The translations under genes and the position numbers were made by a program. A DNA stretch of 64,000 nucleotides from Fibrobacter sp. (GTDB lineage Bacteria; Fibrobacterota; Fibrobacteria; Fibrobacterales; Fibrobacteraceae). Below the pieces are notes generated by a model. The model made no database searches, had not been told where the DNA came from, and was given only the letters and a program-made list of their open reading frames with translations. Below, piece by piece: positions 1 through 64,000 of this stretch. Position 1 is the stretch's first letter. Every line of letters begins with the position of its first letter. The stretch covers positions 1 through 64,000 of the forward strand of contig JAGCPF010000002.1 of the NCBI GenBank assembly GCA_017642335.1. Reading direction: 5' to 3'.

Positions 1-93
1 CGTTCGCCGCTATGCATTGCTGCACCGCTCGACTTGCATGTATAAGACACGCCACCAGCGTTCGTTCTGAGCCAGGATCAAACTCTTCATTGT
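1..93 (-). rRNA. rrs: 16S ribosomal RNA, 5' end (partial)
   Basis: Read on the minus strand, the first 93 bases give the universal 16S start (TGAAGAGTTTGATCCTGGCT) followed by the conserved run into the region around E. coli position 60, including CATGCAAGTCGAGCGG. The 5' end was placed at 93 by counting back from the invariant TGAAGAG. The rest of the gene lies beyond the left edge. Two promoters sit upstream of it. Confidence 0.97.
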
Positions 94-258
94 ATCTTTA
101 TAGTCTTGTCCTGTATTCTGTTCGTATTGACTTCCAAGAAATTTTCTTGGGCCGTCACTAAGCACATCTCCGATTCCTTCAATCTGCCCGGCGGCCTCTC
201 GGGGCCTCCGTCCCAGTCCCGTTCGGCCGTTCAGGCGTCTCGTTCGTGGGTGAGGCCA

Positions 259-286
259 ATTATAGAATTTTCAGGGAGAATGTCAA
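259..286 (-). promoter_or_regulatory. rRNA operon promoter, proximal (P2)
   Basis: On the minus strand a perfect -35 TTGACA (281-286) and a perfect -10 TATAAT (259-264) are separated by 16 bases. The A/T-rich block just upstream (about 296-335) could act as an UP element. Predicted transcription start is near 252, giving a leader of about 160 bases before the 16S. A 7-bp inverted repeat (134-140 with 144-150) lies in that leader. Confidence 0.85.
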
Positions 287-348
287 GGGGTTTTTTGAAA
301 AAAAATGAAATTTTTTAATTTTTTTTGAATTGACCGGAAATAATCCAC

Positions 349-378
349 GTTATATCCAGCTTATCAACATATTGTCAA
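349..378 (-). promoter_or_regulatory. rRNA operon promoter, distal (P1)
   Basis: A second minus-strand promoter with -35 TTGACA (373-378) and -10 TATAAC (349-354), 18 bases apart, lies about 90 bases upstream of the proximal one. Tandem promoters are usual for rRNA operons. The arrangement sits between the symporter stop (408) and the 16S. Confidence 0.65.
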
Positions 379-407
379 CGTTTATCGTTTTTATTCGCAT
401 TTTCGCA

Positions 408-1754
408 TTATTTGGAAACACGCCCAAACGCCAATATAATGGCATTCACAGCGAACGCAGCGACCATAAGTATATCTCCCGTGTGCGCACCAAGCGTTCC
501 AGGCAGCGCAGGGCACAGTTTTCCGGCCAAAGCAAGCGCGCCACCAGCGACAATCGCCGCCGCAACGAACCTCGGCTTGGCTCTAAGCCCGAGAAGCCCC
601 CATAATATAGGGACAGTGAACGCGCCCGCATATACAGCAAGCGCAAGCAGCAACGTGCCGATGATGTCGGTAAATACAAGCGCAAGCAACAGCGCCACGA
701 TACCGTTCAAAAGAATCACGATGCGCGCACGCGCAACGCCCGCCGAGCGCTTCTCCACGCCGAACAGCCCGCAGATGATGACGGAACTGCTGAGAAGCGT
801 CGTGTCGGCACTGCTCAAGACAACGCTGAGCAAGGCAAGCGCAAACAACGGAAGGAGAAACGGCGGCAATACTTTGTCTGCAATAGCGGTAATGCGCGCA
901 CCAGACACATCGCCAAGCCCAGCACCATACACAGCCAAGAAGCCAATGACGAACGCGACCGGGATAAGCGTGCAGGCTGCAAACGCAATGCCCTTCTTCG
1001 CCGTGGCCACGTCCTTCGCGCAGAACATGCGACTGAAAATATCGGGCCCCGCCGTGTACGTAGTGCCGTACGTGAGCACTAGCAAGAACAAGTCGAGCGG
1101 CGAGAAGTTCGCGTTGAACGGGAACGCTGGCGCGGAAGTGCCGCCCAGCGGGGAGCCCGCGAAACCGTGCGCGCCGTCGAACAGCGCGAAGCCCGCCACG
1201 ACGAGCAGCCCCGCGATAATCAGGCAGGCCTGGAAAAAGTCCGTGCGCAAGATGGAAAGCTGCCCGCCCGCGAGCGTGTAGCCCGTGAACACGGCCGCCG
1301 CCGTGATAGCCGCCGCCGTGTAGCCCAGCGGGGCGAACGTCATCAAGAGCTTAGCCGCAGCGATGATCTGTGCCGCCACGATGCCCGTCCAGGCGACAGG
1401 AATCACCACCGACGCCACCAGGCGCGGGCCCTTCCCGTACAGGTTCTCCACCAGGTCCGGGAGCGCGTACTTCCCGTGACTGTATGCGCGGCCCGCGAAA
1501 GGAATCAGCGCGACAAGCCCGAGCGCCCCCACGAGCATGAACCAGCTGGCGGCACCACCGAGCCTCGCGCCGGAATCCACGGCACCGATGACGGCCGACC
1601 CGCCGAGAATCGTCGCGACGAGACTCCCTGCCACCGCCCTCGCCGACGCACCCTTGCGCGCCACGAAGAAATCCGGAACATCCTTGACGCGCCGCGCACT
1701 GCGGACCGCAATCAATAAAAGGAACACGAGATAGACAGTCAAGGCAATAGTCAT
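408..1754 (-). CDS. Sodium:solute symporter family protein (448 aa)
   Basis: An integral membrane protein with about a dozen hydrophobic helices, resembling the SSS family, which moves organic solutes inward with Na+. It begins with a hydrophobic helix (MTIALTVYLVFLLLIA) followed by a short basic loop and the Gly/Ala-rich stretch GSLVATILGGSAVIGAVDSG, typical of the first unwound helix in this family. The length is slightly short for the family (usually 450-550). The open frame extends upstream, but the start at 1754 has a good AGGAG ribosome site and directly begins a membrane helix. It is transcribed toward the rRNA operon. The substrate cannot be told from sequence. Confidence 0.8.
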   Translation of the reverse strand: MTIALTVYLVFLLLIAVRSARRVKDVPDFFVARKGASARAVAGSLVATILGGSAVIGAVDSGARLGGAASWFMLVGALGLVALIPFAGRAYSHGKYALPDLVENLYGKGPRLVASVVIPVAWTGIVAAQIIAAAKLLMTFAPLGYTAAAITAAAVFTGYTLAGGQLSILRTDFFQACLIIAGLLVVAGFALFDGAHGFAGSPLGGTSAPAFPFNANFSPLDLFLLVLTYGTTYTAGPDIFSRMFCAKDVATAKKGIAFAACTLIPVAFVIGFLAVYGAGLGDVSGARITAIADKVLPPFLLPLFALALLSVVLSSADTTLLSSSVIICGLFGVEKRSAGVARARIVILLNGIVALLLALVFTDIIGTLLLALAVYAGAFTVPILWGLLGLRAKPRFVAAAIVAGGALALAGKLCPALPGTLGAHTGDILMVAAFAVNAIILAFGRVSK

Positions 1755-1834
1755 AAGAAACTCCTTTCGCAAGAAATATGCAAAAATTCCAGCGCACCCC
1801 GCAAAAAAGCTATAGATTAATACATAGAAACAAT

Positions 1835-2953
1835 ATGAAACGATATATATGCACCACCCTGTTTGCCGCTGCGGCCACCTTCGCACAATTCGCGCAAAGG
1901 GCCAGCGACACCGTCTCGTTTGTCGACTTCGAAAACCGCGAAGTCGGCGTGTACGGCAATGCAGAAGCAAAAGAAGACTTCAAGCGCAACAGCACCGATG
2001 GCAGCTGGTGGTACGCCATGGACAAGAACAACGGCGAGAATTCCAAGATCGTGTACGACGGCGAGGAACACGGCAACGTGCTGCAACTCAAGTACCCCAA
2101 GGGTTGCGTTGGCCCGAGCGACAATGACACGCCCGCCTGCGCCGCGCAAATCATCCAGCCGCTCGTGAAAACCGCCGATACCATGTGGAGCGCCTACGAC
2201 ATATTCTTCGAAGACGGATTCGAATTCCAGCTGGGCGGCAAACTCCCCGGACTCTGCGGCGGAAAGTGCTACACCGGCAACGCCCTGCCCGAAACCGGCG
2301 ACGGCTGGAGCGCACGCATCATGTGGCGCAAGGATGGCAACGCCGTGCAGCTCATCTATTTTATGGGGCAAAGCTCCGAATACGGCGACGATTTCAAGTG
2401 GGATTTGAACGGCACCATCACGCAAAAGCAGTTCACCACCGGCACGTGGCACCGCATCGTGAACAAAGTAAGTATGAACACCATAACCGCACCCGGCAAC
2501 GGCGACAAGAACGGACGCGTGCAGGCATGGCTCGACGGCGAACCCGTACTCGACGTGGACACGCTCAGGCTCCGCGACTACGACACCGTAAAAGTCGACA
2601 AGTTCTACCTCTCCACCTTCCACGGCGGAAGCAGCACCGAATGGGCCCCCACCCACGACTGTTACATACGATACGACAACTTCACCATATCGACGGATTC
2701 CATCGCAGTTTCGACGAAAGCGACCACCCCAACCCCGGACACAACCGCCCGCGACTCCAGCGGCACCTGCGAAGGCGAAAACTGCGGACAGGGAACAGAG
2801 CGGATCTGGACACAACAGCAGAACCGCTTTATGCAATGGCAATACCGCGCGGGAATAACGCCGGCAAGAACAGCACCCGCCAAAATGTTCCGCATCAACG
2901 GAAGCCGCCTCGGCGAGAAGAAAGCGAATTACGAAGTGAAGGTGGGAAGATAG
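1835..2953 (+). CDS. Secreted polysaccharide lyase, PL14-like (372 aa)
   Basis: A probable exported lyase cutting uronate-containing polysaccharide by beta-elimination. After a signal peptide (MKRYICTTLFAAAATFAQ) comes a jelly-roll type domain of about 230 residues with the sequence GGKLPGLCGGK, close to the conserved GGKLPGL of PL14 alginate/glucuronan lyases. A short Thr/Pro/Ser linker follows, then a C-terminal tail rich in basic residues (FRINGSRLGEKK...) of the kind found on Fibrobacter secreted enzymes. The start at 1835 was chosen over the upstream 1778 ATG because it places the signal peptide at the N-terminus. Family assignment rests on the motif; substrate is inferred only. It faces the RhuM gene tail to tail, 29 bases away. 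Confidence 0.62.
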   Translation: MKRYICTTLFAAAATFAQFAQRASDTVSFVDFENREVGVYGNAEAKEDFKRNSTDGSWWYAMDKNNGENSKIVYDGEEHGNVLQLKYPKGCVGPSDNDTPACAAQIIQPLVKTADTMWSAYDIFFEDGFEFQLGGKLPGLCGGKCYTGNALPETGDGWSARIMWRKDGNAVQLIYFMGQSSEYGDDFKWDLNGTITQKQFTTGTWHRIVNKVSMNTITAPGNGDKNGRVQAWLDGEPVLDVDTLRLRDYDTVKVDKFYLSTFHGGSSTEWAPTHDCYIRYDNFTISTDSIAVSTKATTPTPDTTARDSSGTCEGENCGQGTERIWTQQQNRFMQWQYRAGITPARTAPAKMFRINGSRLGEKKANYEVKVGR

Positions 2954-2982
2954 GACCTAGTTACATTTCAACTGAAGATCCT

Positions 2983-3993
2983 TTAATTCTTCTTTATATT
3001 TCGAACCATCTTATCGAAATCGGAATCAATCTTTTGCGTACGATTGAAGATGTCGTATTCACCAAAAGCCTTTTCATCCGCCTGGTCCCTGCTAATCTTC
3101 CCATTGCCATCAAGGATATCGTATTTTCTGAATTCCAGGAACTCATTCACACTTGCAGCAAACTGTTTCATATTGAACGGAATTTCGCGTTCAATCAAAT
3201 CTTCGATATAATCGAAATAACCACTCACAGTTCGTTCCAACTGTCGAATCTGCTTTTCCGACAGATAATTCTTGGCAATATTCACATCGCTTTTCAACAC
3301 GCGACCATTTGGTGAATTTTTCCAGGTAGTTAAGCCCATATGGTCTTTTTCATGATCAGCCCGTTCATACACGATTTCTGCCGCAGTCTGGCCCGTAATC
3401 GCGTAATGGAACTTGTTCTGGACGGTAGCAAAAAACTTTTTCGTTATTTCTGAATCCTTACTATAATCTATGGAGCATTCTGCAAAAATATCCGTAATCT
3501 GCTGCCAAATGCGGCGTTCGCTCGCACGGATAGAACGAACCCTTTCCAAAAGTTCCTTGAAATAGTCCTTACCGAAAACCGCCTTGCCTTGCTTAAGCCG
3601 TTCGTCATCCAGAACAAAGCCTTTTTTTATGTATTCCTTCAGGATTCCGGTCGCCCAGATGCGGAATTTCGTCGCTTTTGCGGAATTTACGCGATAACCC
3701 ACAGAAATAATTGCATCGAGATTGTAGAAGGATACATTGCGCTTTACAGAACGAGAACCCTCTTTTTGAACTACCGAGATTTCCTCGGTAGTTCGATTTT
3801 TTTCCAACTCTCCGCTTTCATAAACATTTTTCAAATGCAATCCAATGTTATCAGCAGAGCAATCAAACAGCTCGCTCATCGCCTTTTGCGTCAGCCAAAT
3901 GGTTTCGTCCTTGACCAAAGCCATGACCTTGACATCTTCTTCTGGACTGCTATAAAGAATATATGATATTTGTTTGGCCAATTCGTTTGACAT
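2983..3993 (-). CDS. RhuM family protein (336 aa)
   Basis: Resembles the RhuM family, first named on a Salmonella pathogenicity island and of unclear biochemical role. The N-terminal half carries the diagnostic DETIWLTQKAMSELF motif and the block FYNLDAIISVGYRVNS (residues about 30-110), a Bro/KilA-N-like DNA-binding fold. The C-terminal half has the Fic/DOC-like-adjacent region common in this family (AEIVYERADHEKDHMGLT). A good AGAGGG ribosome site precedes 3993. It starts 17 bases after the AbiEi-like antitoxin gene, so it sits where the AbiEii toxin would normally be. A broken relative lies at 23649-24040. Confidence 0.85.
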   Translation of the reverse strand: MSNELAKQISYILYSSPEEDVKVMALVKDETIWLTQKAMSELFDCSADNIGLHLKNVYESGELEKNRTTEEISVVQKEGSRSVKRNVSFYNLDAIISVGYRVNSAKATKFRIWATGILKEYIKKGFVLDDERLKQGKAVFGKDYFKELLERVRSIRASERRIWQQITDIFAECSIDYSKDSEITKKFFATVQNKFHYAITGQTAAEIVYERADHEKDHMGLTTWKNSPNGRVLKSDVNIAKNYLSEKQIRQLERTVSGYFDYIEDLIEREIPFNMKQFAASVNEFLEFRKYDILDGNGKISRDQADEKAFGEYDIFNRTQKIDSDFDKMVRNIKKN

Positions 3994-4010
3994 TACAAAC
4001 CCTCTTTTCT

Positions 4011-4652
4011 CTAAATATACATTCCCGCTAAGACATATTTTGCCATTTCGATTTTATTTGGAATGGGAGGAGCCTCTACCCAAACCTCCAGGTACTTTTT
4101 CAGCGTAGCAGCGACTCGAAGTTTTTTTGCGTATTCCGTAAGTTTAGGGATGTTACTGCTGGGGCGACGTAGATACGCCCTGAGGATTTCGGCACACACG
4201 TCCAACCCAATTTTATTGCGGTATTTGATGGCATCGCAAACGGAGCGTTCCAAGTCAGTGATATGAACATCGTGCCCGTGGACCTCCGCCTGTACAGTTC
4301 CAAATTCAAGCAAATGATCCGACCAGTAGTACAGCGTTATCGGAGGAAATTCGGGCAAAACAAGTTTGCGCTTGCGCGGAATTGCGACGCAAAACGCATT
4401 CGGGACTTGCGTAGAAAGCTCATAATGTTCCCATGCCGAGTACATGCAAACCACACCGCCAGGAATAAGAACATCCATATCGAGCATCGTATCTGCCAAC
4501 GAGACGGGTTCGGCAAACACACCCGGACGCAAGCGAAGCAGTTCGCCCGTCTGAACCTTTTGCAAGGTTTGGTGGTATTGGTAGGCACTCATGTTGTCGC
4601 GAAGCATGAACCCTTTCGTGTTGCGAATTTCCTTGCCATCATATTTAGCCAT
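4011..4652 (-). CDS. AbiEi-like type IV antitoxin (213 aa)
   Basis: Resembles the AbiEi antitoxin family: an N-terminal winged-helix part (residues about 15-60, ending LLRLRPGVFAEP) followed by the AbiEi core (VVCMYSAWEHYELSTQVP, then VHGHDVHITDLERSVCDAIK near residues 125-145). AbiEi proteins neutralise AbiEii nucleotidyltransferase toxins and repress their own promoter by binding inverted repeats. Here no nucleotidyltransferase is present; the next gene is RhuM. The start codon is about 7 bases below a strong -10 element, so the transcript may be leaderless, and a perfect palindrome flanks the -35 box. Function as an antitoxin is inferred from family only. Confidence 0.8.
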   Translation of the reverse strand: MAKYDGKEIRNTKGFMLRDNMSAYQYHQTLQKVQTGELLRLRPGVFAEPVSLADTMLDMDVLIPGGVVCMYSAWEHYELSTQVPNAFCVAIPRKRKLVLPEFPPITLYYWSDHLLEFGTVQAEVHGHDVHITDLERSVCDAIKYRNKIGLDVCAEILRAYLRRPSSNIPKLTEYAKKLRVAATLKKYLEVWVEAPPIPNKIEMAKYVLAGMYI

Positions 4653-4658
4653 ATCCCT

Positions 4659-4687
4659 AATATAATAAATCTACGGCACTTTTGCAA
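4659..4687 (-). promoter_or_regulatory. Promoter of the AbiEi-RhuM operon
   Basis: Minus-strand -35 TTGCAA (4682-4687) and -10 TATATT (4659-4664), spacing 17. Only six bases separate the -10 from the ATG at 4652, predicting a leaderless or nearly leaderless mRNA. No convincing ribosome site is present upstream of that ATG. Confidence 0.65.
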
Positions 4688-4698
4688 ATATGCCGTAG
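4671..4698. promoter_or_regulatory. Palindromic operator over the AbiEi promoter
   Basis: A perfect 8-bp inverted repeat, CTACGGCA (4671-4678) and TGCCGTAG (4691-4698), is separated by 12 bases that contain the -35 hexamer. One arm lies in the promoter spacer. This is a good position for autorepression by the AbiEi-like protein, which in studied systems binds inverted repeats in its own promoter. The binding itself is inferred. Confidence 0.6.
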
Positions 4699-4756
4699 AA
4701 AATTACCATTTTGCCGATAACAATGTGTATTGTTGAGATTTCGTCCATTTTCAACA

Positions 4757-4793
4757 TTGCATTTTGTTGGAAGTGATGTAATAAGGGTATATT
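4757..4793 (+). promoter_or_regulatory. Candidate promoter for the 197-aa exported protein
   Basis: Two overlapping options: TTGCAT (4757-4762) with TAATAA (4779-4784), spacing 16; or TTGTTG (4764-4769) with TATATT (4788-4793), spacing 18. It diverges from the AbiEi promoter. Confidence 0.4.
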
Positions 4794-4816
4794 TCATATT
4801 GAATATGAGGCCGACA

Positions 4817-5410
4817 ATGAAATTGAAGCTCCTGTCCATATTGTTCCTTTTGGGATGTTCACTTTCGTGGGCGTACAGCCTTCAGTACCATCCCCTATTG
4901 CTGAAGGTCAGCGACAAGAAGGGCAAGACCTTGGCAAAAGCGCTGGACGAAGTTTACGGGGACAGGATCAAAGTCAAGGACGGACGTTGCTACTTCTTTG
5001 AGAAGCAATCCAGGGGCGCGGACCTTGAATACGAAATCGACAGGTGCCACATGGAATACAGCCAGCAAGCCGTATATTCCCAGGCAGACCGGCTGAACGG
5101 CATCGAAATCAAGGGAACCGTCTGGATCGAGGGGAATTCCTACAGGACCCGGCCCTACAACGGCAAATGGGGCGAGTGGAAATCCACCGAACTCTTTTCC
5201 GGGATTCACTGGGTCAACAGAACCGGATACAATTTCGAAAAGAGGAACGGAGAATTCCTGTTCAAGCCTACACCCGGCATCAGGAACATCCGTGGCACGA
5301 ACGGCTACGTCAGCAAAAGCAAGATAAAGGCAATCCAGAACGGCGAAGAAGCCGGCATCGTGATCCAGGAAAGCGAATCCGGCAAAATCGTCATACAGGA
5401 AAGCCGGTAA
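4817..5410 (+). CDS. Exported protein of unknown function (197 aa)
   Basis: Not recognised. The N-terminus is a clear export signal (MKLKLLSILFLLGCSLSWA). It contains LLGC, which could be a lipobox, or it could be cut after SWA by signal peptidase I. The mature part is basic and polar with no membrane helix and ends in a Glu/Ser/Ile-rich tail (IVIQESESGKIVIQES, an internal near-repeat). The start at 4817 is preceded by GAGG six bases upstream; an alternative ATG lies at 4805. A small membrane protein gene begins two bases after its stop, suggesting a two-gene unit. Confidence 0.6.
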   Translation: MKLKLLSILFLLGCSLSWAYSLQYHPLLLKVSDKKGKTLAKALDEVYGDRIKVKDGRCYFFEKQSRGADLEYEIDRCHMEYSQQAVYSQADRLNGIEIKGTVWIEGNSYRTRPYNGKWGEWKSTELFSGIHWVNRTGYNFEKRNGEFLFKPTPGIRNIRGTNGYVSKSKIKAIQNGEEAGIVIQESESGKIVIQESR

Positions 5411-5411
5411 A

Positions 5412-5591
5412 ATGATAACGATACTCATTATCCTCGCGTCGATAGTCTTTTGCATGTGGTTCTTCCAGAACCAGATTGTCGGGCATATCGGCGAGAACTT
5501 CACGACAAAAAACATCAAGGCCGTAAGCAAAGGGATTGTCTTTAAAGACATCTATGTGGACGGGAGTTACGGGGTCCAGCAAATTATATGA
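5412..5591 (+). CDS. Small single-pass membrane protein (59 aa)
   Basis: A short reading frame starting right after the stop of the 197-aa gene. It reads MITILIILASIVFCMWFFQN and then about 40 polar residues, so one N-terminal membrane helix with a soluble tail. Translation probably depends on coupling to the upstream gene, as no separate ribosome site is clear. Not recognised as a known family. The tight spacing is the main support. Confidence 0.5.
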   Translation: MITILIILASIVFCMWFFQNQIVGHIGENFTTKNIKAVSKGIVFKDIYVDGSYGVQQII

Positions 5592-5696
5592 AGCCGTTCC
5601 CAAAGTCACAAAATCCGGCCCGTCGGACTCCTTGATGCTCCAGCCGCTATCGGCGCAGGATTTTTTATCAGTTATCGTTCAGTGAAAGTCATATTT

Positions 5697-5725
5697 TTGA
5701 CAAATCCTATAAAATATACTATATT
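5697..5725 (+). promoter_or_regulatory. Strong sigma70-type promoter
   Basis: Perfect -35 TTGACA (5697-5702), 17-base spacer, -10 TATATT (5720-5725). The -10 lies inside a perfect palindrome AAAATATA-C-TATATTTT (5711-5727). The predicted transcript starts near 5732 and has about 138 bases of leader before the 19-codon frame at 5870. Confidence 0.7.
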
Positions 5726-5869
5726 TTGAGTAAGTTTAATAAAAGTCTGGATCTTCCTGGAGAGCTAATAGCACCCGCTGCTGAGTTCATATTATTTCTT
5801 GTCGGTTCCACCTTCCAAAAAAACAAACATTTTGTCCAAAAAACAATTGTTAAAATAAAGGAGGTTCGT

Positions 5870-5929
5870 ATGGAAATATTTAAGTTCTTATTCATGATGT
5901 CTATTGGTGTTGTGGTCTACGTGGCGTAA
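5870..5929 (+). CDS. Tiny hydrophobic peptide (19 aa)
   Basis: The frame encodes MEIFKFLFMMSIGVVVYVA and is preceded by AAGGAGG five bases before the ATG, one of the strongest ribosome sites in the window. Together with the strong promoter about 145 bases upstream and a long leader, it resembles type I toxin genes, whose products are hydrophobic peptides of about 18-40 residues. No antisense RNA promoter could be identified with confidence. A leader peptide or a chance frame remain possible. It converges on the 600-aa gene. Confidence 0.4.
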   Translation: MEIFKFLFMMSIGVVVYVA

Positions 5930-6017
5930 ATGTGGGGGCAACACCTTGCCAACCAGGAGATTCTAAAAAGAACGCGCCATGGGATTTTTTCCCATCCCCA
6001 CTCATACGCCGCCAAGT

Positions 6018-7820
6018 TTACGAGATCGACGTTGGTTCACCGGTCTCTTTTTCTTTGGTAATAACCTCATTTATCATAGCAATCGTGTTTACGAATTGAA
6101 TCAGCATATGCGTTCCACGGAACAGCGGAATCAAGTCCTTGTTAATACCAATCACTTGCATAGCCTTATCGGCATCAGGTCCCTTGATATGGGCATCAGT
6201 CTGACGTAAGTCATCAATCCCATAGAACGGTGCCATCAAAGATTTGGCTTGATCCTCAGTAAGATTTTCTTTCTGAATCAGAAATTCCTGTAATGTCTTC
6301 ATCGAACGCCATTTCGGATCAACATTTTCAAGTTGCTTCTGCAACGGCTTCCAATTTATGGAATCGCATACCAATTTGGCCAAGTCCTTCGCCAACTCAA
6401 AGAAGCCATCTTGAGTAACACTTTGGAATCGGTTCACTTTGGTCAGCAATTCATCTGCTTCCGTCGTTATATTGAACAACGATATGCCATATTTTTTCTC
6501 AAAGGATTCATTTATTCGCTTATATTCTTTGGGTAAAAATTTTTCTGGTGCTTGTGTTCGAACAGGAAGTCCAATCGCTTGTATTATCAACAACTCTTTA
6601 GACACTCCTCCTTCAGGAGGAATATTATATCCAGCCCATATTTCTTGCATCCACACAGGGAGATCTGCAATATTCTTTGCATAAACCGAAACAAGCCCCT
6701 TTTTATTTACCCCAAATGGAACACGGATCTGACCACATCCAACAATCCCAACATCTAGGGATTCCCATATTAGAGAAGGCTTGTTCATTGAACATATACG
6801 ATTAACCACATCTGGATTAAACCAAAGCCAACGTTTTCCGTCCCTCAATTGATTTGATGCTACACTTTTCCCAGATGCATTTATTTTAAAAAATGGGAAA
6901 TTTGATGGTTCATCACCTCGAATACGGACACTTTCTAAACCCGGCCGAATCAATTCGTATTTATACAATTCGGCAGAATACATGAATACCGTATTTTCAC
7001 TAGCGAGGTTCACCTTTTTTGTTTCAACCTTAACTGAATCGGCATAATCAATCGTTGGAACATCTTCATTGAAATCTACATCCGCTCTAGTGGCATTTAC
7101 AACTAAAGCTGTTGAATTGGGAAGATGTCCATTATCAGCCATCTCGCTATAGGTTCCCCACCACTCACCATTTTTCAATTCCTTTTGAGTTAAACCAACA
7201 TCCCATCCAAGAAGGGGATCCTTTTCAAAATATTTTTCTCGAATATGAACTGTCGCAACATATAAACCCATCTGTCTAGCACACAGATAGTCTTTCAGAA
7301 ATTCATTCTTAATTTCTATTTTTACAGGTACCCCATTATTACGAACAAGGCGAGCCACTTCAACATAATTTTCATCAGGTCTAACCCAAGAATCTCCCTG
7401 CCGAAGCAATTTTAATGCTAGCACAATATCTTGATGAAGATGCCAAACATCTGCTTCACCAGAACCAAACTGTTGCCTCAAAACAGGAATAATCGCGTTA
7501 ATATTTTTTTGAGAAATATACTTGTTTATGACATCACAAGCCTTGTATATTCCATTCTCATTCACTTCAGCAAAAGCAATATCACAATCCGACAAGTTGT
7601 TCCATTTTAGCTTTTCAACGACATCAAAAACATCATTTGAAACGAGAATGCTTTGGGCGTATAGCTCAACTTGTTCAGATTCTGCTTTGTATAATTCACC
7701 TTTTTTCTCAGTCTCTTCAGAGAGCAAAGGAATCCAAACGGCTTCATCGTATTTCTTGGATCGAACATCTTTCATTTCGAACCAGTCGGCAAGACTTATG
7801 CTAGAATTGTAAAAATGCAT
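6018..7820 (-). CDS. Unknown protein with C-terminal HEPN-like motif, caspase partner (600 aa)
   Basis: Not recognised as a named family. It is a soluble protein with no signal or membrane helix. Near the C-terminus the helical region contains LRQTDAH (R539, H544), which fits the RxxxxH signature of HEPN RNase domains, with helices on both sides. The central part (residues about 220-380) is beta-rich. A ribosome site AAGGA lies five bases before the ATG at 7820. The gene follows the caspase-like gene by 59 bases on the same strand, so the two are probably one unit. It is AT-rich relative to the backbone. Possible role: effector or sensor that the protease activates or cuts; this is inference. 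Confidence 0.6.
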   Translation of the reverse strand: MHFYNSSISLADWFEMKDVRSKKYDEAVWIPLLSEETEKKGELYKAESEQVELYAQSILVSNDVFDVVEKLKWNNLSDCDIAFAEVNENGIYKACDVINKYISQKNINAIIPVLRQQFGSGEADVWHLHQDIVLALKLLRQGDSWVRPDENYVEVARLVRNNGVPVKIEIKNEFLKDYLCARQMGLYVATVHIREKYFEKDPLLGWDVGLTQKELKNGEWWGTYSEMADNGHLPNSTALVVNATRADVDFNEDVPTIDYADSVKVETKKVNLASENTVFMYSAELYKYELIRPGLESVRIRGDEPSNFPFFKINASGKSVASNQLRDGKRWLWFNPDVVNRICSMNKPSLIWESLDVGIVGCGQIRVPFGVNKKGLVSVYAKNIADLPVWMQEIWAGYNIPPEGGVSKELLIIQAIGLPVRTQAPEKFLPKEYKRINESFEKKYGISLFNITTEADELLTKVNRFQSVTQDGFFELAKDLAKLVCDSINWKPLQKQLENVDPKWRSMKTLQEFLIQKENLTEDQAKSLMAPFYGIDDLRQTDAHIKGPDADKAMQVIGINKDLIPLFRGTHMLIQFVNTIAMINEVITKEKETGEPTSIS

Positions 7821-7879
7821 ATGGTTCCTTTTTCAAAAATCGGAGACAATTTCTCGTTCAGTGAAGGTCATTAGTCGCC

Positions 7880-8710
7880 TTATAAGTTTGGTGAGGCTAA
7901 AGCAGCAGCAAGATTTAATCCTGTAGATTTTTTCCCAAGGCTAAACGGATAATCTGCCGTACATTTTTCATCCGTGTATGTACATTTAGGTTGTTGTTTT
8001 TTGAGATGATTCTGCCAAGATTTAACCTCCGCATATGTTTGATCGAAGGCATCCTCAAAAGCGTGCCCAACATCAAGCGATTCTTGCGCTTCAAAACCAT
8101 TGTTAGCCATATGATATGAAAAAACACTGACTTCACCGGATTGACGCATATAGGATTTTTCGTTTTTTTGACAGGATTGTATAATAACAAGTCCATTAGA
8201 CGAGCAGTGTTCAAATTGATTGTCCCAATCCTTCCGGGCAGTATCTACTAATTCATCAAAAAAATTTTCATTCAATGGTAACGACGGAGCAGGAATTGAA
8301 ACAAAGGATTCATTTAACGGGTTGTTGCGACATGAATCAAAGATCAATGTTCCTTTTATTTTGGAGTTAGCATCCTGTATAGCCTTTATAATGTCATTAA
8401 CTTTTATTGTTTTAGTTCCATTCTCCATAAAAATGAAGTCATCATATCCATCATTATAACCATGTCCAGAATAAGCAAAGAAAACATAGTCGGTTTCTTT
8501 CAAATGACTAATTTCGTTAAACAAGCCTTGGACAGTGTGTTTTGAAAGATCGTGAATTTCATTACGATTCCAACATCCACCAATCGGCCTTTGTAAGAAC
8601 GTGCTCCAGTTATCTATATCGTAGAAGGATCCTCGTAATTCTTTTAAGGATTTAACCTTATCAGTATTTGCTGTTGGAGATGCAATTAGAATAGCCATTC
8701 TTTTGGTCAT
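7880..8710 (-). CDS. Caspase-like cysteine protease (276 aa)
   Basis: A peptidase C14 (caspase/metacaspase) domain fills the protein. The core starts MAILIASPT, and the catalytic dyad is visible as H83 in AYSGHG and C127 in FDSCRN, each after a hydrophobic beta strand as expected. There is no signal peptide. Bacterial caspase-like proteins frequently serve in defence systems, where they are released to cut a partner protein. The ribosome site AAGGA precedes 8710. It is the first gene of a two-gene unit with the 600-aa protein. Confidence 0.85.
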   Translation of the reverse strand: MTKRMAILIASPTANTDKVKSLKELRGSFYDIDNWSTFLQRPIGGCWNRNEIHDLSKHTVQGLFNEISHLKETDYVFFAYSGHGYNDGYDDFIFMENGTKTIKVNDIIKAIQDANSKIKGTLIFDSCRNNPLNESFVSIPAPSLPLNENFFDELVDTARKDWDNQFEHCSSNGLVIIQSCQKNEKSYMRQSGEVSVFSYHMANNGFEAQESLDVGHAFEDAFDQTYAEVKSWQNHLKKQQPKCTYTDEKCTADYPFSLGKKSTGLNLAAALASPNL

Positions 8711-9138
8711 AACAACATTTCCTTATTCTAGTTTAGTAAGCAATATTCCAACCCCAAAAACATCCCGTAAAATACACCATTCTACAGTCGTTTTAGAATA
8801 TACCTTAAATTAATCCAAATAGTTTCGTTTGTTTGCAAAAAATTCAAAAAACTTTAAAAAAACGTCATCTTTTACAAAAAACGTATATTTTGAGGATTTA
8901 GAGGAATCATTTCAGTTCTTTTCATTTTAACCGATCTAAAAATTGAAAAAAAGCTTTTTCGCCTCGCGATACAACCCCCTACCATCTGATTTTGAAAGAT
9001 TGCCTTTGGCATTCCGCAGACTTTTTTCCGTGCTGGAGCACACCTCGCCACAACCAAATACGGCTAACCCTTTCTCGGCTTTATCGCTCTGCATAATAAC
9101 GGCTTTTAATTATAAGCTACATCCTAAGCAGAAAATTC
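8711..9138. other. AT-rich spacer between helicase and caspase genes
   Basis: A 428-base stretch without a supported gene. It separates the end of the nine-gene operon (9139) from the caspase start (8710). A minus-strand frame of 61 codons (8872-9057) has no ribosome site and no recognisable content. No strong promoter for the caspase gene could be fixed by eye, although one is expected here. Confidence 0.5.
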
Positions 9139-11883
9139 CTAAGATACAATATACGCTTGTAGTTTACCTGTCAGCTGTTCACGCTCGTTGCTTCCCTTGG
9201 TGGAGAATCTTATACAGTCAATGCCATATTGCTCCAATATATAATTTTTCATACGGTCTCGCTCCGCTTGAACAGATTCTTGTTTATGGAAGTTTGCGCC
9301 ATCGATTTCGATTGCCAAAACGGGCGTTTTCGTGATTCGATTCGTAATTAGGAAATCAATATGAGTTGAAGGATGCTTGGCATAATTAAGCAAAGCAGGA
9401 TTGTCTGAAATTTTGGAAAAATCTCGAATCAGATGGTTCATTGGATATTCAAAGAACACATCCAGGCTCGGGCAAGACTTCAACACCTCGCGAATCATCC
9501 TGTATGCAGCGTTCTCCGTGGGATATTTCGAAATATTCTCCTGTTCCCCAAGATTGTTACAACATTTTCGGTCAAACAAGAAATCAAAAATTGAGTAAAT
9601 CTTACTTTCTACAGACTCACCAGCATTATATTGAATGTAGCCAATCAGGTCATCAAGAAGACTTCCCTTTGGCTGTTCCTGTTTAGAAGCAACCAAGACA
9701 AACCTATTTTTCGCTCTTGAAACAGCCACATTAATTATTTGGGGATCACCAGAAAAATCGGTCAAAACATTGTCTACCGTCGAAAAAATTATCGTATCTT
9801 TTTCGCGACCCTGAAACTTATGGATTGTCGATATATCCGTGTTCGGGACGAGCTTTCTTAACTCATAACACTGGTGATTATAAGGAGAAATAATCCCAAT
9901 ATCCGTAGCCTTGAGAGTAGGCAAGATTTCTTGCGTAATCGCTTCAATCTGTTTTTGATTGACATTGTTCTCGCGACTAGCCGGAACCGTCCAATGAATC
10001 GCCAAGGGATTCTGTTCAGTATTTTTGGAAAGGACGATAAGCTGATTGTCATAGAACTTCTGATTACAGAATTCAATAATCTTCGGGTGGCACCGGTAAT
10101 GTTCTCGCAATAACGTTTTAGCCGCATCCGGAATAAAGCGGGCTATTGAATCCAAGAAACTCAAATCCGCACAATTGTACATTTGAGGGACCTTGTGCTT
10201 TTCAAAAATTTCCTGGTACTTCTCCTTTTCCTCTCTTGTGGTTACCTTTTCTAGTTGCTTGCTATCGCCAACTATTACAGCGTTCCTAGCGCATGAAAGC
10301 GCCAACGCACCAGTAGCAATGTCAACCTGCGAGGATTCATCCATAATGACATAGTCAAAAACTGCATTCGGATTTATTGCGCTCTTTGAGGCAAATGTAG
10401 TACTGAACACAATCGGATAATCATAAAGGAATAAACCATACTTGTAATACAGATCATCTTTTGTATAGAAGACCTGTTTTTTGCGCAAGTTGAACTTTCT
10501 AAAAACATTCTCATACAAAACAACTTTAGAGAAGTTCATCAAGTCGGAAGCTGCACTTTCATTCGCCTTCACGGAATTTTCTAGATTCCTAATTCGATTT
10601 TCATATTCCGTTAATCGAATTGCAAAGCAGAAGTTCTCAAGACTCGCTATAATAGCTGCAACATCGCCTTTAAGAAACTTCCAATTAAACAGCCCTTTGA
10701 CGAAACGTAACCAAAAACGGGTAAAAAAAGAAAGCCTATTTATTGACGGGTCTTTCTTGAATTTCTTTTCTACTTGGGTTCTAATGAACTCAACATCGAA
10801 CAGATTTAAACCATTCCGATTTTCTAGGGAGTAGCCCAGAACTCCAAGCTCATCAAGATATTCTTTGAAATGCTCATAGTTTACCTTTGCGTTTTCAAAC
10901 TCCGCATTCACACGAGCCAGATCATTCTGTTCATTGAAAAGTTTCTTTGCTGCGACAACTTTCTTCGATATGCTATCTTGCCAAAAGGAGAGACTCTGAT
11001 GATTTTTTTCTATGGAAAATTCCAATTTTCTAGGCTTTTGCGATTCAATAAAAGACGTTTTGTTTTCGTCCTTGCCAAGCATTGCCGAAAGAAAATCCAA
11101 TTTATACTGGGATAACTTTTCTTGAACATTCTTTATGGCACTATTATTGTTGGAAACGACCAATGCCGTTTTCCCCTGAATCAGCAAGTTTGCAAGAATA
11201 TTGAGTATCGTCTGGGTTTTTCCCGTTCCTGGAGGCCCCTGAATAAGGCTAATCGTATATTTGAAGGCGTTCTGAACCGCATTGATTTGACTGAGATTGC
11301 AACCAAACGGAAAGACTAGACTTGAAGACGGCTCTAGCTGAAGATCTTTTTGCGCTCCAGACTTCAAGTAGAGTGCTAAGGCGGTATCTTCATTCTCGTA
11401 AATTCCTTTTATTTTATCGTATTGCTTTTTTAGCAATGAAGCGTCTTCTTTCTTATTACTGTTTTCAAAAAAATCCTGAACCAGCAGAGGATTATTCGCT
11501 GCGACATCCTTCAAATAATTCAAAACAGCATTTTGGAAACAATCCCTCGATTCGTTCAAGACCTTCAATTCGCTGTACTTATAAGTCTTGGCCCTATCCT
11601 TGAAAATGACATGCCAATACTTCTCCTCTGTTTTAGGATCGGAGAACTCAAGAATGGATTCTATGTTATAGAGCTCAAGACCTTTCGCAGAAATCTTCTG
11701 ATTTTTGAACTCATGCTGGCAAGGATTATCTAAACAAACAACATTACCCGCACTATATTCATAGGAATTTCCATTACGGAAAACAACCTTACATTTCCGA
11801 CTAGCATTATCGAAGGAAAGAGATTCAACCTCTTCCGTCTTTATTTCACCCTTGATTAATATGAGAACTTCACGTGGGTTCAT
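9139..11883 (-). CDS. SF1 (Upf1-like) helicase with C-terminal nuclease-like domain (914 aa)
   Basis: A cytoplasmic DNA/RNA helicase of the AAA_11/AAA_12 type. Walker A is GPPGTGKT (residues 216-223). Motif II reads MDESSQ and is followed by VGDSKQLE; the second RecA lobe has STIHKFQGREKD and VAVSRAKNR. Residues about 790-914 form a DUF2726-like PD-(D/E)xK fold (HIDFLIT ... VLAIEIDG), with ExD in place of the usual ExK. An N-terminal region of about 200 residues is unassigned. Such helicase-nuclease fusions occur in phage-defence systems such as Mokosh, which has a PLD nuclease instead. It is the last gene of the nine-gene operon, 37 bases after the HEPN gene. Confidence 0.82.
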   Translation of the reverse strand: MNPREVLILIKGEIKTEEVESLSFDNASRKCKVVFRNGNSYEYSAGNVVCLDNPCQHEFKNQKISAKGLELYNIESILEFSDPKTEEKYWHVIFKDRAKTYKYSELKVLNESRDCFQNAVLNYLKDVAANNPLLVQDFFENSNKKEDASLLKKQYDKIKGIYENEDTALALYLKSGAQKDLQLEPSSSLVFPFGCNLSQINAVQNAFKYTISLIQGPPGTGKTQTILNILANLLIQGKTALVVSNNNSAIKNVQEKLSQYKLDFLSAMLGKDENKTSFIESQKPRKLEFSIEKNHQSLSFWQDSISKKVVAAKKLFNEQNDLARVNAEFENAKVNYEHFKEYLDELGVLGYSLENRNGLNLFDVEFIRTQVEKKFKKDPSINRLSFFTRFWLRFVKGLFNWKFLKGDVAAIIASLENFCFAIRLTEYENRIRNLENSVKANESAASDLMNFSKVVLYENVFRKFNLRKKQVFYTKDDLYYKYGLFLYDYPIVFSTTFASKSAINPNAVFDYVIMDESSQVDIATGALALSCARNAVIVGDSKQLEKVTTREEKEKYQEIFEKHKVPQMYNCADLSFLDSIARFIPDAAKTLLREHYRCHPKIIEFCNQKFYDNQLIVLSKNTEQNPLAIHWTVPASRENNVNQKQIEAITQEILPTLKATDIGIISPYNHQCYELRKLVPNTDISTIHKFQGREKDTIIFSTVDNVLTDFSGDPQIINVAVSRAKNRFVLVASKQEQPKGSLLDDLIGYIQYNAGESVESKIYSIFDFLFDRKCCNNLGEQENISKYPTENAAYRMIREVLKSCPSLDVFFEYPMNHLIRDFSKISDNPALLNYAKHPSTHIDFLITNRITKTPVLAIEIDGANFHKQESVQAERDRMKNYILEQYGIDCIRFSTKGSNEREQLTGKLQAYIVS

Positions 11884-11920
11884 AATGAAGTAAAATTTTA
11901 AGCTTCCCCGTAATTGTCAG

Positions 11921-12796
11921 CTACCCATTCTTCATTATCTGTGACAAAAAAGGGTCAATAAGGCAATTAATTTTTTTTACGAAAGACGAGATAACTTCTA
12001 TATCTTGTTCTACCATTGCAGTATCCAAAACAATTTCTTTACCATCCTTATTTTTCCCATTACGATGAACAATATCATGGCGACGTTGAACAATGGGTAT
12101 CAAGTTTTTTAATGAGTAATCTATTTTTATTCCAAACACTGCTTCATAAATACATTTTATCTTTGGCAAATTATGGTACATAAATTCGTATAATTTTTCA
12201 AAAATGCGTTTTTTTGCCTTATCTGGATTTTCAACAATCTCATATAAAGTCATCTTTTCGTTTTTTAAATCCTCAATATTTTTAGCAACGTTCAATAAAT
12301 AGGTATCATCTTCTTTCACTTTTTCTATCAAAGTCCCACTCAAATACGCTTCCATTGCTGTTACAGCAAAGGCATCCACCATTTTAAGAAACATATCGTT
12401 TGTTAAAATAAGATCAGATTCTAACATTCCTCGCAACTTTTGCATAGTTAGATTAAATTCGTCAAAAGTAGATGGTGCTAGATTTTCCCAATCTTTCCAA
12501 AAATCATCCCATTCATCATAGGTTTCTTGAGCAACATCCACATCATAATCTAGCTCAACACCTTTGTTTTTATGGTCTTCGTAATCTAAAAATCCTATCG
12601 GATATTCCCACGCATTTATTTCAAAACTATATGGCTCATGACAAAGAGGACATTCGTCTTCATGAGTCCATTTATAGCCGATTTGCATTCCCATACTCCG
12701 TTCTTCAGAATATGTCTCAGACTCTAAATCTGAAGAAGCATCAAACTCAGCACCGCATTTATCACATTTTAAATGACATTTTTTTAATTCTAGCAT
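11921..12796 (-). CDS. Zinc-ribbon HEPN domain protein (291 aa)
   Basis: The N-terminus has a zinc ribbon (C11/C14 and C49/C52). The C-terminal helical half contains RHDIVHRNG, with R239 and H244 matching the RxxxxH active-site signature of HEPN ribonucleases, with the nearby polar Asn often seen. HEPN proteins act as RNases or scaffold toxins in many defence and toxin systems. The segment K212-G222 (KIKCIYEAVFG) resembles residues 72-82 of the 179-aa protein two genes upstream. Probable role: RNA-cutting effector in the operon; inferred from motif. Confidence 0.68.
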   Translation of the reverse strand: MLELKKCHLKCDKCGAEFDASSDLESETYSEERSMGMQIGYKWTHEDECPLCHEPYSFEINAWEYPIGFLDYEDHKNKGVELDYDVDVAQETYDEWDDFWKDWENLAPSTFDEFNLTMQKLRGMLESDLILTNDMFLKMVDAFAVTAMEAYLSGTLIEKVKEDDTYLLNVAKNIEDLKNEKMTLYEIVENPDKAKKRIFEKLYEFMYHNLPKIKCIYEAVFGIKIDYSLKNLIPIVQRRHDIVHRNGKNKDGKEIVLDTAMVEQDIEVISSFVKKINCLIDPFLSQIMKNG

Positions 12797-12810
12797 AACA
12801 GAAAACCCTT

Positions 12811-13749
12811 CTATTCCTTTACTATTCGATACTCATCACAATATTTGCAAAATGCAAGCTTTTTTCTGGGCCATCCTGTTTCAAACAATTTTAAAGGTTT
12901 CTTGCATTTACTGCATTTAAACGAAAATGGTTTTACCAAGCCGCATGCTTTACATATAGCTTCCCACTTTTTCGTTTCCCTATTAAGCGCGAATGAAAGC
13001 AAGCCTCCACATTTACACTTTACAGATTCCAGTTCTATCTTTCTATAAAAAAATTGCGGACAATGAATTTCCTTCAGAAATGATACGGTCTTTTTAATAT
13101 CCTCTTCGGGCAAAATCCAAAGAGTATCATTTTTCAATAGAGCGTCTTTTACAAAGTTCTTCACAGTATCCGAATTCTTGTATTTTTCATAAATTTCAAG
13201 AATTTTATCAGGAATAACTTCTGCTTTAAGAACCATGCCGTCATATTTACATGATTTTTCCGGTTTTACAACATTTGATTCTCCATATAAAGCAACCAAA
13301 AAATGTACCGGATAGTTTTGAAAACCACCTTGAAGAAAAAGAAATTTCTTTCTAAGTATTTCTTTGTTGTTTTGTAAGACTCTTCTTAACGCCTCAGATT
13401 GTCGTTTCGCCTGAAAGATTGGACTTTCCTTACTTGTATGCCACTCGTCATCTTCTTTAGAAAGATACCAACAGTTTCCATCTTCATCATATTTCATGCC
13501 CCCAACCCAATTTTTCGTTTCTACAACAATAAAACAATAGGGCGTAATTATCAGATGGTCTATTTGAGCATAGTCACCATCGTCTGTCACACATTTAAAC
13601 CGAAGATTATTAAGAACATGAATCTCAGGATGATCAAAGAATTTACGCTTTAGATAATGAGCCATCTGATGTTCAGCACCATAGCCCCATAAATCATCTT
13701 TACTTATCAATTCTTTCGATGAAATTTCTTCAAGATCTTTGTCTATCAT
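12811..13749 (-). CDS. NERD nuclease-related protein with zinc ribbons (312 aa)
   Basis: Residues about 20-150 match the NERD domain, a PD-(D/E)xK relative: D64 in AQIDHLII and ExK (E77, K79) in FIVVETKN. Residues about 235-312 contain Cys pairs (CKCGG, CKAC, CSKC, CKYC) making two zinc ribbons that may bind nucleic acid. The ATG at 13749 has AAAGGA eight bases upstream; a TTG two codons earlier is less likely. It lies 60 bases below the 179-aa gene and 14 bases above the HEPN gene. Likely a DNA-cleaving component. Confidence 0.75.
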   Translation of the reverse strand: MIDKDLEEISSKELISKDDLWGYGAEHQMAHYLKRKFFDHPEIHVLNNLRFKCVTDDGDYAQIDHLIITPYCFIVVETKNWVGGMKYDEDGNCWYLSKEDDEWHTSKESPIFQAKRQSEALRRVLQNNKEILRKKFLFLQGGFQNYPVHFLVALYGESNVVKPEKSCKYDGMVLKAEVIPDKILEIYEKYKNSDTVKNFVKDALLKNDTLWILPEEDIKKTVSFLKEIHCPQFFYRKIELESVKCKCGGLLSFALNRETKKWEAICKACGLVKPFSFKCSKCKKPLKLFETGWPRKKLAFCKYCDEYRIVKE

Positions 13750-13809
13750 GAGCAAGTTCCTTTAATATCACCACATTCTTTGATACACCTCAATTCTAAT
13801 TTATCAAAA

Positions 13810-14349
13810 TCATCTTTTCTTATAATACAATTCCGTTAATGACAACACGAAGCCATTTCCGCATCCATCTATTCTCTTTTTTTCATATTTTTCAAAGTTA
13901 CCTACATGATTCGTAAAATTTGATACAAAACCAAAAGGTCCTTCAATCTTAAGCCATCCCAAATTCTCATATACTCTAAATTCCTCTCTTGAAAACGGAT
14001 TTAAAATATATGGGTATTTTTTATTTAAATCATAACAATCAGGAATGTCCTCATCTAAAATTTCATTAAATAAGTATTTTAATTTTTCTCTAGTCGGTTC
14101 GTTCCCAAAAACAGCATTCCAAATGCATTCTATCTTATCATCATGATCCTTCAGCAAAGAAAGAAGCTGTTTATCCGCCTCTTTCTTTTTTCCATCATCG
14201 TAAAGATTAGATATTGCTCCAATAATCCCGCCAAAGCCAGGAATTGAGCCACATGATGTTAAAACAAATCTCCTTATAGAAGGCACCACAGAATGATCAT
14301 CTTCTAACGAATCCATCAAATCATTTAATTTTCTTTCATTTTCCGTCAT
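13810..14349 (-). CDS. Unknown protein with Gly-rich hydrophobic segment (179 aa)
   Basis: Not recognised. Residues about 25-50 (RRFVLTSCGSIPGFGGIIGA) form a Gly-rich hydrophobic segment that could insert in a membrane or form a helical hairpin. The rest is polar. Residues 72-82 (KIECIWNAVFG) share eight of eleven positions with the HEPN protein encoded two genes downstream. It starts six bases after the membrane-protein gene, so translation is likely coupled. Confidence 0.55.
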   Translation of the reverse strand: MTENERKLNDLMDSLEDDHSVVPSIRRFVLTSCGSIPGFGGIIGAISNLYDDGKKKEADKQLLSLLKDHDDKIECIWNAVFGNEPTREKLKYLFNEILDEDIPDCYDLNKKYPYILNPFSREEFRVYENLGWLKIEGPFGFVSNFTNHVGNFEKYEKKRIDGCGNGFVLSLTELYYKKR

Positions 14350-14355
14350 TTTTTA

Positions 14356-15165
14356 TCATTCCTTTTCATTATCTTGCGTTGATGAAGCTATTGCACATGC
14401 AATTCTTGGAACCCATCTGGTTTCTACACCCGCAACAAAAGCGCACGCAAACTGAACAAAACAATTGTCTGCAAATTCTGATCGAATAATACCAGCTTTT
14501 AAGAAAATCAACATCATAAAACCGAAAATAGTTCCACATATCAATTTTGTACCAAAACGCCACGACAACTGATCTGCATTTTCGTAATCAACGACTTTTG
14601 TTTCCTTAAAATTAAAGCAAATCATCACAAAACTTCCCAACATTCCCAAAAAACTGCAAATAAAATATTCATTTTTGCCAGGAGCCAATTCTACAAGAAA
14701 TAGTGTTATAAGAAAAAATAACAATACAATCAAGCACAACTTTTTAAGCATTTCGATTACAACATTCACATTTAAGCTTTCTAAAAAGTTTCTAGATGGA
14801 CGAAAATATAATTTTAAGGGCGATTTATAACCATCAACATACGCAGTACAAAAATTTCTTAACGCAAGTGATTTTCCCTGATTCTTTCTCTTATCATTTG
14901 GGGCAGTTTTACTTTCTATCTCTGAAAGGATTCTTCTATATTCAGCAACAGCATTTGCATCTTGTTCAGGATAATCTTCATCCCAACGATCATAAACGAA
15001 TTCGTTAATTATTTCACCCTGTAGATTTTTCCGCTCCAGCATCAAACCAGCTATTTTTTCATGACTATACACAATCTGTTTAACAATAGTCCCCGTCTCA
15101 GTTCCAAATTGTGCGCCTGCATTATATTTTCTACTTTTATCTTCTTGTCTTAATGAGCCACCCAT
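14356..15165 (-). CDS. Four-helix membrane protein of the KAP operon (269 aa)
   Basis: About 130 polar residues are followed by four hydrophobic helices in the C-terminal half (around LCLIVLLFFLITLFLVEL, YFICSFLGMLGSFVMICF, LICGTIFGFMMLIFLKAG and a weaker FVQFACAFVAGV). No family was recognised. The start at 15165 was chosen because GGAGG sits eight bases upstream, inside the end of the KAP gene, and the ATG lies one base after its stop; an ATG at 15180 is the alternative. KAP NTPases are often membrane linked, so this could be the partner that anchors it or forms a pore. Confidence 0.65.
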   Translation of the reverse strand: MGGSLRQEDKSRKYNAGAQFGTETGTIVKQIVYSHEKIAGLMLERKNLQGEIINEFVYDRWDEDYPEQDANAVAEYRRILSEIESKTAPNDKRKNQGKSLALRNFCTAYVDGYKSPLKLYFRPSRNFLESLNVNVVIEMLKKLCLIVLLFFLITLFLVELAPGKNEYFICSFLGMLGSFVMICFNFKETKVVDYENADQLSWRFGTKLICGTIFGFMMLIFLKAGIIRSEFADNCFVQFACAFVAGVETRWVPRIACAIASSTQDNEKE

Positions 15166-15166
15166 A

Positions 15167-17008
15167 TTATCGTCCTCCATTACGACTTTGTTCTATATAG
15201 GAAATTATATTATCAAACCTTTTTGCAAAATTTTGGGCAAGGAAATTTTTAGGACTGTTCAATATATATGTTTTACCTTTCATATAGGTTGTTTTAATTT
15301 TTCTCAGATTTTTGACATCCTCTTTTGCAGATTCATCCGCCGGACTCCCATACCTTAACCCATATCGTTCTTCCAAAGATGTCAGAAAAAAATCCAATGA
15401 TTTTGAAGTCAATTTATTAAGTTTTTCACAAACTTCATCAACATTTACATATTTAAAATACGGAAATTTCCAATATTTATTAGAGCCATTACACATCCAC
15501 AAATCACAACAATATTCGTCAATCCTTTCATTTGTCAAATTATGCACGCTATTTAAAACATCTTCTTTTAAGTGTTCAGCCTTTAACTCATTATTTTTTT
15601 CCCGAACAAAAGCCTCAATTATATTAAATTTTGGAAAATCTGTAGAATACGACCATCCAGCAAATCCCATTCGTAAAACATCAAAATCGGGAATATACTT
15701 CACAGGTTTAGTTGCATATAGTTTTTTTACTTTTTTTTCTATTGATGAGTCCGATTCCGAACGAATTCCCCAATTTGAAAAAAGCAACATCCAGTTTGCA
15801 TAATGAAGAATTTCTCCAGGATGTAAGTACATTCCATTTTCAAATTCCACATTAACTTCCTCAACAGTCCGTTCAAAATCAGCACTATCCAAATCTCTCC
15901 AACACTGAATCAAACTAAACAGTTTTTTCTTTTTATTTTGATTTTTTATTTCCTCTTTTTCCAAATAGTAACAAGCGTGCAAATCATCCCTTGAGCATAA
16001 TCCATCAAATATAATTTCTTGCCATTTATTCACCAAAGGAATGTTGATATTTATAAAACCAAAATTCATTTGTTCCTTTTCATTCAATTCATATGCCTTT
16101 TTATATTTTTCATAAAATTTTAAAGCATCATAAACATTATCTCGTTCAATCAAATTTAAACTTTTTTGAATAGATAAAAGTAAATATGCAGAGATGAATT
16201 TTTCAGTATCACCATCTTCTAAATCTTTTGTTATAAAATCAGAATATTCATTTAAATTCCATATAGCAGATCTAACACACCTTAGATTTTCGCACTTGAG
16301 ATTTTCAACAATCTCAAGTGCTTTTCTTTTTACAATTTCATTTATAGGGTTCTTGAAATTCAATTCCTCAACAAAAAAGTCTACAGCGTCATTCACACAT
16401 GGTTTAATCAAAAACTCTTGGCCTATACTTTTTTCCTTTATTTTTTTATAAGAAAAATCAGAAATATCAAGAGCATTTTCAATTTTTCTTTCATTGCCCA
16501 CAAAAATCACTTTTGTATCAGACTCAGAAATTACATCTTGAAAAAATCCAAATACATCTTTTATTTCAAGACCATCCCCCAATCGTTCAATATCATCAAC
16601 CACAAGAAGATCTCTTTTGGCTCGAATTTTTTTTACATCCTTCAACGAGGGACATTTTACTCCTATATTAAACAATTTCTTTTGAGTTCCATTTTCAGAT
16701 AAATCTAATTTAAAATCAGCACCAAGTTTTAGAGCAGTTTTAACAAGAGAACCAGCTATTTTTACTCCAGGAGATGATAAAAGAGGATGCATAGCCTCAA
16801 ATATTTTCTCATCAATTTGATCTAAAGATTTAAGGCCAAATAAACTTATATACACATATTTTTCTTTATCGATTTTTAAACTATTAATTAGATTTTTGAT
16901 AAAAAAAGTTTTTCCACACCCCCAATCACCTTTTAGAAGAATCGCAAAATGCGGGCTATTCTTTGACTGTATAAATTTTTTACAATATTCTGAGACAAAT
17001 TCGTTCAT
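15167..17008 (-). CDS. KAP family P-loop NTPase (613 aa)
   Basis: Walker A is GDWGCGKT (residues 27-34), then Walker B LLVVDDIERLGD (D138, D139) and a sensor-like KVIFVGNERK, matching the KAP group of STAND-like NTPases. The C-terminal 400 residues are helical and unassigned. KAP NTPases occur in phage-exclusion and defence loci (for example around PifA-type systems). The ATG at 17008 overlaps the HNH stop as ATGA; a TTG at 17014 has better ribosome-site spacing (AGGAG, five bases) and may be used instead. Likely role: energy-dependent sensing or switching for the neighbouring effectors. Confidence 0.78.
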   Translation of the reverse strand: MNEFVSEYCKKFIQSKNSPHFAILLKGDWGCGKTFFIKNLINSLKIDKEKYVYISLFGLKSLDQIDEKIFEAMHPLLSSPGVKIAGSLVKTALKLGADFKLDLSENGTQKKLFNIGVKCPSLKDVKKIRAKRDLLVVDDIERLGDGLEIKDVFGFFQDVISESDTKVIFVGNERKIENALDISDFSYKKIKEKSIGQEFLIKPCVNDAVDFFVEELNFKNPINEIVKRKALEIVENLKCENLRCVRSAIWNLNEYSDFITKDLEDGDTEKFISAYLLLSIQKSLNLIERDNVYDALKFYEKYKKAYELNEKEQMNFGFININIPLVNKWQEIIFDGLCSRDDLHACYYLEKEEIKNQNKKKKLFSLIQCWRDLDSADFERTVEEVNVEFENGMYLHPGEILHYANWMLLFSNWGIRSESDSSIEKKVKKLYATKPVKYIPDFDVLRMGFAGWSYSTDFPKFNIIEAFVREKNNELKAEHLKEDVLNSVHNLTNERIDEYCCDLWMCNGSNKYWKFPYFKYVNVDEVCEKLNKLTSKSLDFFLTSLEERYGLRYGSPADESAKEDVKNLRKIKTTYMKGKTYILNSPKNFLAQNFAKRFDNIISYIEQSRNGGR

Positions 17009-17814
17009 AAACAAGAGTTCTCCTTTTTTTCACATTTTTCTAAATTTTCTCTGACTCTTTCTAAAACAGAATTATCAATTTTTACCCCATCATATTGCAT
17101 ATATTCTTGATAGTTTCCAACACGATTTTTATCAACATGAACATATCCGTCCGAGTCAATTTTGAGGATTTTAGCGTCACTATCAAACAAAAGATGTAAA
17201 TCAGATCTCAGCAAAATCCCATTGTTTACGGATTCAAATCCACCATCTTTTACAGCCACAATATGAGCAGCCTGAAGAACTTCGGGAATTGAAATCTTTG
17301 AAATAGCACATTTTCTATCTAAATCTAATAGATTCTTACGAAACGCAGATTGGTCTCGGATAACTTGTTCCGTAGTTCTTTTCTTTCTTTTTTGCTGAAA
17401 GCCTTCTCTGAACATAAGTTTTTTTGTATTCTTTTTTGAATCATAAGTAACATTTCCATTGTCGTCTTCAGCATACCATAAGATATGAGATATTCGATCA
17501 TTTTCTACGTAATACACCTCTTTTCCATATGAAATTCCTTCTGGGGCACTTTGTTTATGTGTTTCTATATACGCCTCGATTTTGTCGTTTAGATTTTTTT
17601 CATAAACGATTTCAATAAAATCTGCCTTACGTTCCCATTTTATATGATATGAAGGAACCTCTTCTACTTTACCCTTCACTTCCCAAAAAGTTTGAAAATC
17701 AGCTTCACCAGAATCGCCAACTTTTGATTGAGTAACCTTCAACGGTACTACAATTAATTCATCTGGGTTATACTTTACTTGTAACCCCTCATAATTTAAA
17801 AATTCAATAGACAT
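17005..17814 (-). CDS. HNH endonuclease (269 aa)
   Basis: The C-terminal part carries an HNH motif of the kind seen in restriction-associated nucleases: AAHIVAV (H184), NNGILLRSD (N198) and DLHLLFD (H207), preceded by a single CAIS. The N-terminal 150 residues are unassigned and could recognise modified or specific DNA. The start at 17814 has GGAG eight bases upstream; the open frame extends to 17856 but would overlap the preceding gene without a ribosome site. Position right after the restriction-modification gene suggests a nuclease role in the same system. Confidence 0.78.
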   Translation of the reverse strand: MSIEFLNYEGLQVKYNPDELIVVPLKVTQSKVGDSGEADFQTFWEVKGKVEEVPSYHIKWERKADFIEIVYEKNLNDKIEAYIETHKQSAPEGISYGKEVYYVENDRISHILWYAEDDNGNVTYDSKKNTKKLMFREGFQQKRKKRTTEQVIRDQSAFRKNLLDLDRKCAISKISIPEVLQAAHIVAVKDGGFESVNNGILLRSDLHLLFDSDAKILKIDSDGYVHVDKNRVGNYQEYMQYDGVKIDNSVLERVRENLEKCEKKENSCL

Positions 17815-17830
17815 TATATTTTCTCCATGC

Positions 17831-18265
17831 TTATTGATTACATTTTTGTGATTCATCAGTCATCAGTTTTTCATTAACTGTATCAACAAAATCATAAATC
17901 AGCCCTGATGAAATTATTTTATCCTTACCACTACTTTCTTTTTTCACAATGGTTTCTGCTACATTTCCGAAACCTATTGTCAGCCAATATTTTTCATCTC
18001 CGAAGATATATTCCCATGTTGAGTTCACAAATTTTCCTGTATCCACGCGAACTTCTCCTACAACCAGCCTCCATTCGCGAGCATCAAAATTTTGCATTTT
18101 CTGAATTATTTCAGATGGGAGAATTCGTCCGTTACATCGCTCTACAAAATGTTTTGCCGATAAATTTAAGGAATTAACCGAGTCCATTTTAAAATGAATT
18201 CGGTCAAATAGTGATTTTGGTCCACTATCGATGTGAAATCGAGCTTTTTGAAAACGAGTTGTCAT
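17831..18265 (-). CDS. Unknown protein between type IIG enzyme and HNH nuclease (144 aa)
   Basis: Not recognised. It is a soluble protein with no signal or membrane helix, containing a beta-rich middle (EWRLVVGEVRVDTGKFVN, then YWLTIGFGNVAETIV). Its ATG lies six bases after the stop of the restriction-modification gene with AAGGTG inside that gene's end, so the two are translated together. It may be an accessory or immunity factor; function unknown. Confidence 0.62.
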   Translation of the reverse strand: MTTRFQKARFHIDSGPKSLFDRIHFKMDSVNSLNLSAKHFVERCNGRILPSEIIQKMQNFDAREWRLVVGEVRVDTGKFVNSTWEYIFGDEKYWLTIGFGNVAETIVKKESSGKDKIISSGLIYDFVDTVNEKLMTDESQKCNQ

Positions 18266-18271
18266 GCAACT

Positions 18272-21200
18272 TCACCTTTTCTCTACGGCTTCGATTTCTT
18301 CAGCATCAGTAATGCCGTAGAGTTGATAGACGAGAGTGTTGACTTGTTTTTCTAAATCTGCGATATTTCTCTGGATTACTTCGCTGTTTTCTGCATTAGA
18401 TCCTTCGACTTCCCCTATCGCCTTCGGCTCCAGGGTCCGCTCAGGATGACTCGAGGCTTGCTTCTTTGCTTCAATGATTTCATCGGCCAAAGTGGCGAGT
18501 TGTTGCAGGAGTTCGGGGTTGTCGAGGGGGATGCGGAAGTTTTCGAAATAGACTTTGCGGATTTCGCGGGTGCCGCCCATGAGTTCGGGGCAGTTGTACC
18601 ATATCCAAAGTTTCGCGAGGTTTGAGTTGAATATGGCGAGGAGGGCTTTGAGGAGAGATCCTTCGGCTACGCTTGCGCTCCGCTCAGGATGACACTCTGC
18701 TTCGCTCGCAATGACGTTTTCCGTTCCCTTTGGCAAATTCTGGGTATTTTCCTTTTCAGTGATGATAAAAGCTTTGTTGTTACAATACATTCCTGAATCA
18801 TCATAGATGAACGGCTGAAACTTGGTGATTTCAGGATACATGATTTTGGGTTTATCAAAGTCTTTATAATATGCTATTGCATCTTGTGTTTCAAACCATT
18901 TATTATTGGTCTTTTTTCGTGATTTGATTTTTTCTCCATTAACAATATATTCTCTTCCAGTTTGTTCTAAACGTTCAATTCCAAAACTCAATAAATGTTT
19001 TTTAATTGCAGGATAATTTTCAATATCTATTTTCATTGCAGGAATAGTGGTAATCATGTATTGATTGTCATTACATGTAAACCATGGTTCCAAATCCTTT
19101 CCACGCAATAGCGGCTTGATGAGTTCCGCACTTTTCGGATCTTCGACAATAAGTTTTTCGCGGTTTTTTCCGTCAATAAAGAACGCATCATTGAATCCAG
19201 TCAATATGCCGCGATAAATGCTTATCGGCATTTCCTTGAGCGGGGTTCCGACCTGCATTTTCTGCAATACGGAATCGTGGAGTTTGTTGCGAATACTCCA
19301 TTCGCTTTCGCCGAAACTTTCCGCAGGGAATTCAAAGGTTGCGGCCTTGACTTCTTTTTCGAATTCTCCGCTGTAATTCTTACTGTTCAGCGAGCAAGCG
19401 AGTACCGGTGATTTTTCGCCAGACTTTTGAGCCACGAAAATGCACACGTAAATGGTCGCATCGTCAAAGAACTGAATGTCGCCAAAGTTGAGGATTTTCT
19501 TGAGCGACACGCTCCCCATAAAGCGGCGAAGTTCCTTGCCGTAATCCACGAGCATCCACTTGTTCGGCATGATGAACGAGAAGTGTCCATTCTTTTTGAG
19601 CAGGCTGTGCGCGCGTTCCACAAAAAGGCAATAAAGGTCTGCGGACTTGTTGTAGCAACTGTAATCCCGTTTGCTGTAAACGTCGCTCATCTCGCCCATG
19701 CTCTGGAGCTGCACATACGGCGGGTTTCCGATGATGGCGTCGAAGCCTGTAAAGCGGCCTTCGTCATCAAGGATTTCTGGGAATTCGAACATCCATTCAA
19801 GCGAGTTGGAAAAATCGATGTCGTTGTTCTTGACCACGTTTCCGAAGAGGTCGATGCTGGGCGGCTCCTTGAGTTGCGACTTGAGACCAGCAATGTTCAG
19901 GCGAAGTTGTTGCTTGTTGTAGCTCGTTCCGCCCGCCTTGTAATCCTGAACGTTTTTCCTGTATTCCTTGAGTTTCGCGGCGAGTCCGTTTTTCTTGTCG
20001 GCCTTGTCTTCTTTCTGCAAAAAGTCCAAAACGACGTGTCCATTCTGCACGGGGTATTTGCTCAACAGCGAATCACCGACTTTGATATTGATGTCGATAT
20101 TCGGGAGTGTCTGGAGTTGCTTGTAGCCACTTTCCTTAGTGTAGTAGGCGTTCTTCAGGAGTTCAATCCAAAGGCGTAAACGGCAGATGTTCACGCTGTT
20201 GGGGTTCAGGTCAACGCCGAAAAGGCAATTCTCGATAATGCGGCGTTTCTCGTTGAACAAGGCTTCTTGAATTCGTTGGAGAGTTTCATTACCGGGCTTA
20301 TACTCAAAAGGTTCGTTATCGTCATCAACAACTGAAAGTTCGTCGTTATCAACTTTCAACACCCATTTCTTTTTGTTGATACGGTTTCCTTCGGCATCGC
20401 AGAAAATATTCAATTCAGATTTTATGGCGAGCATGCGATTCAAGGCAGAGACCAGGAAATGCCCGGAACCTACAGCGACATCCGCAATACGGATTTCATC
20501 TACAATTTTATTTGCTTCCGGAACGTCATCTTTCTCAATGTTATCTTCAATTTCTCGCAGATTTTTGCAATCCCAACCCTTGACTTCGTTGAACTTCTGC
20601 ACAACTGTCCGTTCCAGCACATCGCGAGCCATGTAGTCGGTGATGAACCCAGGCGTAAAGAAACTGCCGTCTTTGTAGCCGTTGATTTTTTCGAAGATGA
20701 GTCCGAGAACCGACGCGTTGATGAGCGTCTTGCTCGTAGAGGTCACGCCGCCTTGGGCATCGCTTGCAAAGTTGTACGCATCGAGGAACTTGAAGATGTA
20801 ATCCAGATTCGGGAGCGTGCCTTTCGCGCGTTTGCCGCGTTCGTCCTTCAGAACGGTCTTGTTGAAAATTTCCATCTGGGCATCGGGAATGCCGCGGATT
20901 TTCAGGTGCTTTTCGTCTTCGGTCGGTTCGAACAGCGAACTGTTCAGGTAAGGGACATTCGGGTAACGTTTGAGTACGTCTTCGTCGCGGTCCTCGATTT
21001 TCTTGCCGAGCACCTTGAAAAAGAAAATGTTCAGTTCGTCGAAGTTCGCTATTTTGTCTGTACTCATGAAGCGGTACGATGCATCGCCCTTTTGATACAT
21101 GAGGATTTGCGATTCGACAAGTTTCAGGAACAGCAGGCGGTTCACCCACGTAATGCAGAGACGGAGTGCCATCGCCTCGCATTCTTCCTTGTTCGGGAAA

Positions 21201-22132
21201 TCGTCTTCGAGCTGGTAGATTGCACTTTCGAGGAGGCATGCCTTGTCGCGATTTGCGGGCTTCTTGCGTCGGATGAATTTCTTGTTGCCCTTGTCTTCTT
21301 TCACTTCTTCGAGGCCGATGATGTGCAAGAGTTCTGCGTAAAAGTTGCGGTCTAGGCTGTTGCTATCATTTGCAAAAGGCTTGGCGAGGAGGGTCTCCGG
21401 GGAGAGGAATTTGTAGAGAGGAAGAAGTTTTCTTTCATTGGCCGAAGAACTAGACGATCCGTTCCCTTCGGCAGGCTCAGGGAACTTTTCTGCATTCTTC
21501 ACAACATCCGCAAGATTGAAACGAACAACATTTATATCGCAGGTTTTCAGGAAGTCGTCAATGGCAGGTTTCGCAATGTCGTTATAAAAATCAGATGTCT
21601 TGTTGCCGCTCATCTGGTTCGCTTCGAACTTCTGGAACTGAACATACACAGGATACGCCTTCGACCCGAAGTAACGAACGAAATCCTTTACATCGAAGAA
21701 ATACCAATCGTCAAAATTCGTGATAGCCAAGTACCTAATTTCACGATTTTCAAAACGGATGTACTCCAGCATAAAGTAGTACACCAGTTCTTGCAAGGCC
21801 TTTGTATTCGGGCGGTCTCCCGAAAACATTTCTGCTATATTCGTCGGAGACTTCACCTCAATAATCACCGCTGGCTTCGCGTTCGTATCGTTCCCGTTAA
21901 AAATTGCAAGGTCTATCGGTCGCTTTACCTGCACCGAGTAATCGGGATTGAAGATTCCTTTGAGAAAGCCCCAAATCTCGCCCTTGTGATATTCCTCGTC
22001 ACGGGCAGCATCACGCTTTTTGTAGAGATTCGCAAGCGTCAACCGAAACCGCTCCATTTTTTCGACGGATACGGGAAGTTTCAAAAATGCTGAATTGACG
22101 GACTTTTTGGGCGAAATTAGACGAATTGACAT
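18272..22132 (-). CDS. Type IIG restriction-modification enzyme, Eco57I-like (1286 aa)
   Basis: A single-chain restriction enzyme and adenine methyltransferase. The N-terminus has a PD-(D/E)xK nuclease (D74 in PIDLAIF; E92 and K94 in IEVKSP). Motif I of the methylase is DVAVGSGHFL (residues about 549-560) and motif IV is IIGNPPYV (about 803). The C-terminal third is a TaqI/Eco57I-type target recognition region. Three interspersed repeats are read in frame (near residues 215-224, 1139-1159 and 1227-1245), and the reading frame survives all of them. The ATG has no ribosome site; an AT-rich -10 (TATATT, 22141-22146) lies just upstream, so the message may be leaderless. First gene of the nine-gene operon. 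Confidence 0.88.
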   Translation of the reverse strand: MSIRLISPKKSVNSAFLKLPVSVEKMERFRLTLANLYKKRDAARDEEYHKGEIWGFLKGIFNPDYSVQVKRPIDLAIFNGNDTNAKPAVIIEVKSPTNIAEMFSGDRPNTKALQELVYYFMLEYIRFENREIRYLAITNFDDWYFFDVKDFVRYFGSKAYPVYVQFQKFEANQMSGNKTSDFYNDIAKPAIDDFLKTCDINVVRFNLADVVKNAEKFPEPAEGNGSSSSSANERKLLPLYKFLSPETLLAKPFANDSNSLDRNFYAELLHIIGLEEVKEDKGNKKFIRRKKPANRDKACLLESAIYQLEDDFPNKEECEAMALRLCITWVNRLLFLKLVESQILMYQKGDASYRFMSTDKIANFDELNIFFFKVLGKKIEDRDEDVLKRYPNVPYLNSSLFEPTEDEKHLKIRGIPDAQMEIFNKTVLKDERGKRAKGTLPNLDYIFKFLDAYNFASDAQGGVTSTSKTLINASVLGLIFEKINGYKDGSFFTPGFITDYMARDVLERTVVQKFNEVKGWDCKNLREIEDNIEKDDVPEANKIVDEIRIADVAVGSGHFLVSALNRMLAIKSELNIFCDAEGNRINKKKWVLKVDNDELSVVDDDNEPFEYKPGNETLQRIQEALFNEKRRIIENCLFGVDLNPNSVNICRLRLWIELLKNAYYTKESGYKQLQTLPNIDINIKVGDSLLSKYPVQNGHVVLDFLQKEDKADKKNGLAAKLKEYRKNVQDYKAGGTSYNKQQLRLNIAGLKSQLKEPPSIDLFGNVVKNNDIDFSNSLEWMFEFPEILDDEGRFTGFDAIIGNPPYVQLQSMGEMSDVYSKRDYSCYNKSADLYCLFVERAHSLLKKNGHFSFIMPNKWMLVDYGKELRRFMGSVSLKKILNFGDIQFFDDATIYVCIFVAQKSGEKSPVLACSLNSKNYSGEFEKEVKAATFEFPAESFGESEWSIRNKLHDSVLQKMQVGTPLKEMPISIYRGILTGFNDAFFIDGKNREKLIVEDPKSAELIKPLLRGKDLEPWFTCNDNQYMITTIPAMKIDIENYPAIKKHLLSFGIERLEQTGREYIVNGEKIKSRKKTNNKWFETQDAIAYYKDFDKPKIMYPEITKFQPFIYDDSGMYCNNKAFIITEKENTQNLPKGTENVIASEAECHPERSASVAEGSLLKALLAIFNSNLAKLWIWYNCPELMGGTREIRKVYFENFRIPLDNPELLQQLATLADEIIEAKKQASSHPERTLEPKAIGEVEGSNAENSEVIQRNIADLEKQVNTLVYQLYGITDAEEIEAVEKR
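18399..18450 (-). repeat. Interspersed repeat read in frame in type IIG enzyme
   Basis: On the minus strand it runs from GTCATCCTGAGCGGACCCTG to GAAGGATC, encoding the SHPERT...EVEGS stretch near residues 1227-1245. It is a variant of the HPERS...VEG-type intergenic repeat. Confidence 0.65.
18657..18715 (-). repeat. Interspersed repeat read in frame in type IIG enzyme
   Basis: On the minus strand it starts GTCATTGCGAGCGAAGCAGA and ends GTAGCCGAAGGATC, encoding IASEAECHPERSASVAEGS. The beginning matches the start of the intergenic repeats at 28691 and 58126. Confidence 0.75.
21461..21485. repeat. Short palindromic repeat inside type IIG gene
   Basis: An inverted repeat GTTCCC...GGGAAC whose loop holds TTCGGCAGGCTCA. 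The same loop sequence, in the other orientation, appears twice in the ABC-class ATPase gene at 27256-27320. It encodes PEPAEG in the enzyme. Confidence 0.6.
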
Positions 22133-22144
22133 ACAAAGGAAATA
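22128..22144. repeat. 17-bp direct repeat, copy 1 (at type IIG start)
   Basis: GACATACAAAGGAAATA includes the start codon of the type IIG gene (CAT on the plus strand). A perfect second copy is at 22348-22364, exactly 220 bases away. Confidence 0.7.
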
Positions 22145-22173
22145 TAAACTAATATTATGACAAGGTTTTGCTG

Positions 22174-22255
22174 AATCCCAATTTTTTGGGGCAATCCCAG
22201 GGTTTTCACCACCAATCCCTAGATTTTTGAGGTCAATCCCAAGTTTTTTGGGGGC
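22174..22255. repeat. Four tandem AATCCC units (19-21 bp period)
   Basis: AATCCC recurs at 22174, 22193, 22214 and 22235. Most units continue as CC-N-T-rich-GGG. The last three are exactly 21 bases apart, and one plus-strand frame reads IPGFSPP, IPRFLRS, IPSFLGA. No start codon or ribosome site supports a gene. Confidence 0.6.
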
Positions 22256-22347
22256 AAATTCCGCCTTATCCCTTTCCCTACATCACAATTCCTATTTCCG
22301 AAAAAGTAACAAATTACGCTTTTTTAGGAATAGAATTTCGCTAAGCG

Positions 22348-22364
22348 GACATACAAAGGAAATA
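22348..22364. repeat. 17-bp direct repeat, copy 2
   Basis: Identical to 22128-22144. The minus-strand frame beginning at its ATG stops after three codons, so it looks like a stranded copy of a gene start. Confidence 0.65.
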
Positions 22365-22395
22365 AAAAATTTTTCCATAAAATCGCTCGGGCCTA

Positions 22396-22424
22396 TTGAC
22401 AACGGAAATTATTGAAACTATATT
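22396..22424 (+). promoter_or_regulatory. Promoter of the ORF6N remnant
   Basis: Perfect -35 TTGACA (22396-22401), 17-base spacer, -10 TATATT (22419-22424). Predicted start near 22431, about 53 bases before the ATG. Confidence 0.6.
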
Positions 22425-22483
22425 TAGTGCACAAACGTTCAACCCTTCAGCTACATTCCGTTTGTCCGCTAGAGGTGTTGACG

Positions 22484-23318
22484 ATGAAGAAAAAGAATAC
22501 GATGCCGACAGCAACTGTCGCGCCGCAAAAAGATTTTTCCCTGATAGACGAGGCCCTGCTCAAGTCACGGATTTACATGATTCGCGGGGTCAAGGTGATG
22601 CTCGACGCCGACTTGGCCGAGATTTACGGGTATAGCACGAAAGTTTTCAACAGACAGGTCAAGAACAACCTTGATCGCTTTCCCGAAGAATTCCGATTTC
22701 AATTAAATACCGAAGAAATCAAAATTTTGCGGTGCAAATTTTGCACCGCAAATCTGAGTTCCATGAGTCGGTCAAACCCCTACGCCTTCACTGAGCAGGG
22801 TATTTATATGCTCATGACGGTGCTTAAAGGCGATTTGGCAGTTCGCCAGAGTATGGCGCTCATTCGCCTTTTTAAGCAGATGAAAGAGTATATCATCTCC
22901 GAAAATCGTAATATTCTAGGGTACGAAGGGATTGTTGAAATTGCCGTACAAACAGAACGAAACACCAAGGACATCGCTGTAATCCAATCTGACCTTCAGA
23001 AGGTCATGGAAAACTTCATCGACCCAACAACTTACAAGCATTTTTTGATTCTTGACGGTCAGAGGCTGGAAGCGGATGTGGCTTACATGAAGATTTACGA
23101 AATGGCGAAGAGATCCATCTTGATTATTGATAACTATGTGGGCATAACGCCTGCGATAAAGGCCGATTATGAAAAGGCGAGGCCCGATGTTTCTTTGCGG
23201 GGCATCGTCAAAAGACGGCGGCAACAAGATTACGACCATAATGCAAATTGAATGCCCGGAGATGTATCATCCCATTGTGGAAGAATTGAAGAAGGCGACT
23301 GCGGAGGCGAATTTTTAG
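22484..23318 (+). pseudogene. ORF6N domain protein, frameshifted and internally deleted
   Basis: The first 200 or so codons give an ORF6N domain protein (LKSRIYMIRGVKVMLDADLA, then SNPYAFTEQGIYML and the KHFLILDGQRLEADVAYMKI hinge), a family of phage-type DNA-binding proteins. After IIDNYVGI about 50 codons are missing. The end is out of frame: the third frame near 23190 reads LCGASSKDGGNKITTIM and continues to a stop at 23318, which is the expected family ending. In the main frame the protein stops at 23251 with a spurious basic tail. The start at 22484 has GAGGTG seven bases upstream. The truncated product may still be made. Confidence 0.75.
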
Positions 23319-23420
23319 GAACGCGAAGCGCAAAAATTTTCAGTTAATCACCGGGAACAGCGAGGACCATTTACTCAAAGAGTTCAATTTTCACTGAATT
23401 TCGGAAGTCGTATTTAAACA

Positions 23421-23540
23421 GTCACAACCATCCCGCAGCGCATTTGCTGCACGCGGTCGCCCAGCATGGCGTATATCCTTTTGCCTGGGAAGGTCGCCTC
23501 GATTTCCTTCACTATGTTGTCGGCACCGGCGTGGCTGCAG
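23421..23540 (-). pseudogene. Fragment of a metallo-beta-lactamase-fold hydrolase gene
   Basis: About 120 bases nearly identical to two separated parts of the intact gene at 24629-25540. Its minus-strand translation reads SHAGADNIVKEIEATFPGKR, then jumps from IYAML to GDRVQQMRCGM, so about 140 bases are missing (equivalent to about 24677-24815). No start or zinc-binding half is left. Confidence 0.75.
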
Positions 23541-23648
23541 CCAAACAGACATAGTGGGCGGGTTAAACCTGCCAACGACCGTATTCCATTTATCATCGAT
23601 TCTCATGTTGAGGATTAAATGGATGCGGTCTTTTTTTATGAGGTGAAA

Positions 23649-24040
23649 ATGGACCAGAATAACGAATTTTCAAAGAAAAAGAACTTGAAAAAAGCCAATC
23701 TGTGAGAAAAATCGGAAATTCCGATTTTTCTACCAAACCCACAAACTATTACAATCTTGATGTCATTATTTCCGTTGGGTATCGGGTCAAGTCTATTCAA
23801 GGAACGCATTTCCGCCGTTGGGCGAACCAAGTCCTCAAGGACCATTTGCTCAAGGGCTTCAGCCTTAACCACCGCATGCTCGCTGCCGGGATGCAAGTCG
23901 AAAGCCGTTTTCAGGAACAAGAGAAACAAATCGAATCGCAAAAAGCGGAAATCGCCGAGATGAAGGTCTCGGTCAATTCTCAGGACGCCCGCATCAGGGC
24001 AGTCGAAAATGACTTTTGTAAGGAACGGCCAATTGTATAG
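23649..24040 (+). pseudogene. RhuM family remnant
   Basis: An ATG with GAGG five bases upstream begins MDQNNE, as many RhuM genes do. The frame is then broken, and the family sequence resumes in another frame (KELEKSQSVRKIGNSDFSTK, then YNLDVIISVGYRVKSIQGTH). The segment carrying the DETVWLTQ motif is missing, and the C-terminal half after a coiled coil (about residues 70-100 of the surviving part) is also lost. A relative of the intact gene at 2983-3993. Confidence 0.7.
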
Positions 24041-24198
24041 GGTCCAACTGAAGTACGACCTTTACTATTCCAAGCAGTAGGTGAGTTTTTCCTCGTCATT
24101 GTGCCTCTAAGGGGTTCCATTTGTGCGTTTTTTCACGTTTTTCCCAGGGTTGTTGCATTTTTTTCGATTCTAGAAGCGACTGATTCTATATTTCTAAT

Positions 24199-24627
24199 GT
24201 GAAGCTATTCAAAATTGCCATATGCATCTTGCTTTCCCTGTCGATTGTCGGCTGCGCCGTAAGCAAAAATCCGAACCCCGCCATCCGATACGGGCTCAAT
24301 ACAGGTGCAACCATGGCAATCCCCGGCATGGCCGTAACAGTTATTGCTGGGAGCGTGATATCAGATGACGACAACAGTAGCTCTTCTGCAAAGGACCGTG
24401 AACAAGAAGACCAGCTTCTCCTTATCGCCTTGATGGGGCTGGGCGCGGCTGGGCTCGGTTTTGTGGCGGGTTTCGCGCTAGGCGGTACGGTCGGCTTTTT
24501 CAAGTGGATGTTCAACAGCTTTGAAAACGATGACATAACCAATACCGCCCCGAAGAATGTCAGGCCTCCTCTGGAACCGGAACGCGATACTACTGTCCAC
24601 AGACACTATATCGACATGGGCGGGTAA
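24199..24627 (+). CDS. Small lipoprotein with glycine-zipper helix (142 aa)
   Basis: Starts with a lipoprotein signal (MKLFKIAICILLSLSIVGC). A strongly hydrophobic Gly-rich segment near residues 72-102 (LLLIALMGLGAAGLGFVAGF) looks like a glycine-zipper membrane span; another lies near 35-52. The tail is polar. Start is GTG, because the overlapping ATG at 24197 stops at once. A TATATT box at 24187-24192 would put transcription at or next to the GTG, but no good -35 was found. Family not recognised. It ends two bases from the convergent hydrolase gene. Confidence 0.6.
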   Translation: MKLFKIAICILLSLSIVGCAVSKNPNPAIRYGLNTGATMAIPGMAVTVIAGSVISDDDNSSSSAKDREQEDQLLLIALMGLGAAGLGFVAGFALGGTVGFFKWMFNSFENDDITNTAPKNVRPPLEPERDTTVHRHYIDMGG

Positions 24628-24628
24628 T

Positions 24629-25540
24629 TTATTCGATAATCATTCCGCAGCGCATTTGCTGCACGCGGTCGCCCAGGACTTCATGCAATATTGCATAGGC
24701 GCGGTCGCCGGTACAATGCCCGGTGTAGATCCTCTGCACATCCAGTTCACGCAGCCTTTCTGCGAAGGCGCGTACGTCCGCATCTTTATAGCGGAACAGG
24801 TGAAAGCCGCCTAAAATGGCGTATATTCGCTTGCCGGGGAAGGTCGCCTCGATTTCTTTCACAATGTTATCTGCACCGGCGTGGCTGCAGCTGTTCATGA
24901 TGAATAGCCCCTGCGGCGTATCGAACACCAGGCTCTGTTCGTGGTCAAAGCTGTCGTAGCGGTACGTGCCGTTTTCCTTGACGCTCAGGTGCGCCCGTTC
25001 GCCAATGCGGTCGAGCCCTGCGGTCTTGTGCGGCACCAGGTAGACGTTCGGAGCAATCTGCATGTCGCCTTCGGCATAGCGAATACGGTCGGCAAAGCGT
25101 TTGAGCCATCCTTTATGGATTCCGATGTACTCGTGGTAGGTCAGGCGCCCGAAGAGTTTATGTGCATGGTAGCAGTTCTCGGCGACTCCCTTGCGCAAGT
25201 AAAAAGGCGCCGTCTTGTTAAGCGAAAAAAATTTGGCAAGTCCATTCGCATGGTCGTAATGGGCGTGGCTCAAAATGCCGATGTCCACTTTCGAGAGGTC
25301 CACCCCCATGACGCCGGCGTTTTTTGCAAACAGGTGAGACGCACCGGTATCCAAAAGGTAGCGCTTGCCCTCAAATTCCACATACACGGAAAGTCCCCAC
25401 TCACCGAAGAGTTTGCGGGTGCGCGATTGTCCATCAGCATCGAAGTCGGCAGTATTGGAGTCGGCGGTATCGGGGCTGGCGGCAAATTGCGTGCCGGTAA
25501 CAAAGCCTTCTATATTGTCTATGAGGACTTGGACCTTCAT
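24629..25540 (-). CDS. Metallo-beta-lactamase-fold hydrolase (303 aa)
   Basis: Carries the zinc motif SHAHYDH (H92, H94, D96, H97) and later CSHAGADN, typical of the MBL subgroup annotated as 7,8-dihydropterin-methyl-ribofuranosyl aminobenzene phosphate synthase-like. There is no signal peptide, so the protein is cytoplasmic. Substrate unknown. It starts 12 bases below the Ser-rich lipoprotein gene on the same strand. A partial copy is found at 23421-23540. Confidence 0.8.
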   Translation of the reverse strand: MKVQVLIDNIEGFVTGTQFAASPDTADSNTADFDADGQSRTRKLFGEWGLSVYVEFEGKRYLLDTGASHLFAKNAGVMGVDLSKVDIGILSHAHYDHANGLAKFFSLNKTAPFYLRKGVAENCYHAHKLFGRLTYHEYIGIHKGWLKRFADRIRYAEGDMQIAPNVYLVPHKTAGLDRIGERAHLSVKENGTYRYDSFDHEQSLVFDTPQGLFIMNSCSHAGADNIVKEIEATFPGKRIYAILGGFHLFRYKDADVRAFAERLRELDVQRIYTGHCTGDRAYAILHEVLGDRVQQMRCGMIIE

Positions 25541-25552
25541 GGCTCTACAAAT

Positions 25553-26197
25553 TTATTCGCAGTCGAGGCAGGTCCATTCCACGATGCCGTCGCAGCCTTC
25601 CTTGGATCCGGTGAGGCGTTCGCATGTATAGCTTTCAACGTCGATGAGGAATCCGAGGTTACCCGCGTTCTGGGTGCAGCATCCATCGCAGTCGCTATCA
25701 GCGCACTTGTCGTAAACAACGGCATCGATGGACTTGTCATTCTGGCGCAGCCTGAAAGTTTTGCCTCTGTACTTGCCCCAGTCTTTTTCGTGGATGGAGA
25801 TGATGTTGTGCTCGCTAACCCACTGCTCGGTCTGCTGGCCATTGATGCCTGCAAAGTAGCCCGCCCATTCGCAACCGTTGTACTTGACGCACTCCTCGCT
25901 GCCGGGGTCCGGCCAAGAAATGTACCAAGTCAGGTAAGCCTTGTTCCAGACGGTGTCAGCGGGAACGGCTGCCGTGGTGGAGCTGCTGGATTCAAGCACT
26001 GCAGAGCTTTCGGGTGCCGCAGAAGACGGGTCGACCGTACCCGCAGACGATACGGCGTCACTTGACAAAGCCGTCCCGCTCGATGCCGGCGTATTCCCTG
26101 CGTTCACATCAGTCGAGACGCTGCTGGAACTGCTGTCGGCGCAGGCAGCAAAAAAGAACAATGTCGAGAATATACAGACAAGAGAAATTTTTTTCAT
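25553..26197 (-). CDS. Ser-rich linker lipoprotein with Cys-rich C-terminal domain (214 aa)
   Basis: Lipoprotein signal ending FFFAAC, then a Ser/Thr/Ala-rich linker of about 60 residues of the Fibrobacter surface-protein type. The C-terminal 130 residues contain paired cysteines (SEECVKYNGCEW, KCADSDCDGCC) and VVYDKCADSDCDGCC, which resembles the double-psi beta-barrel of expansin or GH45-type proteins. That fold would suit binding or loosening of plant cell wall, but the match is only by motif. Likely exposed on the outer membrane. Confidence 0.6.
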   Translation of the reverse strand: MKKISLVCIFSTLFFFAACADSSSSSVSTDVNAGNTPASSGTALSSDAVSSAGTVDPSSAAPESSAVLESSSSTTAAVPADTVWNKAYLTWYISWPDPGSEECVKYNGCEWAGYFAGINGQQTEQWVSEHNIISIHEKDWGKYRGKTFRLRQNDKSIDAVVYDKCADSDCDGCCTQNAGNLGFLIDVESYTCERLTGSKEGCDGIVEWTCLDCE

Positions 26198-26242
26198 AAT
26201 ATACTCCGTATCAGCTATGAGGTGTCAGGTATGAGCCTTGAG

Positions 26243-26806
26243 TTATGGGCAGAAGGTCTTGCCGTCGCTGAAGGCGTTGCCTACGCGGCGTTCCATCACG
26301 TAGTATCCGTGCCCTGCGGTGTCGTAGCACACCGGCGCAAGCTTTTCGACGGAGAGCTTTCCATCGCTGTCCAGCACGGATTCGTCGGCGGTCACGTTCA
26401 CGATTTCGCCGAGCAAAAGTTCGGATTCGTCGTCGTAGCTCACCATCTTGCATTCCAGCGCGAGCGGGAGTTCGGCGATCAGCGGGGCATCCACGTTTTC
26501 GCTCTTGACGGCGGTGAGGCCCGACTTTGCAAACTTGTCGGCGACCTTGTTGCCGCTGGTGACTCCGAGGTAGTCGATGGCCTTGATGTTCTTCGCGGTC
26601 GCCATGCTCACGGTGAAGGCCTTGCGGGCGAGGATGTTCGGCATGGTCTTGTGACTCTTGGCCACGTAGATGGCAATCTGGTTCGTATCGCTGACGCTGC
26701 CCCAGGCGGCCACCATCGCGTTCGGGGTGCCGTCTTCGTTGTATGTCGCGATGACGAGCGTCGGCTGCGGGTAAAGGTAAGTCTTGACTCCGAGATTTTT
26801 GCGCAT
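26243..26806 (-). CDS. Flavin reductase family protein (187 aa)
   Basis: Full-length match by eye to the flavin reductase-like FMN-binding fold: the N-terminus LYPQPTLVIATYNEDGTPNA followed by AAWGSVSDT, then NILARKAFTVS and DYLGVTSG. Length is normal for the family. GGAG lies eight bases before the ATG. These proteins bind FMN and reduce flavins or quinone-like substrates; the actual substrate is unknown. Probably a single-gene unit. Confidence 0.8.
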   Translation of the reverse strand: MRKNLGVKTYLYPQPTLVIATYNEDGTPNAMVAAWGSVSDTNQIAIYVAKSHKTMPNILARKAFTVSMATAKNIKAIDYLGVTSGNKVADKFAKSGLTAVKSENVDAPLIAELPLALECKMVSYDDESELLLGEIVNVTADESVLDSDGKLSVEKLAPVCYDTAGHGYYVMERRVGNAFSDGKTFCP

Positions 26807-26859
26807 GATTAATTCTCCAGTTGGTCAGGATGTTCTAGTGACAAGATACAAAAATGTAT

Positions 26860-28614
26860 TTAGCGGCCTTCGCGGAGGCGGAAGGCAACGCAAGCGATGT
26901 CCACTTCGCGCGGCAGGCTCATTTCGCGGCTCAGGCCCTGCGGCAAGTTGCGGAACCCGACATTGCGGATGCTTTCGCACAGCTTGCTTGCAGCGGCCGA
27001 CACAGAATCGCTGGCCATGCTGTCGGCGTTGCTCGCCGCGTTCTGCAACAGGTTCAAGAGCAAAAAGCCGGCACCTAGGCGCTGCGACTTGTCCACCAGT
27101 GTATTGAGGCGCGAGGTATCCGAGACGAGGAAGCCTATTTGCAGCAGGGAATCTCCGGCAAGCTTCACCTTGACCTGGCGCTCCACGGCGGAGGCGGGGC
27201 GCACGGACTTTTGCAGGGGCTGCATGTAGTCGGCGAAGGCGCGGGGCGCAGGCAAGTCCACTGAGCCTGCCGAAGTGGACTCATCTGTTACGTTCGCTGA
27301 GCCTGCCGAAGCGGACTTGCCTGTTGCGTTCACTTCGGCTGGTTCGACAAGCTCACCAACCGATTTAGTGAACTTCGCGCACTCTGCCTTGTAGTTCGCC
27401 ATTATAATAATGTTGTCCGCGAGGTCGAGGTAGTCGCCGCAGGCGCCCGCCACCAAGATAAAACTGTATCCCGCCTGCGCAATGGCGCGAATGCGGTCGG
27501 TCAGCGGTATCAGGGGTTCGCGGTCGTCGCCCAGGAGTTTGCGGACGCGGATGTCGCGGATGAGGAAGTTCACCGCCGAGGAATCCTCGTCGATGAGGAA
27601 CGTCCGCGAGCCCGCCTCTATGGCTTCCAGCAAGTTCGCGGCCTCGCTCGTGGAGCCCGATGCCGAAAGCGTAGTAAAATCTTTTGTGCTCACGCCACCC
27701 GGAAGGTCGCGCACGAATATCGAGAGGTCGGTAGCGCGCACACTGCGCCCGTCCTCGACGCCGACGCGCAAGGCGGTCTCGTCCACGACGATTCCCTCGC
27801 GGCCGTCACCCGGCACATGCGGGAATACCGAGCGCGTGAGCGCTTGCAGCAGCGTCGACTTTCCGTGGAAGGCGCCGCCCGTAATGACGGTGACTCCCCT
27901 GGGGATGCCCATGCCGCGAATTTCGCGGCCACAAATTTCAAGTGTCACCGCCATTTCCGGCGGCGCCACGAACGGCACCGCGTCCTTGAGCGGGGCCTCG
28001 CTCAAGCCCGACGCCCGCGGCAGAACCGCCCCGTCGGGCACAAATGCACAAAGCCCGCGTTTGTTGAGTTCCGCAAGGATCTCGACGCGGTCGGCGAGCA
28101 CGCCGTAATGCGCTTCCAGTTGCGCCGCTCGCGACGAATCGTTGTACAGGCTCGCCGACACGAGGTCGGGCAGCACCATCGTCAAAATTTCGGCCGCAGC
28201 TTCCGATTCTATCTTGCGGCCCTCGCCGGGCAGGCGCACCTGCAAGCAGACGCGCAAATCGCCGTTATCGACCCACAGGGAGTTCCGCACCAGCATCTCG
28301 GGTCCCGGATTCTCGATGGCCACGGGGGCGTTTTTCTCGGGGAAATGCTCCTGCACAACCGCACTCAGGCGGCGTAACAGGAAATCCGAAAGCGCAAGCC
28401 GGCGTTCAAAACTGCTCCCCCAAACGGGAGCGTACCCGAGTTTTTGCAAACTTGTCTTCAGCAGCACCCTGGACGCAGGGGCAAACGGATCACCCTGCAC
28501 ATGCAGGAATTCTAGAACAAAGTCACCAAAATCCCACGATTTTTCGGCAAGGGACTTGTATAAACCGTAATTTTTTCCGTTTAATGCGCGGATTTTCTGG
28601 TAAAGGGCCTTCAT
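26860..28614 (-). CDS. ABC-class ATPase domain protein (584 aa)
   Basis: Matches the predicted ABC-class ATPase family (PF09818). Walker A is GGAFHGKSTLLQAL (near residue 240), with the family's conserved KDFTTLSASGSTSEAANLLEA signature and Walker B TFLIDEDSSAVNFLIRD. Function in cells is unknown. Near residues 417-454 several interspersed repeat units are read in frame (KSASAGSANVTDESTSAGSV), making a low-complexity linker absent from typical members. The ATG has no obvious ribosome site. Confidence 0.8.
   Translation of the reverse strand: MKALYQKIRALNGKNYGLYKSLAEKSWDFGDFVLEFLHVQGDPFAPASRVLLKTSLQKLGYAPVWGSSFERRLALSDFLLRRLSAVVQEHFPEKNAPVAIENPGPEMLVRNSLWVDNGDLRVCLQVRLPGEGRKIESEAAAEILTMVLPDLVSASLYNDSSRAAQLEAHYGVLADRVEILAELNKRGLCAFVPDGAVLPRASGLSEAPLKDAVPFVAPPEMAVTLEICGREIRGMGIPRGVTVITGGAFHGKSTLLQALTRSVFPHVPGDGREGIVVDETALRVGVEDGRSVRATDLSIFVRDLPGGVSTKDFTTLSASGSTSEAANLLEAIEAGSRTFLIDEDSSAVNFLIRDIRVRKLLGDDREPLIPLTDRIRAIAQAGYSFILVAGACGDYLDLADNIIIMANYKAECAKFTKSVGELVEPAEVNATGKSASAGSANVTDESTSAGSVDLPAPRAFADYMQPLQKSVRPASAVERQVKVKLAGDSLLQIGFLVSDTSRLNTLVDKSQRLGAGFLLLNLLQNAASNADSMASDSVSAAASKLCESIRNVGFRNLPQGLSREMSLPREVDIACVAFRLREGR
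27251..27362. repeat. Interspersed palindromic repeats read in frame in ATPase gene
   Basis: Contains GTCCAC-TGAGCCTGCCGAA-GTGGAC (27256-27280), a second TGAGCCTGCCGAAG unit (27291-27320) and a third, degenerate unit (TTCGGCTGGTTCGACAAGCTC). The spacer TGAGCCTGCCGAA is also found, reversed, at 21461-21485. Confidence 0.7.
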
Positions 28615-29058
28615 AGTATGGAAGATAGTAATTAGTAATTAGAGGCTAGGATCTAGGATCTAGGGGTTAGGGGTTACGAGGGATGCTGGATTTGTCATTG
28701 CGAAGGACGAAGTCCTGAAGCAATCTCCGTCAGTTAGGAGGTATAAGGGTTTAGAGGCTAGGATCTAGGGGTTAGGGAAAAATATCACGGCTTCTCCGTC
28801 TTATATTGACGCACGAAGTGCGTGATAATGAGCTGTGAGGTCGCTTCGCTTTGAGCTATGAGGTCGGGGCTAAAGCCCCTCTGAGCAGTCAGCGATGAGT
28901 AATAAAACAAAAATTATACCTCACACCTCAATGCTCACCGCTCATAACTCACTGCTCCCCCCCCCCACTTTTTCCTTTAGTTACCAAACTTTTGCAAAAA
29001 AAAATTATAAATTCGTAGAAAACTTTGTATTTTAAGAACAAACAAACAGGAGCAATCC
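28615..29058. repeat. Repeat-rich spacer
   Basis: 444 bases without a gene. It contains degenerate short direct repeats (AGGATCTAGG, GGGTTAGGG; 28640-28780), an interspersed hairpin repeat (28691-28730), small hairpins (GCAC-GAA-GTGC near 28825; GGGGC-TAAA-GCCCC near 28870), TGAGCTATGAGGTCG-type units (28838-28890) and a run of C near 28966. A weak promoter for the PEGA gene may lie near 29005-29033. Confidence 0.6.
28691..28730 (+). repeat. Interspersed hairpin repeat
   Basis: TTTGTCATTGCGAAGGACGA continues to AGCAATCTCCGT. It contains the hairpin AGGAC-GAA-GTCCT. A second copy, inverted, is at 58087-58126 with a changed but still paired stem. Confidence 0.75.
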
Positions 29059-29598
29059 ATGAAGAAACTGTACATTTTTGCCCTTATGGTGGCTTTCCTT
29101 GTAACCGCAGCTGTCGCCGACGATGATCCACCTCCTCGTGGCAAGGCCGCAACCGTCACCATCATCACCAATCCGCCTAACAGCGAAGTCTACCTGGGTG
29201 GTGAACTTTTGGGCAACAGCCCCATTGAAAACCGCGCAGTCAAGTCGGGCCGCCAGACTCTCGTCGTTATCGACCAGGGCTACGAGCTCGTGAACCAGCG
29301 CGTCAACGTGTGGCCGGGCAACGACAAGCGCAACACTTTCGACTACGGCACCAAGATTCCTAAGGGCCACGTCAAGGTCACGACCAAGCCGGGCAAGTGC
29401 CTCATCTACGTCGACGGTGAAAACTCCGACAAGACCGACGGCGCCCCGCTCACCATCCACAACCTGGATGCCGGTGACCACGTAATCCGCGCAGAATGCA
29501 ACAACCGCAGGTCTGCCGAAACTCTCGTGACCGTCAAGGGCGAAGAAACCATCGAAGTCGAACTCGACGCCACCAGCGGTAGCAAGAAGAAAAAGTAA
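29059..29598 (+). CDS. PEGA domain exported protein (179 aa)
   Basis: A signal peptide (MKKLYIFALMVAFLVTAAVA) is followed by two PEGA-like beta modules: VTIITNPPNSEVYLGGELLG (residues about 33-100) and HVKVTTKPGKCLIYVDGE (about 108-170), ending in a basic tail. PEGA domains are envelope modules of unknown ligand. AGGAG precedes the ATG. It is followed by a terminator and then the LpoB-like gene, so it may be transcribed separately, though the three-gene neighbourhood suggests a common envelope role. Confidence 0.8.
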   Translation: MKKLYIFALMVAFLVTAAVADDDPPPRGKAATVTIITNPPNSEVYLGGELLGNSPIENRAVKSGRQTLVVIDQGYELVNQRVNVWPGNDKRNTFDYGTKIPKGHVKVTTKPGKCLIYVDGENSDKTDGAPLTIHNLDAGDHVIRAECNNRRSAETLVTVKGEETIEVELDATSGSKKKK

Positions 29599-29626
29599 TC
29601 TTGCCCTAAATCGGCTAAAAATTAGC

Positions 29627-29658
29627 AGAGCCTTCTCAAAAGGCTCTCTTTTTTTTTT
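29627..29658 (+). terminator. Intrinsic terminator after PEGA gene
   Basis: Perfect stem AGAGCCTT-CTCAA-AAGGCTCT followed by C and a long run of T. Confidence 0.88.
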
Positions 29659-29701
29659 CTTTTTATATATTTATGTATGAAAAATTTAACCAGGAGAAAC
29701 C

Positions 29702-30310
29702 ATGTCTAAATTGTTCAAAGTCTGCCTGTTCGCATCCCTCGCCTTCTTCATCGGCTGCAGCGACAGCGGCAAGAAGGTCACCCGTATCGACACGAATTCC
29801 GTAACGGACCTTTCCGGGGCCTGGAACGACACCGACTCCCGTCTCGTTGCCGAAGAAATGATCAACGACTGCCTGGGCCGTCCCTGGTACGACAACATGA
29901 TCCAGAACAAGGGCGGCGTGGTCCCGACCGTCGTCATCGGCAAGGTTTCCAACAAGAGCCACGAGCACATCAACATCGAAACCTTCATCAAGGACATGGA
30001 GCGCTCGCTCATCAATTCCGGCCGCGTCGACTTCGTCGCCAACGCCCAGGAACGTGCCGAACTCCGTACCGAACTTGCCAGCCAGGCCGGCAACGCTACG
30101 GCTGACACCCAGAAGCAGGGCGGCCAGGAAATCGGTGCCGACCTTATGCTCACGGGCACCATCACCTCCATCATCGACCAGGAAGGTGGCGACCAGGTGG
30201 TGTACTACCAGGTTGACCTTGAACTCACCGACATCCAGAGCCATCGCAAGGTCTGGATCGGCGACAAGAAGATCAAGAAGTTCATCTCGAAGAACGGCGT
30301 AAAGCTGTAA
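29702..30310 (+). CDS. LpoB-like penicillin-binding protein activator lipoprotein (202 aa)
   Basis: Lipoprotein signal with FFIGC. The body fits the LpoB/COG3417 family: residues DLSGAWNDTDSRLVAEEMI, VVIGKVSNKSHEHINIETFI, RVDFVANAQERAELRTEL and GADLMLTGTITSI. LpoB activates peptidoglycan synthase PBP1B in Gammaproteobacteria; in other phyla the role is only inferred. AGGAG precedes the ATG. The next gene, a COG3014 lipoprotein, is a frequent neighbour of this family. Confidence 0.82.
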   Translation: MSKLFKVCLFASLAFFIGCSDSGKKVTRIDTNSVTDLSGAWNDTDSRLVAEEMINDCLGRPWYDNMIQNKGGVVPTVVIGKVSNKSHEHINIETFIKDMERSLINSGRVDFVANAQERAELRTELASQAGNATADTQKQGGQEIGADLMLTGTITSIIDQEGGDQVVYYQVDLELTDIQSHRKVWIGDKKIKKFISKNGVKL

Positions 30311-30343
30311 ACCAGTGGTTAGCGGTCAGAGATTAGGGTTGTC

Positions 30344-31750
30344 ATGTCCATAAAGCGGCTTATCCTTCTTGCTTTCTCGTTGTCACTCCTTGTTAGTTGC
30401 GCAAACAAGTCCATGACGCGCTACGAGGAAATTGCGCAGCCCCTCGAAAAAAAGGGCATCGACGCGACCATCAAGAAGATGAAGGATGAGCAGGACGACC
30501 TGTACGGGTCGAATACCGAGTTCCTCTACTATTTCGACCTCGGGTGCCTCTACCACTACAAGCGCGATTTCAAGGAAAGCGCGGCGAACTTCGCCAAGGC
30601 CGAGCAAATCTACGAGGATCTCTATACCAAGTCCGTCACGAACGAGGCCGCGGCCATCGTCACCAACGACAATACGCGGCCCTACAGGGCAAGGCCTTTC
30701 GAACTGCTGCTCATGTACGAGTACCAGATTCTGAACTACCTCGCCATGATGGATGTCGACGGAGCCCTAGTGGAAGTCAAGCGCTCGCAGATAGCGATGA
30801 ACGCGCTTTACCAAAAGGACCAGGAGAAGGTCAACGACAACGGCCTGCTGCGCTACCTGTCAGCCATAGTCTACGAGCTGGACGGCTCGACAGACGATGC
30901 GGCCATCTCCTATATCAATGCGGTCAAGGCCTACAAGGAAGGCAAGCTCCAGTTGCCCGAAGAGGTGCTCGAGTTCGTCGCCGAAGGCCTGCGCAAGGCC
31001 GACCGCGAAGGCGACCTCATGACGCTGGGAACCCAAGTGCCCGGCATAACGCCCAAGGCCACTTCCATCCGCGAAGCCGGGCAGGAAATCATCGTCATCG
31101 GCTATGGCGGCCACAGCCCCATCCTGGGCGAGCTCTACATGTCGGGTACGTTCGTGAGCGGCGGCGTAATGAACCTCTACTACAAGGACGGCGAAACCGG
31201 CGAGAGGAAATCCTTCACGCTGGTGGCCCCGCCAGTCTCAGGCGCCGGTAACGGAGAATCCTTCCATATCGGTTTTTCGCTGCCCGAGATAAGGAAACTG
31301 CAGAACAGGGTCGACCACTTTGAAGTCTCGCTGGACAACGCCCCGCGCCTCCGCCCCGAGAAGGTGATGGCCGTGGACGAAGAACTCCAGCAGAACATGG
31401 ATGACGAAAAGACCACGACAATCACGCGTACGGCCATCCGCGTCATCCTGCGCACCATTGCGGCCCAGAAGGCCAAGCAGGCCATGAAGACGGACAACAT
31501 CCTCCTGAATCTCATCACGAGCCTCGGTACCGACGTGGCGCAGACCCAGATCGAGCAGGCGGACCTCCGCCTGGGACTCTTCATGCCCCACTCCCTGTAC
31601 ATGACGCGCATCCCCGTGACCACAGGCCAGCACAAGGTCGTCGTCACTGCGAACGGCTCGAACGGGGAAACCGTCGAAATCTTCGAATTTGACAAGATAA
31701 ACGTCACCAAGGGACAGAAAGTCTTCCTCATTGTCCCCTCGTTACGCTAA
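30344..31750 (+). CDS. COG3014 family lipoprotein (468 aa)
   Basis: Lipoprotein signal ending LLVSC, then TPR-like helices (YYFDLGCLYHYKRDFKESAA near residue 65) and an LLMYEYQILNYLAMMDVDGA block, which match the COG3014 family. The C-terminal half is beta-rich. It lies 33 bases after the LpoB-like gene with AGGG before the ATG. Probably an outer-membrane assembly or peptidoglycan-associated factor acting with the LpoB-like protein; inferred from neighbourhood. Confidence 0.78.
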   Translation: MSIKRLILLAFSLSLLVSCANKSMTRYEEIAQPLEKKGIDATIKKMKDEQDDLYGSNTEFLYYFDLGCLYHYKRDFKESAANFAKAEQIYEDLYTKSVTNEAAAIVTNDNTRPYRARPFELLLMYEYQILNYLAMMDVDGALVEVKRSQIAMNALYQKDQEKVNDNGLLRYLSAIVYELDGSTDDAAISYINAVKAYKEGKLQLPEEVLEFVAEGLRKADREGDLMTLGTQVPGITPKATSIREAGQEIIVIGYGGHSPILGELYMSGTFVSGGVMNLYYKDGETGERKSFTLVAPPVSGAGNGESFHIGFSLPEIRKLQNRVDHFEVSLDNAPRLRPEKVMAVDEELQQNMDDEKTTTITRTAIRVILRTIAAQKAKQAMKTDNILLNLITSLGTDVAQTQIEQADLRLGLFMPHSLYMTRIPVTTGQHKVVVTANGSNGETVEIFEFDKINVTKGQKVFLIVPSLR

Positions 31751-32112
31751 TCCGCACCGACCAAGCGCCCCCGCCACCCCAAGCGCACTACCTCCCGCAA
31801 AAAAAACAATGCTGTATAACATTACCAGCAAAGCATTCCCTAGGCTTTTGCGGGATAGCTTTATAGTCATTGAGAACTATACTTAACGTCTAGAGAATAA
31901 AGCGTCGGCCGGGGAAGGGGAGGGTGCAGGGAGGGGACCGGGCGGCCTTCGCAACTCTGAGCGTGGTCCCCTCCCGCATTTTTATAAAAAAAAACAGCCT
32001 TTAGGCTACATTCCGCAAAAAAAGAGATATTTTTAACCCGGCCTGTGTTCCAACTGGCAATTTTTCTTTATTTTTAACACAAAGATTGGAAAGATTTTAT
32101 CAGGAGCGCACT
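31751..32112. other. Intergenic region with a strong hairpin; possible small RNA
   Basis: 362 bases without a gene. It contains a TATACT box (31878-31883) and then a GC-rich purine-biased tract leading into a perfect 11-bp stem, GGGAGGGGACC (31929-31939) with GGTCCCCTCCC (31965-31975), then GCATTTTT. The 25-base loop can fold further (CGC...GCG). It could be the terminator of the upstream operon or of a separate RNA of about 94 bases. The remainder (about 31985-32100) is AT-rich and probably holds the promoter of the next gene. Confidence 0.5.
31929..31983 (+). terminator. Long-loop GC hairpin with T run
   Basis: 11-bp perfect stem, 25-base loop and five T residues (31979-31983). The loop is unusually long for an intrinsic terminator. 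Confidence 0.55.
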
Positions 32113-32931
32113 ATGAACTACAAAATCATCGCGGCAGCGGCAGCATTTCTGGCTACCCAGTCATTCGCAATCATTGGCATCGGTGGACACTATGCCCCCG
32201 GATTCGGCACATCCATGAAGGCCGGCCCCAAGGCTGTCGTTTCCAAGAAATCCGACGATATCAGCTTCAGCCACGAAGGATTCGACGAAATGATGCAGGG
32301 CTTCGGTTTCAAGCTCTGGGTAGACGTTCTCCCGAAAATCGACGTTGAAGCGACCTTCAACATCCAGTTCGCCTCCTACGACGCAAGCCTTTACGTCAAC
32401 AACCCGAACTCCGCCAAGGAATCCGTCATTCCTCTCGAAATTGAAGTGGGCGGAAGCCCGTTCGCCAAGGCCACCCCGAAATACGTATCCATGAACGGTG
32501 ACCTTTCCATAACCCTCCCGTATACCAAGCTCCCCGTCATCCGCCCCTACATCGGCGCCGGCGTCACGCTTTTCGCGAACACCTTCGTCCTGAACAGGGA
32601 GTTTGTTTCCGGCCTGGTCGACGACCCGACAATCGACAAAATGATCAAGGATGCCGCAGATGGCGCATTGTCTGCAGCTGACATCCAGGAACAGGCCGAC
32701 AAATACGAAAAGCTTGGACAGGCCCTCAAGGAACGCATCCAGGACAAGGCCATGGATGAGAGCATCAACACCAGCATCGGCGGTCACGCCCTGGTCGGTT
32801 TCCGCCTGAAGCTCCCCATCATCCCCATTGCCGCCTACTGTAACTTCAAGTACTACTTCCTTGGCGAATACCCGAAGGAAATTGACGCCGGTAACATGAC
32901 CCTCGAAGTCGGCGGCGGTCTAGCCATCTAG
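32113..32931 (+). CDS. Outer-membrane beta-barrel-like protein (272 aa)
   Basis: A signal peptide (MNYKIIAAAAAFLATQSFA) and alternating hydrophobic strands with aromatic girdles (GFGFKLWVDVLPKIDVEATF, IRPYIGAGVTLFANTFVL, HALVGFRLKLPIIPIAAYCN) indicate a small outer-membrane barrel. A charged helical insert lies around residues 175-225 (ADIQEQADKYEKLGQALKER). The start at 32113 was chosen over 32086 because AGGAG lies just upstream. Not assigned to a named family. It is 26 bases ahead of the two-component genes. Confidence 0.65.
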   Translation: MNYKIIAAAAAFLATQSFAIIGIGGHYAPGFGTSMKAGPKAVVSKKSDDISFSHEGFDEMMQGFGFKLWVDVLPKIDVEATFNIQFASYDASLYVNNPNSAKESVIPLEIEVGGSPFAKATPKYVSMNGDLSITLPYTKLPVIRPYIGAGVTLFANTFVLNREFVSGLVDDPTIDKMIKDAADGALSAADIQEQADKYEKLGQALKERIQDKAMDESINTSIGGHALVGFRLKLPIIPIAAYCNFKYYFLGEYPKEIDAGNMTLEVGGGLAI

Positions 32932-32957
32932 AACTGAGGTCAAATAAAGGATCAAAA

Positions 32958-33686
32958 ATGACACAGAATACGAGCAGCACGAATATTCTCATTATCGAAG
33001 ACGAAATTGCAATCGCCGAAGGTCTCGTGGACCTTTGCGAACTGAACGGCTACAGCGTGAAGCATGTGGCCGACGGTGAAAGCGGCCTCAACGAGGCCCT
33101 GACCGGCCAGTATGGACTTGTCCTCCTTGACCTCATGCTCCCTGGCATGGACGGCTTCACCGTCTGTGACAAGATCCGTGAAAAGGACAAGAGCCTCCCG
33201 ATCATCATCCTTTCTGCAAAGAACGCCGACGAAGACATCATCAACGGCCTCAAGTACGGCGCCGACGACTACGTGCCGAAGCCGTTCTCCGTCCCGATGC
33301 TCCTCGCCCGAATCGAAGCCGTGCTGCGCCGCAGTCGCCAGACCATGGAAAACGAAGGCAAGCTCGTCGCCGGCAACCTCCGCGTGAACTTCCGCGAATA
33401 CACCGGCACCCGCGGCACCGAAGAACTCGCGTTCACCCGCAAGGAAATCGAAATCCTCGAATACCTGTGGAACAACCGCGACCACGCCGTTCCCCGCGCC
33501 GAACTCCTCAAGAAGGTCTGGGGCTACGAGAACGCCGAATCCGTGGATACCCGTACGGTGGACATCCATATCACGAAACTCCGCAAGAAAATCGAAGACG
33601 ATCCCTCGCACCCGAAACTGCTCGTCACGTTCCGCGGCGAGGGCTACCAAATGCGCTCTACGCCTGAATGCGAAAAATCCACCTAA
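32958..33686 (+). CDS. OmpR-family response regulator (242 aa)
   Basis: A receiver domain (residues about 9-120) with acidic pair ED at 14-15, phosphorylated Asp D58 in LVLLDLMLPGMDG and Lys in PKPFS, followed by a winged-helix DNA-binding domain (about 140-236) with the typical ending TVDIHITKLRKKI and FRGEGYQM. AAAGGA precedes the ATG. The histidine kinase start overlaps its end by 19 bases, giving translational coupling. Targets are unknown. Confidence 0.95.
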   Translation: MTQNTSSTNILIIEDEIAIAEGLVDLCELNGYSVKHVADGESGLNEALTGQYGLVLLDLMLPGMDGFTVCDKIREKDKSLPIIILSAKNADEDIINGLKYGADDYVPKPFSVPMLLARIEAVLRRSRQTMENEGKLVAGNLRVNFREYTGTRGTEELAFTRKEIEILEYLWNNRDHAVPRAELLKKVWGYENAESVDTRTVDIHITKLRKKIEDDPSHPKLLVTFRGEGYQMRSTPECEKST

Positions 33687-35476
33687 TATTTGTTGCGATA
33701 TTCCTTGCAGTTGCGTTACCGGTCTTTTTCCTTTTGACCCATTCGTACTCGCAACTGCAACTTAACGCGCAATTCGCCTACAAGGAACACGCCTTCCTGG
33801 TTCTGCAGATGCTGAACCAGCGTTTTGCCGACGACATGGCAATCGAGGACCAGCGTTCCTACTCCGAATATCGCTTCATCCGCGCGGTTCCCGTTATCGG
33901 CGGTGAAGAGATTACACTTTCCGAACTCGCGAACTTCCCCGTCCGCAGTCACTTCAAGGGAATCGTCGGACACTTCCAGATGGACCCCGACGGTACGCTC
34001 CGTACGCCCATCCTTCCCGATGGCGTCCTCGAGAAAATCCCGATGAGCGACCGCAACAAGCGCGAGGCTGTGCTCTACAAGATCCAGACAATCCTCATGA
34101 AGCAGGATTTCCGGATGGACGAACTCAAGAACAACAAGCCCCAGCCGCGCGACTCCATAGAATCCGTGCTGGACCAGATCTACAAGCAGGACCTGGGACT
34201 CAACGCCAGCAAGAACCAGAAAAAGTCCGCCGCGATCAAGAGGGCAAAGCGCTTCGAACAAACTTCCGAAAAGGAATCGTTCGCGTTCAACGTGGAAGCC
34301 GCCAAGATGGACGCCTTCGGGCTCCTGCGCACCAACATCGACACGACGCACGTGATGGAAGTGGAAATCGAGCCGTTCCAGGCAACCTACGACAACACGC
34401 ACATCATCTTCTACCGAAACGTGAAGCGCGGCACCGAGATATTCGTGCAGGGATTCATCGTGGAACTGCGCACCTACCTCACGAACCTCATCACGAACGA
34501 AATCAAGTTCTACCCGCAAGAACAGAACCTGACCATAGAATTCGTGAGCCGCGACAAGCTGCTCTATTCGTACGGCGAAAGGAACAATTCCTCGACGATG
34601 CTGCTCACGTCGCCGCTGCCTTCCCCGCTCGCCGGCATCACAATGAACGTGTACGTCACCCCGAAGCAAAGCGCACCGGGCAGCGGGATCCTCCTGTTCC
34701 TCGGCATCACCATGCTTGTCGTGCTGGGCGGCGGTCTCATCTGCATCTACAAGCTCACGCAGAGCCAGCTCGCGCTTGCCTCCAAGCGCCAGGACTTCGT
34801 GTCCGCGGTGAGCCACGAACTCAAGACACCGCTCACCGCCATCCGCATGTACGCAGAACTTCTGCAGAACTCCTGGGTGGCCAACGAAGAGAAGCGCCAG
34901 AAGTATTACAACCAAATTGCCAGCGAAACGGAACGCCTCACGCGACTCATCCAGAACGTGCTGAACCTCTCCAAACTGGACGGCAACCGCTGGAACGTAC
35001 AGCTGCGCCGCGACCGGCCGAAGGGCGTGCTCGACGACTTTGTCGCGACCTACAGCAAGAACGTCGAAAAGCAGGGCTTCGAGCTCACCGTCTCTTCCGA
35101 TACCGACGTCAAGGACATCACGCTGATGATGGACCGCGACGCCATCATGCAGATTCTGATGAACCTCGTGGACAACTCGCTCAAGTTCTCGAAGAATGCC
35201 GACTACAAGATGATCAACATCGAGCTGCGCCTCAAGGACACCGACCTCTACCTCGCCGTGCGCGACTACGGGCCGGGTATTCCGCAGGCCGAAATGACGA
35301 AGGTGTTCCAGGAATTCTACCGCGTCGAGAACGAGATGACGAGGCAGACGAGCGGCACGGGTATCGGGCTCTCCATGGTCAAGAAGCTCTGCACGCTCAC
35401 CAACATGAAGATCGAGCTCGAGAACGCAAACCCCGGCCTGCGTACGAAGATACACTTCCCGCCGCTATCCATCTAG
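33668..35476 (+). CDS. Sensor histidine kinase (602 aa)
   Basis: Two membrane helices (residues about 3-25 and 335-360) enclose a periplasmic sensor region of about 310 residues. The cytoplasmic part has the H box SAVSHELKTPLTAIR (phosphorylated H383), N box LMNLVDNSLKFS, and the G boxes YGPGIP and TSGTGIGLSMV. The partner is the response regulator whose gene it overlaps. The periplasmic domain has an unassigned helical insert around KKSAAIKRAKRFEQTSEKE. No ligand can be named. Confidence 0.93.
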   Translation: MRKIHLIFVAIFLAVALPVFFLLTHSYSQLQLNAQFAYKEHAFLVLQMLNQRFADDMAIEDQRSYSEYRFIRAVPVIGGEEITLSELANFPVRSHFKGIVGHFQMDPDGTLRTPILPDGVLEKIPMSDRNKREAVLYKIQTILMKQDFRMDELKNNKPQPRDSIESVLDQIYKQDLGLNASKNQKKSAAIKRAKRFEQTSEKESFAFNVEAAKMDAFGLLRTNIDTTHVMEVEIEPFQATYDNTHIIFYRNVKRGTEIFVQGFIVELRTYLTNLITNEIKFYPQEQNLTIEFVSRDKLLYSYGERNNSSTMLLTSPLPSPLAGITMNVYVTPKQSAPGSGILLFLGITMLVVLGGGLICIYKLTQSQLALASKRQDFVSAVSHELKTPLTAIRMYAELLQNSWVANEEKRQKYYNQIASETERLTRLIQNVLNLSKLDGNRWNVQLRRDRPKGVLDDFVATYSKNVEKQGFELTVSSDTDVKDITLMMDRDAIMQILMNLVDNSLKFSKNADYKMINIELRLKDTDLYLAVRDYGPGIPQAEMTKVFQEFYRVENEMTRQTSGTGIGLSMVKKLCTLTNMKIELENANPGLRTKIHFPPLSI

Positions 35477-35546
35477 CGCCCAAAAATTTTTTATTTTCAC
35501 TACGACGGCCGATATGCCCGGCCCGTCAAAGTCAAAGGATATTCGC

Positions 35547-36890
35547 ATGACACAAGATGACATTCTGCAGAACCCGGAAAAGTACGATCTCTCTATTGAA
35601 TCCGTCGGTCAGGGAACGCTTCGCTCGCCCATGAGCGGCGTGCCTTTTGTCTCCGATTCAGACCGCGTCGCGCTCACTACCGACACAAAGAAATTGCAGG
35701 ATTTTTTCAACAAAGGTATCGAAGTCCCCTCGCTCGAGACGGCCGGCCCGCGCGAGACCATTTTCCATGACCCTGCATGGACTCGCGCCGGCATCGTCAC
35801 CTGCGGCGGCCTTTGCCCGGGTTTGAACAACGTCATCAAGAGCCTCGTGACCGTGCTCTGGTTCGACTACGGCGTCCGTAACATCTTCGGTATCCCCTAC
35901 GGCTACCGCGGGCTCAACCCCTCTTACGGCTACCCGCCCATCATGCTCAACCCCGACGTGGTCGACGCCATCCAGGACGACGGCGGCACCATCCTCGGCA
36001 GCTCCCGCGGCAACCAGGAGCCCTCCGTCATGGTCGACACCCTGATGCGCCTGAACATCAACGTGCTGTTCTGTATCGGCGGCGACGGCACGCTCCGCGG
36101 CGCACACGCCATCGCGCAGGAAGTCAAGAAGCGCAAGCAGCCCATCTCGGTCATCGGCATCCCGAAGACCATCGACAACGACCTTAACCTCATCGACCGT
36201 ACGTTCGGTTTCGAGACCGCCGTGCTCAGCGCGACCAACGTCATCACGAGCGCCCACAACGAGGCGAACGGCGCCTTCAACGGGCTCGGCCTCGTGAAGC
36301 TCATGGGCCGCGACTCCGGATTCATCGCCGCCTACGCGGCACTCGCCACCACCGTCGTGAACTTCTGCCTCGTCCCCGAGGTGCCCTTCACGCTCGAAGG
36401 CGAGAACGGGCTCTTCAAGGCGCTCGAGAACCGCTACGACTGCGGCAAGACGCACGCCGTGCTCGCCGTCGCCGAAGGCGCGGGCCAGCACCTGTTCGAC
36501 GGCCAGGAAGAACGCCGCGACGCAAGCGGCAACATCCTCAAGAAGGACATCGGCGAATTCCTGACACTCAAGATCAAGGAGCACTTCGAGAAGGTCGGCA
36601 AGGAAATCAACATCAAGTACTTCGACCCGAGCTATACCGTGCGCAGCATCCCCGCCAAGGGCACCGACGCCATCTTCTGCTACCAGCTGGCAGAAAACGC
36701 CGTACACGCCGCCATGGCGGGCAAGACGGACATGGTCGTCGGCAGCATGAACGGCACGTTCTCGCACGTGCCCATAGAGTACGCCGTGAGCGAACGCCGC
36801 AAAATAGACCCCAACGGGGCGCTCTGGCACGCCGTACTCGGCGCCACACGCCAACAGGACTACTTCACGGGCAAGCGCCGCAAGAAATAA
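35547..36890 (+). CDS. pfkA: 6-phosphofructokinase, plant-like ATP type (447 aa)
   Basis: Phosphorylates fructose 6-phosphate in glycolysis. The N-terminal lobe has CGGLCPGLNNVI. The donor-site motifs are CIGGDGTLRGA, with the Gly typical of ATP-using enzymes, and IPKTIDNDL, with the Lys typical of PPi-using enzymes. That combination is known from plant and group III ATP-dependent enzymes. MGRDSGFIAA matches the substrate site. The start at 35547 has AAAGGA upstream; the frame opens earlier at 35514. Donor use should be treated as likely ATP, not certain. Confidence 0.88.
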   Translation: MTQDDILQNPEKYDLSIESVGQGTLRSPMSGVPFVSDSDRVALTTDTKKLQDFFNKGIEVPSLETAGPRETIFHDPAWTRAGIVTCGGLCPGLNNVIKSLVTVLWFDYGVRNIFGIPYGYRGLNPSYGYPPIMLNPDVVDAIQDDGGTILGSSRGNQEPSVMVDTLMRLNINVLFCIGGDGTLRGAHAIAQEVKKRKQPISVIGIPKTIDNDLNLIDRTFGFETAVLSATNVITSAHNEANGAFNGLGLVKLMGRDSGFIAAYAALATTVVNFCLVPEVPFTLEGENGLFKALENRYDCGKTHAVLAVAEGAGQHLFDGQEERRDASGNILKKDIGEFLTLKIKEHFEKVGKEINIKYFDPSYTVRSIPAKGTDAIFCYQLAENAVHAAMAGKTDMVVGSMNGTFSHVPIEYAVSERRKIDPNGALWHAVLGATRQQDYFTGKRRKK

Positions 36891-36926
36891 TTACCTTTTT
36901 CCACTCGTTTTTACTAAGTTGTCTCT

Positions 36927-37070
36927 ATGCTGAAAAAAGAAGAACGCATTCTCATCCGCACGGCACTCATGGAGTACAGGAGAAACCTGTTCAAGACCTT
37001 CCACGGACTTGACGAGGAAAAGAAAACCCTCGCGGAAGTCAACCACATACTGCAAAACTGGAAGGTTTAG
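36927..37070 (+). CDS. Small helical protein (47 aa)
   Basis: A short frame ending eight bases before the next gene. It reads MLKKEERILIRTALMEYRRN and then KTFHGLDEEKKTLAEVNHIL, a charged amphipathic helical pair. No clear ribosome site. Its codon-like composition and compact spacing between two real genes support it. Not recognised. Confidence 0.5.
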   Translation: MLKKEERILIRTALMEYRRNLFKTFHGLDEEKKTLAEVNHILQNWKV

Positions 37071-37077
37071 TCCAGCA

Positions 37078-37851
37078 ATGAAAGGCCCCATCCGCGTATT
37101 CACACTCATTTCCCTCTGTGCGGGAATCGCCATGGCAAACGAAGACCTTCGTTTTGCCGATTCCTGCTATGCAGCCAGGGCCGAGCGCTCTGTCGAGGAC
37201 AAGGCGGATGTTGAAAACGCGAAAAAGATGATCGCGGCCTACAAGCGGGCACAATCCGACCCCGAGGTAGCCGAAGAAGCGACGGCAGGATTCGTCCGAA
37301 GCCTCTACTTTGCCTTCCGGTTCGTACCCTTCGACAAGAAACTGCGTTCCAGCCGCCTCGACTCGCTCAAGAGCGTCTCCGAGGCCGCCTACAACAAGTA
37401 TCCCAAGAACAAGGAAATCGCCCACATATACGTCTCTGCGCTATCGATGTGGGGCGCCGAACGCGGCCCGCTCACTTCCGTCAAGGAAGGTGTCGCCGTC
37501 AAGGTCCGTGACATCGCGACCGCGACCAACAACTACCAGGTACTCGGGCGTGCGCACCAGCTGCTGCCCTATGTACCCATCGTCCTGTCGTGGCCCGACA
37601 AGGCGCTTGCCGAAAAATACCTGGTAATGGCGCTGGAGCAGGATCCCAAGGACCTCTACAACTACTTTTTCCTTGCCGAATTGCGCTTCGACCAGAAGCG
37701 CTACGCCGATGCGCTCAACATCATTGACCGCGGCCTCTCCAGGGGAATCCGCACCAGCGACTTCCTCGAAGACAAGCGCGGACGCTGGAAGCTCAAGGAA
37801 CTCCAGAAGAAAATCAACGCAAAGCTAGATAAGAAACAGGCGAAGAACTAA
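37078..37851 (+). CDS. Exported TPR-like protein (257 aa)
   Basis: The N-terminus (MKGPIRVFTLISLCAGIAMA) is a signal peptide. The mature part is all helical with TPR-like repeats: AYKRAQSDPEVAEEATAGFV, AYNKYPKNKEIAHIYVSALS and EQDPKDLYNYFFLAELRFDQ. No lipobox is present, so it is probably periplasmic. The start was placed at 37078 because it gives the signal peptide; the frame extends upstream. The 3' end overlaps the convergent 49-aa gene by four bases. Confidence 0.7.
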   Translation: MKGPIRVFTLISLCAGIAMANEDLRFADSCYAARAERSVEDKADVENAKKMIAAYKRAQSDPEVAEEATAGFVRSLYFAFRFVPFDKKLRSSRLDSLKSVSEAAYNKYPKNKEIAHIYVSALSMWGAERGPLTSVKEGVAVKVRDIATATNNYQVLGRAHQLLPYVPIVLSWPDKALAEKYLVMALEQDPKDLYNYFFLAELRFDQKRYADALNIIDRGLSRGIRTSDFLEDKRGRWKLKELQKKINAKLDKKQAKN

Positions 37852-37997
37852 TTATTGCCGGGAATGATTACGCCTATCTCATTAGGAAGGCTATCTTCGA
37901 GCAAATTGCAGCGAGCATGCAAGACCTCCACCTTCATCTCGGGGGCGGTATACAGTTTCTTTTGCTGTAAATCCATGTCCTTAAGAGCATTTTCCAT
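37848..37997 (-). CDS. Short peptide with YxxPEM motif (49 aa)
   Basis: The frame begins MENALKDMDLQQKKLYTAPE and continues MKVEVLHARCNLLEDSLP to a glycine/isoleucine-rich tail. The pattern Lys-Tyr-x-x-Pro-Glu-Met-x-Val followed by LL and Ser recalls the numerous short peptides of Bacteroidetes that resemble precursors of processed peptides. GAGG lies six bases before the ATG at 37997; the frame opens at 38048 without a ribosome site. It lies 92 bases after the 1307-aa surface protein gene. Function unknown. Confidence 0.55.
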   Translation of the reverse strand: MENALKDMDLQQKKLYTAPEMKVEVLHARCNLLEDSLPNEIGVIIPGNN

Positions 37998-38089
37998 ATA
38001 AAGCCTCACCTGTTCGTTAATAAAAATAATAAACAAGTGCGCGGCCATGACGGGCCATGACCCGCCATTACCGGCACAAATATCGCTAT

Positions 38090-41000
38090 TTACCGTTTTT
38101 TCCCGACGTACACGCCCTTTGCCTTGGGCTTCGCGTTCAGGCTGCGGCCCTTGAGGTCGTATGTGCGGGTAACGGGCGTGAACTCACCGGTGCGCGTGTT
38201 GATGCGGCCGATGACGGTCGTCGTCTTCTCGCTACCCGATTCGCCCGAACCGATACCGGCACGGCCCTTGCCTTCGACAACCACGACCTCGATTTCTTCG
38301 GGGAGTTCGTTGCTACGGTCACGCCACACGGACACATGACCAGCCGGAGCGGGCCTCGGTTCCGCATTGGAACTGCTGTGCTTCAGGTAGGCGCGCATCG
38401 GGCGGATAAAGGCGCCGGAACCCGCCTTGACAAACTGCCCGATTTCGGCACCGTTCGAAGCCGTTGCGGCAAAGCCGTAGACACTGCCCAGGTCGGTATC
38501 GCCCTTTTCCCATTTCTTGTACGCATAGGTTCCGATGAACTGCCAGTTGCCCGAAGTGGCCACTGCCGGCTCGGTCTTCTTGATGGTGTAATCTGAACCA
38601 TTAAAGAAAAGCGTCTCATCCGTCATTTTCAACATGTAGGGCGTATTCGCCTTGAGATTCCCTTCGTAAGAACTGCAATCGCGGTCGGGATCCACATCAG
38701 CTCGGCACCAAACCCTGCTCATCTGGACCTTCAGCTTGCCGTCTTCTTCGATCATCTGCGAGAATTCAAGGATATCATCCAAACCGCTGACACTCGAGGC
38801 ATTGAAGTCAAACGGGAAAACAATCGTGGAATACTTGCCCGAATCATTCGCCGTAACCGCAAAATTACGGATAAATTCAACATTGTTCACTTCCATGTCT
38901 TCTTCAATGTTCACGGTATCCTTGCCATCGTACAAGCCATCGATACGGGCAAACTTGTATCCATTATAATACTCGTAAACTGCGACAGCAGAAGATCCCG
39001 ATTTTTTCAAGACATCTACACTCAATTCCGGATATTCGTCATTTCCATTCTCATTAGATTTCAGCTGGAATGCAAGGCTCCGGCCTGTACTATATATATA
39101 GTCAATGTGATTATTGTTATTAGACATTTTTGCAAGTACTTTTGCATCTGTACCCGCTCCATCGTAAATGAACAGGGAGTCTTCGTCAACAAGGGCCGTA
39201 TTTCCACTTAAACGAAGCGAATAGCCTTCCGGAGCTGTCAACACGAGAACACCATCATTGTTGTTGCAATAAGCCCAGCCACAAGCCGTACGGACGGTCA
39301 ACTTTCTGATACCCTCTGGAATATTCGCTACAACCGTATCGGTTGTCGGAATTGTAGCCCTGAGATAATCATTTGGGGATCTAAATTCTGCATAAATTAG
39401 AACATCACCCCTAGGCATTACGAATTTGGCTTCGTTTCCGGAATACCATGTACCACCTACTGGAGAAATACTGTTCCAGGAACCGTGAAAATCTTCCCAA
39501 TCTACGGTGAAATAATTGAGCAAGTAACCTTCGTCGGGAGTTGCCACAAGTGTAACAGTATCTCCTACCGTAGCCGAAAGCTTATCAGAGATCATGTTTC
39601 CATTCCATGTGCCAGCCAGAGTTATAGAATATACTTCGTTAACATCTACAACACGGACGTTAGCGTATACACCTTCGCCGTTTCCTTCTCCATCTGACTT
39701 GAATTTAAATGTAAGGCTCCGACCCGTGTTTTCCAATTCGCCTATTTCGCCACCAACCGATATCGTTGCGAGTTCCCGCTCGGCATCTACTCCATCCCCA
39801 GCGTAAATAATCAAGGAATCGCCTTCATCAGAAATATCCCCTGCACCCTCTGCAACTACCAATTTATACCCTTCGGGGGCTGTCAAGACGAGTACGCCAT
39901 CGCTATTACTGTAATACAACCAATCAATGTAGCTGTAATCACTATAGATGTCAATCGATTTCATTCCTTCCGGAATATCCAGCCTAAGTGTATCCGCTCT
40001 GGGAATAACCGCATCACCATATTCTGCTTCGAAGATATATACTTCGAGAGAAAGATCTTTTTCCGGCATTACAAACTGAACCTGGTTTTCATACCATGCT
40101 GACCTATAGCATCTATTAAATTCATAAAAAGTCGTTTTCAAATCATATGCTTCAACACAAACATTGTATGATTTTATGTCTGTCGTTATATTCATTGTGA
40201 CCGTATCACCCGGCGCTGCGCTTTCTGGATAACCGTCAATTGTTCCACCATGAAGGCTGGCAACCTCAATCTTATATTTCTTATTGGGATCAATAATCGT
40301 TACAAGCAAATTCATTCTCATATAGGAATCACTGGATTCATAATGGAGCGTCAAGGTATCTCCAGAACTATTCAAATACATACCGTTACCTTGGTCCAGC
40401 TCCCAAATTTTTGTCGCACCTGTTCCGGAACCATCAAAAACCGCCATTCCAGCACCGTCGCCATAGGTTTTCACATCTCCAGTCAACTGGAACTTGAGCC
40501 CTTCGGGTGCCGCCAGAACAAGTGTCCCATTGCAAGTTTCCCAAACACATTCGCCTCCAACAGCAAACGACTCTACATCCGCAGGAATAGTGGCAAATAC
40601 AGTATCCCGTTGCGGCATCTCTATGGAGAGACCTTCGTTAGCCGTCGTCTTCTTTTCAACAAATTCAACATTGACCCTGACATCCGCATAGGGCATCGTG
40701 AAGGAATAGTCGTTACTTGTATACCATGTACCGCCAGTTATAGGGAGAGACCACGATTCATCCTCCAAATAAGCCTCCGCATAAATACTGCCTATCATGT
40801 AACCTTCGTCAGGTGTAGCCGTCAAATTAATCGTATTCCCCGTCGATGCCGACGAAAGGTCTCCTCCGGCATAACCATTTCCGCTATAATGCACATCGAC
40901 ATTGTGCGTAACACTTGCATCGACGAGCTTTACTCTCATTGTACCCGTAAACTCTCCCGAACCAACATAAACTATTGTCACCGTTTGACTCGAGGACATT

Positions 41001-42013
41001 CTAGTTATCAACTCAGCCCTTGATTCATAAGCATCAGGGACATCGCCATCGTATACATAGAATGCGGAACCAGCGTCATATGAATGCGCAACATCCGATC
41101 TTAGACCTTCCACTTGAATCAGATACCCTTCAGGCGCTGTCAGTACAAAGGGCTTAGTGACTTCCAAAAAATCTCCGTTGCCATCGAGTATGAACGACTC
41201 AACATCCGCGGGAATTGACACCCTGGAAATTTTTTCATAAGGCATTTCTAGGTGAACACCCTGACTTTCGGTAACATAGATGGGCTCAACAATAGCATTC
41301 GAAGCGGGCATCACAAATGTCGCTGTTTTATCTGTAAGCCAAGTTCCATTGGTTACATCAACGAAATTCCCTCTCTCATCCATGACTTTAATGTGGTCAA
41401 ATAAATAGCCTTCCGCCGCATTGGACGCCGTTACGGAAACAACATCCCCAGTAGCCGCCGTTGCAGGAGGATCAATCAAATTACCGCCTGCAACAGAAAC
41501 TTCTTCAATTGTAAATGGGCCCCATTTATCAACAAGAGTTACCGTGAGGTTCAATCCTTCTGTGGGTTGTCTGCTATATAAGTTTGAAAATCCAGTGATC
41601 AGGTTATTCCCTTCGCTAAGCCACCAGATATCGCTTTTCCTTGATGCACCGTACAGCTTATTCGTTTTATCTATTGCATCATAAATAGAGAACGTCGCTG
41701 TCGCCCATCCATCATATTCTGTCCTAATCGTCCCCTTCAGCCTAATTAACTTATTTTCAGGGCCAACTAGAACAAGGATTCCATCACAGTCCCTGCTAAA
41801 ATTTCCAGACACGCCCCCATCATCGTAAACCTTGAACGTCGTCACGCCATCGGGGATTACCAGCGTATCGATCCCGGTCGCGGGCATGTTGATATAGTAG
41901 CCACCATTGCCATCGTCACTCAGCTCTCTTTGCGCGGCCCATGCGGTGGTTGAGGTGAAAAGCACGAGCAACAAGCCCAGGAGAGAACCCAAAACCAACG
42001 ATTTTGTCTTCAT
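38090..42013 (-). CDS. Giant surface protein with five CUB/B-repeat-like units (1307 aa)
   Basis: A signal peptide (MKTKSLVLGSLLGLLLVLFT) is followed by five repeats of about 180-220 residues. Each has a beta-sandwich part with the phrase VLTAPEGY and a following module ending GTWY...FVMP, like InlB/Flg_new B repeats (PDEGYLL, TVTLVATPDE). Unit starts are near residues 25, 250, 460, 660 and 880. The end carries a Fibrobacter-type region (KYSTIVFPFDF) and a terminal sorting-like tail (RTYDLKGRSLNAKPKAKGVY), basic at the end. Likely a cell-surface adhesin or carbohydrate-binding scaffold; no enzyme motif was seen. Confidence 0.75.
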   Translation of the reverse strand: MKTKSLVLGSLLGLLLVLFTSTTAWAAQRELSDDGNGGYYINMPATGIDTLVIPDGVTTFKVYDDGGVSGNFSRDCDGILVLVGPENKLIRLKGTIRTEYDGWATATFSIYDAIDKTNKLYGASRKSDIWWLSEGNNLITGFSNLYSRQPTEGLNLTVTLVDKWGPFTIEEVSVAGGNLIDPPATAATGDVVSVTASNAAEGYLFDHIKVMDERGNFVDVTNGTWLTDKTATFVMPASNAIVEPIYVTESQGVHLEMPYEKISRVSIPADVESFILDGNGDFLEVTKPFVLTAPEGYLIQVEGLRSDVAHSYDAGSAFYVYDGDVPDAYESRAELITRMSSSQTVTIVYVGSGEFTGTMRVKLVDASVTHNVDVHYSGNGYAGGDLSSASTGNTINLTATPDEGYMIGSIYAEAYLEDESWSLPITGGTWYTSNDYSFTMPYADVRVNVEFVEKKTTANEGLSIEMPQRDTVFATIPADVESFAVGGECVWETCNGTLVLAAPEGLKFQLTGDVKTYGDGAGMAVFDGSGTGATKIWELDQGNGMYLNSSGDTLTLHYESSDSYMRMNLLVTIIDPNKKYKIEVASLHGGTIDGYPESAAPGDTVTMNITTDIKSYNVCVEAYDLKTTFYEFNRCYRSAWYENQVQFVMPEKDLSLEVYIFEAEYGDAVIPRADTLRLDIPEGMKSIDIYSDYSYIDWLYYSNSDGVLVLTAPEGYKLVVAEGAGDISDEGDSLIIYAGDGVDAERELATISVGGEIGELENTGRSLTFKFKSDGEGNGEGVYANVRVVDVNEVYSITLAGTWNGNMISDKLSATVGDTVTLVATPDEGYLLNYFTVDWEDFHGSWNSISPVGGTWYSGNEAKFVMPRGDVLIYAEFRSPNDYLRATIPTTDTVVANIPEGIRKLTVRTACGWAYCNNNDGVLVLTAPEGYSLRLSGNTALVDEDSLFIYDGAGTDAKVLAKMSNNNNHIDYIYSTGRSLAFQLKSNENGNDEYPELSVDVLKKSGSSAVAVYEYYNGYKFARIDGLYDGKDTVNIEEDMEVNNVEFIRNFAVTANDSGKYSTIVFPFDFNASSVSGLDDILEFSQMIEEDGKLKVQMSRVWCRADVDPDRDCSSYEGNLKANTPYMLKMTDETLFFNGSDYTIKKTEPAVATSGNWQFIGTYAYKKWEKGDTDLGSVYGFAATASNGAEIGQFVKAGSGAFIRPMRAYLKHSSSNAEPRPAPAGHVSVWRDRSNELPEEIEVVVVEGKGRAGIGSGESGSEKTTTVIGRINTRTGEFTPVTRTYDLKGRSLNAKPKAKGVYVGKKR

Positions 42014-42346
42014 TTTGACACCTTGATAAAACGGGGGTTTTTAATGTTACAAAAAAATTACCTTATTATGTTTTTATTGTCAACAAATCCTTTGTAAAAT
42101 TACTTTACTCGCATTAACCTGCGCAGTCAATTTGTGCAGAACAAACAACGCCGACATTTACCCGTTCATCCTATTAAAGTAACCGCACAACAATCATTTT
42201 CCTGTATTCCAAGAACACGCGTTCGTATCCCAAGCACACAAAAATAATGACAAACAAATTAGAATTTAACGATTTTTTATATAAAATCGCAATTTTAGTA
42301 TTCTCTACTATTGCGTATCCCATTTTGATTAGATACTTTTATATAT
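42014..42346. other. Divergent AT-rich promoter region
   Basis: 333 bases between two divergent genes. It holds the minus-strand promoter of the surface protein and a plus-strand candidate for the TIGR02147 gene (TTGCGT 42311-42316, spacing 17, TACTTT 42334-42339). Nothing else is recognisable. Confidence 0.6.
42055..42083 (-). promoter_or_regulatory. Promoter of the 1307-aa surface protein
   Basis: Perfect -35 TTGACA (42078-42083), spacing 17, -10 TAATTT (42055-42060). A leader of about 35 bases precedes the ATG, with an AAGGTG ribosome site. Confidence 0.6.
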
Positions 42347-43174
42347 ATGAAGCCGATTACTACATACACTGATTATCGGAAAGTCATCCAGGACTTTTAC
42401 GACGAAAAAAAACGATCCTCCGCCTTCACATGGCGGGATTTTGCCAAATCGGCCGGATTTTCCTCTCCCGTCTTCCTCAAATACGTTTGCGAAGGGAAAA
42501 AGAACATAAGCCGCGCGAGTGCCGCCGCCGTCGCCGCCGCAATGGGACTGGTCGGTTTCGATTCCGCCTATTTCCAGGCAATGATCGCCTACGGCACGGC
42601 AAAGAGCGACGAGGCCAAGAAAAACGCCTTTGAAGAAATGTGCGCCATGGCAAGAGAACACAAGACCAGGATTCTCGGCGACAACGAGTTCGACTACTAC
42701 AAATCCTGGAAAAACTCCGTCATCCGGGAACTCGCCCCCGCAATGCCCGGAGCAAAGCCGTCCGAAATGGCCAAGGCCTGCAAGCAGCTCATTTCGACCG
42801 ACGATGTTGTCGAAACCCTGGCCTTTCTGCAAAAAATGGGCTTGCTGGAAAAGGACTACAACGATACTTACCGCCAGACCGACAAGGCCATCTCCATAAA
42901 CACCACGGACGCGCTCCCTGTCGCCGCCAGGAACCTGCAACGTCAAATGGGTTCGTTCGCTCTGGACGCCATCAGCCTGCCGCTTTCCGAAAGGGACATG
43001 TCCGGCATCACCATGGGCATCACCCGCAAGTGCTACGACAGAATCGTGAAGGCCCTGGACGATTTCCGTCAACAGATTGCGGACATTGTCTCGGAGGATG
43101 GCGAAACGGAACAGATTTATCGCCTGAATTTGCAATTTTTCCCATTAACCGAAAGAATTCGGGGAGGAAAGTAA
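42347..43174 (+). CDS. TIGR02147 family protein (275 aa)
   Basis: Matches the Fibrobacter paralogous family TIGR02147. The N-terminus has a helix-turn-helix-like region (FTWRDFAKSAGFSSPVFLKY, residues about 27-50), followed by the family block AGFSSPVFLKYVCEGKKNIS and a helical domain ending in a beta-rich part (NLQRQMGSFALDAISLPLSE, NLQFFPLTE). Probably a DNA-binding regulator. The start lies about 7 bases below a weak -10 box and has no ribosome site, so the mRNA may be leaderless. The next gene, a TIGR02145 lipoprotein, begins two bases after its stop, so this protein may control the three lipoprotein genes. Confidence 0.75.
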   Translation: MKPITTYTDYRKVIQDFYDEKKRSSAFTWRDFAKSAGFSSPVFLKYVCEGKKNISRASAAAVAAAMGLVGFDSAYFQAMIAYGTAKSDEAKKNAFEEMCAMAREHKTRILGDNEFDYYKSWKNSVIRELAPAMPGAKPSEMAKACKQLISTDDVVETLAFLQKMGLLEKDYNDTYRQTDKAISINTTDALPVAARNLQRQMGSFALDAISLPLSERDMSGITMGITRKCYDRIVKALDDFRQQIADIVSEDGETEQIYRLNLQFFPLTERIRGGK

Positions 43175-43175
43175 C

Positions 43176-44801
43176 ATGATCACGACTCTTATCTTATTTT
43201 TGACAGTCCTCCTGTTCATAGGATGTTCCGAAAACAACGTTGCCGGCGGGACCAGCATAGACAAGGGCATCGTGGCTCTCGGGGAATGGAAGGTCGAGGG
43301 GGTCTCCCAGAAGGGCCCCTTCATTATCGGCTCCACGGTAAGCGTCCTGGAACTGGGCGGAAATTCACTGCTTCAAACGGGAAAAGTATTCAAGTCGTCC
43401 ATCAAGAGCGACAAGGGCGATTTTTCCGTCATGGGCCCTGCACTCGCCTCCCAATACGCCATGATAGAAGTGACCGGCTACTACCGCAACGAAATCACCG
43501 GTCTCAAATCCACAAGCCCCTTGACTCTGAACGCCATCGTTGACCTCAGCGACCGCGAAAAGGCCAATGTCAACCTGCTCACCCACCTGGAATACGAACG
43601 CGTCAAGCATCTCGTTTCCGAAGGAATGTCCGTCAAAGATGCCAAGGCACAGGCACAAAGGGAAATCCTTGAAACCATGGCCATGAGCGAATCCAAGGAA
43701 GCATTCGAAGACCTGAACATTTTCGAAGCCGGCGACGCGAACGCAAAACTTTTGGCCATAAGCATCCTGCTGCAAAGAAAAGAGGATGTCGCCGGATTCA
43801 CGGAAAGCCTAGCGAAGTTCTCGATGGAACTCGCCCAAAACGGCTCCTGGAACGATTCGGCGACAAGGACATCCATTGCGGATTGGGCCTACGAAATGGA
43901 ACGGCTCAACAAGTTCGAAGAAATCAGGAATAACATTCTCGGATGGGGCATCTCCGATTCCCTGCCCGACTTCGAGAAGTATATCACCCTGTTCTGGGTC
44001 GACAACTACGGGCTCGGCAAGTGCAGCGATTCCAACAAGGGACACACCGCCCCAAATACGAATCCTTTGAGTCGATGGGCGACAAATAATCCTTTGAGTC
44101 AATGGCCGAAAAAAAGGTTCATCTGTGACGGATCCCGTTGGATTAACATTGCCGATTACAAGGTAGAATTCGAAACCATGACGGACGACAGGGACGGAAA
44201 AACCTACAAGACCTTCCATATCGACGAACAGGTCTGGATGGCCCAAAACCTGAACTACGATTACCAAACCGAAATAACACATTCCACGTGCTACAATGAC
44301 ACGCAAGAATATTGCGACCTATACGGAAGGCTTTACACCCTCGCGGCGGCAGTCGATTCGGCCGGACTCTTCGGAAGCGAAGGGCTTGGTTGCAGCAATT
44401 CGAACATCGACTGCAATCTCGAGGAATCTTCACGAGGAGTCTGTCCCAAAGGCTGGCACCTGCCTTCTAAAGGAGAATGGGAACAACTATTCACGTCAAT
44501 CGGCGACATTGCCACAATTGCGACAATCATGAAAGCCGAAAATGAAATCTGTAGGGACAACGATGGATTAAACAATATTCATAAAGAAATATGTGAAAGA
44601 AATTCAGGTTTTGTTTTTCGTGCATTCGATGAGGAATACCCCAATGCTTCGTTCTGGACATCCACGATTATAAGAATAGACGACGAAGCATTTCCCACTC
44701 GTCTAGTATTTCCGATATACACAGACTTCTTCTCACCCACACCATCTTTCCGAAGCGTACCGATTGAGTATGGAATATCCGTCCGTTGCGTCATGGACTG
44801 A
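43176..44801 (+). CDS. TIGR02145 (Fibrobacter major paralogous domain) lipoprotein, copy 1 (541 aa)
   Basis: Lipoprotein signal ending VLLFIGC. Residues about 37-270 form a conserved domain (VSQKGPFIIGSTVSVLEL, LNAIVDLSDR, helical ERVKHLVSEG). A linker has an imperfect duplication (NPLSRWATNNPLSQWP). The C-terminal domain of about 200 residues is TIGR02145: DRDGKTYKTFHIDEQVWMAQ, then GVCPKGWHLPSKGEWEQL and the final SVRCVMD. That layout resembles C-type-lectin-like FGE folds. GGAGG lies before the ATG. Likely a surface binding protein. First of three tandem paralogues. Confidence 0.82.
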   Translation: MITTLILFLTVLLFIGCSENNVAGGTSIDKGIVALGEWKVEGVSQKGPFIIGSTVSVLELGGNSLLQTGKVFKSSIKSDKGDFSVMGPALASQYAMIEVTGYYRNEITGLKSTSPLTLNAIVDLSDREKANVNLLTHLEYERVKHLVSEGMSVKDAKAQAQREILETMAMSESKEAFEDLNIFEAGDANAKLLAISILLQRKEDVAGFTESLAKFSMELAQNGSWNDSATRTSIADWAYEMERLNKFEEIRNNILGWGISDSLPDFEKYITLFWVDNYGLGKCSDSNKGHTAPNTNPLSRWATNNPLSQWPKKRFICDGSRWINIADYKVEFETMTDDRDGKTYKTFHIDEQVWMAQNLNYDYQTEITHSTCYNDTQEYCDLYGRLYTLAAAVDSAGLFGSEGLGCSNSNIDCNLEESSRGVCPKGWHLPSKGEWEQLFTSIGDIATIATIMKAENEICRDNDGLNNIHKEICERNSGFVFRAFDEEYPNASFWTSTIIRIDDEAFPTRLVFPIYTDFFSPTPSFRSVPIEYGISVRCVMD

Positions 44802-44840
44802 CGATCCCCCCTTTAAACAAAATAAACCGAGGTTTCCAAA

Positions 44841-46379
44841 ATGGTAATTTCATTAATTCTATTTCTGACAGCCCTATTGTTCACAGGATGCTCATCTAGC
44901 ATAGATGACATGGCTAACGCAGACACAAGCGTCGGCCACCTCGGAGGATGGAAAATCGAAGGCGTCTCCCAAAAGGGCCCCTTCGTCACAGGCTCCACGG
45001 TAAGTGTCCTGGAGCTAGACGGAGAATCGATGCTTCAAACGGGTCGCATCTTCAAATCGACTATCAAAAGCGATAGGGGCGATTTCGTTCTCGAAGGAGA
45101 TGCGCTCATCTCCCAATACGCCATGATAGAAGTGAACGGCTACTACCGCAACGAAGTCACCGGTCTCAAATCCACGAGCCCCTTGGCTCTGAACGCCATC
45201 GTTGACCTCAGCGACCGCAAAAAGGCCAATGTCAACCTGCTCACCCACCTGGAATACGAACGCGTCAAGCATCTCGCTTCCGAAGGAATGTCCGTCAAAG
45301 ATGCCAAGGCCCAGGCACAAAGGGAAATCCTTGAAACCATGGCCATGAGCGAATCCAAGGAAGCATTCGAAGACCTGAACATTTTCGAAGCTGGGGAAGA
45401 AAACGCAAAACTTTTGGCCATAAGCATCCTGCTGCAAGGAGAAGAGGATGTCGCCGACTTCACTGAACGCATCGGAAAGTTCGCCATAGAGCTGGCCGAA
45501 AAAGGTGTTTGGGAGGATTCGGTTACAAGGGCCACCATTGCAGACAGAGCATGCGAAATAGCCCAACGCAACATGTACAGCAGCATTAGGGAGAAAATCC
45601 TTAAATGGGGCCTCTCCGGTTCCTTGCCCGATTTCGAAAAGTATATCGACATGTTCTGGGTCGACAACTACGGGCTCGGGAAGTGCAGTGATTCCAACAA
45701 GGGCGACACCACTCAAAACACGAACACATTGAGCAAGCGGGCAGGCGAAAAATTTGTCTGCGACGGATCAAGTTGGATAGCTATCAGCAAAAGCCTTTAC
45801 AAGGGGGTGTTCGGGACTTTGACAGACAAAAGGGACGGAAAAACCTACAAGACCGTCCAAATCGGAGAACAAGTCTGGATGGCCGAAAACCTGAACTACG
45901 ACTATCGAACCACCCTGACGTACTCTATTTGCTATAAAATCGACGAAAACGACTGTAACGCATCCGGAAGATTGTACCCATTTGCGGCGGCAGTCGATTC
46001 TGCCGGGTTATTCGGCGACGGAGGCCTCGGGTGCAGCTATATGCAGGACTCCTGTAACGTGAAGGAATCTTCACGGGGCGTCTGCCCCGAAGGCTGGCAC
46101 CTGCCTTCTAAAGGAGAATGGGAACAACTGATCTCGTCCGTCGACGGCGAAACCAAGGCGGAAATAGCATTGCGAACTGCAGATGATGGCATCGGCACGG
46201 ACAACTATGGCTTTAACATCAAGGACGATGCCGGCTTTTGGACATCCACATACACATTATACTCCAACACATTGATAGATAGAACATACGGAAATCGCCC
46301 TTACTGTTTATACATCCTATATGGAATAGTTACCCAACAGGAGTGCGGTGAGCATGCCGTCCGTTGCGTCATGGACTGA
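44841..46379 (+). CDS. TIGR02145 lipoprotein, copy 2 (512 aa)
   Basis: Same plan as copy 1: lipoprotein signal (LLFTGC), the VSQKGPF domain, a linker, then TIGR02145 ending HAVRCVMD. DNA in the N-terminal domain (about 45115-45435) is almost identical to copy 1 (about 43440-43775), with only scattered differences, while the C-terminal tip between GEWEQL and VRCVMD is unrelated in sequence and length. A GAGG ribosome site precedes the ATG. The gap to copy 1 is 39 bases. Confidence 0.82.
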   Translation: MVISLILFLTALLFTGCSSSIDDMANADTSVGHLGGWKIEGVSQKGPFVTGSTVSVLELDGESMLQTGRIFKSTIKSDRGDFVLEGDALISQYAMIEVNGYYRNEVTGLKSTSPLALNAIVDLSDRKKANVNLLTHLEYERVKHLASEGMSVKDAKAQAQREILETMAMSESKEAFEDLNIFEAGEENAKLLAISILLQGEEDVADFTERIGKFAIELAEKGVWEDSVTRATIADRACEIAQRNMYSSIREKILKWGLSGSLPDFEKYIDMFWVDNYGLGKCSDSNKGDTTQNTNTLSKRAGEKFVCDGSSWIAISKSLYKGVFGTLTDKRDGKTYKTVQIGEQVWMAENLNYDYRTTLTYSICYKIDENDCNASGRLYPFAAAVDSAGLFGDGGLGCSYMQDSCNVKESSRGVCPEGWHLPSKGEWEQLISSVDGETKAEIALRTADDGIGTDNYGFNIKDDAGFWTSTYTLYSNTLIDRTYGNRPYCLYILYGIVTQQECGEHAVRCVMD

Positions 46380-46419
46380 CATATCCCTCTAAACGTAAGA
46401 ATCCAAGGAGAACACCATT

Positions 46420-48075
46420 ATGAAAAACTCTCTTATATTGCTCTTGATAGCCTTGCTGTTTATAGGATGCTCCGAAAGCGCAACCAATATGCCCATTGAA
46501 GCAAGGAAGATTGAAGGGGTCTCCCAAAAGGGTCCCTTTATTACCGGCTCCACGGTACACATCATGGAACTGAATGAAACAACAATGCTTCAAACAGGAA
46601 GAATGTTCAAATCGACCATCAAAAGCGACAAAGGCGATTTCACCATCGAGGGCGATGCGTTTTACTCCAAATATGCCATGATAGAAGTAAACGGCTACTA
46701 TCGCAACGAAGTCACCGGGCTCAAATCCTCGGGCCCCTTGACACTGAACGCCATCACCGACCTCAGCAAACGCGAGAACGTCAATGTCAACTTGCTAACT
46801 CACCTGGAATTCGAACGGATCAAACACCTCGTTTCCAAAGGAAAAACCATCAAGGATGCCAAGGCGCAAGCGGAGAGGGAAATCCTTAAGACCATGGCCA
46901 TGGATGGATCCAAAGAAGCTTTCGAAGACCTGAACATCTTCGGTTCCGGCGAGGGGAACGCAAAACTCCTGGCGATAAGCATCCTGCTGCAAGGCGACGA
47001 GGACGTTGCCGGTTTCACGGAACGCATCGGTAAGTTAGCCATGGAACTGGCCGAAAACGGTACTTGGAACGATTCCGTAACAAGAAATGCCATTGCAGAA
47101 TGGGCCTTCAAAAAGGAACGGAACGACGAGTTCTATGATGAGTCAGAGGATGACAATCTCTATTTCGATATAGTAATCACTAAACCTTATTCCAAGCAGG
47201 GCTTTTTCGATATCAGGAAAAAAATTCTCGAATGGGGCTTTTCCGATTCCCTGCCCAACTTTAGGAAGTATATCAGCATGTTCTGGGCCGACAACTTCGG
47301 GCTCGGGAAATGCAGCAATTCGAACATGGGCGACACGGCCCTAAGCACAAATCCGCTGAGTCCAAATATCGGGTTAAAGTTCGTCTGCGACGGGACTTTT
47401 TGGATTTACACACACAAAGGCACAAGCAAGTACAAAGGCGAATTCGGGACCTTGACCGACGCCAGGGACGGGCACACCTACAAGACCGTCCAAATCGGCG
47501 AACAAGTCTGGATGGCAGAAAACCTGAACTACGACTACCAAACCGAAATAACGCATTCCCTTTGCCACGATAACAAGCAAGAAAACTGCGACGCTTACGG
47601 AAGGCTTTACCCCTTCGCGGCAGCCGTCGATTCGGCCGGGCTGTTCGGCGACGGGGGCCTTGGTTGTGGCGGTAGCGGTTTCAAGGATAATTCAGCCGGC
47701 AATCTGAAAGAATCTTCGAGAGGCGTCTGCCCCGAAGGCTGGCACCTGCCTTCTAAAGGAGAATGGGAACAGCTATTTACAACTGTCGGTGGAATAGACA
47801 AAGCGGCAAAAGTATTGAGCGCCGCGGACGAAGTCGGCACGGACGAATACGGGTTCAACGCCTTTGATGCAGGAATGCACACCTACGGCTCTGGATTTCT
47901 CGGCATTCCCGGTTATAGCGGTTCCATTTATTGGACATCCACACCCTATGATATGACAATTTCGAATGTAGAACCCGACTTCAGATCGACCCGTGTAGAG
48001 ATTGTACCAAACATGATAGACTTTCAAGTCAATGATTTGGGATATGCCGTTGCCGTCCGCTGCGTAATGGACTGA
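46420..48075 (+). CDS. TIGR02145 lipoprotein, copy 3 (551 aa)
   Basis: Same plan, more diverged: lipoprotein signal (LLFIGC), the VSQKGPFITGSTVHIMEL domain, an extra acidic insert near residues 233-260 (NDEFYDESEDDNLYFDI), then TIGR02145 with its own variable tip (YGFNAFDAGMHTYGSGFLG) before AVRCVMD. AAGGAG precedes the ATG. It ends the tandem array, and a terminator follows. Confidence 0.82.
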   Translation: MKNSLILLLIALLFIGCSESATNMPIEARKIEGVSQKGPFITGSTVHIMELNETTMLQTGRMFKSTIKSDKGDFTIEGDAFYSKYAMIEVNGYYRNEVTGLKSSGPLTLNAITDLSKRENVNVNLLTHLEFERIKHLVSKGKTIKDAKAQAEREILKTMAMDGSKEAFEDLNIFGSGEGNAKLLAISILLQGDEDVAGFTERIGKLAMELAENGTWNDSVTRNAIAEWAFKKERNDEFYDESEDDNLYFDIVITKPYSKQGFFDIRKKILEWGFSDSLPNFRKYISMFWADNFGLGKCSNSNMGDTALSTNPLSPNIGLKFVCDGTFWIYTHKGTSKYKGEFGTLTDARDGHTYKTVQIGEQVWMAENLNYDYQTEITHSLCHDNKQENCDAYGRLYPFAAAVDSAGLFGDGGLGCGGSGFKDNSAGNLKESSRGVCPEGWHLPSKGEWEQLFTTVGGIDKAAKVLSAADEVGTDEYGFNAFDAGMHTYGSGFLGIPGYSGSIYWTSTPYDMTISNVEPDFRSTRVEIVPNMIDFQVNDLGYAVAVRCVMD

Positions 48076-48110
48076 CAACCGGAACAAAAGCGCATCCTCT
48101 CTGCACAAAA

Positions 48111-48142
48111 GAGGCGAACCGCATAAACGGCTCGCCTTTTTT
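48111..48142. terminator. Terminator after the TIGR02145 array
   Basis: Stem GGCGAACCG-CATAAA-CGGCTCGCC (one A-C mismatch) followed by six T. The A run on the left side may allow it to work for pta too, from the other direction. Confidence 0.8.
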
Positions 48143-48182
48143 AGCAAAGATGTCTGCTTAAACCCGCGCGGGCTTAACCTAC

Positions 48183-49583
48183 TTAACCCGCCTGCACGGC
48201 GGTGAGCGCGATCGTGTAGACGATGTCTTCCACCAATGCGCCACGGGAGAGGTCGTTCACGGGCTTCGCGAGGCCCTGGAGCATCGGGCCGATGGCGATG
48301 GTGCCATGGGCGCTGCGCTGCACGGCCTTGTAGCCGATGTTACCGGCAGAGAGGCTCGGGAACACGAACACGGTCGCCTTGCCGGCGACGGTGCTGCCGG
48401 GGGCCTTCAGGGACCCGACACTGGGCACGGTCGCCGCATCGTACTGGAGCGGGCCGTCCACGAGCATCTCGGGGCGGGCTTCCTTCACAATCTTGGTGGC
48501 CTCGCGCACGAGGTCGGCATCGGGACCCTTGCCGCTGTTCATGGTGCTGTAGCTGAGCATGGCCACGCGACTCGGCAGGCCGAAGGCCTTGGCCGTGTCG
48601 TCGCACTGCATGGCGATGCCGGCGAGTTCCTCGGCGGTCGGGTTCAGGTTGATGGCGCAGTCGCCGTAGATGTACGTCTTGCCGGGCATGCACATGAAGA
48701 ACACGGAGCTCACGGACTTCACGCCCGGGGCGCACTTGATGACCTGCAGGGCAGGGCGCAGCGTGTCGGCCGTGGAGTGGATGGCGCCAGAGACGAGGCC
48801 GTCCACTTCGCCCATCTTGAGCATCATGGTACCGAGCATCACGTTGTCGGCGAGGGCCGCACGGGCCTGGTCCTCGGTCATGCCCTTAGACTTGCGGAGT
48901 TCCACGAGGGTCGGTACGTACTTCTCGGCGAGCTCGGCGGAGGGTTCGATGATTTCGATGTCGGCGGGGAGCTGCACGCCCTGTTCCTTGGCAACAGCGA
49001 GGATTTCGTCTTTCTTGCCGATGAGGACCGGCACGGCAATCTTACGGTCGATCACGAGCTTTGCGGCCTGCACGGTACGCGGTTCGCTACCTTCGGGGAG
49101 CACGATGCGCTTCTTGGCCTTGGAGGCCTTGAGGAGCAGCCCTGCGCGGAACATGGCCTGGCTCGTCTTGCGTTCGGCGGGCTCGGCGGCGAGGTCGGCG
49201 GCAAGGCACTTCCCGCACTTGAGCAAGCGGCACGGGCAGAACAGGTCGGCGTCTTCGCTGTCGGAATAGATTTTCGCATCCAAGGCGGTCGCGAGGGAGT
49301 CGTTGAAGCTCTGGGCGACCACGTCGCTCATGCCGGTGGCGCCTTCCACCACGACGGCGTCCACGGAATCAAAGTCCTGCTGCAAGAAATCAGCGCAAAT
49401 CTTTTCCATGAGGGTTGCGGTTTTGCCGGCCTTGATTTCGGCGGCGGCATCAGCGGCGGTCACGAGGGAAAGCGGATTGTAGGAACCCACCACCAGGCCG
49501 GCCTGGGCGGCGGCATCCTTGACTTCTTGGACCTTGGCGGCCATACTGGAAGCGGCCGTCACGACTAGGTAAACTCGATTCAT
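48183..49583 (-). CDS. pta: Phosphate acetyltransferase (466 aa)
   Basis: Converts acetyl-CoA and phosphate to acetyl phosphate in the acetate pathway, important for a fermenter making succinate and acetate. The N-terminal part (residues 1-120) is a P-loop-like accessory domain without a clear Walker motif. The catalytic PTA domain has [46 protein letters not shown] and the ending [20 protein letters not shown]. The ATG at 49583 has GGAG upstream; an in-frame ATG at 49595 overlaps that ribosome site and is unlikely. Length matches mid-sized Pta. Confidence 0.93.
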
Positions 49584-49896
49584 TTTTAACTCCATTTTTG
49601 GAAAAATTGTTCCTTATGCTAAAAAAAGTAGCGAAAAATGGGCAAAAAAGTGTGAAGATATTCACCGAAAAGTACCCTTTTTCCGACCCTCCGGAACCCC
49701 CAATCCCTTTTTTGACTATTTTCGGGTAATTTCGTTCCAGCCTTGAGGTTATCTCAACAAGTTTTGCCCTTGGCTACTTTTTGTTTGCTTGACTTCGCTA
49801 TTTCTTGAATATATATTTAATATGTAATTGTATTTGGGTTAATCATTTATCAACGTAATTAGTCGCCCCACTGGTTGGGATTCTAGGAGCGCAATA
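49584..49896. other. Divergent intergenic region (pta / fibro-slime)
   Basis: 313 bases without a gene. It holds the promoter of the fibro-slime gene at 49789-49817. A pta promoter is expected near 49620-49680 but no clear hexamers were seen. Confidence 0.5.
49789..49817 (+). promoter_or_regulatory. Promoter of the fibro-slime gene
   Basis: -35 TTGACT (49789-49794), 17-base spacer, -10 TATATT (49812-49817). The predicted leader is about 73 bases. Confidence 0.65.
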
Positions 49897-52800
49897 ATGA
49901 AGAATAAACTTCTATTTGGCGTCGCCCTATGCTTAGGGCTGTTTTCTATGGCCTCCGCGCAATTCGGAGGCCCTGGAGGACGAAACAACGGTCAGACGAC
50001 CACCGAAGAACCGGCGGCCGGTCCTGGTGATACTGGTGCAGAAGCTGTCGAACCGACCAATCCCACACGCCCGGGCGGTGGCAATGGTGGTAGCACAAGT
50101 CGCCAGACATCCAATACCGTCACCATCCGTTTCATGACCCCGTGGACGAACTCCTCGGCCATCATGCATGCAGGTAACGCTACCGACTCGATGAAACTCG
50201 TCAAGAACTATTGCGGATGGTTCGAGTCCAAGGTCCCCGCCCCCGGCGAGGGCCAGAGTGCGCAGATTTACTTCACCCAGACCCTGGGCGGAACCCCCTA
50301 TGGTGCGGGCGGCCTCAACAATACCGACCCCATCTCGCTGGACAGCATCCTCGCCGCCGGCGCGACGACCGTCTGGATCAAGCCGGTACCGTTCCCGAAC
50401 GGCACGCCCACCCTTTACAGCGATTTCCCCACCGGCTCCCTGGGCGTTTGCACCAAGAAGCTCCCCGTCATGGTGTTCGACTGGTATCACGGTGAAAATG
50501 GCGATGGAGGCGTCAGGACATCAACAAGAACTAATAGAGACTCCACAGTCACAACAACAACAACGTATGGCAATGGCGCCAAGGACCAGGATCCCAACCT
50601 CGGCCCGCTGTATGCCACCAGCAACGACTTCGGTTCCGGCGGCTGCGGTCGCCGTACCGCCGGCATGGTCGAACCTGTTCTCGGCCCGAACGGAGTCCCC
50701 GTCCGTGCTGCCGTGTTCCCCGAAAGCTGCCAGCTGACCGAACATATCAACAACTGGTTCCTGCCGCAGGTGGTGGCGCACGATGCTGCGGGCAAGGAGT
50801 ACACGAACGCGACTTGCCGCGAAATCGAACTCGAAATGGACGAAAACGGCATGTGGCTCGGACAGAGAGACAAGAACAGCCCCGCAGGCGGACTCTTCCT
50901 GCTCGACGACTTCCAGTTCCTAGACCCAGCTGAAACAGTCAAAAACCCCTTCTACGACAACCTGAGCGGACAAGGCGCCAGGGGCGGCAGGCACAATTTC
51001 GGCTTCACCATGAAGATCCAGGCTCAGTTCGAATATGTTCCCGGCCAGTACTTCTCGTTCTTCGGCGATGACGACGTGTGGGTGTTCATCAACAACCGCC
51101 TCGTCGTGGATATCGGTGGTCAGCACGCACAAGAAGAAGGTGCAGTCGACCTTGACACCCTAGGCCTCACTCCCGGTGTGACCTACCCGTTCCACATTTT
51201 CTATGCTGAACGCCATATTTACGAATCCAACTTCAAGATGCTTACCTCCATCGACCTCCAGACGGAAGCGAGCCTTCTCTTGAGCAACCTCTCTACGGAT
51301 ACCCGCAACCTCAACTACGAAATCTGGCAGATCGTCCGCGAACAGCAGCTCTCCTGCGACTTCTCGAACACCATGCAGACCAAGGATACCACGAGAGCGC
51401 CCTCCAACTTCAACCTGAGCGGCGGTAACCTCCCGGCCGAAGGCGTGTACCTCGACTCCGCAGGCACCTGGTACGGCGGCATCATCATCAACAAGGATAT
51501 GTCTGGCTTCAAGGTGAACGTCGATGCCATTAAGGAAGCACGTGCCCTTTCTCCGGGTCAGTACTGCGTCCGCTTCTCCCTCCAGGCCGACCCGACCCAG
51601 GGTGACGAAGTCTGGTTCGAAGTCGACGCCTACGCCCTCCCGACCGTCGTCTTCTCCGACAACAAGTGGAAAGTCCTCGGCAGCAACCTGAACAGCCAGG
51701 TGACCCCGATTGGCGAATGGGCCTACCAGAAATACCAGGTCAATGTGCAGTACGAAGAAGAATGGGGCGCCGAATACAACGACATTCTCTATATCAACGT
51801 GACCGACACTCTGATAAGCGTTGTCGACGAAGCCGGCAACCCGATCAACTCCGTCATGCTCAACGCAGGCAAGGGCACGTTCTACATCATCGGCAAGGGC
51901 GAAGTCGTGAACGCCACCTTGATGGTCAAGGGAGCCGCCTCCGCGAATACCGCAACCTGGACGAACATCAACCTGAAACTCCCGCCCGTACCGCTTGTCG
52001 ATTACGCCATCATGTACGACCGCGACGGCGACGGACGCGCAGACAGCCTTTATGTCAAGTACACCAAGGAACTTGTCGGCAAGAGCAAGATCGATTCGCT
52101 GCAGTTCACCTTCGGCGAAAAGTTCCCCGTGCTTACCAAGTACATCCTGTACAACGACTCCACGCTCGTCCTCACGGCCGAGGGCGGTTTCGGCAACACC
52201 GTGTTCACGGGCTCCAACGACACGCTCTATAACGGCCTCATCGAGACATGGTTCACCTTCTCCGATAACGGTGGCAAGTCGGTGTTCCCGATTACCGGCG
52301 ACATCATCGACCGCGTGAACCCGATTATCACCTCCGCCGAAGTCGAAATTACCGACCACAACACGAACCTGGTCATTACCTTCAGCGAAGCCATTGCCGA
52401 CAGCAGCAAGGGCTACTACCTGGAACTCTTCGCCTACAAGTGCTGGCGTACCGGCGTTCTGAAGGACCCCATCGATCCGATGTCCATCAGGAAGGTTAAA
52501 CCGAACATCTGGAAGATGCCCTTCAACGGCGGCTTGAACGACGTCGTCCCGGCCGTCGGCGACTCCATCCGTCTTGTCCCCGGCGACGCCCCGCTCTACA
52601 TTACGGGCCACGAAGTCGCATACGACCTGTCCGGTACATCGCCGCACCTGCTGAACCCGTGGGTCCGCATCACCGGTGACCAGGAAGTCCAGGTGACCAG
52701 CGCACCGGTCGCATCGGTCAACGCCGAGAACGAAAAGACCGTCGCCATCGTCACAAACAAGGAAGCGACCGTTCCTACGCTCATCACCGACATGACGAAG

Positions 52801-53394
52801 GACGTCAAGGAAATCGTCGACGAATACGGCGTGCAGGGCCACCTCATCGGCTTTGACATGGCGCAGCTCGCCCAGAACGAAAACGCGGCCGTCGTTGCCG
52901 ATATCGATAAGGGCAAGCTCACTGTCGATATCCTCCGCCAGATCGAGAACAACGAAATTTCCCTCAAGAAGGCCAAGAAGACCTATGGTCTGAGCGATGC
53001 CACCGTGAATGCCATCAAGGAAGGTACGCTCAACTCGGGTAACATCGCCGGAGTCAAGAACGGCACCGTGAAGGTGATGAGCAAGGAAAACATCACGCTC
53101 CACTACAAGACGAGCTACTTCACGAGCCTCGGCCATTACGTGAACGGAGAATCCGGCTCCATCGCCTGCGCCGACACCATCTACAAGGGCGACTGCCTGA
53201 ACAACGGCGGCAACCTGTTCCTCGCCTGGAACATGAGGGCAACCGACAACAGGCTCGTGGCTACGGGCGTGTACATCGCACGACTCGAAATCAAGGTGAA
53301 GGCCGGCAAGAAGGTCATTTCCGAGATGACGCGCGACATGCTCTGGGGCGTGCGCCGCGGCAAGGTCAATGCGCTCGACCTGAACATCAAGTAA
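49897..53394 (+). CDS. Fibro-slime domain surface protein (1165 aa)
   Basis: Signal peptide (MKNKLLFGVALCLGLFSMAS), then a Gly/Thr/Pro-rich stretch (residues 20-70). A beta-rich domain follows (VTIRFMTPWTNSSAIMHAGN). The fibro-slime domain, a PA14-like carbohydrate-binding module, covers residues about 330-455 (KIQAQFEYVPGQYFSFFGDD, DVWVFINNRLVVDIGGQH, FHIFYAERHIYESNF). Several Ig-like repeats come next, and the C-terminus has an FlgD-like motif (NLFLAWNMRATDNRLVATGV). Fibro-slime proteins are linked to adhesion to cellulose in F. succinogenes. AGGAG precedes the ATG. Confidence 0.87.
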   Translation: MKNKLLFGVALCLGLFSMASAQFGGPGGRNNGQTTTEEPAAGPGDTGAEAVEPTNPTRPGGGNGGSTSRQTSNTVTIRFMTPWTNSSAIMHAGNATDSMKLVKNYCGWFESKVPAPGEGQSAQIYFTQTLGGTPYGAGGLNNTDPISLDSILAAGATTVWIKPVPFPNGTPTLYSDFPTGSLGVCTKKLPVMVFDWYHGENGDGGVRTSTRTNRDSTVTTTTTYGNGAKDQDPNLGPLYATSNDFGSGGCGRRTAGMVEPVLGPNGVPVRAAVFPESCQLTEHINNWFLPQVVAHDAAGKEYTNATCREIELEMDENGMWLGQRDKNSPAGGLFLLDDFQFLDPAETVKNPFYDNLSGQGARGGRHNFGFTMKIQAQFEYVPGQYFSFFGDDDVWVFINNRLVVDIGGQHAQEEGAVDLDTLGLTPGVTYPFHIFYAERHIYESNFKMLTSIDLQTEASLLLSNLSTDTRNLNYEIWQIVREQQLSCDFSNTMQTKDTTRAPSNFNLSGGNLPAEGVYLDSAGTWYGGIIINKDMSGFKVNVDAIKEARALSPGQYCVRFSLQADPTQGDEVWFEVDAYALPTVVFSDNKWKVLGSNLNSQVTPIGEWAYQKYQVNVQYEEEWGAEYNDILYINVTDTLISVVDEAGNPINSVMLNAGKGTFYIIGKGEVVNATLMVKGAASANTATWTNINLKLPPVPLVDYAIMYDRDGDGRADSLYVKYTKELVGKSKIDSLQFTFGEKFPVLTKYILYNDSTLVLTAEGGFGNTVFTGSNDTLYNGLIETWFTFSDNGGKSVFPITGDIIDRVNPIITSAEVEITDHNTNLVITFSEAIADSSKGYYLELFAYKCWRTGVLKDPIDPMSIRKVKPNIWKMPFNGGLNDVVPAVGDSIRLVPGDAPLYITGHEVAYDLSGTSPHLLNPWVRITGDQEVQVTSAPVASVNAENEKTVAIVTNKEATVPTLITDMTKDVKEIVDEYGVQGHLIGFDMAQLAQNENAAVVADIDKGKLTVDILRQIENNEISLKKAKKTYGLSDATVNAIKEGTLNSGNIAGVKNGTVKVMSKENITLHYKTSYFTSLGHYVNGESGSIACADTIYKGDCLNNGGNLFLAWNMRATDNRLVATGVYIARLEIKVKAGKKVISEMTRDMLWGVRRGKVNALDLNIK

Positions 53395-53413
53395 GTTTCT
53401 CTACACATGCAAT

Positions 53414-53445
53414 AACGCCTCGCATCACTGCGGGGCGTTTCTTTT
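53414..53445 (+). terminator. Terminator after fibro-slime gene
   Basis: Stem AACGCCTCGC-ATCACT-GCGGGGCGTT (one G-T pair) followed by T-rich sequence. Confidence 0.8.
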
Positions 53446-53520
53446 ATGTACACGGTGCACGTTCGGCGAGGCGCAATGGCATGCAGCCAAACGGCTTGTC
53501 ACGAACAGTCGCATACGACA

Positions 53521-53543
53521 AAGGCCGGACTAAGTCCGGCCTT
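53521..53543. terminator. Perfect 10-bp hairpin between convergent genes
   Basis: AAGGCCGGAC-TAA-GTCCGGCCTT. There is no strong T run on either side, so it may be a weak terminator for the RNase E/G gene or an mRNA-stabilising stem. Confidence 0.5.
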
Positions 53544-53581
53544 CGTACAAACTATTTTACAAGGGATACTATCCCGCACAA

Positions 53582-55117
53582 CTAGACGAAGTTGTACAGG
53601 TCCGTAATATCCTCGTTGTTCTTGTCGTACATCCAGAACTGGTTGATATGCGCCGTCTCGTCTTCCACAAGGGAAATCTTGATGTTGTGCTTATATTCCA
53701 GATAGTTGAACATACGGTTGAGGTCGCGGCAGAGCACGTCCACGACAGCGGAGCTCACCACGAGAGTTACCTCGCGCAGCTTGCCCTTCGCCTTCGCGCG
53801 GGCCATCCAGCGGTCGATCATGCCGAGCGTGGATTCCAGCGTAGCGATACGTCCACCGCCGTTGCACACCGGGCAGCGTTCCGTCTTCTCGGTCATCAGG
53901 TTCACGCGGACGCGCTTGCGGGTGACTTCCATGAGGCCGAACTGGCTGATGGGGGCCGGGCTGATGGGCGCCTTGTCGCGGCGGATAGCCTTGCGGAACT
54001 CCTGGTACACGGCCTCGCGGTCGGCATCGGTCTCCATATCGATGAAGTCGATGATGATGAGGCCGCCCACGTCGCGCAGGCGGAGCTGCTTCGCGATTTC
54101 GTGGCAAGCGTCGATGTTCGTTTCGAGGATGATCTTGCTCTGGTCCTTGCCGTGCACCTTCGGTCCGGTGTTCACGTCGATGGACACGAGCGCTTCGGTC
54201 TGCTCGATGACGAGGTTTCCGCCGCGCGGCAGCGGGACCTGGCGCTGCAGGGAGCGCGCATAGTCGTTCTCGATCTTGAAGTATTCGAACAAACTTTCGC
54301 TACTGCTCCAGAGCTTGACCTTGTCAAGCTTGTCCGGCGAAAGCACCTTGAGGTATTCGCGGAGGGCGAAGTACTCGTCGCGGTTGTCGATGTACACGTA
54401 GTCCGTGTTGTCACCGAAGTATTCGCGGACGGTCTGCTCGATGGAGTCAGACTCCTCGTAGATGCAGGTCTCGGCAGGCATGGTCTCGAAGTTGTACTTC
54501 GTCTGTTCCCACTTGCTCTCGAGCTCGCGCATCTGCTTGTTGATTTCGAATTCGGACTCGTTCAAACCGTTGGTACGCACGATGTAGCCCACGTCGCGGC
54601 CCTTGAGGCGGCGGACCACCTTCTTGAACTCGCGGCGCTTGGCCGGATCGCGTTCGCGCTTCGAAACGCCGATAAAGTTGGTGCCGGGCATGCACACGAG
54701 GAAACGGCCTGCAAAGCTCAGGTGCGTCGTCAGACGGGCACCCTTGGTGCTGATCGGTTCCTTCACAACCTGGACCATGATTTCTTGACCTTCCTTGAGC
54801 AACTCGTCAATGGAAATTTCCTTGGAAGGACCGCCCTCGTCGTCATCGTCGCCATATTCGCGGCGGAGGAGTTCGTTCCTGTCCATGGCATCGTCCTGAT
54901 GCAGGAAGCCGGCCTTTTCGAGACCGATGTCGATGAACGCAGCCTTGAGTGCCGGAAGCACCTTCTGGACTACGCCCTTATAAATATTGCCCAGAACTCG
55001 ATTGGACGAAACACCCTCGACAACAAGCTCAACAAGTTCGCCATCTTCCATGATGGCAATGCGCTTCTCGTAAGGTGTCTTGCTAATCAAAATTCCGCGC
55101 TTACACTTATTTGCCAT
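53582..55117 (-). CDS. rng: Ribonuclease E/G family (511 aa)
   Basis: Endoribonuclease for rRNA maturation and mRNA turnover. The N-terminal S1-like region reads NRVLGNIYKGVVQKVLPALK and AAFIDIGLEKAGFL. Catalytic metal-binding aspartates are in VSIDVNTG and IIDFIDM. A Zn-link-like CPVCNGGG follows. The length is near RNase G, without the long RNase E scaffold. The start at 55117 has AGGAG six bases upstream; the frame opens earlier at 55162. Confidence 0.92.
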   Translation of the reverse strand: MANKCKRGILISKTPYEKRIAIMEDGELVELVVEGVSSNRVLGNIYKGVVQKVLPALKAAFIDIGLEKAGFLHQDDAMDRNELLRREYGDDDDEGGPSKEISIDELLKEGQEIMVQVVKEPISTKGARLTTHLSFAGRFLVCMPGTNFIGVSKRERDPAKRREFKKVVRRLKGRDVGYIVRTNGLNESEFEINKQMRELESKWEQTKYNFETMPAETCIYEESDSIEQTVREYFGDNTDYVYIDNRDEYFALREYLKVLSPDKLDKVKLWSSSESLFEYFKIENDYARSLQRQVPLPRGGNLVIEQTEALVSIDVNTGPKVHGKDQSKIILETNIDACHEIAKQLRLRDVGGLIIIDFIDMETDADREAVYQEFRKAIRRDKAPISPAPISQFGLMEVTRKRVRVNLMTEKTERCPVCNGGGRIATLESTLGMIDRWMARAKAKGKLREVTLVVSSAVVDVLCRDLNRMFNYLEYKHNIKISLVEDETAHINQFWMYDKNNEDITDLYNFV

Positions 55118-55474
55118 TAAAACTCCTAAAAGTAAGCAAAAAAACTTGATAGACGTCCCCAAGACAGGACCAAAAGTATGGACCTCGTCCGAGCCCCCGA
55201 TGTTTCTTGACGGAAAGTACCGCCCGCCCGCACCGCAGGACCTGGGGACCTTAAATATAATAAGACTAGAGACTGGTATTTAGAAAATAGGGATTTGTGA
55301 CTGGAGAAAAGGGGGACGAGCTATGAGGTTCCAGGCGCGAGGCTCCAGGCTCGGGGGACGAGCAGTGAGCGGTGAGCTATGAGCGGTGAGCTGTAAGGTG
55401 CGAGGCCCCGGGCGCGGGGTGCGTGCCGTGAATTGTGAGATATAAAGTTCCAGGCGCGAGGCCCGGAGATTACG
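55118..55474. repeat. Repeat-rich spacer
   Basis: 357 bases without a gene. From about 55315 to 55465 it is made of degenerate units such as GAGGTTCCAGGCGCGAGGC and GAGCGGTGAGCTAT, the latter shared with the tandem array at 57987-58080. The part next to the RNase E/G gene is unremarkable; a TATATT-like box near 55254 could belong to its promoter. Confidence 0.5.
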
Positions 55475-56311
55475 TTACTTTGTTATAAAAAAGCCTTCCG
55501 GGTCGACCGGGGTGCCGTCGATACGCACCTCGTAATGCAGTCCGACACTGGATTCGCGGCCGCTCTCGGCAATAACCGCAATCGGGTCGCCGCGGGAAAC
55601 CTTCTGGCCCGTCTTGACCAGCGTTGATCCCAAGTGGGCATAGAACGTGCGGACGCGCTTCGTATGTTCAATCTTCATCGTCAGACCGAACCCGCGGTGC
55701 GAGCGAATCTCGATGACCGTTCCCCCGCCTGGGGCAAAAACGGTATCACCCTCCGCCGCGACAAAGTCGATGCCGCGGTGAGGCAGGTTCTGCTGCGTAA
55801 ACTGGTCGAAAATCATCTCGAAACGGTTCTTGACCGTCGGGGAATTCTTGATGGGATGCAGAACGGGGATGCTTGCGGCCAGGGCGGAATCCGCCTCCAG
55901 GAGCTCGACCGCCCGGCGCAAGGTGCGCTCAATCTCCAGGACGCTCTTGCGGTCCTTCGCCATGGGAGCCAGTTCGTCGTCGGCCCCCGCATTCTCCAGC
56001 GAGAAGCCCATGCCACTCAGCACCACGGTGCTGTCGCGCAGGATGCGGGCCTCCTCGGCCTTGAGGATGGACTCGTCCACCTTCTCGCGAATCTGCTTAA
56101 TCTGCTTCTTAATAAAGGAATTCTGCTTGTAGACATCCACCACGTTGCCGTCGGAGATGCGGTCTACAATCTGTGCGGGAGAAAACAGGATGAAGCCCAG
56201 CACGGCAAAAACACACGCGACAACGCCTACGACAACCTTCCATACCGGGAACTTGTAATGCTTACTGCCCGAGGTATCCTTGGAAAAAACATGTACTTCG
56301 ATCTTCTTCAC
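55475..56311 (-). CDS. M23 (LytM) family protein with altered active site (278 aa)
   Basis: One membrane helix (residues about 24-44), a coiled-coil-rich middle (60-145), then a LytM domain (about 170-275). The zinc site residues H178 and D182 (HRGIDF) and H259 (GLHYEV) are present, as is H226 (FYAHLG). The first His of the usual HxH motif is replaced by G257, so activity may be reduced or lost, as in EnvC-like regulators of amidases. It is three bases after the 83-aa gene, forming an operon. Likely envelope remodelling or regulation. Confidence 0.82.
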   Translation of the reverse strand: MKKIEVHVFSKDTSGSKHYKFPVWKVVVGVVACVFAVLGFILFSPAQIVDRISDGNVVDVYKQNSFIKKQIKQIREKVDESILKAEEARILRDSTVVLSGMGFSLENAGADDELAPMAKDRKSVLEIERTLRRAVELLEADSALAASIPVLHPIKNSPTVKNRFEMIFDQFTQQNLPHRGIDFVAAEGDTVFAPGGGTVIEIRSHRGFGLTMKIEHTKRVRTFYAHLGSTLVKTGQKVSRGDPIAVIAESGRESSVGLHYEVRIDGTPVDPEGFFITK

Positions 56312-56314
56312 GAT

Positions 56315-56566
56315 TTACCGGCTGCCCTTCAGTTCCTTGATCTTCCTCAGGCGCTCCTCGATGGAACCCACCAATTCCACGATGGCCGGATCGCTCTTCA
56401 TGACCGACACGAGGTCGCCCAGCACAGCATGGTAGACCTTTTCGCCCAGATCGCGGTAGTCGGCGGCCAGCTTAGCCTCCTCGCCCGTAACGTCGACGCG
56501 ATTACGCACCATGTCGGCATAAGACTTGGCCTTGTTTTTTAGCAGATTTAGAGGGATTTTATTCAT
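56315..56566 (-). CDS. Small helical protein upstream of M23 gene (83 aa)
   Basis: A charged, helical protein (MNKIPLNLLKNKAKSYADMV, then EEAKLAADYRDLGEKVYHAV and IEERLRKIKELKGS). No signal or membrane span. GAGGA lies before the ATG; an upstream in-frame extension (to 56662) runs back over the divergent small-gene start and is unlikely. It is the first gene of the pair with the M23 protein and may be a partner of its coiled coil. Not recognised. Confidence 0.6.
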   Translation of the reverse strand: MNKIPLNLLKNKAKSYADMVRNRVDVTGEEAKLAADYRDLGEKVYHAVLGDLVSVMKSDPAIVELVGSIEERLRKIKELKGSR

Positions 56567-56629
56567 GCTTTTTTCCTCACCGCTCTCTAAAATAGTAGAT
56601 TTTTGGACATAAAACAATGGAGATTCCCT

Positions 56630-56782
56630 ATGAGTCGTAGTGAACGCAGGCGTGCAAAGCAAAATGCCAAGAATTTTGTTCCCAAGAAGTCCAACGCTCT
56701 CGACAAGCGCGTCATCGTGCTGCTCGCAGTTATCGCGGTAGTGTTCTTTGTAGGAACTATGCTTATTCAGAGAGGTGCATAA
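56630..56782 (+). CDS. Small membrane protein ahead of dnaN (50 aa)
   Basis: Begins with a basic N-terminus (MSRSERRRAKQNAKNFVPKK), followed by one membrane helix (VIVLLAVIAVVFFVGTMLI) and a short tail. GGAG lies seven bases before the ATG. Its stop is three bases before the dnaN start, so the two are probably one transcript. Not recognised; the positive-inside pattern suggests a cytoplasmic N-terminus that might bind nucleic acid. Confidence 0.62.
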   Translation: MSRSERRRAKQNAKNFVPKKSNALDKRVIVLLAVIAVVFFVGTMLIQRGA

Positions 56783-56785
56783 TCC

Positions 56786-57907
56786 ATGAAGTTTTCAATT
56801 GACAAAACCGTCCTCCAGAACGTTCTGAAATCGGCCATCACCGCCGTTCCGAACAAGTCTACCATCCAGGTGCTCAATAACTTCTCCCTGCGCCTCGAGG
56901 GCAACTTCCTCGAAGTCAGCGCAACAGACCTCGACCTCGGTATCAGGGTCAAGGTCGAAGTGCAAGGCGAACGGGATGGCGCGGTCGTCATCAACGCACG
57001 CAAGTTCTCTGACCTCATCAACAACTTGGTCGACCCGAGTATCACGACCATCAGCCTCGACGTGCAGGACTACCTCGCCAAGATCCAGTGGAGCGAAAGG
57101 GGCAAGGCCTCCATCACCGGTTTTGACGCAAGCGACTTCCCGCCGTTCCCCGAAATCGAGAACGGAGAAACGCTGAACCTCGCCGCAAGCGAACTCGCGT
57201 TCCTCGCCGAGAAGACTCTGTTCGCGACCTCCACCGACTCCACGCGCCTCAACCTGAATGGCGTCTATCTGGAAGCCAAGGACGGGAAGATTTCCATGGT
57301 CGCCACCGACGGTCACCGCCTGGGCCGCGCCAGCATCGACCAGGAAGGCGCCAACCTCGAGAACGGCGTGATCATCCCGAAGAAGGTCATGCAGCACATC
57401 CTGCACATCGCGAAGAGCGATGCGAACATCGAGATCCGCACCTCCGCGACGCACATCCTTTTCAACACGGATTCCACGCAGGTCATCTCCAAGCTGTACG
57501 AAGGACCGTATCCTAACTACCGCGCCGTAATTCCGCAGAACTTCGAACGTACCATGCAGGCCAACACGCTGGAACTCCAGAACAAGATCCGCAGCGTCAT
57601 CTCCATGGCCAACGCCCGTACGCGCCAGATCCGCCTGCAGATGGACGGCAACAACCTCGAACTCAGCGCGACCGACCCGGACGTCGGCGGCGATTCCCGC
57701 GAAGCACTCGCCGTGACACACAATGGTGAAGGCAGCTTCTGCATCGGGTTCAACGGCCAGTACCTGTCCGAAATCCTCGGTTTAAGCAAGAGCGAAGAAA
57801 TTGTGATGAAGATGAACGCCCCCATCGGCGCCTGTGTCATCGAGCCTGTCGGCGAGAACATGGGATTCAGCTTCCTCCTGATGCCGCTGCGCCTTGTCGA
57901 GGACTAA
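56786..57907 (+). CDS. dnaN: DNA polymerase III beta subunit (sliding clamp, 373 aa)
   Basis: The clamp that tethers polymerase to DNA. The length and the three-domain pattern fit. Recognisable positions include SLRLEGNFLEVSATDLDLGI, FLAEKTLFATSTDSTRLNLN, VATDGHRLG and the C-terminal LLMPLRL. A terminator follows. It is not next to dnaA here, in contrast to many bacteria. Confidence 0.97.
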   Translation: MKFSIDKTVLQNVLKSAITAVPNKSTIQVLNNFSLRLEGNFLEVSATDLDLGIRVKVEVQGERDGAVVINARKFSDLINNLVDPSITTISLDVQDYLAKIQWSERGKASITGFDASDFPPFPEIENGETLNLAASELAFLAEKTLFATSTDSTRLNLNGVYLEAKDGKISMVATDGHRLGRASIDQEGANLENGVIIPKKVMQHILHIAKSDANIEIRTSATHILFNTDSTQVISKLYEGPYPNYRAVIPQNFERTMQANTLELQNKIRSVISMANARTRQIRLQMDGNNLELSATDPDVGGDSREALAVTHNGEGSFCIGFNGQYLSEILGLSKSEEIVMKMNAPIGACVIEPVGENMGFSFLLMPLRLVED

Positions 57908-57930
57908 CAAGGATAAAGAATAAACTAAGC

Positions 57931-57958
57931 GGGCCTCGCAAAAGCGGGCCCTTTTTTT
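57931..57958 (+). terminator. Terminator after dnaN
   Basis: GGGCCTCGC-AAAA-GCGGGCCC (stem with one bulge) followed by seven T. Confidence 0.82.
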
Positions 57959-57986
57959 GAGGCTCCAGGCTCGAGGCGCGAGCAAT

Positions 57987-58080
57987 GAGCCGTGAGCGAT
58001 GAGCAACGAGCAATGAGCAACGAGCAATGAGCAACGAGCAATGAGCAACGAGCTATGAGCGGTGAGCTATGAGCGGTGAA
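57987..58080. repeat. 14-bp tandem repeat (about 6.7 copies)
   Basis: The unit GAGCAACGAGCAAT is perfect at 58001-58014, 58015-58028 and 58029-58042. Variant units (GAGCCGTGAGCGAT; GAGCGGTGAGCTAT) flank them. A single-stranded family match is found at 55365-55395. Between 57908 and 58217 there is otherwise no gene; after 58127 come short TCTCGTC and CCTACTT repeats. Confidence 0.8.
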
Positions 58081-58086
58081 TAACTT

Positions 58087-58126
58087 GCGGAGATTGCTTC
58101 AGGGCTACGCCCTTCGCAATGACAAA
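58087..58126 (-). repeat. Interspersed hairpin repeat
   Basis: Inverted copy of 28691-28730, about 90 percent alike by eye. The inner hairpin is AGGGC-GTA-GCCCT here versus AGGAC-GAA-GTCCT there, so both stem sides changed together. Confidence 0.75.
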
Positions 58127-58217
58127 GCCAGCGACTTATCCTTCTCTCGTCTCTCGTCTTTCGTCTCTCGTCTATCCTAATCACTTCCTACTGCCTACTT
58201 CCTACTTCTTACTATTC

Positions 58218-58940
58218 ATGTCATCAGCAATTCGTAAACGTATCAGCAAGAAGATTACCAAGGCGCTCCACGATTTCAAGTTGATCGAGGACGGCGACAA
58301 GGTGCTCGTCGCGGTGAGCGGCGGCAAGGATTCGAGCGTACTGCTGATGGAACTGGCAAGCCGCATGGGCAAGTTCCTGCCCGATTGCGAAATAGGCGCA
58401 ATCCATATCCAGAGCGACTTTGCCGACAAGGCGCCGCGTGAATTCTTGCAACGCATGGCGGAGCAGTACCCGCAGATTCCCTTCTACTTCAAGGACGTGG
58501 CCGTGGAAGGCCGGCTCAAGGAAGGGCGCAAGCTCAACTGCTACTGGTGCAGCACGCAACGCCGCACCGAACTCATCAAGTTCGCCCGCGAGAACGGCTA
58601 CAACAAGATTGCGCTCGGCCACCACATGGACGACATCGTAGAAACGCTTCTTATGAACATGCTGTACAAGGGCGAGTTCAGCGGCATGCCGCCGATGGTT
58701 CCCTACGAAAAATACCCGTGCAGCATCATCCGCCCGCTGTGCTACTGCGAAGAAAGCGAAATCATCGAGTACGCCGAAGATGCCGACATCCGCAAGTTCA
58801 CGTGCACCTGCGAGTTCTCGAAGGCATCCCACCGCAAGAGCATCCGCGAAGAAATCCAGAGCCTCACCAAGGGCAACTCCACGCTGAAGGCTAACTTGTT
58901 CGAAAGCATGCGGAACATCCGCATGGACTATCTGCTATAA
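58218..58940 (+). CDS. ttcA: TtcA family tRNA-thiolation-like protein (240 aa)
   Basis: An N-type ATP pyrophosphatase with the PP-loop VAVSGGKDSS (near residue 32). It has the CxxC of the TtcA family (LNCYWCSTQRR), then GHHMDDIVETLLMN. A later CTC motif (CTCEFSKASH) may supply the third cluster ligand. TtcA adds sulfur to C32 of tRNA using an Fe-S cluster. The start at 58218 fits the protein family; the longer open frame upstream runs through repeats. No good ribosome site was found. Confidence 0.75.
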   Translation: MSSAIRKRISKKITKALHDFKLIEDGDKVLVAVSGGKDSSVLLMELASRMGKFLPDCEIGAIHIQSDFADKAPREFLQRMAEQYPQIPFYFKDVAVEGRLKEGRKLNCYWCSTQRRTELIKFARENGYNKIALGHHMDDIVETLLMNMLYKGEFSGMPPMVPYEKYPCSIIRPLCYCEESEIIEYAEDADIRKFTCTCEFSKASHRKSIREEIQSLTKGNSTLKANLFESMRNIRMDYLL

Positions 58941-58950
58941 CGAACGCAAC

Positions 58951-60126
58951 CTAGTGCTTGCGCCCGGTCGTGTTGCCGTAACCGCTCTGCTCCATATAAA
59001 TGGCCAGATAATCAATGACACCCGACTCGGCCCCTTTCACCGGGATATAGCGCAGGCCGTTGTTCGAGTCAACGATAATGGCAAGCCCCGCGATATAGTT
59101 TATCCAGTGGTAGTCCTCGTGATACTTGAGAGCCACTTTGCGCTGCGAGCCGTACACCGTCAGCGGCATCACGAAGATATCGTGCGAAACCATGATGCTC
59201 ACGCGCTTCCATTTTGACAGGTTCTTCAATATGACCGACTGCATGAATTCTTCTGCCCTGGGATCCAGTTCACGCAACACATCCGGATAAGGTTCGCCAT
59301 AGGCCCAGTGCGCCATCAGCTCGACAGAACTGCCCTTCATGCCCAGCTGGGTCGCATAGTCCGCCAAGGAATCCGCCGAAGTGCGGAGGAACCAGTTGCC
59401 CGTAATGTCGTAATTGGTTATCAGCTTGGGGAGGCTCGCCTCGCCGCGACCCTTCGATATGTTGTTCGCAGTCTCGTTCGTGCGGACAAAGCCCGACGTG
59501 ATGTAGGAAAACTCTTCGTCGCCCTGCAGTGTCTTGCCAAGGTCCTGCGCCATCTTGACGCCGTTGGCCGTAAGCTCGGTCTCCATGGTCACGGCGTCCT
59601 CGCGTTCGGAATGGCGAATGACGAACACCGCCCTCTCGTCGGGAGCGAGACTACGGTACACGTCGGCGACCGTGGCAAAGCCGTTCTCGTCAAGTGTCAC
59701 CTGCGAGAGGGCGGGCGGAACCGAAGGCTCCGCCGAGGACGCCGGCATCACGGAAGAAGACGATGGCGCGGCAGACGACACCGATGTGGACGACGTTGAC
59801 AGCGGGCCGGCCTGCCCCGGCGTAGACGCGGGCAGGGAACCGGATGACGGTTCGGGCTCACGGCCCTCCGTCCCGCTGTCGGAACTCCGGGACACTCCTG
59901 TTCCCGAAGACATGGCGTCACCCGCCGAAACATGTACAGAATCGTCTGGGGCGTCCCCCCCGGTACTCGAGGAACTCGCCCCCAGTCCGGAATCATCCTC
60001 CGGACTTTCGGCTTCGATTGCCGGCGACTTTCCCGTAGAGGTGTCATCGCCGCAGCCGCATAACGACTGGATAAAGAAAAAGCCACAGAACGTGGCAAGA
60101 AAGGAAAATGCTACCTTAAAAGACAT
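58951..60126 (-). CDS. Histidine phosphatase family lipoprotein with Ser-rich linker (391 aa)
   Basis: Lipoprotein signal ending CGC, then a Ser/Pro-rich linker of about 115 residues. The catalytic part resembles the histidine phosphatase (phosphoglycerate mutase-like) fold, with VIRHSERED and a later HWAYGEPYPD. RH is the phospho-histidine motif. These enzymes cleave phosphate esters; the substrate is unknown. GGAG precedes the ATG. It is one of several Ser-linker surface lipoproteins in the window. Confidence 0.7.
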   Translation of the reverse strand: MSFKVAFSFLATFCGFFFIQSLCGCGDDTSTGKSPAIEAESPEDDSGLGASSSSTGGDAPDDSVHVSAGDAMSSGTGVSRSSDSGTEGREPEPSSGSLPASTPGQAGPLSTSSTSVSSAAPSSSSVMPASSAEPSVPPALSQVTLDENGFATVADVYRSLAPDERAVFVIRHSEREDAVTMETELTANGVKMAQDLGKTLQGDEEFSYITSGFVRTNETANNISKGRGEASLPKLITNYDITGNWFLRTSADSLADYATQLGMKGSSVELMAHWAYGEPYPDVLRELDPRAEEFMQSVILKNLSKWKRVSIMVSHDIFVMPLTVYGSQRKVALKYHEDYHWINYIAGLAIIVDSNNGLRYIPVKGAESGVIDYLAIYMEQSGYGNTTGRKH

Positions 60127-60234
60127 CTTCGAATCTCCAACCCTAATAACCCACTATGTATAAATCAATCTATATTATTCTTCTGGCATTAATTGTAAAA
60201 TTTGCATAGCTTTGACTAACACACCAGGGAGCCC

Positions 60235-61335
60235 ATGTCCATATTCCTTGTCATACTGCTTGCAGGACTCATCCTGATATACACCAACCTGAGCGCCGTC
60301 ATTCCGGGCAAAAAGGGCAAATTGCTCGCCCTCGGCGTCCTGATCGCGATTTTCCTCGGGATGACTCTCCGCGGCACGCTCGCCGGCTCCGCCCTCGTCG
60401 CCTTCACGTCGGTGTGGCTCTGCCAGGCGCTGTTGCTCTACATCCCCTGGTGCATCTTCAGGGCCGTGCGCCGCGCAATACGCCGGCGCCCGCTGCAGCC
60501 CCGCACGGTGACGGTCACGAGCCGCGCCCTCCTCGCGGCGACGCTCGCGATGACCCTCGGGCTCATCGCTTACGGCGTGCCGCATAACGCGCACTACAAG
60601 CTGGTCGACACAACCATCGAGCTGCCCGCCCCCTACACCGAAGGCTTTACCGCCGTATTCTTCAGCGACATCCACGTGGACCCGCTTTTCGACCGGACAA
60701 AACTGGAACGCATGATTGCCGACGTGGACTCGATAGCGCCCGACTACCTGCTGTTCGGCGGCGACCTGGCGGATGTTTCCACGGAGACGCTCGATGCGTG
60801 GGGTTACGACACGCTGTTCAAAAAGCTTGTCGCGGGAGCGAAGGTGGCCGCCATCGGAATCAACGGAAACCACGAGGGAATGCAGGAACGCTCGGGATCC
60901 GATCCGAACGGATGGATGCGCAAGGTGGGTTTCGCGGCCCTCGACGACGCGACAGAATGCAAGCCGCACGCCTGCTTTACGGGACGCACGGACTTCCAGG
61001 TGGCACGCGGACGCGGAACCGACCGCGCGCCCCTCGCGCAAATCGCACCGAAAAACGATTCGCTCCCCTGGATAGTTCTGGACCACCAGCCAAAAGGAAT
61101 CGAACCGGAACATACCGGACGCCTGCCCGATTTCGCGTTCTCGGGACATACCCACAACGGGCAGTTCTTCCCCGGGAACATCGTCATCCGTTTCGTGTGG
61201 AGACTCGCCTACGGCGAAGGCGTGCTCGATGGAGTCCGCTGGATAGTGAGCGCAGGCGTCGACTGCTGGGGACCGCCCGTGCGCGTGGGCACCGACGCCG
61301 ACATGTGGGTCGTGCGCTTCGTTCCCCGAAAATAG
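60235..61335 (+). CDS. Membrane metallophosphoesterase (366 aa)
   Basis: Three or four membrane helices occupy residues 1-115 (MSIFLVILLAGLILIYTNLS; LLALGVLIAIFLGMTL). The calcineurin-like phosphoesterase domain follows: FFSDIHVDP (metal ligands Asp and His), FGGDLADV, INGNHE and FSGHTHNGQFFP. This resembles YkoQ/YaeI-type proteins, which act on phospholipid or UDP-sugar substrates. A GGGAG site precedes the ATG. Confidence 0.85.
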   Translation: MSIFLVILLAGLILIYTNLSAVIPGKKGKLLALGVLIAIFLGMTLRGTLAGSALVAFTSVWLCQALLLYIPWCIFRAVRRAIRRRPLQPRTVTVTSRALLAATLAMTLGLIAYGVPHNAHYKLVDTTIELPAPYTEGFTAVFFSDIHVDPLFDRTKLERMIADVDSIAPDYLLFGGDLADVSTETLDAWGYDTLFKKLVAGAKVAAIGINGNHEGMQERSGSDPNGWMRKVGFAALDDATECKPHACFTGRTDFQVARGRGTDRAPLAQIAPKNDSLPWIVLDHQPKGIEPEHTGRLPDFAFSGHTHNGQFFPGNIVIRFVWRLAYGEGVLDGVRWIVSAGVDCWGPPVRVGTDADMWVVRFVPRK

Positions 61336-61345
61336 GACGGGATTT

Positions 61346-62320
61346 TTACTTCTTCTTTTTGCGGGCGCTCTTCACCGTTTTGACGGCAGCCTTCAGGGCA
61401 TCCTTCTTGGCCTGTTCCTCTTCGGGCGTGGGCTTGGTGTCTTCGAGCAGGCGGTCAGCCCATTCGTCCCAGAACTTGCAGCGCTCGCCTTCGAGCTTCA
61501 TCTTGGCGAACTTCACCGGTTCGGTTTCTACTGCGAGGTTCACCATGGATTCTTTGTAGGCCTGCGGGAGGCCGGCCACGTGCGCCATGCGCTGCTTGAG
61601 CTCGGCGACGGTCGCATCCAAAATGTCCACCTCGAAACGGCGCTCCACGTAGCGGCGGGTAATGAACCCGAGCCCCATGAAGTAGTCGCCCTGGTTGCCT
61701 TCGGCAAGGTAGTTCTTGCCGCGCAGTTCCTTGAGCGCGAGCACTGCTTCTTCGTAGGGCGGCAGGCGCGGCGTAGCGCCAGCCTTCGCAAATTTCTTGT
61801 GCAGGAACCAGCCGAGGAACACGAGCAGCGCGACACCCACGACAATCAGCACGATAAAGAACCATTGCGGCAGGCGCGGGTCGTCAAGCGGGTCTTCCGC
61901 TTCCAAAATGTCCGTCTCTTCTCCGGTCGTGCGTGTCGCGACCTTCACGGCCACAGGGTCAGTATTCGTCTTCACGGTATCGCTTCCGATAACGGCGCTC
62001 ACCTGCTGCGGGGCAATCAGGAAATCCCCGCTCACGAACGTGTTGAGCGTCGCGAGCCATACGAACTTGGCCGTACCCTTGGGCATGCCGTCGGTCACCT
62101 TCTCGTTCTTCATCTCCTTGACTTCGAAACTTCCGAGGTTACCGACAAAGCTCGGCAAATCCACAACGGCGCTCTCGGGCGCCACTACCTGGATTTCGTA
62201 ATTGAACATATCGCCCACGAACACCTGGGCGTTGTCGACATTGGCCTTCACGGAAATATCGAAGGCGAAGACGGGAATGGCGCAAAAAACTAAAAAAGCA
62301 AAAATGAAAATCCTTGACAT
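61346..62320 (-). CDS. BatD-like membrane protein (324 aa)
   Basis: Signal peptide (MSRIFIFAFLVFCAIPVFA), beta-rich periplasmic domain (VDNAQVFVGDMFNYEIQVVA) like the BatD oxygen-tolerance family, one membrane helix (about residues 152-176) and a cytoplasmic helical domain (YEEAVLALKELRGKNYL ... RRYVERRFEVDILDATVAEL) like DUF4381-type ends. It ends in a Lys-rich tail. BatA/BatB-type genes are not visible in the window, so a role with a MoxR/BatA complex is inferred only. It ends 11 bases from the convergent phosphoesterase gene. Confidence 0.6.
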   Translation of the reverse strand: MSRIFIFAFLVFCAIPVFAFDISVKANVDNAQVFVGDMFNYEIQVVAPESAVVDLPSFVGNLGSFEVKEMKNEKVTDGMPKGTAKFVWLATLNTFVSGDFLIAPQQVSAVIGSDTVKTNTDPVAVKVATRTTGEETDILEAEDPLDDPRLPQWFFIVLIVVGVALLVFLGWFLHKKFAKAGATPRLPPYEEAVLALKELRGKNYLAEGNQGDYFMGLGFITRRYVERRFEVDILDATVAELKQRMAHVAGLPQAYKESMVNLAVETEPVKFAKMKLEGERCKFWDEWADRLLEDTKPTPEEEQAKKDALKAAVKTVKSARKKKK

Positions 62321-62356
62321 AGAATCCTCTTTGCCGAAGAATATACAAAATTTGCA

Positions 62357-64000
<1,644 letters not shown>

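Follow-up and report, generated by a model that had tools for sequence, protein, structure and literature searches.

A stretch of 64,000 nucleotides from Fibrobacter sp. (contig JAGCPF010000002.1; hereafter the window) carries a type IIG restriction-modification (R-M) gene followed by eight closely packed genes, which raises the question of whether the nine genes work as one machine or whether the R-M gene heads a site at which defence genes are exchanged. Relatives carry a lead gene of the same kind with quite different defence-like sets, which makes an exchange slot likelier than a nine-part machine. Thus, the R-M gene probably heads a slot in which defence modules are exchanged. Transcription of these modules is predicted to start at the R-M promoter, and their exchange likely relies on homologous recombination in which the R-M gene provides one arm.

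The nine-gene run and its proteins

The ORF list bore out a run of nine ORFs on the minus strand, extending from 22132 to 9139, with 1286, 144, 283, 615, 274, 179, 314, 291, and 914 aa in order from the 5' end of the run. The spacings given in the earlier note (6, 16, overlap, 1, 6, 60, 14, and 37 bases) were reproduced with internal starts, apparently the choice made there. The run and three neighbouring genes comprise:

18272..22132, minus strand: type IIG R-M gene, 1286 aa, head of the putative slot (Pfam and PADLOC)
17831..18265, minus strand: u144 (144 aa), partner of the HNH gene, which it adjoins in genomes G098, G130, and G138
17005..17856, minus strand: HNH nuclease (HNH_2; Pfam, 4e-10)
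15167..17014, minus strand: KAP P-loop NTPase of the PDC-S49 type (Pfam KAP, 4e-14; PADLOC)
14356..15180, minus strand: four-helix membrane protein (4TM, 274 aa), an orphan family (structure model and hydrophobic stretches)
13810..14349, minus strand: u179, a small accessory protein (14 protein clusters, its own included)
12811..13755, minus strand: NERD-domain nuclease with a cysteine-rich tail (Pfam, 1.5e-20)
11921..12796, minus strand: zinc-ribbon-like protein with a HEPN-like RHDIVH motif (PF18735, 0.006, below the cut-off)
9139..11883, minus strand: SF1 helicase (AAA_11/AAA_12) with a C-terminal DUF2726 (Pfam)
7880..8710, minus strand: caspase-like (C14) gene (Pfam, 3e-13), within the exchanged segment described below
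6018..7820, minus strand: gene for a 600-aa protein, within the same segment; family searches gave no significant match
22484..23251, plus strand: ORF6N-domain gene, divergent from the R-M gene (Pfam, 6e-33 for the longer ORF 22412-23251)

The assignment of the lead gene to type IIG was upheld by Pfam profiles (DUF7149, 2e-66; DUF7814, 2e-74; Eco57I, 4e-40; TaqI_C, 5e-7) and by the PADLOC profile REase_MTase_IIG PDLC03612 (1e-225). A predicted nuclease, an N6-methyltransferase, and a specificity domain lie in one chain, as defines a type IIG enzyme; the nuclease part is predicted because of the PADLOC match and of the NPPY and IEVKSPT stretches, which we take to be known motifs. Matches to the R-M protein at 1e-80 were present in 25 of the 167 Fibrobacterota genomes. 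The conserved core reached 98% mean protein identity in places, and the specificity region ranked among the least conserved parts of the protein (0.40-0.65), being equalled in variability by the linker (201-240) and the tail (1201-1280).

Pfam profiles also confirmed the HNH, KAP, NERD, and SF1 helicase identities. The defence character of the genes was borne out by the match of the KAP protein to PDC-S49 (6e-89), which is full-length (residues 3-609 on 5-618 of 624), and by genes at the same position in relatives that match known systems. Relatives of the HNH protein (at 1e-20), the KAP protein (at 1e-10), and the NERD protein (at 1e-30) occurred in 5, 12, and 8 of the 167 genomes, respectively. 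Distant KAP relatives were found in 144 plasmid records and two phage records, where two places with more than 80% coverage were 22-25% identical. Five of the 144 plasmid settings were inspected; in these, no annotated product suggested a 4TM or u179 neighbour, several neighbours being hypothetical proteins. Scans of viral contigs gave no relative of KAP or 4TM, and the PDB sequences contained no KAP relative at 0.01.

The four membrane helices claimed for the 274-aa protein agree with its model, in which four long C-terminal helices coincide by eye with hydrophobic stretches; the models of this protein and u179 are of moderate confidence (mean pLDDT 70 and 67, respectively), and neither had a Foldseek match in the PDB at E <=0.001. 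The 4TM protein had no match in Pfam, PADLOC, NCBIfam, or PHROG, and its relatives formed four clusters among 5.8 billion proteins, one of them 99% identical. It occurred in two of the 167 genomes, its own included; the other relative (G136) came from a whole-genome search, and none was found when the alignment was scanned over genome contigs. The u179 protein was present in three of the 167 genomes, with a different defence setting in each. The HEPN identity stands in part: the RHDIVH motif, presumably the RX4H motif of HEPN proteins, and PF18735 in several relatives among 49 clusters speak for it, and the protein's own Pfam score of 0.006 is weak. Full-length, this protein was found in its own genome only among the 167, and its five PDB sequence matches lay at 0.38-0.85. 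The helicase had counterparts with at least 80% identity in six other genomes; in three of these it lies behind the same R-M gene, and it trails R-M-headed cargo in four loci, the window included.

The AT-richness noted previously behind the R-M gene was reproduced, the eight genes jointly having a G+C content of 0.342 vs. 0.462 for the R-M gene; the helicase gene had 0.39, and ORFs flanking the relatives' loci averaged 0.494. As had been suggested, separate acquisition of the R-M gene and the AT-rich genes is probable. A promoter and terminator scan of 5900-22500 gave 37 and 10 hits, compared with 47.1 and 11.4 in shuffles; at this chance level, the scan is evidence neither for an operon nor for a division of the run.

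Variable cargo behind the R-M gene

Fifteen R-M loci, the window and 14 others, were read with 12-20 kb of context. All 15 contained the conserved R-M gene with unrelated defence genes that varied between genomes, and all had same-strand genes directly behind it, the first of which were of 12 kinds. The first gap measured 0-88 bp in 14 loci (204 in G098), and the first gene had a G+C content of <=0.36 in 14 (0.364 in G077), so that 13 of the 15 combined both features. As a background, the 249 genes flanking the R-M loci included 7 with a same-strand gene of <=0.36 G+C within 100 bp downstream. In 13 of 14 loci, DNA similarity to the window broke off no more than 13 bp from the R-M stop codon; elsewhere, it spanned the helicase and NERD genes nearly exactly from end to end. 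Much of the cargo matched Thoeris, Shedu, Septu-like, Lamassu, DdmD-like, SIR2, AbiH, GmrSD, weakly Wadjet-like, and other defence families, which were recognized by profile in 14 loci and by shared clusters in G118. Modules that recurred in varied combinations included u144-HNH, NERD, the helicase, a Septu-like pair, a TIR set, and a Wadjet-like set. A C6-type gene was considered as a universal 3' border and rejected, being present in only 5 of the 15 loci (clear in G070, G077, G097, and G151, and shortened in G067).

The R-M gene was broken in two of the 15 loci (G067 and G151), and also in G096, with the cargo present nonetheless; therefore, the cargo need not depend on the R-M gene. In G139, the R-M gene was disrupted next to a transposase-like gene, and its 5.5-kb contig held no cargo. 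Seven more distant R-M relatives were readable downstream. Four (L118, L119, L130, and L135) had at most small or opposite-strand genes there, L133 had a SIR2-type gene, and L122 and L123 (31-34%, methylase part) had same-strand genes without a family assignment.

One site with different cargo was identified in two genome pairs, the window with G118 and G101 with G126. The first pair divides the window as follows:

149..5584, no strand: flank common to both, 91-96% identical, with 5013-5329 unaligned
5585..18273, no strand: segment that differs between the two (blastn, 1e-15)
24626..39560, no strand: second common flank, 86-93% identical in five blocks

The two sequences are similar up to 5584 and again from the R-M stop codon (18274) onwards; the differing segment thus exceeds the nine-gene run, adding the caspase-like and 600-aa protein genes. 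The R-M genes of this pair were 79% alike, compared with 86-96% for the flanks, and the ORF6N stretch (22154-24625) did not align, which indicates that, in this pair, the cargo and the R-M gene may have been exchanged jointly. In G101 and G126, the 5' end of the R-M gene and the left flank were 94-99% alike and the cargo was different. Third-position identity within the R-M gene was 0.48 for residues 1-200 vs. 0.87 for residues 241-520 in the first pair, and 0.94 vs. 0.86 in the second; the latter values imply that constraint on the core alone is insufficient to explain the mosaic. Such mosaic identity is the pattern that recombination would leave. More doubtfully, the R-M gene may act as a docking gene, whose conserved core serves as the homology arm while the specificity domain and the downstream defence operon are replaced together. 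If this holds true, the methylation mark and the second-line weapons would be changed in one recombination step.

Under the preferred reading of an exchange slot, the R-M enzyme would act as the first line, methylating self and cutting foreign DNA, and its promoter would drive the whole run. The KAP NTPase may use ATP to switch on the membrane protein, leading to cell-envelope damage and abortive infection. The HEPN-like protein would be an independent second-line effector on RNA, and the HNH, NERD, and helicase-nuclease proteins would be independent second-line effectors on DNA. Cargo exchange would proceed by homologous recombination with the R-M gene as one arm.

It is also conceivable, although fairly unlikely, that the R-M gene and its cargo move together, for instance alongside ORF6N or RhuM genes, instead of the R-M gene staying in place while the cargo behind it is exchanged. 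ORF6N relatives or remnants adjoin the R-M gene in 11 of the 15 loci, its own included, the flanks of most loci differ as far as they were read, and an integrase-like gene adjoins an R-M fragment in F. intestinalis (by eye); the lower similarity of the R-M gene and the unaligned ORF6N stretch in the window and G118 would also agree with such a unit. However, G101 and G126 are nearly alike at the start of the R-M gene and in the left flank but differ in cargo, and no integrase was recognized among the window genes searched against Pfam.

It is improbable that the locus is an ordinary defence island, with the R-M gene as no more than a frequent neighbour and with close packing due to selection for compact operons and not to any particular function of R-M. 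Defence genes generally cluster in islands, according to the accessible text of PMC12255303, and that of PMC11834463 gives 9.8 defence systems per Fibrobacter genome, among the highest reported in the rumen, so that defence neighbours are to be expected more often by chance. The persistence of cargo beside broken R-M genes and the recurrence of genes on the 3' side as well (the helicase and clusters C6, C13, C2, and C12) also point toward an island. On the other hand, close AT-rich genes follow the R-M gene far more often than they follow the flank genes that served as controls, and the similarity ends at its stop codon in 13 of 14 loci.

Recurrence of the parts

The earlier note had proposed one integrated defence system of nine genes, or of the six from KAP to the helicase, and the close spacing on a single strand and the mostly defence-type domains are consistent with this. 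Co-conservation in at least three genomes, set beforehand as the test, failed among the 167 Fibrobacterota genomes searched with part-specific thresholds: at these thresholds, none of the 166 other genomes had two of KAP, 4TM, u179, NERD, HEPN, and helicase on one contig. Elsewhere, most parts stand alone or have other neighbours. The 4TM relative in G136 occurs without KAP, and u179 lies behind BrxL/PglZ in G060 and within a different R-M cargo in G077. NERD genes were found beside weakly Wadjet-like or Septu-like genes (G101, G113, G096, and G128) or without recognized defence neighbours (G136, G135, and G078). In G098, G130, and G138, u144-HNH forms a pair of its own, and in G067 a relic of the u144 3' end lies next to HNH. 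The helicase follows unrelated cargo in G067, G102, and G151, and occurs without the R-M gene in G108 and G127. Gene order, as read from these sequences, therefore largely refutes the integrated system, which now appears very unlikely. That NERD, HEPN, and helicase are a split Mokosh-like unit is scarcely credible: NERD and helicase align with the two ends of PADLOC MkoA PDLC03921 (35-130 and 1294-1591 of 1607), but the nine proteins contain no kinase or phospholipase-D domain (Pfam), as Mokosh would require, and NERD and helicase share no contig in any other genome searched.

Comparison with known systems

Within Fibrobacter, this R-M gene offers a usable rule, by which whatever lies downstream of it is a candidate for defence; in the 15 loci, the rule picks known families beside proteins without matches, including the orphan membrane protein and u179. 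The locus also provides a testable case of how a defence repertoire changes by cargo exchange behind a fixed first gene.

Among the single parts, the KAP protein resembles the PADLOC candidate PDC-S49 in a nearly full-length match, with the S presumably denoting a single-gene candidate; the window differs in the additional 4TM and u179 neighbours, which were not found with KAP elsewhere. Mokosh consists of a helicase with a kinase, plus a PLD nuclease that is separate (type I) or fused (type II). The window resembles Mokosh (MkoA) in its helicase and NERD parts; unlike Mokosh, it has these as separate proteins, with neither kinase nor PLD nuclease.

The titles and abstract openings retrieved from open PMC papers pointed to neither a type IIG gene heading variable cargo nor a KAP-4TM-u179 set, and "type IIG", "KAP", and "operon" were absent from the accessible text of PMC11834463 and PMC13356809. 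Exchangeable defence cargo is likewise described in the available portions of reports on hotspots of P2/P4-like elements (PMC9122126) and on E. coli islands (PMC10121019); those sites involve phages, satellites, and islands, whereas in Fibrobacter the constant neighbour is a defence gene in its own right, with the cargo directly adjoining its stop codon. Hma clusters (Payne et al., as described in citing passages) similarly combine a defence frame with embedded guests, including GmrSD-like and Septu genes; their frame is a helicase-methylase-ATPase set, and that of the Fibrobacter locus is a type IIG R-M gene. According to the accessible parts of the respective reports, type I R-M operons embed TgvAB on Vibrio VPI-2 (PMC11411939) and host DarTG2 with RptR in EPEC (PMC12255303), and thus resemble the Fibrobacter locus in that an R-M operon hosts unrelated defence genes. 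In these type I operons, the guests lie between the subunits, whereas in Fibrobacter a single-gene type IIG enzyme heads the locus and multi-gene sets trail its stop codon. R-M operons that host other defences are therefore already known from type I and Hma loci, and what appears to be new is the single-gene type IIG head with trailing cargo.

Recurrence of the nine genes in Fibrobacterota

Reading the ORFs of the window placed nine genes on the minus strand between 22132 and 9139, with the spacing that the earlier note had given. Each part was searched in 167 Fibrobacterota genomes (G-numbers below).

Genes of the run in order, with the number of the 167 genomes matched (own genome counted; matches at the stated thresholds only)
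Gene 1, 18272..22132, minus: type IIG restriction-modification enzyme (R-M); 25 at 1e-80
Gene 2, minus: u144, unknown 144-aa protein; 6 at 1e-3
Gene 3, minus: HNH nuclease; 5 at 1e-20
Gene 4, minus: KAP NTPase; 12 at 1e-10
Gene 5, minus: 4TM, four-helix membrane protein; 2 at 1e-3
Gene 6, minus: u179, unknown 179-aa protein; 3 at 1e-3
Gene 7, minus: NERD nuclease; 8 at 1e-30
Gene 8, minus: zinc-ribbon-like protein with HEPN-like motif (HEPN); 2 at 1e-5, the second a short zinc-ribbon match in G070
Gene 9, minus: SF1 helicase with DUF2726 end; 9 at 1e-60, of which 7 (own included) at at least 80%

The earlier note had joined these genes into one defence operon, a claim that failed the co-conservation test which the note itself had set: at the thresholds used, no contig of any other genome among the 167 carried more than one of KAP, 4TM, u179, NERD, HEPN, and helicase, and the three others with two of these six parts (G077, G070, and G136) always had them on separate contigs. 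A nearly full-length KAP was found outside its own genome only in G073 (38%), and most KAP matches in the 12 genomes covered the NTPase half alone (26-37%). The 4TM relative in G136 stands without KAP and adjoins HsdM-like and HsdS-like genes (blastp, 35% and 28%). The u179 relative in G060 (stretch L089, 9799-10341) immediately follows the BrxL and PglZ genes of a BREX set, and that in G077 is flanked by a 275-aa gene without assignment and a PLD-nuclease gene. NERD was located alongside weakly Wadjet-like genes in G101 and G113 and alongside genes resembling a Septu-like pair in G096 and G128; its neighbours in G136, G135, and G078 included no recognised defence genes. u144 and HNH do form a genuine pair: they are neighbours in G098, G130, and G138 (the G098 and G130 loci look like copies of one), and a u144 relic stands beside HNH in G067. 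This short relic (stretch L071, 11113-11245), with the HNH gene on one side and a Septu-like HNH gene on the other, is likely a scar of module exchange.

Relatives of u179 and HEPN (P0009 and P0027) also occur in what is apparently one MAG labelled Saccharibacteria, with tags far apart (IKQ19_04630 and IKQ19_14935). This label may be a binning error because the name Fibrobacteraceae is attached to a close relative of u179.

The R-M gene and the genes behind it

Stretches were read around 14 further R-M genes (20 kb each, but 12 kb in G077 and 19 kb in G131). Same-strand genes, here termed cargo, lay right behind R-M in all 15 loci, the window included. The gap to the first cargo gene was 0-88 bp in 14 loci (204 bp in G098), its G+C was at most 0.36 in 14 (0.364 in G077), and both features coincided in 13 of the 15. 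By comparison, of 249 genes flanking these loci (mean ORF G+C 0.494), 7 had an AT-rich same-strand follower of that kind. R-M was the sole cluster common to all 15 loci, and the first cargo genes fell into 12 clusters. The 77 clusters counted in all behind R-M overstate the pure cargo, since the walk past the AT-rich part takes in GC-richer genes.

Cluster C6, a GC-richer gene, recurs past the AT-rich cargo in stretches L061, L067, L068, L058 (at the end), and L170 (9652-10929), with helicase, C13, C2, C12, or C29 genes nearby in some loci; it is a possible 3' border of the cargo. A sixteenth locus, read over 8 kb in G096, carries a broken R-M; 33 bp behind it come genes resembling SIR2 and HerA by eye. 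G139 carries a disrupted R-M plus a transposase-like gene, and the sequences of G091 and G087 stop inside R-M. A 123-residue R-M fragment in Fibrobacter intestinalis ATCC 43854 (L137, 9959-11529) adjoins an integrase-like gene, judged by eye.

Probable cargo exchange at shared chromosomal sites

We consider it probable that R-M heads a slot for exchangeable defence modules. The window and G118 have both flanks in common (149-5584 at 91-96%; 24626-39560 at 86-93%, in blocks), and window positions 5585-18273 have no counterpart in G118, which carries a TIR set there instead. G101 and G126 match at 94-99% along the left flank and over the initial 600 bases of R-M; on the right side they match at 75-95%, in blocks, and the cargo between is not the same. 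Other loci stand in other surroundings, as far as the 20-kb flanks show, and the locus is therefore not confined to a single chromosomal site.

The R-M genes of the window and G118 are only 79% alike, and the ORF6N stretch (22154-24625) did not align with G118; R-M may therefore have changed along with the cargo. These two observations lower the confidence in the slot and raise the weight of a rival, in which R-M and cargo move together rather than cargo being swapped under a resident R-M, although we still regard that rival as unlikely. Agreement at third codon positions between the window and G118 was 0.48 at residues 1-200 vs. 0.87 at 241-520 (about 4e-20 by a chi-square test that assumes 200 and 280 codons). 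The order was reversed between G101 and G126 (0.94, then 0.86), with the lowest value, 0.57, in the specificity region. Such unevenness inside one gene points to recombination within R-M. R-M may also be the arm used to swap cargo.

Several observations count against the slot. R-M is broken in G067, G151, and G096 although the cargo stands, and Fibrobacter is rich in defence systems anyway. Distant R-M relatives, approximately 39-58% identical and found in Treponema and in two further Fibrobacterota groups, have small or opposite-strand neighbours only; one in Bacteroidia neighbours a SIR2-type gene, and two at 31-34% are accompanied by same-strand genes without assignment. A promoter scan around the locus, which yielded no more sites than shuffled sequence, speaks neither for nor against a shared operon.

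After the helicase come two genes approximately 60 bp apart (6018-8710), one caspase-like and the other encoding a 600-aa protein without a known family; both lie within the segment that differs from G118 and may form a further module. RhuM-type genes flank the locus on both sides (2983-3993 and 22412-24040), one copy being short (112 aa), and in these regions an ORF6N gene is present on one side only.

Likeness to known defence systems

In an R-M-headed slot, the R-M enzyme would most likely provide self/non-self discrimination, with the genes behind as second lines. In the window allele, KAP would be expected to activate the membrane protein once the cell is infected, whereas each of the HEPN-like, HNH, NERD, and helicase-nuclease proteins would work on its own.

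KAP was found at R-M loci in 7 of its 12 genomes: in the window it follows the type IIG gene, and in six Fibrobacter genomes (G073, G070, G124, G077, G072, and G129; stretches L078, L079, L080, L082, L086, and L087) its neighbours are type I R-M genes. The calls of HsdM, HsdS, and HsdR come from profile searches in G124 and G073 and from shared clusters at the other type I loci. G073 has two KAP genes in a row, and an HsdS gene lies approximately 4.7 kb from KAP in G098.

Cargo families by genome (profile searches of selected representatives, several without match)
G131: PDC-S06
G070: Shedu SduA; DUF262-type gene (PDC-M55C, then HEC-05); DdmD-like gene, also in G102 by cluster
G101: weakly JetC-like gene (2e-11, first 59 residues; no Pfam match for its neighbours), together with Mrr and NERD
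G113: AbiH, GmrSD, HNH
G144: three ThsB-type genes with PDC-M50A
G097: ThsA
G151: Septu-like PDC-M62A/B; TIR and NYN domains
G067: Septu-like PDC-M62A/B; SIR2/Dsr2-like
G126: LmuB, ABC-3C domain
G098: UvrD-type helicase (RTasHel 3e-43, GajB 6e-42), HD-CE
G102: NACHT, RelA/SpoT
G088: AbiTi-like end domain
G077: PLD nuclease
G118: assigned solely via clusters common with G144 and G097

Judged by these family assignments, the predicted function of the cargo behind R-M is largely defence.
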